From Pseudorhodobacter antarcticus (GTDB taxonomy: Bacteria > Pseudomonadota > Alphaproteobacteria > Rhodobacterales > Rhodobacteraceae): a stretch of 33,233 nucleotides of DNA. How positions within the stretch are numbered: the first letter of the stretch is position 1; each line of letters begins with the position of its first letter. Of this stretch, positions 1-33,233 are shown piece by piece. The stretch is from NCBI GenBank assembly GCA_945862465.1, contig CAMAYO010000021.1, positions 1 through 33,233 on the forward strand. The letters are read 5' to 3'. The position numbers were made by a program, and so were the translations under genes. The notes beneath the pieces are model-generated. The model had not been told where the DNA came from, ran no database searches, and worked only from the letters and a program-made list of their open reading frames with translations.

Positions 1-1518
1 GTGACGCCTTCGGAAATCGGCGGCGGGTTTGGTGGCAAGACGATCATCTTTATGGAACCTTTGGCCTTGGCCCTTAGCCGCAAGGCAGGGGGCCGTCCGG
101 TCAAGCTGGTGATGAGCCGCTCTGACGTGCTGCGTGCCACGGGGCCTACGGCTTCCGCGTCAATGGACGTAAAGCTGGGCATGACCAAGGACGGCAAACT
201 GACCGCCGCCAAGGTGAACTTCCGGATGCAGGGCGGCGCGTTCTTGGGCGCTTCGCCAGTGGGCGAAGCCCTGAGCTGCGCTTTGGCCTGCTATGACATT
301 CCCGCTGTGCAGCATGACGGGGTCGAGGTTTTGGCCAACCGCCCCAAAGCCGCTGCCTACCGCGCACCCGGCTCGCCCATGGCGGCCTTTGCCGTGGAAT
401 CTTTGCTGGACGAGATGTGCCACGAACTGGGTCTTGACCCGCTGGACGTGCGCTTGAAAAATGCGGTGCGCGAAGGGGTGAAAGCCAGCTACGGCCCGAC
501 CTATGCCAAAATTGGCTTGGTCGAGGTGTTGGAGGCCACCAAAGACCACCCCAACCTTTTGGCGAAACTGGGCCCGAACCAAGGGCGCGGCATTGCCAGC
601 GGGTTCTGGTTTAACCACGGCGGCGAAACATCTGTCTCGCTGGCGATTGGCGAGGATGGCACTGTCACCGTGTCGGCCGGCACGCCTGACATTGGCGGCA
701 GCCGTGCGTCGCTTGCGCTGATGGTCGCCGAAACGCTGGGCATTGAATATGAAGCCGTGCGGGTGAACATCGTGGAAACCGGCGCTTTGGGCGTGAACGA
801 ACCCAGCCACGGCAGCCGCGCCACTTTTGCCACCGGCAAGGCAGCGGTCGAAGCCGCCCGCCATGCTATGGCCGAAATGTGCCGCCGTGCCGCGAAAGAA
901 TGGGGCATTGAGGAAGAGGCGGTCGTCTGGAAAGACGGTGCCGCCATGCCCGCAGGCCCGAATGCCGGCAAGTTCCCCCCTATGAGCATCGCCGAAATTG
1001 GTGCCAAGATGGGCGGCAATGGCGGGCCAATCTCGGGCCACCACGAAACCAATGCAGACGGCGTGGGGGCAAGCTTTGGCGCGCATGTGGTCGATGTCGA
1101 GGTTGACCCCGAAACAGGCCGCACGACCATTCTGCGCTATCTGGTGGTGCAAGATGCAGGCCGCGCCATTCATCCAGCCTATGTCGAAGGGCAGTATCAG
1201 GGCGGCGCTGTGCAGGGCATCGGCTGGGCCTTGAACGAGGAATATGTTTATGGCGCCAACGGTCGTTTGCAAAACGCCGTGTTCCTTGATTACCGCATTC
1301 CCGTGGCATCGGACCTGCCGATGATCGACACCGTGATTGTCGAAGTGCCAAACCCTGGCCACCCCTACGGCGTGCGCGGTGTGGGTGAAACGGGCATCAC
1401 CCCGCCCCTGCCCGCCATTGCCAACGCTGTGGCTATGGCAACTGGCGCGCGCATCCGCTCGTTGCCGCTGTCGCCGCCCAAGGTTTTGGCGGCGATCAAG
1501 GCAAAGGGCCGTGGTTAA
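1..1518 (+). CDS. Xanthine dehydrogenase family molybdopterin-binding large subunit, 3' part
   Basis: This is the C-terminal two thirds (about 505 residues) of a molybdenum hydroxylase large subunit; the family is usually 750-790 residues, so the N-terminal part lies left of the window. The visible start is the glycine-rich cofactor loop IGGGFGGK. Further on come AYRAPG (about residue 118) and, near the C-terminus, GVRGVGETGITPP, which carries the Glu that acts as catalytic base in this family. The loop reads AYRAPG, not AYxCSFR (form I) or AYRGAGR (form II), so a carbon monoxide dehydrogenase is unlikely. Substrate unknown; purines, aldehydes and N-heterocycles are all used by relatives. The enzyme would act with FAD and 2Fe-2S subunits that are not visible here. 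Its stop codon lies inside the next gene, indicating translational coupling. Confidence 0.9.
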   Translation: MTPSEIGGGFGGKTIIFMEPLALALSRKAGGRPVKLVMSRSDVLRATGPTASASMDVKLGMTKDGKLTAAKVNFRMQGGAFLGASPVGEALSCALACYDIPAVQHDGVEVLANRPKAAAYRAPGSPMAAFAVESLLDEMCHELGLDPLDVRLKNAVREGVKASYGPTYAKIGLVEVLEATKDHPNLLAKLGPNQGRGIASGFWFNHGGETSVSLAIGEDGTVTVSAGTPDIGGSRASLALMVAETLGIEYEAVRVNIVETGALGVNEPSHGSRATFATGKAAVEAARHAMAEMCRRAAKEWGIEEEAVVWKDGAAMPAGPNAGKFPPMSIAEIGAKMGGNGGPISGHHETNADGVGASFGAHVVDVEVDPETGRTTILRYLVVQDAGRAIHPAYVEGQYQGGAVQGIGWALNEEYVYGANGRLQNAVFLDYRIPVASDLPMIDTVIVEVPNPGHPYGVRGVGETGITPPLPAIANAVAMATGARIRSLPLSPPKVLAAIKAKGRG

Positions 1519-1753
1519 GGTTCACCTGTGGTCTGGCCTGCGCCGCTTTACCGATGGGGTCGAAGTGGTGCAGGTTCCCGCTGAAACGGTGGGGCAAATG
1601 CTGGATGGGCTGGTCGCGGCCCATCCGGGCCTTGCGCCCGTGATTGCGGCGGGCGTGTCGGTGACGATTGACGGCGTGTTGACCGCCAGCCGCTTTAGTG
1701 CGGTAAGCGCGGCGCATGAAATCTACCTGATCCAGCGGATCAAGGGCGGTTAA
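1511..1753 (+). CDS. MoaD/ThiS-like small beta-grasp protein
   Basis: An 80-residue protein starting at GTG 1511, the only plausible start before the conserved opening VKVHLWSGLRRFTDG. It overlaps the end of the molybdenum hydroxylase gene by 8 bases in another frame. Length, the hydrophobic beta-grasp pattern and the C-terminal RIKGG match sulfur-carrier proteins of the MoaD/ThiS family, in which the terminal glycine is adenylated and thiocarboxylated. Linkage to a molybdenum hydroxylase suggests a role in supplying or sulfurating its cofactor, but a dedicated partner role is inference. It converges with the regulator gene on the opposite strand, sharing 4 bases. Confidence 0.75.
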   Translation: MVKVHLWSGLRRFTDGVEVVQVPAETVGQMLDGLVAAHPGLAPVIAAGVSVTIDGVLTASRFSAVSAAHEIYLIQRIKGG

Positions 1754-3147
1754 CTTACATCAAACCGCGTCACCCCACGGCGCAATTCATCCACCGGCTG
1801 GGTCAAAATCGCCGCCTGATGGGCGCGTTGGTCACAATTGGCGCGGGGGCAGATGCGGCAGTTGATGCCAATCTGCGTCATCCGCGCTGCAGAGACAGAG
1901 AAGCCTTCAGCATAACCAATCTCGGGGGCAAAGCCTATGGCGCAGCCCATGGCCACGGCCAAACGGTTGTCTTGGGTGTGACGCTCCCAAGTCGGGCGAT
2001 CAACGGTGCGCGAAAAGACGAAGAACTGACTGCGGTCAGGCATTTCCACAAACTGCGGCACGATGCGGCCGGGGGTGCGAAAGCTGGTGTGCACATCAAG
2101 GCGCGGGCAAGCGCCGCCGTATTCGGCAAGGTGGAAATCAGTTGCGTTGAACCGCTTGGTGACGTTGCCGCCCTTGTCGATGCGCAAGAAAAAGAACGGC
2201 ACGCCCTGCGCCCCCTCGCGCTGCAAGGTGGTGGCGCGGTGGCAAGCCTGTTCAAAGCTTACGCCAAAGCGGGTCGAGATATGGTCAAAGTCGTATTTCG
2301 AGGCCCGCGCCTCGGCCAAAAAGGCGGTGTAGGGCATTAAGACGGCGGCGGCGAAGTAGTTGGCCAGTTCCACCCGCAACCGCGCCACCCCACGCGGATC
2401 GCGGATGCCGCTGCGCTGGATCAGCGCATCGAGCAAGCTGCGCTGTTCCAACAGGCCCGCCATATGCACGAGCTGAAAGGTGCGGTTGGGTTGATCAAGC
2501 GCTTCTGACAGCAAAATCTCGCGCCGCGATTCATCATATTCGCGCAAAGCGCCGGGCAAGTCCTCGACACGGCAGACGCGCACGTTCACGCCCAAACTGT
2601 CGCGCAAGCGGCGTTTGAGGGTGACATAGATTTCGTCCCGCTCCATCGATTGCGGCCAGAAAGATTCGGCGGCCTCTTCCAACTCGCGAAAATGGTTGCG
2701 ATTGCGACGGAAAACGTCATGCACCGCCGCCTCGGGCGAGGAGGAAACCTGCGGCGCGCCGCTTTCGGTCAGTGACAAAAGTTGGTCAGACACCACGGCA
2801 TAGCTGCGGTAAAGTGTCATGAAGCTGTGAACCAAGGCGGGCGCGTGCACCAAAGCGGCGCGCAATTGGGGCAAATCGGGGCGGGTTTGGCTGAAAAGCG
2901 GGTCTTGAATGACAGCGCGCAGGTCGGAAAGTTGGGCTGTGCCATCCTCTTCCGCGATATCGCGCCAGTCGACGCCGTAAGCATCAAACAGGCGCAAAAG
3001 CACCTGAACCGACACCGATCTTTCGTTATTTTCCAGCAGGTTAACGTAGGAAGGGCTGATGCCCAACACTTTGGCCATAGCGCCTTGGGTTTCGTTGCGT
3101 TCCACGCGCAGGCGGCGCAGGTGGGGGCCTATGAAGGTCTTTTGCAT
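1750..3147 (-). CDS. ScfR/PccR/RamB-type XRE transcriptional regulator (short-chain acyl-CoA sensing family)
   Basis: A 465-residue regulator. I start it at ATG 3147 (MQKTFIGPHLRRLR); an in-frame ATG 12 bases upstream is less likely because the family begins close to the helix-turn-helix. Residues about 8-65 form an XRE helix-turn-helix (TQGAMAKVLGISPSYVNLLE). The middle has the IrrE/ImmA-like helical region (ELANYFAAAVLMPY) without an HExxH motif. The C-terminus is the DUF2083-type domain ending in the cysteine cluster CRICPRANCDQRA, typical of the family. Characterised members (RamB, mycobacterial PrpR, PccR of Rhodobacter sphaeroides) control short-chain acid and acyl-CoA metabolism. It is transcribed divergently from the serine-cycle operon, with an inverted repeat between them, so it probably controls that operon and itself. 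Confidence 0.85.
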   Translation of the reverse strand: MQKTFIGPHLRRLRVERNETQGAMAKVLGISPSYVNLLENNERSVSVQVLLRLFDAYGVDWRDIAEEDGTAQLSDLRAVIQDPLFSQTRPDLPQLRAALVHAPALVHSFMTLYRSYAVVSDQLLSLTESGAPQVSSSPEAAVHDVFRRNRNHFRELEEAAESFWPQSMERDEIYVTLKRRLRDSLGVNVRVCRVEDLPGALREYDESRREILLSEALDQPNRTFQLVHMAGLLEQRSLLDALIQRSGIRDPRGVARLRVELANYFAAAVLMPYTAFLAEARASKYDFDHISTRFGVSFEQACHRATTLQREGAQGVPFFFLRIDKGGNVTKRFNATDFHLAEYGGACPRLDVHTSFRTPGRIVPQFVEMPDRSQFFVFSRTVDRPTWERHTQDNRLAVAMGCAIGFAPEIGYAEGFSVSAARMTQIGINCRICPRANCDQRAHQAAILTQPVDELRRGVTRFDVS

Positions 3148-3186
3148 ACCATCGCACACAATATAAGGTTTGTCTTGTTTACAATA

Positions 3187-3208
3187 TTACAGATTTACAA
3201 ATCTGTAA
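3187..3208. promoter_or_regulatory. Inverted repeat, candidate operator of the divergent regulator
   Basis: Perfect 10-base arms (TTACAGATTT and AAATCTGTAA) flank a 2-base AC centre in the 147-base gap between the PccR-like regulator and sgaA. The core TTTACAAA (3194-3201) recurs as TTTACAAT at 3178-3185, 16 bases away. RamB/PccR-family proteins are known to bind TTTGCAAA-like elements, so this fits an operator for the neighbouring regulator. The spacing differs from the published PccR site, and binding is inferred. Confidence 0.6.
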
Positions 3209-3294
3209 AGTCTCGCATTCACAGCGCAACCTGTTTGCGCTTTGCACAAATTAAAAGCGGTGCAACACCTGCGTCCATCAAAGCGGAGGATGCT

Positions 3295-4491
3295 ATGCGC
3301 ACTGGAATCAATCACCTGTTCATTCCCGGCCCGACAAATGTGCCGGAGCGGGTTCGTCAATCTATGAACGTGCCGATGCAAGACCATCGCGCGCATGATT
3401 TCGGCGCGCCCAATATGGGCATCTTCCGCGATCTAAAAACGCTGTTCCGCACCAAAGACGGCCATGTGCTGGTGTTTCCGGCTTCGGGAACGGGGTCGTG
3501 GGAAGCCGCCATCACCAACACCCTGTCGCCCGGCGACCGCGTGTTGATGGCCCGCCACGGGCAGTTTTCGGTGCTGTGGGCGCAAATGGCCCAGCGCCTT
3601 GGGCTGGAGGTGGAACTGATTGACCTGCCTTGGGGCGCTGGCGCCCCGATCAGCGAATTCGCCCGCCGTCTTGGCGCGGATCGCAAGGGCGAAATCAAGG
3701 CCGTCTTCGTCACCCACAACGAAACCGCAACCGGCGTGACATCAGATATCGCTGCTTTGCGCCGCGTGATGAACGAAGCCTTCCACGATGCGCTGCTGTT
3801 TGTGGACGGCGTGTCTTCGATCGGGTGCTTGCCCTTCGAGATGGATGAATGGGGCGTCGATCTGGCTGTGACGGGTAGCCAAAAGGGCCTCATGATGCCC
3901 CCCGGTCTGGGCATTTTGGGCGTCAGCCCCAAGGCGATGAAAGCCGCTGAAACCGCCAAAATGCGCCGCGCTTATTTTGAATTCTCTGATCAAGTGAAGA
4001 ACAACGAAACCGGTTACTTCCCCTATACCCCGCCCGTGCAACTGCTGCATGGACTGCGCGCCGCTTTGGATTTGATGCTGGAAGAAGGCTTTGACGCCGT
4101 TCTTGACCGCCACCGCCGTCTGGCCGCAGGCGTGCGCGCGGCGGTTCAGGCTTGGGGTCTAGAGGTATGTGCCGAAAGCCCCTCGCTCTACTCCGACACG
4201 GTCACCGCCATTCGCACGCCCGAAGGGGTGGATGCCCGCGATGTGATCCGCATCGCTTATGATCGCTATAATGCCTCGCTCGGGTCGGGTCTTGGGCCGC
4301 TGGCGGGCAAGGTGTTTCGCATCGGCCATATCGGCGATTGCAACGAAGGCATGTGCCTGACGGCCATCGCCTTGTCCGAACTGGCGCTGGTGGAAGCGGG
4401 CGCGAAAATCACCTTTGGCACGGGGGTTGCGGCAGCGCAGGCCGTTTACGACAAGCAAGCCCAATCCTCAGTCGCCATGGCTGCAGAATAA
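3295..4491 (+). CDS. sgaA: Serine--glyoxylate aminotransferase (class V PLP enzyme)
   Basis: A 398-residue class V aminotransferase. ATG 3295 is chosen because GGAGGA ends 4 bases upstream and the conserved opening INHLFIPGPTNVPERV follows at once. PLP-site features are the glycine-rich PASGTGSWE (62-70), Asp171 in FVDGVSS, and Schiff-base Lys197 in VTGSQKGLMMPPGLG. In the serine cycle the enzyme converts serine plus glyoxylate to hydroxypyruvate plus glycine. BhcA, the aspartate-glyoxylate aminotransferase of the beta-hydroxyaspartate cycle, is a close homologue and cannot be excluded from sequence alone. Linkage to malyl-CoA lyase and malate-CoA ligase, and absence of the other bhc genes, favours SgaA. 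First gene of a four-gene operon. Confidence 0.87.
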   Translation: MRTGINHLFIPGPTNVPERVRQSMNVPMQDHRAHDFGAPNMGIFRDLKTLFRTKDGHVLVFPASGTGSWEAAITNTLSPGDRVLMARHGQFSVLWAQMAQRLGLEVELIDLPWGAGAPISEFARRLGADRKGEIKAVFVTHNETATGVTSDIAALRRVMNEAFHDALLFVDGVSSIGCLPFEMDEWGVDLAVTGSQKGLMMPPGLGILGVSPKAMKAAETAKMRRAYFEFSDQVKNNETGYFPYTPPVQLLHGLRAALDLMLEEGFDAVLDRHRRLAAGVRAAVQAWGLEVCAESPSLYSDTVTAIRTPEGVDARDVIRIAYDRYNASLGSGLGPLAGKVFRIGHIGDCNEGMCLTAIALSELALVEAGAKITFGTGVAAAQAVYDKQAQSSVAMAAE

Positions 4492-4516
4492 ACACTTAGG
4501 AAGTCAGGATACTACG

Positions 4517-5455
4517 ATGAGCCACACGCTTCACCCCATGCGCAAAGCGCGTCTGCAACGCTCGGAACTGGCGGTTCCGGCATCAAACCCCACGATGATC
4601 GACAAGGCAGCCGATGGCCCTGCAGATTACATTTTCCTTGATCTGGAAGACGCCATTGCGCCTTCGGAAAAGGTGCAGGCCCGCAAGAACGCCATTCAAG
4701 CGCTGAATGACATCGATTGGCGCGGCAAGGGCAAGACTGTTTCTGTGCGGATCAACGGGTTGGACACGCATTACATGTACCGCGACGTGGTGGATGTGAT
4801 GGAGCAGGCCGGCGATAAGGTTGACACGTTGCTGGTGCCCAAGGTTGGCGTGACGGGCGATTTGTACATGGTGGAAGCCATGGTCAACCAGATCGAACAG
4901 GGCAAGGGCTATACAACCCGCGTGGGTCTGGAAGCCCTGATCGAAACCGCGCTTGGCATGGCCAATGTGGAAGCCATCGCCCAATTCGGCGGCCGGCTTG
5001 AGGCGTTGCACTTTGGCGTCGCGGATTTCGCCGCATCTATGCGCGCGCGCACCACGAACATCGGCGGTTTGAACCCGCATTATCCGGGCGACCAATGGCA
5101 CGCCTCTATCAGCCGGATGGTTGTGGCCTGCCGCGCTTACGGCCTGCGCGCGATTGACGGCCCGTTTGGCGATTTCAGCGACCCAGAAGGCTACAAAGAC
5201 GGCGCACGTCGGGCAGCGGCCTTGGGATGCGAGGGCAAATGGGCCATCCACCCGTCGCAGATCGCGCTGGCAAACGAGGTCTTCTCTCCGCCGGAAGCTG
5301 AAGTAACCCGCGCGCGGCGCATCATCGAAGAACTGCGCAAGGCCGAAGCCATGGGCAAGGGCGCTGCCCAGTTGGATGGGCGGATGATTGATGCGGCGTC
5401 TGAACGCATGGCCATGAACGTGCTGGTTCTGGCAGACGCCATCGCCGCCAAGTAA
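4517..5455 (+). CDS. mcl: L-malyl-CoA/beta-methylmalyl-CoA lyase (CitE family)
   Basis: A 312-residue CitE-superfamily TIM-barrel lyase starting at ATG 4517, with an AGGAAGTCAGG stretch upstream. Family residues are visible: Arg78 in VRING (acyl-CoA/carboxylate binding), and Glu143 in LIETALG and Asp170 in FGVADFAAS (Mg2+ ligands). The reaction is malyl-CoA to glyoxylate plus acetyl-CoA; relatives also cleave beta-methylmalyl-CoA to glyoxylate plus propionyl-CoA. Here it lies directly after the glyoxylate-consuming aminotransferase and before malate-CoA ligase, which makes its substrate. That order supports an L-malyl-CoA cleaving role in the serine cycle, although the ethylmalonyl-CoA pathway uses the same family. 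Confidence 0.9.
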
Positions 5456-5460
5456 TCCAC

Positions 5461-5514
5461 GAATTTTCGGCGAAAATTCAAACAGATCATGCGGGGGCGG
5501 TTCAACGAAACCGC
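5461..5514 (+). repeat. Two consecutive stem-loops between mcl and mtkA
   Basis: Within the 80-base mcl-mtkA gap, 5461-5479 forms a perfect 8-base stem (GAATTTTC / GAAAATTC) with a 3-base loop. Positions 5497-5514 form a 6-base stem (GCGGTT / AACCGC) with a 6-base loop. Neither is followed by a T-run, so they do not look like a rho-independent terminator. They could be mRNA processing or stability elements that set the mcl to mtkAB ratio; function is inferred. Confidence 0.45.
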
Positions 5515-5535
5515 TCTCAGCTTAGGGAGGAACAG

Positions 5536-6708
5536 ATGGATATTCACGAATACCAAGCCAAGGAAATCCTCGCCCGCTTCGGCGTGCCGGTTCCGCGTGG
5601 CGGGTTGGCCTATAGCCCCGAACAAGCGGGCTACCGCGCCCGCGAATTGGGCGGAAATGCTTGGGTTGTCAAAGCGCAGATCCATTCCGGCGGTCGCGGG
5701 GCGGCGGGCGGGGTGAAGCTGTGCAAGACGCCCGAAGAGGTGCAGGCCTTTGCCAGCACGCTGTTTGGCAAGCAGCTTGTGACCAAGCAAACCGATGCCA
5801 ACGGCAAGGGTGTTTACCGCGTTTGGGTCGAAGGCGCTTCGGACATCGCGCAGGAACTGTATCTAGGCTTCGTGCTAGACCGCAAATCCGAACGCATCAT
5901 GATCGTGGCCTCGGCCCACGGCGGGATGGAGATTGAAGATCTGGCCGACAAAGACCCCGACAGCCTGCGCCGCATGATCGTGGACCCTGCCGCCGGTCTG
6001 TCAGAGTTTCAGGCCCGTGAACTGGCCTTTCAACTGGGGCTGCGCGGCGGTCAGGTGGCGCAGATGGTCACAACGCTGCGCGCCTGCTACCGCGCGTACC
6101 GCGATCTGGATGCCGTGATGGTTGAGATTAACCCGCTGGTTGTCACCCATTCCGGCGACCTTGTGGCGCTGGATGCCAAGATGTCTTTTGACACCAACGC
6201 CCTGTTCCGCCAGCCACAAGTCGCCGAACTGCGCGACCGCAGCCAAGAAGACCCGCGCGAAAGCACGGCGGGCGATCATGGGCTGTCTTATGTGGGCTTG
6301 GATGGCGACATCGGCTGCATCATCAACGGCGCTGGTTTGGCGATGGCTACAATGGACATGATCAAGCTTGCGGGCGGAGAGCCTGCAAACTTCCTAGACA
6401 TCGGCGGCGGGGCGAGCCCCGAGCGTGTGGTGCGGGCGTTCCGCACCGTTCTGGCCGATGGCAATGTGTCGGTCATCTTGGTCAACATCTTTGCCGGTAT
6501 CAACCGCTGCGATTGGGTCGCCCAAGGCGTGGTGCAGGCCTATAAAGAAGTGGGCCTGACCATTCCGGTCGTGGTGCGTCTGGCCGGAACCAACGTGGAA
6601 GAGGGCAAGGCCATCATCGACGGATCGGGCTTGCCCCTGATCTCGGCCGATAGCTTGGCTGAAGCCGCTGCTGCCGCCGTCTCTGCCCGCCCCCGCAAAG
6701 CCGCTTAA
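5536..6708 (+). CDS. mtkA: Malate--CoA ligase (malate thiokinase) beta subunit
   Basis: A 390-residue SucC-like ATP-grasp subunit. The start at ATG 5536 follows AGGGAGG at a proper distance and gives the family opening [20 protein letters not shown]. The ATP-grasp domain contains [13 protein letters not shown] (about 44-56) and the metal-binding [10 protein letters not shown]. The C-terminal ligase domain has [13 protein letters not shown] and the [16 protein letters not shown] segment. With the alpha subunit it ligates malate and CoA to malyl-CoA using ATP. It is separated from succinyl-CoA synthetase by context: malyl-CoA lyase lies immediately upstream and no other TCA genes are near. Confidence 0.87.
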
Positions 6709-6718
6709 GGAGGACCAA

Positions 6719-7615
6719 ATGGCCATTCTGATTACGGAAAATACCCGCGTCATCGTTCAAGGCATGTCAGGCCGCATCGGCAGCTTTCACGCCGCCGATA
6801 TGATCAAACACGGCACCAATGTTGTGGGCGGCGTGACCCCCGGCAAGGGTGGTGAAAGCGTTTTGGACCGCCCGCTGTTCAACACGGTGCGCGAGGCGGT
6901 GGAGCAGGTGGGCGCAGAAGCCTCGCTGATCTTCGTGCCCCCGCCCTTTGCAGCCGATGCGATTATGGAGGCCGCTGACGCTGGCATTCGCACCGCTGTC
7001 TGTGTGACAGACGGCATTCCCAGCCAAGACATGATGCGCGTGAAACGCTTCCTGCGCCGCTATCCGGCAGAACGGAAGATGCGCGTCATCGGGCCGAACT
7101 GCGCGGGCATCATCTCACCCGGCAAAGGGTTCATGGGGATCATGCCGCCGCATATCTATATGCCCGGTCGCATTGGCATCGTGGGCCGGTCTGGCACTTT
7201 GGGCTATGAAGCCGCAGCGCAGATGAAGGCTTTGGGGATTGGCGTTTCCACCTCGGTTGGAATTGGCGGCGATCCTATCAACGGGTCTAGCTTCCGCGAC
7301 ATTCTTGAGTTGTTTGAGGCGGATCCGGAAACCGATGCCGTGATGATGATCGGCGAAATCGGTGGCCCGCAAGAGGCCGAAGCCGCAGCCTATGCCCGCG
7401 ATCATATGAAAAAGCCGGTTGTGGCCTATATCGCAGGCCTGTCCGCGCCCAAGGGCCGTAAGATGGGCCATGCGGGGGCGATTGTGTCAGCCTTTGGCGA
7501 AAGCGCTCAGGAGAAGGTGGAAATCCTGAGTGCGGCGGGCATTACTGTGGCGCCCAACCCGTCCTCGATGGGCGAGACGATGGCAATGGTTTTGGCGCAG
7601 CGTAAAGCGGCTTAA
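6719..7615 (+). CDS. mtkB: Malate--CoA ligase (malate thiokinase) alpha subunit
   Basis: A 298-residue SucD-like subunit, 10 bases after mtkA with a strong AAGGAGG Shine-Dalgarno. The N-terminal Rossmann CoA-binding domain starts [21 protein letters not shown]. The middle carries [11 protein letters not shown] (about 125-135). His251 in [16 protein letters not shown] is the residue phosphorylated in this family. It pairs with MtkA to make malyl-CoA for the upstream lyase. It is the last gene of the operon; a hairpin with a T-rich tail starts 21 bases after its stop. Confidence 0.87.
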
Positions 7616-7636
7616 ACTCGGTTAGTTTGGATATGC

Positions 7637-7673
7637 CACCGCGCAGGGCAACTTGCGCGGTGTTTTCTTGTTT
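7637..7673. terminator. Rho-independent terminator after mtkB
   Basis: A perfect 9-base stem (CACCGCGCA at 7637-7645, TGCGCGGTG at 7654-7662) with an 8-base loop, followed by TTTTCTTGTTT on the plus strand. It lies between mtkB and the convergent ThDP enzyme gene. The T-run favours plus-strand termination of the sga-mcl-mtkAB transcript. Its tail touches the stop codon of the opposing gene. Confidence 0.8.
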
Positions 7674-9348
7674 AGGTCTTGGTCTGCGCGGCAAGGGCCG
7701 CTTGGCGCAAAGTGCTGATCCTTTGGCGCGGGGCAATCGCCTCGGCGGCTATTGCAAGGGTAAGCACAGCGCCCGTTCCAGCTTTTGTGGCGGCAAGCGC
7801 GCGAGTAAATGCGGCGGCGAAGGCTTCGGTGGCATCCACCTTTTCGGCGTGAAAGCCATAGGCTTGGGCCAGTGCGGTGAAGTCTGGGTTGACCATGGTC
7901 GTGCCAAAGACACGGGCGGGGAATTGGCGTTCTTGGTGGGCGCGGATCGTGCCGTAGATGCCGTTGTTCAAGATCAAGATCAGCGGGGTCGCGCCGTGTT
8001 GGGCGGCGGTGGCCAATTCCTGACAGGTCATTTGAAAATCACCATCACCTGCAAAGCACAGCACCGTGCGATCCGGTTCAGCCAAACTGGCCGCAATCGC
8101 TGCGGGCACGCCGTAGCCCATGGCCCCAGATTGCGGGGCCAAAAGCCGCATATCGGGGCCAAAGCACAGATGACGGCTGGGCCAAGCGGCGAAGTTACCA
8201 GCACCGTTGGTGATGATCGCATCATGGGGCAAGTTCGCACCCAGATAGGCCATCACCGCCGCCATATCGACGGGGGAAGGCTGGGCAGGGGCCACAAAGG
8301 CCGCTTCATAGCCAGCACGGGCATGGGCGCGCCATGCGGACCAAGGGCCCGCAACGGGGTGAAGCGCTGCGGCAAAGGCGTTGGGGTCAGATTGTACGGG
8401 CAGGGTTGGGATGTAGATCTTGCCCAACTCGTCAGAAGCGGGGTGCACGTGGATCAGGGTTTGGGTTGGCCGGGGCACAGACAACAGGGTGTAGGCCCCC
8501 GTCGTCATCTCATCCATCCGCAGGTTGACGGCTAAGATAACATCAGCCGTTTTGATCAGCTCTGCCACATGGGGCCACATTCCTACACCAGCCTCTCCGG
8601 CGAAGACGGCGGCATTGTTATCGATGGCATCGTGGCAGCGAAAGGCGGTTACAACCGGGATGTCTGAGGCCACAGCAAAAACTTGCAGCGCGGCTTTGCC
8701 CTGCGCCGTCCACCCTGTGCCGCCGGTTATGATCAACGGGCGCTGCGCTTGGGCCAGCAGGGTTTGCGCTTGGCGCAGCGCGACAGGGTCGGGGTGGGCG
8801 GGGGATAGCGGGCCCAAGGGTTGCGACAGGGGGGCAGCATCAGACAAAGCCGCCAGCATATCTTCGGGCAAAGACACCACCACCGGCCCCATACGGCCCG
8901 ACACAGCGGTTTTCCACGCGCGGGCCAGATGTTCGGGAATGCGTTCTGGGTCGGTGATTTCGACCACATATTTCACCATGCTGCCAAAGACGGCGTGGTA
9001 GTCGACCTCTTGAAAGCTTTCCCGCTCACGATCTGACTGGGCGATTTGGCCGACAAACAGCAGCATCGGCGTGGAATCCTGCATCGCGGTATGCACACCA
9101 ATCATGGCGTTTGATGCCCCGGGGCCGCGGGTGACCATGCAAATACCGGGCTGGCCGGTAAGTTTGCCATAGGCTGCAGCCATGAAACTCGCCCCGCCTT
9201 CGTTGCGGCACAGGATATAGTCAAAGCGGCCTGCGGTGTCGTGCATGGCATCCAAGACGGCCAGATAGCTTTCCCCTGGCACGCCAAAGGCCTTTTTGGC
9301 CCCAAGCGCCACAAGGCTTTCCACCAATATCTGCCCGCCATTGCGCAT
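7672..9348 (-). CDS. Acetolactate-synthase-like thiamine diphosphate enzyme
   Basis: A 558-residue ThDP-dependent enzyme in the acetolactate synthase catalytic-subunit family. I use ATG 9348, which sits 7 bases after AAAGG; an in-frame GTG two codons earlier is also possible. It has the three usual domains: N-terminal PYR domain with catalytic Glu50 (CRNEGGASFMA), central domain, and C-terminal PP domain with GDGDFQM (434-440) and NNGIYG. Presence of Glu50 argues against glyoxylate carboligase, where Val replaces this Glu. No small regulatory subunit is adjacent, so a catabolic 2-oxoacid decarboxylase or carboligase is more likely than branched-chain synthesis. It lies 77 bases downstream of the 2-hydroxyacid dehydrogenase and probably shares its transcript. 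Substrate unknown. Confidence 0.82.
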   Translation of the reverse strand: MRNGGQILVESLVALGAKKAFGVPGESYLAVLDAMHDTAGRFDYILCRNEGGASFMAAAYGKLTGQPGICMVTRGPGASNAMIGVHTAMQDSTPMLLFVGQIAQSDRERESFQEVDYHAVFGSMVKYVVEITDPERIPEHLARAWKTAVSGRMGPVVVSLPEDMLAALSDAAPLSQPLGPLSPAHPDPVALRQAQTLLAQAQRPLIITGGTGWTAQGKAALQVFAVASDIPVVTAFRCHDAIDNNAAVFAGEAGVGMWPHVAELIKTADVILAVNLRMDEMTTGAYTLLSVPRPTQTLIHVHPASDELGKIYIPTLPVQSDPNAFAAALHPVAGPWSAWRAHARAGYEAAFVAPAQPSPVDMAAVMAYLGANLPHDAIITNGAGNFAAWPSRHLCFGPDMRLLAPQSGAMGYGVPAAIAASLAEPDRTVLCFAGDGDFQMTCQELATAAQHGATPLILILNNGIYGTIRAHQERQFPARVFGTTMVNPDFTALAQAYGFHAEKVDATEAFAAAFTRALAATKAGTGAVLTLAIAAEAIAPRQRISTLRQAALAAQTKT

Positions 9349-9425
9349 GATCACACCTTTTGTTGCCGTTGGATCATGGGGCGGACCTGTCGCGGTGTCG
9401 AGGTATGAACGTTGTCACCACTTCT

Positions 9426-10361
9426 TTAGATCACCGGTGTCAGCAGCGGTTGGCCTGCGAAATGCGCCGTCAGATTATCACGCATCACTTGCCCCATGGC
9501 ACGCCGTGTTTCCACCGTGCCCGAGGCGTGGTGGGGTTGAAGCAGCACATTGGGCAAGGCCAGAAAGCGCGGGTTCAGGTGTGGTTCACCTTCAAACACA
9601 TCCAAAGCAGCACCCCCCAAGGTGCCGTCTTCAAGGGTGTCCAACAACGCCTCTTCGTCGATGTTGGACGCACGCGAGATGTTCACGAGCAACCCTTTTG
9701 GCCCCAGTGCCTGCAAAACCTGCCGACTGACGATGTGGCGGGTCTGCGCATTGGCCATGGCAGTGACAATAAGCACATCCGACCGCGCCGCTAAGGCGAC
9801 AGGGTCAGCCACATAGGCATAGGGCACCTCTTTTGGGCTGCGGGCAGAGTAGGCGATGTCCATATCAAAGCTTGCCAAGCGCTTGGCCACTTGCTGGCCG
9901 ATGCGGCCAAGGCCCAAGATGCCGGCTTTCATGCCCGTCACGCGGCGCTGCAAAGGAAAGCTGCCCTTCGTCCAATCGGCGCGGGCAAACTCTGCGGCCG
10001 GAACGATGCCGCGTGCCAAAGCCAGCACCATGCCTACGGCGAGATCAGCACAGTCATCGGTCAGCACATCGGGCGTGTTGGTCACGCGAATGCCGCGCGC
10101 CTTGCAAGCCGCCATGTCCACGGCGTCATAGCCCACGCCGTAGATGCTGATGAGTTCCAGATTGGGGCAAGCTGCGATGACAGCAGCCCCCGCCCCTGCC
10201 CCGCCATTGGTGGCAATGGCGCGGATCTGCGGGCCAACCGCGGCCAGAAACGCCACCTTGTCTGCCGCCGCATGCAGGGCGTGCATCTGAAAGGCCGCGT
10301 CCATCGGGGCTTGGTCCCAGTCAGGATAGGATCCCATTTGCAGCACATGGGGTTTGGGCAT
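9426..10361 (-). CDS. D-isomer-specific 2-hydroxyacid dehydrogenase (glyoxylate/hydroxypyruvate reductase-like)
   Basis: A 311-residue NAD(P)-dependent dehydrogenase. ATG 10361 is preceded by AGGA and gives the normal family length; the open frame extends further upstream without conserved sequence. The nucleotide-binding loop is GILGLGRIG (147-155). The catalytic set is Arg230 (NISRASNID), Glu259 (DVFEGEP) and His277 (LQPHHAS). An Arg/Ser-rich segment after the second strand (YSARSPK) suggests a preference for NADPH. Relatives reduce glyoxylate and hydroxypyruvate. Hydroxypyruvate is the product of the nearby SgaA, so it could serve as the missing serine-cycle reductase, but it is not in that operon. 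Confidence 0.83.
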   Translation of the reverse strand: MPKPHVLQMGSYPDWDQAPMDAAFQMHALHAAADKVAFLAAVGPQIRAIATNGGAGAGAAVIAACPNLELISIYGVGYDAVDMAACKARGIRVTNTPDVLTDDCADLAVGMVLALARGIVPAAEFARADWTKGSFPLQRRVTGMKAGILGLGRIGQQVAKRLASFDMDIAYSARSPKEVPYAYVADPVALAARSDVLIVTAMANAQTRHIVSRQVLQALGPKGLLVNISRASNIDEEALLDTLEDGTLGGAALDVFEGEPHLNPRFLALPNVLLQPHHASGTVETRRAMGQVMRDNLTAHFAGQPLLTPVI

Positions 10362-10460
10362 GGGGGGTCCTAGGGATGGCGGCTTGACAGGGGCTGGTAT
10401 CAATAAGATGACCTTTGTAACCAAGCCTGTCGAGGGGTCGCGGCAGCAAAGGGGGGCGGA
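10362..10460. promoter_or_regulatory. Divergent intergenic region with a spaced inverted repeat
   Basis: This 99-base gap separates the divergent dehydrogenase and SDR genes. CTTGACAGG (10383-10391) and CCTGTCGAG (10426-10434) form a 9-base inverted repeat with one mismatch, 34 bases apart. The left arm contains a TTGACA that could be a -35 box for the SDR-gntK operon, but I see no well-spaced -10 box. Regulator unknown. Confidence 0.35.
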
Positions 10461-11216
10461 ATGAGCATCAATCGGTTCGATCTTACCGGACGGCGCGCTT
10501 TGATCACGGGATCGTCGCAGGGCATAGGCTTTGCCTTGGCCAAGGGCTTGGCGGCAGCGGGTGCGCAGGTGGTGCTGAACGGGCGCGATGCGGGCAAGTT
10601 GGCAGCGGCGGTGGCCCAGATTGACGGGGCCTTGGCCCTGCCCTTTGACGCAACCCAGCACGCGGCAGTGCGCGCGGCGGTGGATGGGTTTGAAACCGCG
10701 GTCGGGCCGATCGACATCTTGATCAACAACGCGGGCATGCAGCACCGCGCGCCCTTAGAGGATTTCCCGCCCGAAGCCTTTGAAGCCCTGCTGCAAACAA
10801 ATATCGCCAGTGTCTTCCATGTGGGCCAAGCCGTGGCGCGTCATATGATCACGCGGCGGCGGGGCAAGATCATCAACATCGCCTCGGTGCAGACAGCGAT
10901 GGCGCGCCCTTCCATCGCGCCCTACACCGCGACCAAGGGCGCGGTGGGGAACCTGACCAAGGGGATGGCGACCGATTGGGCCAAATATGGGCTGAACTGC
11001 AATGCCATCGCACCGGGGTATTTTGACACGCCGTTGAATGCGGCTTTGGTGGCGGACCCTGCCTTTTCGACTTGGCTGGAAAAGCGCACGCCTGCCGGCC
11101 GCTGGGGGCAGGTAGAGGAATTGGTTGGGGCTGCTATCTTTCTGGCGTCCGATGCATCTTCCTTCGTGAACGGGCATATTCTGTATGTCGACGGGGGGAT
11201 CACGGCATCCCTATGA
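10461..11216 (+). CDS. SDR family oxidoreductase, gluconate 5-dehydrogenase-like
   Basis: A 251-residue classical short-chain dehydrogenase with a purine-rich AAAGGGGGGCGGA leader before ATG 10461. Cofactor motif TGSSQGIG (16-23), NNAG (89-92), and the catalytic Ser142, Tyr155 and Lys159 (YTATK) are all present. The C-terminus ends in the usual FVNGHILYVDGG. It overlaps the gluconokinase gene by 4 bases (ATGA). That pairing supports interconversion of 5-ketogluconate (or a similar ketoaldonate) and gluconate before phosphorylation. The exact substrate is inferred from context. Confidence 0.8.
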   Translation: MSINRFDLTGRRALITGSSQGIGFALAKGLAAAGAQVVLNGRDAGKLAAAVAQIDGALALPFDATQHAAVRAAVDGFETAVGPIDILINNAGMQHRAPLEDFPPEAFEALLQTNIASVFHVGQAVARHMITRRRGKIINIASVQTAMARPSIAPYTATKGAVGNLTKGMATDWAKYGLNCNAIAPGYFDTPLNAALVADPAFSTWLEKRTPAGRWGQVEELVGAAIFLASDASSFVNGHILYVDGGITASL

Positions 11217-11698
11217 CACGGCGCGTTGTGATTATGGGGGTGTCGGGCTGTGGCAAATCCTCGGTCGGGGCGGGGCTTGCGGCGCGGTTGGGGTTGAATT
11301 ACCGCGATGGGGATGATCTGCATCCGCCGGAAAATGTTGCCAAAATGCGGGCGGGAATGCCCCTGACGGATGGCGACCGCTGGCCTTGGCTGGACAGGGT
11401 GGGGCAGGTTTTGCTGGCAGATGCCCCAGTGATCGTGGGGTGTTCGGCGCTAAAGCGCGTTTACCGCGACCGCATTCGCACCGCCGCGGGGGGCCCTGTG
11501 ACCATTGTGCATTTGGCTGGAAGCCAAGAGGTGATCGCGGCGCGCATGGCGCTACGGCAGGGCCATTATATGCCCCTGTCGCTGCTCGATAGCCAGTTCG
11601 CAGCGCTGGAGCCACCAGCGGCGGAGGAGGCGATCACCGTCTCTATCGACCAACCCTTGGAGGCGATTGTCGCGGATATTTTGCGCCAATTGCCCTGA
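11213..11698 (+). CDS. gntK: Gluconokinase, GntK type
   Basis: A 161-residue P-loop sugar kinase of the GntK/shikimate-kinase-like fold, the usual length. Walker A is GVSGCGKSS (9-17). YRDGDDLHPPENVAKMRAGM and PLTDGDRWPWL are the substrate-binding signatures of gluconokinases. CSALKRVYRD and LRQGHYMP complete the family pattern. It phosphorylates gluconate to 6-phosphogluconate for the Entner-Doudoroff or pentose phosphate route. The start ATG 11213 overlaps the SDR stop, indicating translational coupling. Confidence 0.9.
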   Translation: MTRRVVIMGVSGCGKSSVGAGLAARLGLNYRDGDDLHPPENVAKMRAGMPLTDGDRWPWLDRVGQVLLADAPVIVGCSALKRVYRDRIRTAAGGPVTIVHLAGSQEVIAARMALRQGHYMPLSLLDSQFAALEPPAAEEAITVSIDQPLEAIVADILRQLP

Positions 11699-11715
11699 CG
11701 GCGTGGCTTTTACCT

Positions 11716-11735
11716 TTCATATTTGCTTATATGAA
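11716..11735. promoter_or_regulatory. Inverted repeat upstream of the ArsR gene, candidate operator
   Basis: Perfect 7-base arms TTCATAT (11716-11722) and ATATGAA (11729-11735) around a 6-base spacer, in an AT-rich stretch 37 bases before the ArsR start codon. ArsR-family repressors usually autoregulate through such dyads. Binding here is inferred. Confidence 0.55.
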
Positions 11736-11771
11736 TATAAACTTAGTTCATTCTTATCTGATGGGGTCGCC

Positions 11772-12122
11772 ATGCAAGCCGCCGATACCGCCACCATCCG
11801 CTTTGACCCCAATGGTCAACCCCAAGCGCTGCAGCGCGCGGTGGCGTTTTTGAAGGTGCTGGGGCACGAGGGACGGCTGGAATTGCTGTGCCATATGATC
11901 GACGGCGCGCAAAGTGTCGGGGCCTTGACCCAAGCGTTGGGAAGCTCTCAGCCCGCTGTGTCGCAACACCTGATGCGCTTGCGCGCCGAGGGATTGGTGC
12001 GCACAGAGCGGCGCGGCAAGTCTGTGCTTTATTCCATCGCAGCCCCCGAGATGGCCACGATCATCGCAGCGCTGCGCGATGCCTTTTGCACGCCAGCCAA
12101 CACGGGCCAAGGTGCGGTTTAG
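11772..12122 (+). CDS. ArsR family repressor, SqrR/BigR-like two-cysteine type
   Basis: A 116-residue winged-helix regulator. The core helix-turn-helix is SVGALTQALGSSQPAVSQHLMRLRAEGLV (48-76), followed by the wing RRGKSVLYSI. It has two cysteines, Cys40 (LELLCHM, helix alpha2) and Cys106 (DAFCTP, C-terminal helix). These match, within one residue, Cys41 and Cys107 of the persulfide sensor SqrR of Rhodobacter capsulatus; BigR and YgaV share the pattern. Metal-sensing ArsR motifs (CxC) are absent. Members of this group sense sulfane sulfur by forming a polysulfide bridge. No sulfide-oxidising gene is adjacent, so targets lie elsewhere or it controls itself. It converges with the kinase gene, sharing 4 bases. 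Confidence 0.82.
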   Translation: MQAADTATIRFDPNGQPQALQRAVAFLKVLGHEGRLELLCHMIDGAQSVGALTQALGSSQPAVSQHLMRLRAEGLVRTERRGKSVLYSIAAPEMATIIAALRDAFCTPANTGQGAV

Positions 12123-14668
12123 CTGGGCAGGTCTAGGGTCAAAATCGCGGCCTCGGTTTGATCCCAAAGGGGTTGAACCTGAGCCATGATGATTTCGGCG
12201 GCTTTGGCTTCCTGACCGTTGCGGCACAACTCTTCGCCCTTGGCATAAAGTTGCTGCAAAGCGGGCGCGCCGATCATGGCGCAAACGCCTGCGCCTTCGT
12301 GGCAAATGGGCATCAGGTCAGACAACCTGTCAGGCGCACAGGCCGCAAGCAGCCTAGCCCGAAAGGCGGGAAAGTCGGCGCGAAAGCGGGCGATCATGCG
12401 TGCCAAACCAGCGGCCCCCAATCCTTCGCGCAAATCCTCAATGCGGTCGGGGCTTAGCACCTGCGCTTGGACCTGCGGCGGTGGCGCATCCAGCGCATCG
12501 CCCAGCAAGGATTTGGCAAGGTTGCCTAGCGAGATTGGCTTGGTCAAACAGCCATCCATGCCAGCTTTCTGAAACCGTTCCAGATCGGCGGGCAGGGAAT
12601 GGGCGGTGACGGCCACGATACGGCTGCCCATCGACAGGCCTTGCGCGCGGATCATAGCGGTTGCGGTTAGGCCATCCATCATCGGCATGGAGATATCCAT
12701 CAAGATCACGTCAAATGGATGGGCACGGGCCAGTTCCATCCCCTGACGGCCTTCTGTGGCCATGGTCACGCGGTGACCCATCTGCTGAAGCATTTCTTCC
12801 AACACGATCCGGTTGGTGGCGTTGTCTTCCACCACCAGCACATCCATCGGGTTTATCGCCTGCACGGGTTGCAGCTTAGGCGCCTCGCTTGGCGTGGGGG
12901 TGCTGGCAATTGCCAAGGGCAGGCGCATCCAAAAGCAACTGCCCGCACCCAATTCACTTTCCACCCCAACCTCGCCCCCCATAGCTTGGGCCAGACGGCG
13001 GGCAATGGCCAGCCCAAGGCCCGTGCCCCCACTGGTGCGGACAAGCGATTGATCCAGCATCACAAAGTCTTCAAATATTCGCACCTGATCGCTTTCGGCG
13101 ATGCCAATGCCGGTGTCAATCACGCGCACTTCGACCTCTAGCAAAGGATCATTGCGGCGCTGCGCCTCGATCTCGATCGTGATCTGGCCGTTTTCAGTGA
13201 ATTTCAGCGCATTGGTCAGAAAGTTCTGGATGATCTGGCTGATGCGGAAGTAATCGCCCACCAAACGCGGCAAGGGACCCAAGGGCTTGACCACGAACTC
13301 AGTGCCCTTTTGCGCCGCAACTTGCTGCAACCCTGCAACCAAATCTTCGGTCAAGGCCGTCATGTCGAACTGCTCTTCCGACAGGTAAAGCTTTCCCGCC
13401 TCGACCTTGGAGATGTCCAGCACATCATTGGCGTGGCGCAGAAGTTGGCGGGCTGAAGATTGCGCCAAATCCAAAAAGCGCTGCTGCTTGTCATTGACCG
13501 CCATGCCCGAGGCGATTTCGAGCGCCGCCATCACGCCATTAAGGGGGGTGCGCATTTCATGGCTCATCACCGCCATAAAGTTGGTCTTTGACTTTTCCGC
13601 TGCCATAGCCTCATCGCGGGCCTGCACCAGCGCATCTTCGGCCTGAACGCGATCTGAAATGTCGCGCAAAAAGGCGATGAAAATCACCCCTTCAGAGGTG
13701 TTATGGCTTGCGATGGCCAGTTCAATGGGAAACTCTTCGCCGCCCTTGCGCATGCCGATCATCTGAAAGCGGCCAGAGTTCGCCTCTTGCGCACTGCCAT
13801 CCAGCGTGGCGCGCGCCATCAAATCGAAGTAAGACCCGCAAGGGGTGGGCGGAATGATTAAGGTGGCCAGATCGGCACCGACCGCCTCTTGCGGGGTGTA
13901 GCCAAAATTTGCGGCGGCAGCATTGTTGAAATCCAGCACGCGGCCCTTGGCATCAGTTACAATGATGGCGTCGAGCGAGGTTTCAACCGTGGCCGCCAAC
14001 CGCGACGACAGACGCAGGGTTTGGTCGGCCGTGCGAACAGCCTGCCGGTTTAGCCAAAGCACCAGCAACGACAAGGTTGCCAAAGCCAAGATCACAACCC
14101 ATGCGGCCCAAGCAGCACGTTGCACCATCGTGGCAACGACACTGCGGCGCATATCGGCCATAAGGGCATAGTTCTCGACCAGTTTGACCGACATGGCACG
14201 CAAATCTTCGCGCATTAGGATGGCGTCGGCTTCAATCTGGGGCAAAGCGGCCCGCAGGTCGACATCTGGCGAATCGACCAGGGGCGTCGTTTGAGCAAGG
14301 TAATATTCCAACCTTGCGTTCATTGGCACGATAGCTTCACCTAGGTTCAGCTTGCCGAACATATTGCCCTTCAAAATCGACTGGGCCCGGCTGTAAAACA
14401 AATCAAACCGCTTACGCAGTTCACCCAAGGTCTCATCAGGCTTGAGCTGAAGTATCTCGGCCTCGGACCCAAAGCGGACCAAGTCCAATTCAAGCTGGCT
14501 GACGTTCCAGTGGATGTTGTCGACGGCCTCTTGCCGGTAGGTTTGCAACTCTGCCTCTAGGCGCAGCCAGTTCAAGACCACCGCCGTGATCGACAAAACG
14601 GCCAATAGGATGATGACAGGCCTTAAACCACGTAAAACTTTATCCAGAAGGAATCGGTTCACTGCCAT
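12119..14668 (-). CDS. Membrane hybrid sensor histidine kinase (PAS-HisKA-HATPase-REC-Hpt)
   Basis: An 849-residue hybrid kinase. Membrane helices at about 17-36 and 187-207 enclose a helical periplasmic sensor of some 150 residues. Then follow a PAS domain (about 225-340), HisKA with phospho-accepting His370 (MSHEMRTPLNG), HATPase with N box NFLTNALKF and G boxes DTGIG and GGTGLGLAI, and a receiver with Asp658 (LMDISMPMMDG). The C-terminal helical domain looks like an Hpt with His790 (ICHEGAG); the Lys common three residues after the histidine is Ala here. It is the last gene of a three-gene operon, 22 bases after the exported protein gene, and its phosphate probably reaches the NarL-type regulator at the head of the operon. 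Signal unknown. Confidence 0.88.
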   Translation of the reverse strand: MAVNRFLLDKVLRGLRPVIILLAVLSITAVVLNWLRLEAELQTYRQEAVDNIHWNVSQLELDLVRFGSEAEILQLKPDETLGELRKRFDLFYSRAQSILKGNMFGKLNLGEAIVPMNARLEYYLAQTTPLVDSPDVDLRAALPQIEADAILMREDLRAMSVKLVENYALMADMRRSVVATMVQRAAWAAWVVILALATLSLLVLWLNRQAVRTADQTLRLSSRLAATVETSLDAIIVTDAKGRVLDFNNAAAANFGYTPQEAVGADLATLIIPPTPCGSYFDLMARATLDGSAQEANSGRFQMIGMRKGGEEFPIELAIASHNTSEGVIFIAFLRDISDRVQAEDALVQARDEAMAAEKSKTNFMAVMSHEMRTPLNGVMAALEIASGMAVNDKQQRFLDLAQSSARQLLRHANDVLDISKVEAGKLYLSEEQFDMTALTEDLVAGLQQVAAQKGTEFVVKPLGPLPRLVGDYFRISQIIQNFLTNALKFTENGQITIEIEAQRRNDPLLEVEVRVIDTGIGIAESDQVRIFEDFVMLDQSLVRTSGGTGLGLAIARRLAQAMGGEVGVESELGAGSCFWMRLPLAIASTPTPSEAPKLQPVQAINPMDVLVVEDNATNRIVLEEMLQQMGHRVTMATEGRQGMELARAHPFDVILMDISMPMMDGLTATAMIRAQGLSMGSRIVAVTAHSLPADLERFQKAGMDGCLTKPISLGNLAKSLLGDALDAPPPQVQAQVLSPDRIEDLREGLGAAGLARMIARFRADFPAFRARLLAACAPDRLSDLMPICHEGAGVCAMIGAPALQQLYAKGEELCRNGQEAKAAEIIMAQVQPLWDQTEAAILTLDLPS

Positions 14669-14690
14669 GCCCTAGAACCGCTCTTTAGGT

Positions 14691-15215
14691 TTACTCGACA
14701 AAATCAATCTGCAACAATTGCCAGATTGAACGCGAATAGGTTTCTTCTGTGCGATAGTCTGGATTTTGATCATAGGGAAACACCATCCAGATCGGCCCTT
14801 TATCCCGCAAGGACATCGTTTTGCCGTCCATCAAATAGGCCAGTAGCGGGCCGTCATCTTTGGCGTCAGAAAGTGGCAATTCGATTATATAGTCGTTCAA
14901 GGCCGTCATTTCGATCATCTTGCCCGAGGCCCCAACCGCCGCAATCAGATCTTTCAGCAAAACGCCTTGAAACGTGGTTTGGCCTTCTGTCCAAATTGTC
15001 GACGTCGTGAACCGATGCTGCGGCAAAGCTTCCATTTGGGCCAGATCCAAGACCAACCCCGTTGGCGCGTTCTTGGCCGTGATCTGACCCGTCACCGAAA
15101 GAATGTGGGCGCCCTTTGGCGGCAAGAATGTGTCAGCATGCGCAAAGGTCGTTGATAAAGCTGTGCTCAGCCCAAGGGCAAACAGTAAAAAAGCGATGTT
15201 AAGAAAGCGGGGCAT
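14691..15215 (-). CDS. Exported molybdopterin-fold (sulfite-oxidase-like) protein, probable accessory to the kinase
   Basis: A 174-residue protein. ATG 15215 follows AAGGA and begins a clear signal peptide (MPRFLNIAFLLFALGLSTAL, probable cleavage after AHA). The mature part resembles the oxidoreductase molybdopterin-binding fold: ILSVTGQI at the front, then FQGVLLKDLIAAVG, LNDYIIELPLSDA, LAYLMDGKTMSLRDKGPIWMVFP. The only candidate for a cofactor-coordinating Cys would lie in the central region, and the mature protein has none, so it is unlikely to be a redox molybdoenzyme. Its position between a response regulator and a membrane kinase suggests a periplasmic ligand-binding or modulating partner for the sensor domain. 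That role is inference. Confidence 0.72.
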   Translation of the reverse strand: MPRFLNIAFLLFALGLSTALSTTFAHADTFLPPKGAHILSVTGQITAKNAPTGLVLDLAQMEALPQHRFTTSTIWTEGQTTFQGVLLKDLIAAVGASGKMIEMTALNDYIIELPLSDAKDDGPLLAYLMDGKTMSLRDKGPIWMVFPYDQNPDYRTEETYSRSIWQLLQIDFVE

Positions 15216-15299
15216 TTCAATAATCCTTGAAAGGTTTGGTCTCGCTTTTCCTACCATAAACATTTGATACAGTCGCGCACCGGAAAGGGGTAGGAGCCT

Positions 15300-15318
15300 A
15301 TTTCTTAGGATAAGAAAT
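15300..15318. promoter_or_regulatory. Perfect hairpin in the response regulator - exported protein gap
   Basis: ATTTCTTA (15300-15307) and TAAGAAAT (15311-15318) form a perfect 8-base inverted repeat with a 3-base loop, in the 121-base gap between two genes of the operon. No T-run follows on the minus strand. It may be an operator for a second promoter or an mRNA element. The core TTAGGATA also occurs, inverted, at 16409-16416. Confidence 0.4.
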
Positions 15319-15336
15319 CCACCCCAAAGTATAGGT

Positions 15337-15951
15337 TTAGTATAGGCCCGCTTCTTTGGCAATCATGGCCGCATGAGTGCGATTCTTGGCCGCAATCTTA
15401 CGGTAGAGGGTCTTGATATGCAGCTTGACGGTCACCTCTTGCAGGTCAAGTTCGCGGGCGATTTCTTTGTTGGCCAGTCCACGGCATAAGCGCTTCAGCA
15501 CATCCAGCTCGCGCGGGGTAAGCTGCGCGCCAGCAACCGTAATCGGGCCGCCTTCGCGTTCGGACATCAAACTGATCGGGGCATAGATCTCTCCGGCGGC
15601 CATAAAGCGGACGGCGGCGACCAAAGAGCGCGTTGACATGGTTTTGGGCAAAAAGCCGGCTGCCCCCTCTTCCAAGGCCTGTTCAGCCACGGATCGGGGC
15701 GCGCTGCCGGAAATGATGGCAACAGGCTTAGAGACCTGCGCCTTTTTCATGGCGGCAAGCCCCGCCAAGCCGTTCATGCCCGGCATCATGTAATCTAATA
15801 AGACCAGATCAAAGGCACCCATGCTGCGCACAAGCTCTAGCGCCGAGGGAAAATCACGCGCAACTTCGACCGTCAGGCCATCCTCTTGCCGCAGGAACGC
15901 AGCAATCGTGTCGCGAACCAATTCTTGATCATCTGCCAGCAATATTCGCAT
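15337..15951 (-). CDS. NarL/FixJ family response regulator
   Basis: A 204-residue regulator with GAGGAT upstream of ATG 15951. The receiver domain has the acidic pair in LLADDQE, phospho-acceptor Asp53 (LLDYMMPG) and the conserved Lys in GFLPKTMS. The C-terminal LuxR-type helix-turn-helix is LTPRELDVLKRLCRGLANKEIARELDLQEVTVKLHIKTLYRK. It is first in a minus-strand operon with the exported molybdopterin-fold protein and the hybrid kinase, so the kinase is its likely phosphodonor. A dyad 40 bases upstream may be an autoregulatory site. Confidence 0.9.
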   Translation of the reverse strand: MRILLADDQELVRDTIAAFLRQEDGLTVEVARDFPSALELVRSMGAFDLVLLDYMMPGMNGLAGLAAMKKAQVSKPVAIISGSAPRSVAEQALEEGAAGFLPKTMSTRSLVAAVRFMAAGEIYAPISLMSEREGGPITVAGAQLTPRELDVLKRLCRGLANKEIARELDLQEVTVKLHIKTLYRKIAAKNRTHAAMIAKEAGLY

Positions 15952-16544
15952 TTTATCCTCAATTTAGAAAGTGTTCTTTGAAACCAGACGCCAAACATAC
16001 TTTTGTATATTTGGTTCGACAATTGCAATTGGCAAGGGCCCACTTGCACTAATGAAGCTTGCGCATTGCAAAAATCTGCGCAAACAAACGGTTCAGTGAA
16101 AATCGCAACTTGGTCGAAAAGTTGCCGAAATTCAACGCCTTGAACCGCACGAGCGAAAAAGGTGTCAGCCTTGCTCATGCTGGTTTTTTGCGCCAGCACA
16201 CCGCCACGCAACCCTGTGTTGGGCCTGCAGGGGGTGTTCGAAAAAAATGCGTTCAGGGCAATTTGGCGCACTCTAAACCGCCATCTCAAAGGACAAATGA
16301 CCTTTGGGTGCATGGCTGGCAATTCGGCGCCGATTCATTGATAGACCTATGCTGCGTGTCATTATGTCGATCGATTTATGTCTAAGGGATAACTCAAGCT
16401 ACATTCTCTATCCTAAAGAGTATTTTTCAAGCTGTCTATGACAAGGTTTCATCGGAACAAACGACAAAGTCGCTTGCAGGACAGCCCCGCGCCACCCACC
16501 TTATAGGCTGCCCCAAACTTGGCTTCGATCAGAAGGAAGTCGCC
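15952..16544. other. Gene-free stretch between the response regulator and the MFS gene
   Basis: This 593-base stretch holds divergent promoters by position. Open frames of 108-149 residues occur on both strands but have no recognisable domain, and the minus-strand one overlaps the response regulator, so I do not call them. Visible elements are the dyad at 15991-16014 and an AT-rich zone around 16360-16430 with the TATCCTAA element. No tRNA or terminator is evident. Confidence 0.55.
15991..16014. promoter_or_regulatory. Inverted repeat upstream of the response regulator
   Basis: CCAAACATAC (15991-16000) and GTATATTTGG (16005-16014) pair over 10 positions with one G-T type mismatch, around a TTTT loop. 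The repeat lies 40 bases before the response regulator start. It is a candidate operator, or a 5' leader hairpin; the binding protein is unknown. Confidence 0.45.
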
Positions 16545-17765
16545 ATGCACTACCCCCGCGTCAGTCTTTACGCCGCGATGCTGGCTGCTGCGGGCATTCC
16601 GCTTTATATCCACTTACCCCAGTTTGCTTCGGTCAATCTGGGGATGGGCTTGGGCACGATTGGTTTGATTTTGCTGGTGATCCGCCTGATTGATCTGGTG
16701 CAAGATCCGCTGATCGGCTGGGCGATTGACCGCTGGCCCAAAGCGCAAACCGCCTTTGCGATGATCGCTGCAGCGGGCTTGGCGATTGGCTATCCCGTGC
16801 TTTTTTCCTTAACACCTGGCCCCTATTTGATTGCAAAGATGGTGGCGGTTTTGGCGCTGTTGTTTGCAGCCTATAGTCTGGGGTCGATCTTGCTTTATGG
16901 TCGCAGTGCTACGCTGGCGTTGCGGCCAGAGCCTGACGCGCTGATGACGCTGGCCGCATATCGCGAGGGGGGCATGCTTGCAGGGGTGCTTTTGGCTGCA
17001 AGTGCGCCTGCAATTTTGGTGGCTTTGGGGGCCAGCGCACAGGGCTATCCGGCCTTTGGGATGGCGCTGGGGCTTTTGGCCGTGTTTGCAGCCCTTGTAA
17101 CCCAACCGATTTGGCGAAGGCCTGTGATCTTGGGCGGGGCTTTGTCTTTGGCGGGGCTGGGCCAAGCCGGGGCCTTGCGGCTTTTGGCCTTGGCTTTGGT
17201 GAACAGTTTGCCGGTGGCGCTGACATCAACGTTGTTTTTGTTCTTTGTCGAAGACCGCTTGCACCTGCCGGGAAAGGCGGGGTTGCTGCTGACCTTGTTC
17301 TTCATAAGTGCCGGGATCAGCGTTCCGTTTTGGTTGCGCTTAAGGGGGCGGATTGGGGCTAAGGCAACATTGCTGATCGCTATGCCGCTGGCCATCGCGT
17401 GTTTTGCGGGCTCTGCCTTTTTGGCGCAGGGTGACCTTGTGGCGTTTGCGGTGATTTGCGCGGCCTCTGGTGCAGCACTTGGGGCGGATACGGTTTTGCT
17501 GCCGGCCATGTTTTCGGTGGCTTTAACGCGGGCAGGTCTGCAAGCCTCGTTGGCTTTCGGCATCTGGGCGTTTGCTGGAAAGCTGGGCTTGGCGCTGGCC
17601 GCTTTCGCCGTCATGCCGATTTTGGAATGGAACGGATTTCTGCCCGGGCAGGCCAACAGCGCACAAGCGCTGACAGCACTCACCTTGGCCTATGCGGTGG
17701 TGCCCTGCGTGCTGAAATTGGGCGCAATGGCGATGGTGCTGCGGTTGAAAGATGCTGATGGATAG
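16545..17765 (+). CDS. MFS transporter of the GPH (MFS_2, MelB-like) type
   Basis: A 406-residue integral membrane protein with about 12 hydrophobic segments, starting at ATG 16545 after AGAAGGAAG. The cytoplasmic loop between helices 2 and 3 reads LIDLVQDPLIGWAIDRWPKAQ, which matches the D-x3-DPxxGxxxDR signature of glycoside-pentoside-hexuronide:cation symporters. The family moves sugars, glycosides or other solutes with H+ or Na+ in the inner membrane. The upstream gap carries a likely promoter region but no sugar-metabolism gene is adjacent, so the substrate is open. Confidence 0.85.
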   Translation: MHYPRVSLYAAMLAAAGIPLYIHLPQFASVNLGMGLGTIGLILLVIRLIDLVQDPLIGWAIDRWPKAQTAFAMIAAAGLAIGYPVLFSLTPGPYLIAKMVAVLALLFAAYSLGSILLYGRSATLALRPEPDALMTLAAYREGGMLAGVLLAASAPAILVALGASAQGYPAFGMALGLLAVFAALVTQPIWRRPVILGGALSLAGLGQAGALRLLALALVNSLPVALTSTLFLFFVEDRLHLPGKAGLLLTLFFISAGISVPFWLRLRGRIGAKATLLIAMPLAIACFAGSAFLAQGDLVAFAVICAASGAALGADTVLLPAMFSVALTRAGLQASLAFGIWAFAGKLGLALAAFAVMPILEWNGFLPGQANSAQALTALTLAYAVVPCVLKLGAMAMVLRLKDADG

Positions 17766-17779
17766 GGGTTTTGCATCCC

Positions 17780-18196
17780 TTACCAGTCAATCTCGCGGTC
17801 GCCCCCGACAAACTGGGCGCTTTTGGCTGTGTATTGGAACAATTCCACCAAACTGCCCGAAGGATCCTTGAGCCAAGCCTGCCACGTGTCATCGCAGCCA
17901 TATTTCGGGTCTGTCACCTCGATTCCCTTGGCGCGCAACTCGGCGACACAGGCGGGCAGATCCTCCACCTCAAGACACAGATGGTTGACCTGACCAGAGC
18001 GCGCAATGGGCGCCTCGTCATGCAAGAACACCTCGACAAAGGTGCGTTCGCCGCAAGATAGGTAAAGCCCGACCCAAGCGCCTACTTTCAGAAAGTTGAA
18101 ACACTTCGTCAGACCCAAGCCCCCGACATAGAACGTTTCCGCCTGCGCCAAATCATGACTATAAACGCAAACATGCGCCAATTGCTTTGCGATCAC
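17780..18196 (-). CDS. VOC (glyoxalase/bleomycin resistance/dioxygenase fold) family protein
   Basis: A 138-residue protein. I start it at GTG 18196, with GGGAGG about 6 bases upstream, rather than at the ATG 39 bases earlier, because the fold begins KQLAHVCVYSHDLAQAETFYV. The beta-alpha-beta-beta-beta pattern is doubled. Candidate metal ligands are His in LAHVCVY, Glu in FVEVFL, His in NHLCLEV and Glu in LVELFQY, so a metal site seems intact. The C-terminal YGCDDTWQAWLKDPSGSLVELFQY resembles lactoylglutathione-lyase-like proteins, but the reaction is unknown. It converges with the MFS gene, 14 bases apart. Confidence 0.8.
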   Translation of the reverse strand: MIAKQLAHVCVYSHDLAQAETFYVGGLGLTKCFNFLKVGAWVGLYLSCGERTFVEVFLHDEAPIARSGQVNHLCLEVEDLPACVAELRAKGIEVTDPKYGCDDTWQAWLKDPSGSLVELFQYTAKSAQFVGGDREIDW

Positions 18197-18606
18197 CCCA
18201 ACCTCCCATGCTGCCCTGTGGGCGCATCTTAACACCCAAAACGCAAATCGCCATCAAAAGCAGGGCTGAGTTTGTGCCTGACGGCAGACGCGAACGGCGA
18301 TGCATATTGGCGGAAGCGGTTGGATTCGAACTGGACCACAACATGGGGGCAGTCCAGTCCCGCCCAGTTGAGGGGTAAAAACGTGCTTGGGGTGACAGTT
18401 ATTACTTCACGTCTTTTGGGTGCCGCCCCTGCTGGGCTTTGGCAAGAAGAAGACCCGCGAGGGGAGCTGGGTGACCGGCCTGCGGCTGAACGGGGCCGTC
18501 CATGCCACCGACCCGTGACGGGTGTGACGGGTGTGGAGGGTTTTCCGACATGGAAATGCTTGCCACTGAATACATAACTCCAAGAAACACAGGGTATATG
18601 CGCATC
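18197..18606. other. Gene-free, degenerate stretch next to mobile-element debris
   Basis: About 400 bases without a convincing gene. The plus strand around 18406-18514 can be read as a short open segment containing GFGKKKTREGSWVTGL, faintly like an IS630-type transposase, but it is too short and interrupted to call. A short direct repeat (GACGGGTGT twice, about 18516-18535) is present. The composition fits decayed insertion-sequence DNA. Confidence 0.4.
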
Positions 18607-18909
18607 TTAGTGTCCAGAGACCACCTTTCGAAGCAGAGCATTTTCTTGCCGAAGGCTGCAGACTTCCTCGAAAAGGCTCTCCATCACGTCGCCATAGGGC
18701 GAGCCGACGAAGGTTTCGCGCAGCCAGCGGTTCAGCGTCGATTGGCCGATACCCAAGTCTCTGGCCAATTGCGCGCGCGTCTGCCCACTTGTCAGCATCA
18801 TCCGCACAGCCATTTGGATCACTTCCTCCTCGGACGAGGATTTGAGAAAAGAGGTCGTATTGTCGAGCAAGGCTTGGTCCTTTCGTGAATGGGGCGTCCC
18901 GCTCATCAT
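18607..18909 (-). pseudogene. IS3-type transposase OrfA, truncated at its C-terminus
   Basis: About 100 residues. The helix-turn-helix of HTH_Tnp_1 type is clear (TSGQTRAQLARDLGIGQSTLNRWL), followed by the leucine-rich coiled coil SLFEEVCSLRQENALLRK. In intact OrfA proteins that coiled coil continues into a longer helix such as ERDILKKATAFF. Here the frame leaves the family right after LLRK and stops five residues later. No matching OrfB follows on the same strand, so this is an inactive fragment. Confidence 0.65.
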
Positions 18910-19079
18910 GCGACAACGCTGCTGACAAACGGCTGACGCGCGTCATCGGCCCGCGACCAGGTTCAACGGCCCCGGGGTCGCTTCAGGCCAGAGCCCTTGC
19001 CTGTCCCCAAAGGCCCTCTGGAGCATGGCCGCCACCCTTGCAGTCTGCGGAATCACGGGCCTCAGCCGCTGGATTTGCC

Positions 19080-19285
19080 CAGGGACACTCGAAGGAGAGC
19101 TTGAAGCCGCCATCGCGGCCTTCATCGACCACTACAACAACCACCGCTACCACGAGAGCATCGGCAACCTCACCCCAGCTGATGTCTACTTCGGGCGCGG
19201 CGAAACCGTCCTGGCTGAAAGGAGACGCATCAAACACAAGACCATCCAAAACCGCCGCTTGAACCATCACCGTAAAGCAGCATAG
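19080..19285 (+). pseudogene. IS3-family transposase OrfB, C-terminal fragment
   Basis: The last 65 or so residues of an rve-type integrase core. AAIAAFIDHYNNHRYHESIG carries the region of the third acidic catalytic residue, and LTPADVYFGRGETVLAER plus the basic tail KTIQNRRLNHHRKAA are typical OrfB ends. Sequence upstream of about 19080 is unrelated, so the catalytic Asp residues and OrfA are missing. Not functional. Confidence 0.75.
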
Positions 19286-19401
19286 CCTAAACCCGATGAG
19301 CCAATAACCTCCGCTCCAAAATCACCGCGGATGTTCCAAATCATTCGACGACGGACAATCGCGGCATTTTCGCTTTGATTAGCTGCCGTGGTGAACTGTT
19401 C

Positions 19402-19415
19402 AAGCCAATTGGCTT
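19402..19415. repeat. 14-base perfect palindrome at the operon 3' end
   Basis: AAGCCAATTGGCTT is perfectly self-complementary and touches the stop codon of the PanB-like gene. It has no loop or T-run, so it is a poor terminator. It could be a protein-binding or recombination-related site; role unknown. Confidence 0.35.
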
Positions 19416-20209
19416 TAGGAAAGACCCTTACGGAAGGCCACCAACTCGGCCTCTTCCATCTTCACGATGTGTTTGTCTTCTGGATACGCTCCTGAGGCGA
19501 CTTCTGCGATAAACTCGCTATATGCCTCCACCCGATGGCGTTGCAGGCGATCGTATTCGGCGGCGAAATTGCGATACACTTTGGCATGGCGGGGCATGTG
19601 GCCGCGATTTTCACCCAGGATATCTTCCGAGAATAGATACTGCACATCGCATCCTGGGCCAGAGCCCATAGACCAAAGCAGAATATTGACCCTGCGGCTG
19701 ATCTCGGACGCCACTTCGACCGGTACCACCTCGATCTCAACAGCGAAAGCGCCAGCCGCTTCATAGGCGCGGACTTCTTCTAACATGATCAGTGCCGCTT
19801 CAGCCGTCTTACCAACGGCTTTGAACCCCCCAGTAAAGGTATTTCGGGACGGTACCAGCCCGACATGGCCCACCACAGGAATATGCTCGTCAGTCAAGAA
19901 TTTCACTGTGGCAAGGCTGCCAGAGCAATACAGAGCATCCGCCCCTGCATTCAGCATCTTACCGGCAAAGCGCAGATAGTCGTCGCGGGTTCCTGCCGAG
20001 CGGTGGTCAACCCCCGTCATGGAAAACAGCGAGGGCGCCACTTTGCGATACTCAGGGTGGGCGACGAGTTCAGGCGGTACCGAGACGATGTCAATTCCGG
20101 CTTCTTCGGCCGCTGCGGCCTCTTCCAGCGTAAAAAGGCGAAGCATCGTTAGTTGGCCTTTGCCCTTCTTGGCACGTAGATCGATGATGGTGGGTTTTTT
20201 GTTGTTCAT
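19415..20209 (-). CDS. PanB-family (ketopantoate hydroxymethyltransferase-like) protein lacking the metal ligands
   Basis: A 264-residue TIM-barrel protein starting at ATG 20209, one base after the Rieske gene stop. Homology to PanB is clear from GHVGLVPSRNTFTGGFKAVG (114-133), the catalytic-Glu segment EVVPVEVA (Glu160, matching E. coli Glu181) and GSGPGCDVQ. The three PanB Mg2+ ligands are not kept. E. coli GDS (Asp45) aligns with VPP (44-46), ADLPF (Asp84) with the FSMTGVDH region, and KIEGG (Glu114) with LYCSG (93-97). It is therefore unlikely to make ketopantoate. As last gene of a sugar-type catabolic operon it may perform a related aldol or retro-aldol step on a sugar-derived oxoacid. 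That is inference. Confidence 0.82.
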   Translation of the reverse strand: MNNKKPTIIDLRAKKGKGQLTMLRLFTLEEAAAAEEAGIDIVSVPPELVAHPEYRKVAPSLFSMTGVDHRSAGTRDDYLRFAGKMLNAGADALYCSGSLATVKFLTDEHIPVVGHVGLVPSRNTFTGGFKAVGKTAEAALIMLEEVRAYEAAGAFAVEIEVVPVEVASEISRRVNILLWSMGSGPGCDVQYLFSEDILGENRGHMPRHAKVYRNFAAEYDRLQRHRVEAYSEFIAEVASGAYPEDKHIVKMEEAELVAFRKGLS

Positions 20210-20210
20210 C

Positions 20211-20522
20211 TCAGGGCACCTCAATTTCCACGGTGCCATTCAGGACACGCGTGGAATATGTTTTCAAGTTTACGGTGACCGGTGCACGCTGTGCGGCTCC
20301 GGTCTTGTAGTTGAAGCGGCCGTTGTGTTTAGGGCATTCGATGTGGTCGCCCAAGACTAGGCCATCGCATAAGTGAACATTTTCGTGGCTACATAGACCC
20401 GAAGTCGCAAAAAAATTCCCCTTAGGGTCGCGGTAGATGGCATAGGTTGCCCCACCGTAATCAAAGCGCCGCACATCCTCGGGGTCTATATCATCGACGG
20501 CGCAAACGGGTATCCAGTCCAT
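20211..20522 (-). CDS. Rieske [2Fe-2S] ferredoxin, MocE-like
   Basis: A 103-residue soluble Rieske protein. ATG 20522 lies one base after the desaturase stop (TGAGATG); the longer open frame upstream is only overlap with that gene. Cluster ligands are Cys44 and His46 (CSHENVHLCDG) and Cys63 and His66 (CPKHNGRF). Size and pairing with a MocD-like oxygenase match MocE of rhizopine catabolism, the electron donor in oxidative demethylation of 3-O-methyl-scyllo-inosamine. No MocF-like reductase is in the window, so the reductase must come from elsewhere. Confidence 0.88.
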   Translation of the reverse strand: MDWIPVCAVDDIDPEDVRRFDYGGATYAIYRDPKGNFFATSGLCSHENVHLCDGLVLGDHIECPKHNGRFNYKTGAAQRAPVTVNLKTYSTRVLNGTVEIEVP

Positions 20523-20523
20523 C

Positions 20524-21630
20524 TCAGGCCCCCATTCCGCTGCGGTCAGGCACATTTTGGTGTAACTCCTCGCGATAGGGGCGTGCCGTGGCAGGTAGGT
20601 CTTTGCGCAGGTAATAGCCTTTTTCATAGCGCTGGCGCAGAACTGCCGGGATCATTTCGGCATAGGCCGCCCAGATCGATGGACACGCCATGGGCAGGTC
20701 GTCTTTTATAAGTTCATGGAGCTTGGGCAGAGCATGGTAGGGCACCATTGGGAACATGTGGTGCTCGACGTGGTAGTTCATGTTCCAGTAAATCCAGCGG
20801 CTGATCGGGTTCATATAGCAGGTGCGCGAATTGAGCCGGTGATCGACCACATCTTCGGCCAGTCCGCCGTGCTGGATCAGACCTGTCATATACATGTGCC
20901 AACAGCCATAAAGCCTTGGCAGGCCGATCAGCATGAACGGCACAAAGGACTGCAACCAAAGCGCCACGATTAGCGTGGCCGCATAGATCGCCACATGAAC
21001 CCGCGCGGCATAGATTGCCTTGGGAATCTCAGCTGCGGGAATGTAATCACGCTCATCGGCATTCATGTTGCCAATTGCGTTTCGAACGATGACCTTGAGC
21101 GACTGGTACGCATCGAGTGGGCTGACAAAAGATTGGAACTTCATCCAGACATTGGTTGGATGCATGAAGCCTATCTCTGCATCCCGGCCAACGATGATCG
21201 TGTCGGTGTGGTGGCGGGCATGGCTCCACCGCCAGTTGACCGGATTGCGCATCACCATAAAACTAGCGATTTGATAAACGATGTCGTTCATCCAACCTGT
21301 GCGAAAGGCTGTACCATGCCCTGCTTCGTGCCAGCGACTGTCGCAAGCAGAGCCATAAAGCACGCCGTATACGACCCAGAACGGCAGGCAGACCCAAGAT
21401 CCCCAATAGTATACGCCGCCAATGCCCGTCAGCACCAAAAGGCCTAGCCAGATCACGGTATCTCGGATGGCAGGCTGATCGCTACGCGCCATCAAGTCCT
21501 TCATCACTTTGCGCGGGATGTCGGAGTGATACCACTCCGCTGATGCGAGCCCTAGTTCCAAAGCTCTGGCGGCGCTGGGGCCAGTTAGGGAATAATCGCG
21601 TTTTTCTACAAGCGATTGGTCATAAGCCAT
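20524..21630 (-). CDS. Membrane histidine-box oxygenase of the fatty acid desaturase superfamily, MocD-like
   Basis: A 368-residue di-iron membrane enzyme, start ATG 21630 after AAAGGA. Three histidine boxes are intact: HEAGH (101-105), HARHH (137-141) and HVEHH (287-291, in NYHVEHHMFP), with an extra His in LIQHGG. Hydrophobic segments lie at about 58-95 and 208-245. Fusion-like gene spacing with a Rieske ferredoxin and location in a sugar-uptake operon fit MocD, the proposed oxygenase that removes the O-methyl group of a rhizopine, better than a lipid desaturase. The substrate here is inferred to be a methylated sugar or cyclitol. Confidence 0.85.
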   Translation of the reverse strand: MAYDQSLVEKRDYSLTGPSAARALELGLASAEWYHSDIPRKVMKDLMARSDQPAIRDTVIWLGLLVLTGIGGVYYWGSWVCLPFWVVYGVLYGSACDSRWHEAGHGTAFRTGWMNDIVYQIASFMVMRNPVNWRWSHARHHTDTIIVGRDAEIGFMHPTNVWMKFQSFVSPLDAYQSLKVIVRNAIGNMNADERDYIPAAEIPKAIYAARVHVAIYAATLIVALWLQSFVPFMLIGLPRLYGCWHMYMTGLIQHGGLAEDVVDHRLNSRTCYMNPISRWIYWNMNYHVEHHMFPMVPYHALPKLHELIKDDLPMACPSIWAAYAEMIPAVLRQRYEKGYYLRKDLPATARPYREELHQNVPDRSGMGA

Positions 21631-21649
21631 AACTGTTCCTTTGCTTGCC

Positions 21650-22825
21650 TCAGCGTCCTGTCAAAGGCCGGAATAGGCCTGATGGCTGCGGGTAGGCTTC
21701 TTGTGGCGATTGGGCAATTTTTGTGATCCTTGCTTCGGCCTTTGCGATCTCGGCCACGCCATCCAAAATGTGAAAGCGTGTGTCATAAGTGCGGCACTCT
21801 TGGCCTTGCAGCCAGATCATCTCGCCGCGTTCCCGAGCCGCTAGATCGCCCAAAACGTGATGGCTGGAGGGTTCGATGCCAAAGGCATAGGCGCCGGCCT
21901 GAAAGTGCTGCCATTCGTATAGACATGGCAGTTGGTCCTTTCGGGTCGTTACCTCGATCCCCAATGCAAGGCGATCATTAATCAAGGCGACGGGTACCTC
22001 ACCCGCACTGTTGCAACCTGCTTCATGTTGCCAGACCTGTTCGGCGAATTGATCCATTGGTGCGGGCGCGCGCGCATAACCTACGCCCTGCGCCGTGTAG
22101 CGGTCGCTATGGGCCGACCAAACCACGTCTGTGATTGGTGCAACGAAGCGTGCGCCTTCGGCCAGCAAGGGAGCACCAATGTTGATATGGTAAAAAAACA
22201 TATGGGGCGTTGGCAAAAAGCCTGTGTTTTTCACCCGGTCACTAAGCCGGATCTCGTTGCTGCCAAGATCAACTTCGATCTTGCGAAACAGGGTCAATTG
22301 TTCGCCGAAGGTCGTCGCCTGACGCACCTCTCCCTCGGCCCATAGGATGCAACGACCTTCCTGCCAACGCTCTCCATATCCTACAAGCTTGCCCGGGATC
22401 GTCGAGATACGCCCATGCAACCCATGCCGGTTTGTGATCATGTTTGGGTAGTTGTAATTGCCGGCGGGCACCTCTTCAGGGCCAAGAATATGGTCTAGAC
22501 CGCAGGTGACCAGAAAGCCGCTGAAGCTGCGCCCCCATGAAAAGCCATCTTCGCTGTCATATTCGTGAAGGCTTGGATGACGGACGCCAGAAGGGCCGTG
22601 CCAACCGATCGATTGGCCTTTGAACTCTAGCTCGCAGATGTCAAAGGCTCTGTCGATCAGCACGGTGAAGCGCAGGCCGGTGCCAGTGCGAAACTCCAGC
22701 ATACGGACACCGCGCTCCAGACCGTCGGACAATTCCATTAACCGCACCCCGCCAAACGCGCTAAGGCTGCCGGAGCGGCGCGCAAGTTCGAGGGGGGAAA
22801 GGTCTTCTCCGAACAGTCTGGGCAT
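21650..22825 (-). CDS. DUF4432 family aldose 1-epimerase-like protein
   Basis: A 391-residue beta-sandwich protein of the galactose-mutarotase superfamily, DUF4432 type. Typical stretches are FTVLIDRAFDICELEFKGQ near the N-terminus, GLDHILGPEE, NRHGLHGRISTIPGK, and the HMFFYHINIGAPLL segment with candidate catalytic histidines. Start ATG 22825 has AATAGGTG upstream. Family members sit in sugar operons and are thought to interconvert anomers or epimers, but reactions are mostly unproven. It lies between the isomerase-like protein and the MocD-like oxygenase. Confidence 0.8.
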   Translation of the reverse strand: MPRLFGEDLSPLELARRSGSLSAFGGVRLMELSDGLERGVRMLEFRTGTGLRFTVLIDRAFDICELEFKGQSIGWHGPSGVRHPSLHEYDSEDGFSWGRSFSGFLVTCGLDHILGPEEVPAGNYNYPNMITNRHGLHGRISTIPGKLVGYGERWQEGRCILWAEGEVRQATTFGEQLTLFRKIEVDLGSNEIRLSDRVKNTGFLPTPHMFFYHINIGAPLLAEGARFVAPITDVVWSAHSDRYTAQGVGYARAPAPMDQFAEQVWQHEAGCNSAGEVPVALINDRLALGIEVTTRKDQLPCLYEWQHFQAGAYAFGIEPSSHHVLGDLAARERGEMIWLQGQECRTYDTRFHILDGVAEIAKAEARITKIAQSPQEAYPQPSGLFRPLTGR

Positions 22826-22868
22826 ATATCACCTATTCTGGGGGCGGCGCGGGCGCCGCCCATTTTAG

Positions 22869-23780
22869 TCACACGCCGTTGGCTACAAATTTGCCGTCCA
22901 AGAAAGCCTTGGAGCGCGGCACATCCGCTTCATCCAGATGTTCTATGATCATCGGAATGTTTGGGCATTTCTCTGCCAGGCGTTGCAGATAGAGGTCATA
23001 GTTCAAGACGCCCATCCCTGGCGCATCCAGTGCGATTGCTCCAACGCCACGGAAGGTGTGGCTCGCCAAGGCATCGTCATCACCGATGTCGGCATGTTTT
23101 TCCGAAGTGTCCTTGGCGCGTGCCACGTCTTTGGCATGGGCGATTTTGACTTTGTCAGCCAGCGTGTCGAAGACTTGGTTCAACACCTTGTCCATGCTGT
23201 CGATGTTGTGGTCCTCGAAGTAATTGGTCGGATCCATTAACAGTCCAAGGCCTGGGTGATCAACTTGGGCGAACATCCGGACCGTTTCCTCAACGGACCC
23301 CACCACGTTGTTGACATAAGTCTCCAGCAGGAATTGTGCCCCGTGGTCATAGGCCACCTGCGCCAGTTCAGAGATCACTTTGCGGCAGGTCTCGAACCCC
23401 TCCTCGGTCTTGTTCTTGGGGTCCGACATCCACTCGGACTCGGTATTGTAGGTGCCGGTTTCTGAGATCACATAGGGCGTGCCAAAGCTGCGAGCGTTGC
23501 GAAGTAGCTCTTTGAGGCGGTCAACATTGGCTTTGCGATGAGCAAGGTCGGGGTGGATGATGTTGGTATAACCCGACAGGCAGCAAATCGGTAGGTTATG
23601 GGCGCGGAACGTGTCGCGCACCTTCTTAGCCTTGCCTGCGGTGATCTGGCCCGCGCTTAGGTCGATGTCCTTGAAATGTAGGTCCAACTGCACGGTGTTA
23701 AAGCCGTGGCTGCGGATGCGTTTGGCGGTTTCCTCTAATCCGTAGGGGAAATAGCCTGTAAAGATTCCCGATTGCATCAT
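22869..23780 (-). CDS. Xylose-isomerase-like TIM barrel sugar isomerase/epimerase
   Basis: A 303-residue AP-endonuclease-2-family TIM barrel. GGGAGG precedes the start, where two ATGs are adjacent. Likely metal ligands are Glu153 (LLETYVN), Asp183 (LMDPTNYFE), a His in the KIAHAKD region (His215) and Glu280 (IIEHLDE), the arrangement of IolE, MocC and ketose 3-epimerases. It would isomerise, epimerise or dehydrate a keto-sugar or keto-inositol produced by the adjoining dehydrogenase. It follows that gene by 15 bases. Confidence 0.83.
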   Translation of the reverse strand: MMQSGIFTGYFPYGLEETAKRIRSHGFNTVQLDLHFKDIDLSAGQITAGKAKKVRDTFRAHNLPICCLSGYTNIIHPDLAHRKANVDRLKELLRNARSFGTPYVISETGTYNTESEWMSDPKNKTEEGFETCRKVISELAQVAYDHGAQFLLETYVNNVVGSVEETVRMFAQVDHPGLGLLMDPTNYFEDHNIDSMDKVLNQVFDTLADKVKIAHAKDVARAKDTSEKHADIGDDDALASHTFRGVGAIALDAPGMGVLNYDLYLQRLAEKCPNIPMIIEHLDEADVPRSKAFLDGKFVANGV

Positions 23781-23795
23781 GGTAGGTTTCCTCCC

Positions 23796-24887
23796 TCAGT
23801 TCGTTGAAATTTCAGACAGTTTCACGGTACGCCCTTCGGTCATTGACCGATAACCGGCTTCGATCAAAGCCACGGTTTGAACATTGTCAGCCACCGACAG
23901 CGCCGGAGGCGTGCCGGTTTTGACGGCATATTGCAGTTGTTCCATCACGCCCACAAAGGCATGGGGGAACCACATGGTTTCCCAGGTTGGCGTCACCCAT
24001 TTGCCCTTGGTGGTCTTTTGCGAGGCGTAGGTCAGCGTGCTCGCGGCCCCCGTGGGCCAGCCAATCGTGCCCTTTGCAACGCCCAGCGTGCCCTCTACCC
24101 GAAAGGTGATGTGCTGGTCGTTCTCATAACCCTCGGCCCTTGGACCCGACCAAACATCCTCAAGACTGACCGCCAGAACGCCCGACGCAAAGCGCAGGGT
24201 GGACACCGTGATCCCGTCGGTATGCTCAAAGGTCGTGCGTGGGTCTGTGCGGGTCTGGGTGGTGATTTCCACCGGTTGGCCAAACAAAAAGCGCAACACA
24301 TCCAAATGGTGCACCGACATATTGGCCAGTGTCAGGCGGTCATAGCCCGCAAGGAAGCCTTGCCAATGCGGGATAGCGTGCATGTCAATCTGGGCAAAGA
24401 CGATCTCACCAAGATCGCCACCATCAAGAATTTCCTTCAAGACCCTCATCGACTGGTCATAACGCATATTCTGATTAACGCTAAGAACCTTGCCTGCTTT
24501 CGCGGCGGCATCCCGCAGCGCAATTGCATCGGCCAGTGTTAACGCCAAAGGCTTCTGCGCAAGGATTGCCTTGATATGGGGCTGTTTGAGCGCCGCAAGG
24601 ATCAAAGCGGGCTGCTGATCAGGCGGATAAGCTATGTCCAGCACTTCAATCGAAGGGTCGACAATCAGTGCTTCGGGCGTGTTGTGTACCTTGGGAATAC
24701 CCCATCGCGTCGCCACCGCCTCTGCTTTGGCCTTGGTGCGACTGGCGATGGCTGCCACTGTGAAACCTGCCTCTTTGTAGGCTGCCAGATGGCATTCGGC
24801 CATGATCATGCCGGCCCCGATGCAGCCTATCTTCAAATCCCTGACCCGCACCTGCGGATCGGGATGAAATCCCAAAGCGTTGGTCAT
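23796..24887 (-). CDS. Gfo/Idh/MocA family NAD(P)-dependent oxidoreductase
   Basis: A 363-residue dehydrogenase. The Rossmann motif is GCIGAGMIMAECH (21-33). The usual EKP motif is QKP, with catalytic Lys112 kept (AILAQKPLAL). The second-domain segment NMSVHHLDVLRFLFG carries the His pair that helps acid-base catalysis. It overlaps the upstream ABC ATPase gene by 4 bases (ATGA), which ties transport to metabolism in one transcript. The family oxidises sugars, inositols and their derivatives; substrate unknown. Confidence 0.87.
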   Translation of the reverse strand: MTNALGFHPDPQVRVRDLKIGCIGAGMIMAECHLAAYKEAGFTVAAIASRTKAKAEAVATRWGIPKVHNTPEALIVDPSIEVLDIAYPPDQQPALILAALKQPHIKAILAQKPLALTLADAIALRDAAAKAGKVLSVNQNMRYDQSMRVLKEILDGGDLGEIVFAQIDMHAIPHWQGFLAGYDRLTLANMSVHHLDVLRFLFGQPVEITTQTRTDPRTTFEHTDGITVSTLRFASGVLAVSLEDVWSGPRAEGYENDQHITFRVEGTLGVAKGTIGWPTGAASTLTYASQKTTKGKWVTPTWETMWFPHAFVGVMEQLQYAVKTGTPPALSVADNVQTVALIEAGYRSMTEGRTVKLSEISTN

Positions 24888-25954
24888 TGTGCCACTCCTC
24901 TCATGCGGGGTAGCGTGGTGCCGCTGGCCCCAAAATAGATTACCTTGGCGGGGTCGCAGGACAAAGTGACCTGAACGCCCACTCGTAAATCGGGTTGTCC
25001 GCGCACCATTGCGTGAAGTGACACATCGCCTGCGGTCAAAGTCACGACGGTATAGCCGCCCAATGGCTCTACTTCGGCCACGGTCGCGGGCGAACCTTTG
25101 CCCGCAAAGGGCTGCACGCGCAGATCCTCTGGCCGGAGGCCCAACTCGGTGGCACCCGCCACTGTTTGTGATTGAATGCGTAACGCGCCCGAGGCCGCCT
25201 CGTACCCTTCCCCCACCCGCTGCACGGGCAGGATGTTCATGGTCGGAGAGCCTAGAAAACGGGCGACATAGGTCGTGGCGGGGTTGTCGTAAATCTCGAC
25301 CGGGGTACCGACTTGCCGGATCACTCCATGTTCCAAAATAGCCATCCGGTCGGCGACAGACATCGCCTCTTCTTGGTCATGGGTCACATATATCAAGGTG
25401 CGCCCAGCCTCACGCTGTATGCGCTTGAGCTCCACCCGCGTTTCCTCGCGCAAGCGTGCGTCTAAAGCCGAGATCGGATCATCCATCAGATACGCAGCCG
25501 GATCGCGAACCAAGGCTCTGGCAATTGCGACACGCTGGCGTTCCCCGCCCGACAACTGGCCAGGCATCTTGTGCAGGATATGGACGATATGCAGCTTTTC
25601 GGCGGCATCTTTAAGGCGGGCTTCGATAATGGCCGAAGCCTCGTTCCGCTCTATGAGGGGAAAGCGGATGTTGTCAGCGGCGCTCATATGCGGAAAGAGC
25701 GCAAGGTTTTGAAACACCATCGCGATGTTGCGCTGCGCCGGCGATACAGCGTTGACCACCTTGCCATCGATCAAAATCTCGCCCACGTCGGGTTTTTCAA
25801 GACCAAGGATCAGCCGCAAGATCGTGCTTTTTCCTGATAGGGGCGGGCCGAAGAAGCAGAAGAATTCATTGTCGGCGACTGTGAAGCTCGCGTTGTCCAC
25901 CGCCACCGTGTCGCCGTAGCGCTTGGTTACATTGTAAAAGGCTATTTCTGCCAT
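24884..25954 (-). CDS. Sugar ABC transporter ATPase 1 (MalK/UgpC type, catalytic Glu replaced by Asp)
   Basis: A 356-residue CUT1-type ATPase with the C-terminal TOBE-like regulatory region (after about 235). Walker A is GPPLSGKST (36-44), Q-loop Gln82, signature LSGGE (134-138), H-loop His192. Walker B reads YLMDDP: the catalytic Glu is Asp159. The partner ATPase has the opposite defect, so the two should form a heterodimer with one competent site. It starts 2 bases after the partner gene ends. Confidence 0.88.
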   Translation of the reverse strand: MAEIAFYNVTKRYGDTVAVDNASFTVADNEFFCFFGPPLSGKSTILRLILGLEKPDVGEILIDGKVVNAVSPAQRNIAMVFQNLALFPHMSAADNIRFPLIERNEASAIIEARLKDAAEKLHIVHILHKMPGQLSGGERQRVAIARALVRDPAAYLMDDPISALDARLREETRVELKRIQREAGRTLIYVTHDQEEAMSVADRMAILEHGVIRQVGTPVEIYDNPATTYVARFLGSPTMNILPVQRVGEGYEAASGALRIQSQTVAGATELGLRPEDLRVQPFAGKGSPATVAEVEPLGGYTVVTLTAGDVSLHAMVRGQPDLRVGVQVTLSCDPAKVIYFGASGTTLPRMRGVAQ

Positions 25955-25955
25955 A

Positions 25956-27047
25956 TCATGCCCCCTTCAATGCGATGCCAGAGGCGGCTTCGAACAGCCG
26001 CACCGCATGTGCCAAGGGGGCGAAGTGCAATATTTGGCCCGTCTGCAAACCCGCGTCATTCTCGAGCACAACTTTGGCAGAGGCCGAGCCTTGCCCAAGA
26101 TGCAGGATCGTCCGCGCTCCGATTCGCTCGACAAAGGTTATAGGCATCGCCATGCCCTGACCTTCTGGCACAAGCGCCACAAGCTCGGGTCGGAAGCCAT
26201 AAACAACATCCGCCTTAGCTTGCCGCAGCGCGGCCACTTGCGGTGCCGACAGGGGCGGTGTCTGCCCGAGGGGGCCAAGGTCCAGCGCCAATCCTGTGGC
26301 AGTCTCGACAGGTTGGCCCTGCAATAGGTTCATCCCCGGCGAGCCGATGAAACGGGCGACAAACAAATTGTCGGGGTCGTTGTAAATTTCCAGAGGCGTG
26401 CCCACTTGTTGCAGCACGCCGTGGTCCATCACGGCGATGCGGTCCGCCATGGTCATAGCTTCTAGCTGATCGTGGGTGACATAGACCATGGTCTGGCGGA
26501 ACTGGCGCTGCAGCGCTTTCAGTTCGGTGCGCATAACCGTCCGAAAAGCCGCATCGACGTTGGAAAGGGGTTCATCAAGCAGGAAGATCGACGGCTCCAT
26601 CACTGCAGACCGACCGATCGCCACCCGTTGAAGAATGTTCACAGACAGTCCCGCAGAAGGCCGGTCAAGCATAGTGGTCAGTTGCAACAGATCAGCCATG
26701 GCGCTGACGCGGCGGTTGACTTCGTCGACCGGGCGTCGGGTGGCACGTAGGCCATAGGCGAGGTTCTGGCCCACCGTCAAATGGGTAAAAATCGCGTAAT
26801 TCTGAAAGACAAACCCCACGCCCCGTCGCCCCATCGGCACACCGGCCATGTCGCGGCCATCGAACAAGATCCGACCTTCAGACGGCCGCTCCATCCCTGC
26901 AATCATGTTCATCGTGGTGGATTTGCCACAGCCAGACGGACCCAAAAGCGCAACAAATTCGCCGTCGGCAATCGTCAGATCCATAGTCTTCAAAGCCGTA
27001 AATGGGCCGAAGCGTTTGACAAGCTGTTGAAGGTGTATCGTGCTCAT
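25956..27047 (-). CDS. Sugar ABC transporter ATPase 2 (MalK/UgpC type, degenerate signature motif)
   Basis: A 363-residue CUT1-type ATPase. Walker A GPSGCGKST (36-44), Q-loop Gln82, Walker B with catalytic Glu159 (FLLDEP) and His192 are intact. The LSGGQ signature is LSVNI (134-138), losing both glycines that contact ATP across the dimer. The rest of the C-loop helix (QRVAIGRS) is conserved, so this is not a sequencing frameshift. Together with ATPase 1 it gives one canonical and one degenerate composite site. Start ATG 27047 overlaps the permease stop by 4 bases. Confidence 0.88.
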   Translation of the reverse strand: MSTIHLQQLVKRFGPFTALKTMDLTIADGEFVALLGPSGCGKSTTMNMIAGMERPSEGRILFDGRDMAGVPMGRRGVGFVFQNYAIFTHLTVGQNLAYGLRATRRPVDEVNRRVSAMADLLQLTTMLDRPSAGLSVNILQRVAIGRSAVMEPSIFLLDEPLSNVDAAFRTVMRTELKALQRQFRQTMVYVTHDQLEAMTMADRIAVMDHGVLQQVGTPLEIYNDPDNLFVARFIGSPGMNLLQGQPVETATGLALDLGPLGQTPPLSAPQVAALRQAKADVVYGFRPELVALVPEGQGMAMPITFVERIGARTILHLGQGSASAKVVLENDAGLQTGQILHFAPLAHAVRLFEAASGIALKGA

Positions 27048-27925
27048 GTGCGGGCCATCCGTTTAAGGGCCCACACACAGGCGATGGACAGAACGATGAG
27101 GATCGCCAGCGCAATCGCCGCGACATAGCCCCAAATTAGATCCTGTGTGGCGATCTTGTAGATATAGACGCTGATCGTTTCCGTGGCGACGCCTGGCCCG
27201 CCGCCGGTCATGATAAAAAGCGTGTCGAAGATTTTGAAGCATTCGATAACGCGGATCGCCAAAGCGATGCCGATGATGGTTTTCATTCGCGGCAGGACGA
27301 TGGTTACAAATCGTTGGACTGGGCCCGCGCCCAGTAGTGTGGCGGCCCTGATCTGATCCTCTGGCACACCGGCAAGACCAGCCAACAGAATCAGGAACAT
27401 AAGTGGCGTCCACTGCCAGATATCCGCCACCATCACCGCCAAAAGGGCCAAGTTGGGATCTGATAGCCAAGCAACTGTAATCGGGTGGCCGATCAGGTTG
27501 GACAAGATGTCATTGATCGGTCCGCCAGACTGGAACAGCATGAAGAACATGTAACCCGCAACCGCCGGAACGACCATCATGGGCATAATCAGGATGGAAT
27601 AGGCCGCGCGCTTGCCCGGGAAATCATCCATGAACAGGGTGGCAAGACCAAGGCCGAGCAGGAACTCAACCGGCACGCAAACACCGATAACCAAGGCAGT
27701 GCGGCCCAAAGCCGACCACAGGCGGTGGTCATAGATCAGGTCGATGTAGTTCGCGAATGTATTCCACATCGCCCAGGCTTGGGTCCAAGATGTGCCTGCC
27801 AACGGCGACCAATCGGTCAGCGATATGTAAAGCTGCATCAACAGGGGAAAGACCGAGATGAAAAGGACTAAGACCTGCGCGGGTAAGGTCAAGCGAAAGC
27901 CCAGTTTTGCGCCATCGTCCTTCAT
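27044..27925 (-). CDS. Sugar ABC transporter permease, MalF/UgpA type
   Basis: A 293-residue inner-membrane permease with about six hydrophobic segments. ATG 27925 overlaps the preceding permease stop by 4 bases; the longer open frame upstream is antiparallel overlap. The EAA-like coupling loop is [26 protein letters not shown] (from about 190), which docks on an ATPase. [20 protein letters not shown] near the C-terminus is characteristic of MalF/UgpA-type subunits. Confidence 0.88.
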
Positions 27926-28782
27926 TGTTTCAGCGCTCCAAAGGTAAGCCCACGCACCAGATGCTTCTGAATTAGAACGCCCAGCACCACCGGCGGCACT
28001 GCGGCAATAAGGCCCAAGGCCGCCTTGGCCCCATAAAGCTGCCCTGTCATTGAGGACGACAGTGAGGCCATGTAAACGGGGATCGTTACCCATTCCCGCG
28101 TCGTCAGCAAAAGGGCAATCAAGTAATCTGACCAGTTTAAGATGAAGACGAACAGCGCAGCAGAGGCCAAGGGTGCGCGCATCATGGGCAGGGTGATGCG
28201 CCAGAAAACGCGTGCGCGGGAGCAACCCTCAACCAAGGCCGCTTCTTCGATCTCTTTCGGCATATCATCAAAGAAGGTCTTCATCAGCCAGAAGGCGAAG
28301 GGCAGTGTTACGATGCCGTAGACCAGAGCCAAGCCCCACCACGTGTCAGTGAAGTTTAAAAAGGCCCACATTATCATCACTGGCGTCATCACCGCCATCG
28401 GCGGGAAGAGCCTTAACTGCACCAATGCCAAGGGCAAGTTTGACCCCGACCCAAAGCGCGACAAGCCGTAAGCCGCCGAAGTGCCCGCTGTCATAGCAAT
28501 CACCGTACCTAGGCCCGCTGCAAGGAAAGAGGCGAGGATAGGCTTGACGGCTGTCCTATCCAAAGTGGCTATAAGCTCATTCGAGTTGGTTCCGAAGATG
28601 TAGCGAAAGTTATCCAGCGTTGGGGCTTTTGGGATCCACGTAAGAGCGGCGCCCGTCGCCTGCCATTCTGGGATGGGCTTGAATGCCATTGACGCCATCC
28701 AAAGGATTGGCACAAGAGCCACCGCGATAGCAGTCACTAGTATCAGATATCGTAGGACCTCAAAGGCCAGCGCACGGGTCAT
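27922..28782 (-). CDS. Sugar ABC transporter permease, MalG/UgpE type
   Basis: A 286-residue inner-membrane permease. ATG 28782 ([13 protein letters not shown]) is chosen over a GTG 45 bases upstream because it begins directly before the first membrane helix. The EAA loop is [23 protein letters not shown]. The segment [25 protein letters not shown] is typical of MalG/UgpE subunits. It pairs with the next permease to form the channel for the solute-binding protein encoded first in the operon. Confidence 0.88.
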
Positions 28783-28874
28783 GGTAATTCCAAGTTTGGT
28801 AAGATTGGCCGACGCGGTTTTTCGCACCGGCCAAGGAAATGGCCCAAGCCTTGAATAGCTCGGCGTCGAGGTGG

Positions 28875-30485
28875 TTAGGTCGGATCAAGCACTGTGGGCC
28901 AGGCTGCCTTGTTGGCCTTGATGGCATCGATGATCTTGTCCTCACCCGTCCGACGGGTGATCTTGGCCCACTCGTCGGCAGTATCGGCCATGGCCTGCGC
29001 CGCAGTCTTGGCACCTGTAAGTGACGCCATCAGGTTCTCATCCAGCGCGTTGTGGAAGGCCGTGGCGCCCGGATAGTTGATGGTCGGAACGGTGCGGGCG
29101 ACGGTCTCGCGGACGTTGTCCATGTGGTAGGCGTGGTAAGTCTCTCGCACCAGCGGATCGGCAAAGTCGTTGAGCGAGAAGGGGTCGAAATAGCCACCCG
29201 GGTTCGCTGTCATCCAGCTGTAAATCCGAGCCGATCCCAGCCACTGAAGCAGTAGATAGGCCGCCTCTGGATACTGTGACTGCGCCGACACCATGCCGGT
29301 CAAGCTGAACCACAACACCGAACGGCTGACGATCTTGCCATCAATCTCGCGCCCTGGCGGAAGCATTGAGCCAATTTTTCCCGTCACCGTTGACCCAGTG
29401 TTGCCAGGGTTATCCAAGAACTTGGGAAGGTTAGAGAAAGCGCAAGTCATTGCAGCACCGCCGCTCGCGAAGTTGCCGTATTGCTCGGGCCAACCCCAGC
29501 TAATCGCGTCGGGCGAGTGATGAGCAAGACTGTCTATGTATTCTTGCGTCGCCGCGACCCCCTGTTCTGAGTTGATCAGTGGCACGCCGTCATCCCCAAA
29601 AAGAAATTGATTAGGCGATGCCATCGACGTGTAGCGTTGGTACCAATTGGTGTAGCCCCAACCCTGATTGCGCAGATCTGTAGAGCCGAAGAGGCCTTTA
29701 TCCGGGCGTTGGAAGAAGGCTGCAACGTCGGAATGCTGCTTCCAAGTTTTCGGCGGAGCCAGGTCGTAACCGTACTTGTCCTTGAAGGCCTGCTGCTCTG
29801 CCGCGTCGCCAAACAGATCTGTGCGGTAGACCCATGTCTGGAAGTCACCGTCTAGCGATACGCCGTAGGTGCTGCCCCGATACTGGTTCAACAGGGCCAC
29901 ACCTTGGGCCCCGTTCACGTAACCCATTGTAGGGTCATCCCATTGTGGTTTGTGCTCGGCCACAAAGTCATCCAACTTTGCAATCCCACCACTTTCCGCC
30001 AGATCGCCTAAGCGGTTCCACTCAGTCGAATAAATGTCATAGGCCCCACCTTTGGTGGAGATATCCTGCATCGTCTTGGTGAATTCCTGACCGTTGGGCA
30101 GGCCTACGATCTCAATCTGGATGCCCGTTTCTTTTTCCCAAAGGTCCTTAATCGAGGGTGCGCCTTCGGGGAAAGGTTTGGTCAACTGGCCTATGGAGCC
30201 GTCTGACAAACCCACCACAATCTTGGCTGGAGCCTTGCCGGCTCCCTTCAGGGCTTTGGCCGCCTCAATCGCGCGACCTTCAGGCGTATCGGGGCCATAT
30301 TGATAACGTTCCGCCCCAGCAAACCCCGTTGGCCCGCCGATCATGCCCGGCGCCAAAGCGTCTGAGGACCCGGCGCGTGCCGGGCGGATGAAACGCGGGG
30401 CAATTCCGATGGCCGCGCCGTAGACAGCCAACTTTCCGCCGGTCGTCAACAACTGGCGCCGTGAGATGTGGTTCTTTTGGTCCAT
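28875..30485 (-). CDS. Extracellular solute-binding protein of the sugar ABC transporter, Tat signal
   Basis: A 536-residue periplasmic binding protein, long for family 1 (usually 400-450). ATG 30485 follows GGGAGGGAAG. The N-terminus has a twin-arginine signal ([10 protein letters not shown], Arg9-Arg10) with a likely cleavage after ARA, so it is exported folded. Mature features include [10 protein letters not shown], the [21 protein letters not shown] segment and the [20 protein letters not shown] region. It captures the substrate for the two permeases and is first in the operon. Its length and the paired ATPases resemble GlpV/GlpST-type systems more than maltose systems, but the ligand is unknown. 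Confidence 0.87.
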
Positions 30486-30537
30486 TGCTTCCCTCCCAAG
30501 ATAGCAGAGCGCATCGTTGTCGCCCTCAGAATGAGGA

Positions 30538-30565
30538 GTTATGAAGAAATAAGACATCAAGTCAA
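30538..30565 (-). promoter_or_regulatory. Candidate sigma70-type promoter of the ABC/moc-like operon
   Basis: On the minus strand TTGACT (30565-30560) and CATAAC (30543-30538) are spaced 16 bases, about 52 bases before the binding-protein start. The match to TTGACA/TATAAT is moderate. It is the best promoter in the 309-base divergent region. Confidence 0.45.
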
Positions 30566-30577
30566 CATCAGAAAATA

Positions 30578-30636
30578 TCATTTTTGAATGAGTCTGTGCC
30601 AGATGCTGATGTGTTTAACTCAAATTTGTGGTTAAA
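30578..30636. promoter_or_regulatory. Two dyads, candidate LacI operators
   Basis: TCATT-TTTG-AATGA (30578-30591) and TTTAAC...GTTAAA (30614-30619 / 30631-30636, 11-base spacer containing CAAATTTG) lie between the promoter and the divergent LacI gene. LacI proteins usually bind such dyads next to or over promoters. Which one is used is unknown. The octamer CAGATGCT also occurs twice (30600, 30645). Confidence 0.4.
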
Positions 30637-30794
30637 ACAGACTTCAGATGCTAAAGTTTCATTCAAACTTCGTCATCTATCCTAAGGGTTGCATCAAAAT
30701 ACATCATTTACAGCCCGTCGATTCGATGGCAGAAAAGAAATGCCTGTGTGGGCGGCCAAATCGCCCTATCTCTTACACATTGAAGAAAGCAAAG

Positions 30795-31817
30795 ATGCCC
30801 CCGAACCGTGTGACCTTGCAGGATGTGGCCAAAGCGGCGGGCGTATCGCCCGCAACGGTGGACCGCGTTCTGAACGGGCGCGGCGGCGTACGTGGACGGA
30901 CGCGGGAAGTGGTATTAGAAACCGCCCAAAGTCTTGGTTACATTGCAGGGCCCAAAGACGCTGAGCCGCAGGAGCGGACCCTTTTAGTGTTTCTTTTGCC
31001 CGCTGGCACCAACACTTTTATTGATTCCTTGCACCATCATATCGAGACGAATGCATCCAGCCGCCCCCACCTTCTGGTGCGTATTGAAAGGGTCGAAGGG
31101 TTCAACCCGCAAACGCTGGCCTCCCGACTTTTGGATCTCAAGGGCAAGGCACAAGGCGTCGGTCTGATCGCGCAGGATCATCCCCTCGTGCGCGAAGCCA
31201 TCCGCACTTTGTCAGCCGCCGGAACGCCTGTGGTGACGCTTGCCTCAGACATTCAAAGCGTGCCGCGCGTGGCCTATGTGGGCATAGACAACCGTCAAGC
31301 CGGTCGACTGGCAGGCCAATTGATGGGACGCTTCTTGCCTGCAGGCCAACCCGCGAAGGCGGCACTTTTCGCGGGCTCTCTTTCCTATCGCGGTCACGAA
31401 GAGCGCGAGATGGGCTTTCGCCACATTTTGCGCGATGAATTCCCCCACATCCAGATCCTTGAACTGCGCGAGATCATGGATGACCGCATCCGGGCCCAGC
31501 AAGAAACACTGGCGCTGTTGGATCAGCACCCCGATCTGGGTGCCATTTATAACGTCGGGGGTGGCACCTCAGGGATTGGTACAGCGCTGAAGGGGCGTGC
31601 TGCCGCCCACCGCGTTGTTCTGATTGGCCACGAAGCCACCGAAAGCAACAAGCGTCTACTTTTGGACGGTACAGTCGATGCGGTGATCGACCAAAACCCG
31701 CGTGTCGAAGCGCGGGAAGCCCTCAATATCTTGATTGCGGCCATCCGCGGCAAGGCCTATAATTTTATACCGCCGCGCTTGCAACTGGTGCTGAAGGAAA
31801 ACTTGCCTGATGAGTAG
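30795..31817 (+). CDS. LacI family transcriptional regulator of the sugar operon
   Basis: A 340-residue repressor. I take ATG 30795 because VTLQDVAKAAGVSPATVDRVLNGRGGV, the LacI helix-turn-helix and hinge, starts at once; earlier ATGs in frame (e.g. 30726) add non-family residues, and the ribosome site is weak. The periplasmic-binding-protein-like ligand domain follows from about residue 55 to the end (AYVGIDNRQAGRLAGQLM, IGHEATESNKRLLLDG). It is divergent to the ABC/moc-like operon and most likely represses it until the imported sugar or a metabolite binds. Confidence 0.88.
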   Translation: MPPNRVTLQDVAKAAGVSPATVDRVLNGRGGVRGRTREVVLETAQSLGYIAGPKDAEPQERTLLVFLLPAGTNTFIDSLHHHIETNASSRPHLLVRIERVEGFNPQTLASRLLDLKGKAQGVGLIAQDHPLVREAIRTLSAAGTPVVTLASDIQSVPRVAYVGIDNRQAGRLAGQLMGRFLPAGQPAKAALFAGSLSYRGHEEREMGFRHILRDEFPHIQILELREIMDDRIRAQQETLALLDQHPDLGAIYNVGGGTSGIGTALKGRAAAHRVVLIGHEATESNKRLLLDGTVDAVIDQNPRVEAREALNILIAAIRGKAYNFIPPRLQLVLKENLPDE

Positions 31818-31940
31818 TGCCGGACTTTGAGCCAATTTAAGCTTCAGGCAAGCGACACCTGACTTTTGGAAACGGCCAAGCTCAGTTTGCGAAGGCTCGG
31901 CAACTTCTCGGCCTTCACGGACCCTTAGGAAAAGAAACGG

Positions 31941-33233
31941 TCACACCAAACAGAACGGCCTTGGCAATTTACGGTGGTTGTGCGCCCCCGCAACCAACAA
32001 TATCGCAGTTTCTGACACAAGCTCCCCCTGGGGAGCTTTTTGCGTTTGGGCGGTTTGGTGGATGATGGGGCCAAGGGCGCCGGTGATGGTGAGGGCGCAG
32101 CCTTGGGGTTGGGATTGCAGGGTGATCTCGGTGATGAGGGTGCGCAGGATGGTCATGGCGTCGTAGATGGCCTCGGGATGGGTCAGTTGGGCACGCAGGT
32201 CTTGGACCATGGCTTGGTAGTGCTGGCCGAGGTCTGGTGGCAGGGTGATTGTGGCCTGCTCTGGTGCTGCGGCTTGGGCTGTTAGCTGTGACAGGGTGTC
32301 TTCGAGGGAGGCCAGGCGTGTGGTGAGAGCCGCAGAGGCGCGGCCGGATGCTATGGCATCAACGATGTTTGTGATGGCGGTTTGGGTGGAGGCGATGCGG
32401 GCACCAAGCGCGCCGGTATCTGCGGCTTGGGCCTTGGTGAGGGTTGCTGTCTCTTCCACGCAGGCTGTGATGAAGGTTTGGGTCAGTTCTGGTGTGAGCA
32501 GGTCTGCCTGCAGGGATGAGAGGATGGCCTCTTCCAACTCTGGCTGGGCGATGCGCGCACGGTTCTCGCAGGTGCCTTTGTTTTTGCTTGCAGCACAGCC
32601 GTAGTAATGCCCGCTGACCATGGTGACACCACCCCCACATCCGCCGCATTTGATCAGGCCTGAGAAGAGGTGCTTGGGGCGGCGGTTGGCCACATCCACA
32701 CGCGGTCGGTCTGGCCTTGTGGCACGTGTGCGCTTGGCTTGGGCTTTTTGGGCGGCCTCCCAAGTGGCAGGGTCAAGGATGGCGAGGTCTTGGACCTCTT
32801 GGGTGATCCAAATCTCTGGCGGATTGGGGCGGGCCTGGCGCTTTCCGGTCGTGGGGTCTTTGATGAACCGCTGGCGGTTCCAGATCAGGCGGCCAAGGTA
32901 AAGCTCGTTGTTCAAGATGCCGGTGCCGCGCTTGCGATTGCCGATGAGGGTGGAGGCGGTCCAGCCCTGATGGCGGGGACCTGGCACTTTGTCGCGGTTT
33001 AGGCGGTGTGCAATGGCGCGGGGCGATTGGCCAGAGAGGTAAGCGGCATAGATCTGGCGGATCACGTCGGCTTGGGCAGGGTTGATGACACGGCGGCCAC
33101 GGTCGATAGGACCCTCGGGGCCAAACTCGCGGATCACGTCATAGCCGTAGGCATTGCCGCCGCCACTGCGGCCTTGCAGGATGCGGCCCTCAAGTCCGCG
33201 CTTGGTCTTTTGCGCCAGATCTTTGAGGTAAAG
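31941..33233 (-). CDS. Large serine recombinase, C-terminal part (5' end beyond the window)
   Basis: 430 codons are open to the right edge, so the gene continues; the Resolvase domain with the catalytic Ser is outside. Visible are the linker LKDLAQKTKRGLEGR with GRSGGGNAYGYDV, the Recombinase domain (PAQADVIRQIYAAYLSGQSPRAIAHRLNRD, IWNRQRF), and the zinc ribbon LIKCGGCGGGVTMV...YYGCAASKNKGTC. A coiled-coil region rich in Ala and Thr follows. Such enzymes integrate or excise phages and islands, or sit in conjugative elements. The last 20 residues or so follow a hairpin-T-run terminator and may be read-through rather than original sequence. Confidence 0.88.
   Translation of the reverse strand, partial: LYLKDLAQKTKRGLEGRILQGRSGGGNAYGYDVIREFGPEGPIDRGRRVINPAQADVIRQIYAAYLSGQSPRAIAHRLNRDKVPGPRHQGWTASTLIGNRKRGTGILNNELYLGRLIWNRQRFIKDPTTGKRQARPNPPEIWITQEVQDLAILDPATWEAAQKAQAKRTRATRPDRPRVDVANRRPKHLFSGLIKCGGCGGGVTMVSGHYYGCAASKNKGTCENRARIAQPELEEAILSSLQADLLTPELTQTFITACVEETATLTKAQAADTGALGARIASTQTAITNIVDAIASGRASAALTTRLASLEDTLSQLTAQAAAPEQATITLPPDLGQHYQAMVQDLRAQLTHPEAIYDAMTILRTLITEITLQSQPQGCALTITGALGPIIHQTAQTQKAPQGELVSETAILLVAGAHNHRKLPRPFCLV
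32019..32041 (+). terminator. Rho-independent terminator inside the recombinase 3' end
   Basis: AAGCTCCCC / GGGGAGCTT pair perfectly over 9 bases with a 2-base loop (32028-32029), and the plus strand continues TTTTT. It would stop plus-strand transcription coming from the LacI gene, about 200 bases after that gene. It overlaps recombinase codons on the other strand, which is unusual. Confidence 0.55.

Follow-up and report, generated by a model that had tools for sequence, protein, structure and literature searches.

How does a relative of PanB, the vitamin B5 enzyme, come to sit in a sugar-uptake operon beside a MocD-like oxygenase and a MocE-like Rieske protein? In the window (the whole stretch of 33,233 nucleotides analyzed here), eleven open genes run on the minus strand from 30485 down to 19415 (Table 1), in the order given by the preliminary description, which had put the gaps at about 90 bases at most and had seen 4-base overlaps: the largest gap we found is 47 bases, and the overlaps lie at the Gfo/ATPase and ATPase/permease junctions. 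Domain profiles agree with the families assigned there (importer, Gfo, TIM barrel, DUF4432, MocD-like, MocE-like and PanB-like) and with a divergent LacI gene on the plus strand, and its start for the binding protein was kept as the likely one. Judged by gene content, this is an eleven-gene sugar-uptake operon with a divergent LacI regulator. The longest ORFs of MocE, permease 1 and the PanB-like protein overlap the genes upstream of them; the likely internal starts (these three, the binding protein and LacI) were inferred from lists of candidate starts. The same order, whole or partial, recurs in loci of Cypionkella, Pseudorhodobacter, Rhodobacter and Mesorhizobium, and is therefore not a matter of chance; among them, Cypionkella psychrotolerans PAMC 27389 has this same operon.

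Table 1. Genes of the operon and its divergent regulator (window positions).
Feature	Position	Strand	Profile or structural match	Likely start
PanB-like protein, cassette member	19415..20239	-	Pantoate_transf 136.7 bits	about 20209
MocE-family Rieske ferredoxin	20211..20627	-	TIGR02377 143.4 bits	about 20522
MocD-like membrane di-iron oxygenase	20524..21630	-	FA_desaturase PF00487 124.3 bits	
DUF4432, aldose-epimerase-like	21650..22825	-	PF14486 310 bits; solved relative 3ty1	
Xylose-isomerase-like TIM barrel (sugar isomerase, epimerase or lyase)	22869..23780	-	PF01261 AP_endonuc_2	
Gfo/Idh/MocA dehydrogenase	23796..24887	-	PF01408 + PF02894; best solved relative 5uhw	
ABC ATPase 2 with TOBE	24884..25954	-	PF00005, PF08402	
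ABC ATPase 1	25956..27047	-	PF00005	
ABC permease 1	27044..28225	-	PF00528 BPD_transp_1	about 27925
ABC permease 2	27922..28827	-	PF00528 BPD_transp_1	
Sugar-type binding protein	28875..30581	-	PF01547 SBP_bac_1	about 30485
Divergent LacI-family regulator	30648..31817	+	PF00356 + Peripla_BP_4	about 30795

Comparison of the binding protein, TIM barrel and Gfo with solved structures pointed to no specific substrate: the binding protein has three weak relatives there, two carrying the names sugar and sorbitol ABC binding protein. The solved relative of the DUF4432 protein is a hypothetical aldose 1-epimerase, the Gfo protein falls below the IolG inositol dehydrogenase equivalog (96 of 355 bits), and a literature search on apiose gave nothing decisive for the operon's substrate. 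A crude palindrome search (14-20 bases, one mismatch) of the LacI-operon intergenic region and ten homologous loci yielded no shared operator.

The MocE protein passes the TIGR02377 cut-off (136.15 bits) and carries CSH and CPKH motifs. The MocD-like protein has the His boxes HEAGH, HARHH and HVEHH, and three di-iron His boxes are present in all 96 distinct long MocD matches from the loci collected in this analysis; a profile search also gave a weak GntB match. Its Pfam name, FA_desaturase, would suit a lipid desaturase unconnected with the sugar genes, an identity that the preliminary description, if joined with a lack of co-transcription with the transporter, had named as fatal to its own reading. 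That identity is scarcely credible: the protein scores far under the lipid-desaturase equivalog cut-offs (DesB 34.3 of 500, DesA 20.8 of 500), its gene lies 19 bases from the DUF4432 gene in an order conserved across genera, and its MocE partner is above cut-off. FA_desaturase genes on contigs C12 and C85 of the same genome were not counted as cassettes, there being no window-protein match around them. A profile search of the operon's genes found no MocF reductase, as had been described; a single Reductase_C match occurs in the genome, on contig C83 and outside the operon, and this protein may fill the missing role.

MocD, MocE and the PanB-like protein form a cassette that we found repeatedly and that is not tied to one sugar pathway. 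The preliminary description knew no pathway matching this gene set. The trio is not peculiar to this operon: the window's genome alone carries a PanB-like gene in each of four different operons. Other cassettes share their operon with an IolG equivalog (in the C44 and C42 operons the Gfo genes pass it, at 432.6 and 432.3 bits) or with an SDR/MR_MLE/SMP-30 set. Among 61 genomes (the window's own and 60 relatives), MocD lies within 3 kb of 33 of the 43 PanB-like genes, although adjacency or operon membership assigns two of these 33 (G002:C204:2070-2810 and G003:C36:12203-13003) to FA_hydroxylase, another membrane di-iron oxygenase. Conversely, 31 of 44 strong MocD genes (43% identity or more, contig-end pieces included) have a PanB-like gene within 3 kb. 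Canonical PanB was never within 3 kb of MocD (0/36, these being weaker PanB-family matches of which 8 were aligned and placed on the tree), and weak desaturases were never near a PanB-like gene (0/17). These counts leave out six still weaker or partial PanB-family rows and MocD rows weaker than about 1e-10. Among loci picked by PanB-like similarity, the best 80 of at least 574 and so biased toward the query's own clade, MocD is present within 3.5 kb in 71, MocE in 64 and MocF in 14. Neighbor lists came from a simple GC-bias gene picker and are rough.

The association extends to rhizobial plasmids. A LacI-MocD-MocE-FAD reductase-PanB-like cluster is found on S. meliloti pSymB, with no adjoining importer or sugar enzyme, and again on R. 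leguminosarum pRL11, with one TIM-barrel gene beyond LacI and no adjoining importer. The PanB-like protein therefore follows the oxygenase and not a particular sugar.

What, then, is the PanB-like protein? On the rhizobial plasmid records its homologs are annotated as PanB, and a second ketopantoate hydroxymethyltransferase for vitamin B5 would accord with these labels and with the fold. We consider this highly improbable, and residues required of a ketopantoate enzyme are missing. The protein misses both curated PanB cut-offs (TIGR00222, 104.6 of 207.55; PRK00311, 124.1 of 272), and the same genome has a separate PanB on contig C87, inside the canonical clade of the tree. At the positions of Asp45, Asp84 and Glu114, which we take to be the metal ligands of PanB, Asp45 is Asp in 10 of 109 PanB-like rows vs 8 of 8 canonical rows; Asp84 is Gly in 104 of 109 and Asp in 7 of 8 canonical rows; and Glu114 is Ser or Ala in 105 of 109 and Glu in 7 of 8. 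The His136 equivalent is kept in all 109 and that of Glu181 in 108. Rows with stops or below 235 residues were left out of this alignment, one of three PanB-like row sets filtered in this way (limits 240, 235 and 230 residues). Foldseek on the structure model (pLDDT 83.3) ranks 3vav and 1m3u best (TMq 0.71-0.72 for the first three rows, rmsd 6.1-6.6), with class II aldolases and methylisocitrate lyase following the PanB entries. On the model and the alignment, the PanB fold is kept and the PanB metal ligands are gone; the vitamin B5 label in public genomes is apparently a mislabelling.

The exceptions to the linkage bear on the role of this protein. FA_hydroxylase accompanies 6 of the 10 PanB-like genes lacking MocD within 3 kb (one of them, G029:C40, also has MocD 5.5 kb off) and replaces MocD beside PanB-like at two separate places on the tree. 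The tree (limit 230 residues) also leaves out loci below L036; the FA_hydroxylase labels of L172 and the first PanB-like gene of L160 were assigned manually, and L158, L141 and contig-end rows counted as having no oxygenase. At G006:C21, which has no nearby MocD, the contig starts inside the operon; at G029:C60 MocD is 6.7 kb away; at G029:C20 a broken PanB-like gene follows MocE, and 13 kb of sequence gave no oxygenase match; and G015:C2 is a 91-residue remnant with no MocD nearby. MocD lies elsewhere in all seven searched genomes that lack it within 3.5 kb of the PanB-like locus; four are Actinomycetota, and in a phylum sample around one of these, MocD occurs in 3 of 149 genomes. Three alphaproteobacteria of a separate subclade have PanB-like genes with no MocD or FA_hydroxylase match in 10-13 kb, and no MocD at E 1e-60. 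On the reverse side, 13 of the 44 strong MocD rows have no PanB-like gene within 3 kb; some are cut by contig ends, and two have one 5.5 and 6.7 kb away. The record of a Paenibacillus plasmid shows genes for MocD, MocE and a MocF-like protein but no PanB match; G307 has MocD without PanB-like, as do G092 and G145 at the thresholds used.

Occurrence with two oxygenase families, together with the lost metal site, could mean that the PanB-like protein is no enzyme but serves membrane di-iron oxygenases in assembly, stability or docking. We regard this as distinctly unlikely, given the near-invariant His136 and Glu181 equivalents and the MocD clusters that do without the protein.

A further possibility is that an unmethylated sugar derivative is the oxygenase's substrate and is hydroxylated or desaturated at a C-H bond, with the PanB-like protein as an aldolase- or lyase-type next step. 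The Pfam family includes C-H hydroxylases such as GntB, and the Foldseek hits beyond PanB fit such a step; yet the sets of sugar genes that accompany the cassette are unrelated to one another, and on rhizobial plasmids such genes are few or absent. Sugar genes this varied or absent suggest a reaction common to many substrates, and MocDE is said, from work of Bahar et al. in 1998, to be needed for an O-methylated rhizopine. C-H chemistry on an unmethylated compound is thus unlikely.

We favor the explanation that an O-methylated sugar or cyclitol is imported and degraded, the last three genes forming an oxidative O-demethylation cassette; as a whole, it has about an even chance of being right. 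A methylated substrate and its demethylation are probable from the gene content, a reading that gains from the like cassettes beside an IolG equivalog or an SDR/MR_MLE/SMP-30 set. A shared FAD reductase (candidate on C83) would take electrons from NAD(P)H and pass them by way of MocE to MocD, which would hydroxylate the O-CH3 group; the hydroxymethyl ether would then yield the free hydroxyl together with a C1 unit at the formaldehyde level, and the demethylated sugar would be degraded by Gfo, the TIM barrel and DUF4432. That the PanB-like protein handles the released C1 unit is a serious possibility, a little short of even. The C1 unit would most likely go onto tetrahydrofolate, the protein being a presumed paralog of methylene-THF-dependent PanB minus the metal site; this acceptor we propose tentatively, as possible rather than likely. 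Slightly more doubtful is the specific proposal of a new enzyme activity, a metal-independent hydroxymethyltransferase that moves the O-hydroxymethyl ether carbon, or nascent formaldehyde, straight onto tetrahydrofolate. Counted in favor of the overall explanation, the window's genome encodes a formate-THF ligase but gave no match to Fae, and the window also holds a malate-CoA or succinate-CoA ligase block. Counted against the explanation are MocD without PanB-like, PanB-like without an oxygenase, and the Flavobacteriia companion gene described below; it was also counted against it that FA_desaturase members hydroxylate C-H bonds without demethylation.

A protein annotated for vitamin B5 thus seems part of a demethylation cassette found again and again, in sugar and cyclitol operons of different kinds. 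If direct transfer to tetrahydrofolate is true, the methyl carbon removed by two di-iron oxygenase families enters the C1 pool while little formaldehyde goes free. Confirmation would mean that bacteria using methylated sugars could be recognized by a marker gene, that the methyl carbon of these sugars has a likely destination, and that the annotation of a family of PanB paralogs could be corrected.

Among the papers searched, none joins mocD with panB, and none brings the name of the PanB enzyme together with demethylation, formaldehyde and oxygenase. It is instructive to compare the operon with known systems. In marine Flavobacteriia a P450 oxidatively demethylates 6-O-methyl-galactose, and the companion gene beside it proved not to be formaldehyde-detoxifying (PMC10033563). 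Oxidative removal of a sugar O-methyl group and a conserved companion gene are common to both systems; P450 and ADH there contrast with a di-iron oxygenase and PanB-like protein here, and demethylation is demonstrated there and proposed here. With PanB, the PanB-like protein shares the fold and the His136 and Glu181 equivalents, but its gene context is different, and the metal ligands and Lys112 are replaced in nearly all members. The rhizopine catabolism genes of Sinorhizobium meliloti L5-30 are given as mocRABCDEF, including mocDEF (PMC10107442). Likened by description, the window operon shares with L5-30 the MocD-like di-iron oxygenase and MocE-family Rieske protein, and some rhizobial homologs of the cassette share the MocF-like reductase; unlike L5-30, the operon adds PanB-like, lacks MocF, and has other sugar genes and another transporter. 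In S. meliloti 1021, pSymB genes SM_b20817-SM_b20820 are named LacI, mocD, mocE and mocF (PMC11387232), so that LacI, MocD, MocE and a reductase stand in one cluster. In the pSymB record of another S. meliloti strain, which has no sugar importer or sugar enzyme beside the cluster, PanB-like comes next after LacI-MocD-MocE-reductase, and because of this gene order we infer that SM_b20821 is the PanB-like gene.

The eleven-gene minus-strand operon with its divergent LacI gene is present as the preliminary description had it. We found that its MocD-like oxygenase carries three His boxes (HEAGH, HARHH and HVEHH), that the Rieske protein scores over the MocE cut-off, and that the last protein matches Pantoate_transf yet falls under both PanB cut-offs; the best named carriers of this PanB-like protein, among the best 80 of at least 574 loci, are Pseudorhodobacter, Cypionkella, Rhodobacter and Tabrizicola records. 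The genome (2.92 Mb in 155 contigs, 92% complete; the window is contig C21) holds three MocD-like genes, three MocE genes over the cut-off, four PanB-like genes and one canonical PanB gene (contig C87). Each of the four PanB-like genes belongs to a different operon (window, C25, C44 and C42; Table), and no MocE gene adjoins the one on C25. MocD, MocE and the PanB-like protein are a cassette, not one pathway. The earlier interpretation, oxidative demethylation of an imported O-methylated sugar or cyclitol, is supported in part and is widened: the cassette recurs and is not tied to one pathway.

Table. Features of the window, of other contigs of its genome and of compared loci
Feature	Record	Coordinates	Strand	Content
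Serine-cycle-like block	window	2782-7615	+	class-V aminotransferase, HpcH/HpaI lyase and both CoA ligase subunits, consecutive; 12 kb from the operon
Serine recombinase	window	31941-33233	-	Recombinase, Zn_ribbon_recom; open at the contig end; adjoins the LacI gene
C25 operon	C25			PanB-like with SDR, MR_MLE dehydratase, SMP-30 protein, BPD_transp_2 importer
C44 operon	C44			PanB-like with LacI, TIM barrel, Peripla_BP_4 importer, Gfo protein over the inositol 2-dehydrogenase cut-off
C42 operon	C42			PanB-like with MocE, TIM barrel, another Gfo protein over the inositol 2-dehydrogenase cut-off
PanB-like orthologue, L007	G009:C12	37884-38690		89% identity, one in-frame TGA
PanB-like remnant, L193	G015:C2	9335-9607		91 residues
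PanB-like pieces, L136	L136	17.1-17.3 kb		short, far downstream of the cassette

The remnant at L193 has flanking genes that resemble, by eye, the surroundings of the C25 cassette, and it looks like a lost cassette. The stop codon at L007 reflects either gene decay or an assembly error.

Linkage was counted in 61 genomes (our own and 60 relatives at genus, family and class level). Of 43 PanB-like genes, 33 have a strong MocD match within 3 kb, and of 44 strong MocD matches, 31 have a PanB-like gene at that distance. The 36 weaker matches to the PanB family, which we treat as canonical PanB, include none so close to strong MocD (0/36), and none of 17 weak desaturase matches lies near a PanB-like gene (0/17). 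At the best 80 of at least 574 loci, a set therefore biased toward the query, MocD occurs within 3.5 kb of PanB-like at 71, MocE at 64 and MocF at 14.

A class-wide sample of 142 genomes, our own included, contained PanB-like (E up to 1e-36) in nine genomes and MocD (E up to 1e-60) in six. With our own left out, three genomes have both, against eight and five of 141 (hypergeometric p 0.0012, genomes treated as unrelated). G066 carries a MocD-PanB-like pair, G153 a PanB-like locus of the FA_hydroxylase type, and G106 and G120 have PanB-like and MocD on different contigs; in G064, MocD, MocE, MocF and PanB-like are consecutive, with a MocD 31% identical and hence outside the six counted. In the three remaining PanB-like genomes (G111, G156, G161), 10-13 kb at the locus gave a match to neither MocD nor FA_hydroxylase, and two of the five other MocD genomes (G092, G145) lack PanB-like at the 1e-36 threshold. 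The PanB-like proteins of loci L173, L174 and L175 make up a subclade of their own; they have a similar N-terminus, and their genes have neither MocD nor FA_hydroxylase matches close by.

MocD was missing within 3.5 kb at nine of the best 80 loci (of at least 574). It lies 5.5 and 6.9 kb off at L099 and L120, and the genomes of the remaining seven all contain it (7/7); four of these are Actinomycetota, with MocD 48-51% identical to that of the window. In the L123 genome MocD is at a contig end and could belong to one cassette with PanB-like that the assembly split. Among 149 genomes of a phylum sample built around one of the four Actinomycetota, three have MocD: that genome itself, G253, which has PanB-like, and G307, whose only PanB is of the canonical clade. 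At three actinomycetotal loci (L125, L126, L129) an AMP-binding acyl-CoA ligase gene (by Pfam for L126, by eye for L125 and L129) directly precedes PanB-like, and MocD is elsewhere in the genome. The PanB-like match at L140 (S. meliloti RCAM1750) is in two pieces with no annotated gene; these and the pieces at L136, which is from another strain, are possibly broken or partly copied genes.

The C42 operon and its homologues carry FA_hydroxylase (PF04116), a second membrane di-iron oxygenase family, without MocD. Five such proteins pass the Pfam cut-off (L038, L155, L161, L191, L194), and tblastn matches add L156, L157, L159 and L046. Among the 61 genomes, ten PanB-like genes lack a nearby MocD; FA_hydroxylase accompanies six of them and two further ones counted as near MocD. 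A 122-row tree splits PanB-like from canonical PanB (support 100/99) and places the FA_hydroxylase-linked rows at two separate positions, although some long branches meet and make deep joins unsure. At L155, a single protein combining rhaM and Amidohydro_2 domains adjoins FA_hydroxylase and PanB-like, and at L121 the protein ahead of MocE and PanB-like matches L-fucono-1,5-lactonase below the cut-off (88.8/400); these neighbours hint at deoxyhexoses. A Paenibacillus cellulosilyticus plasmid (L139) carries MocD, MocE and MocF-like genes with rhaM, Amidohydro_2, aldose epimerase, SDR- and MR_MLE-like genes, and its record has no PanB match; from its genes it is predicted to be a deoxyhexose-type demethylation cluster in Bacillota.

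We compared 109 PanB-like with eight canonical PanB rows, using the residue numbers and roles of PanB. The Asp45 position is Pro in 74 PanB-like rows, Ser in 12, Asp in 10 and Ala in 9; Asp84 is replaced by Gly (104/109), Lys112 by Tyr (106/109) and Glu114 by Ser or Ala (105/109), and His136 (109/109) and Glu181 (108/109) are kept. One canonical row departs at Asp84 and one at Glu114. A structure model from 34 sequences (pLDDT 83.3, pTM 0.82; poorly predicted at 1-12, 131-137 and 211-222) has PanB structures as its closest matches. PanB uses methylene-THF (PMC4814558). We infer, as the simplest common denominator across cassettes, that the PanB-like protein captures formaldehyde or a hydroxymethyl group.

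The aminotransferase of the block at the other end of the window has BhcA as best model (569/650 bits, so below the cut-off). Its CoA ligase beta subunit is best matched by malate-CoA ligase (694 bits, cut-off 604), also passing the succinate-CoA ligase cut-off, and the alpha subunit by succinate-CoA ligase. Set beside the serine-cycle genes, the block reads like part of that cycle. Formate-THF ligase is present and Fae has no match in this 92% complete genome; judged from gene content, these features would fit a folate-linked C1 sink.

Some rhizobial cassettes have an FAD reductase (Pyr_redox_2 and Reductase_C) between MocE and PanB-like; it is absent from others, among them the Rhizobium sp. 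Kim5 cassette. The only Reductase_C protein of the window genome, on contig C83, is remote from every cassette and 41% identical to that of L078; we infer a reductase common to the cassettes. The pSymB cassette has LacI and no adjoining sugar gene, and the pRL11 cassette has LacI and one TIM-barrel gene; because these adjoin few or no sugar genes, PanB-like appears tied to the oxygenase reaction. A literature search, with most subscription papers outside its reach, returned no paper linking mocD with panB and none joining the PanB enzyme name with demethylation, formaldehyde and oxygenase. Among known systems, mocDEF is part of rhizopine catabolism (PMC10107442), and SM_b20818-20820 carry the names mocD, mocE and mocF (PMC11387232).
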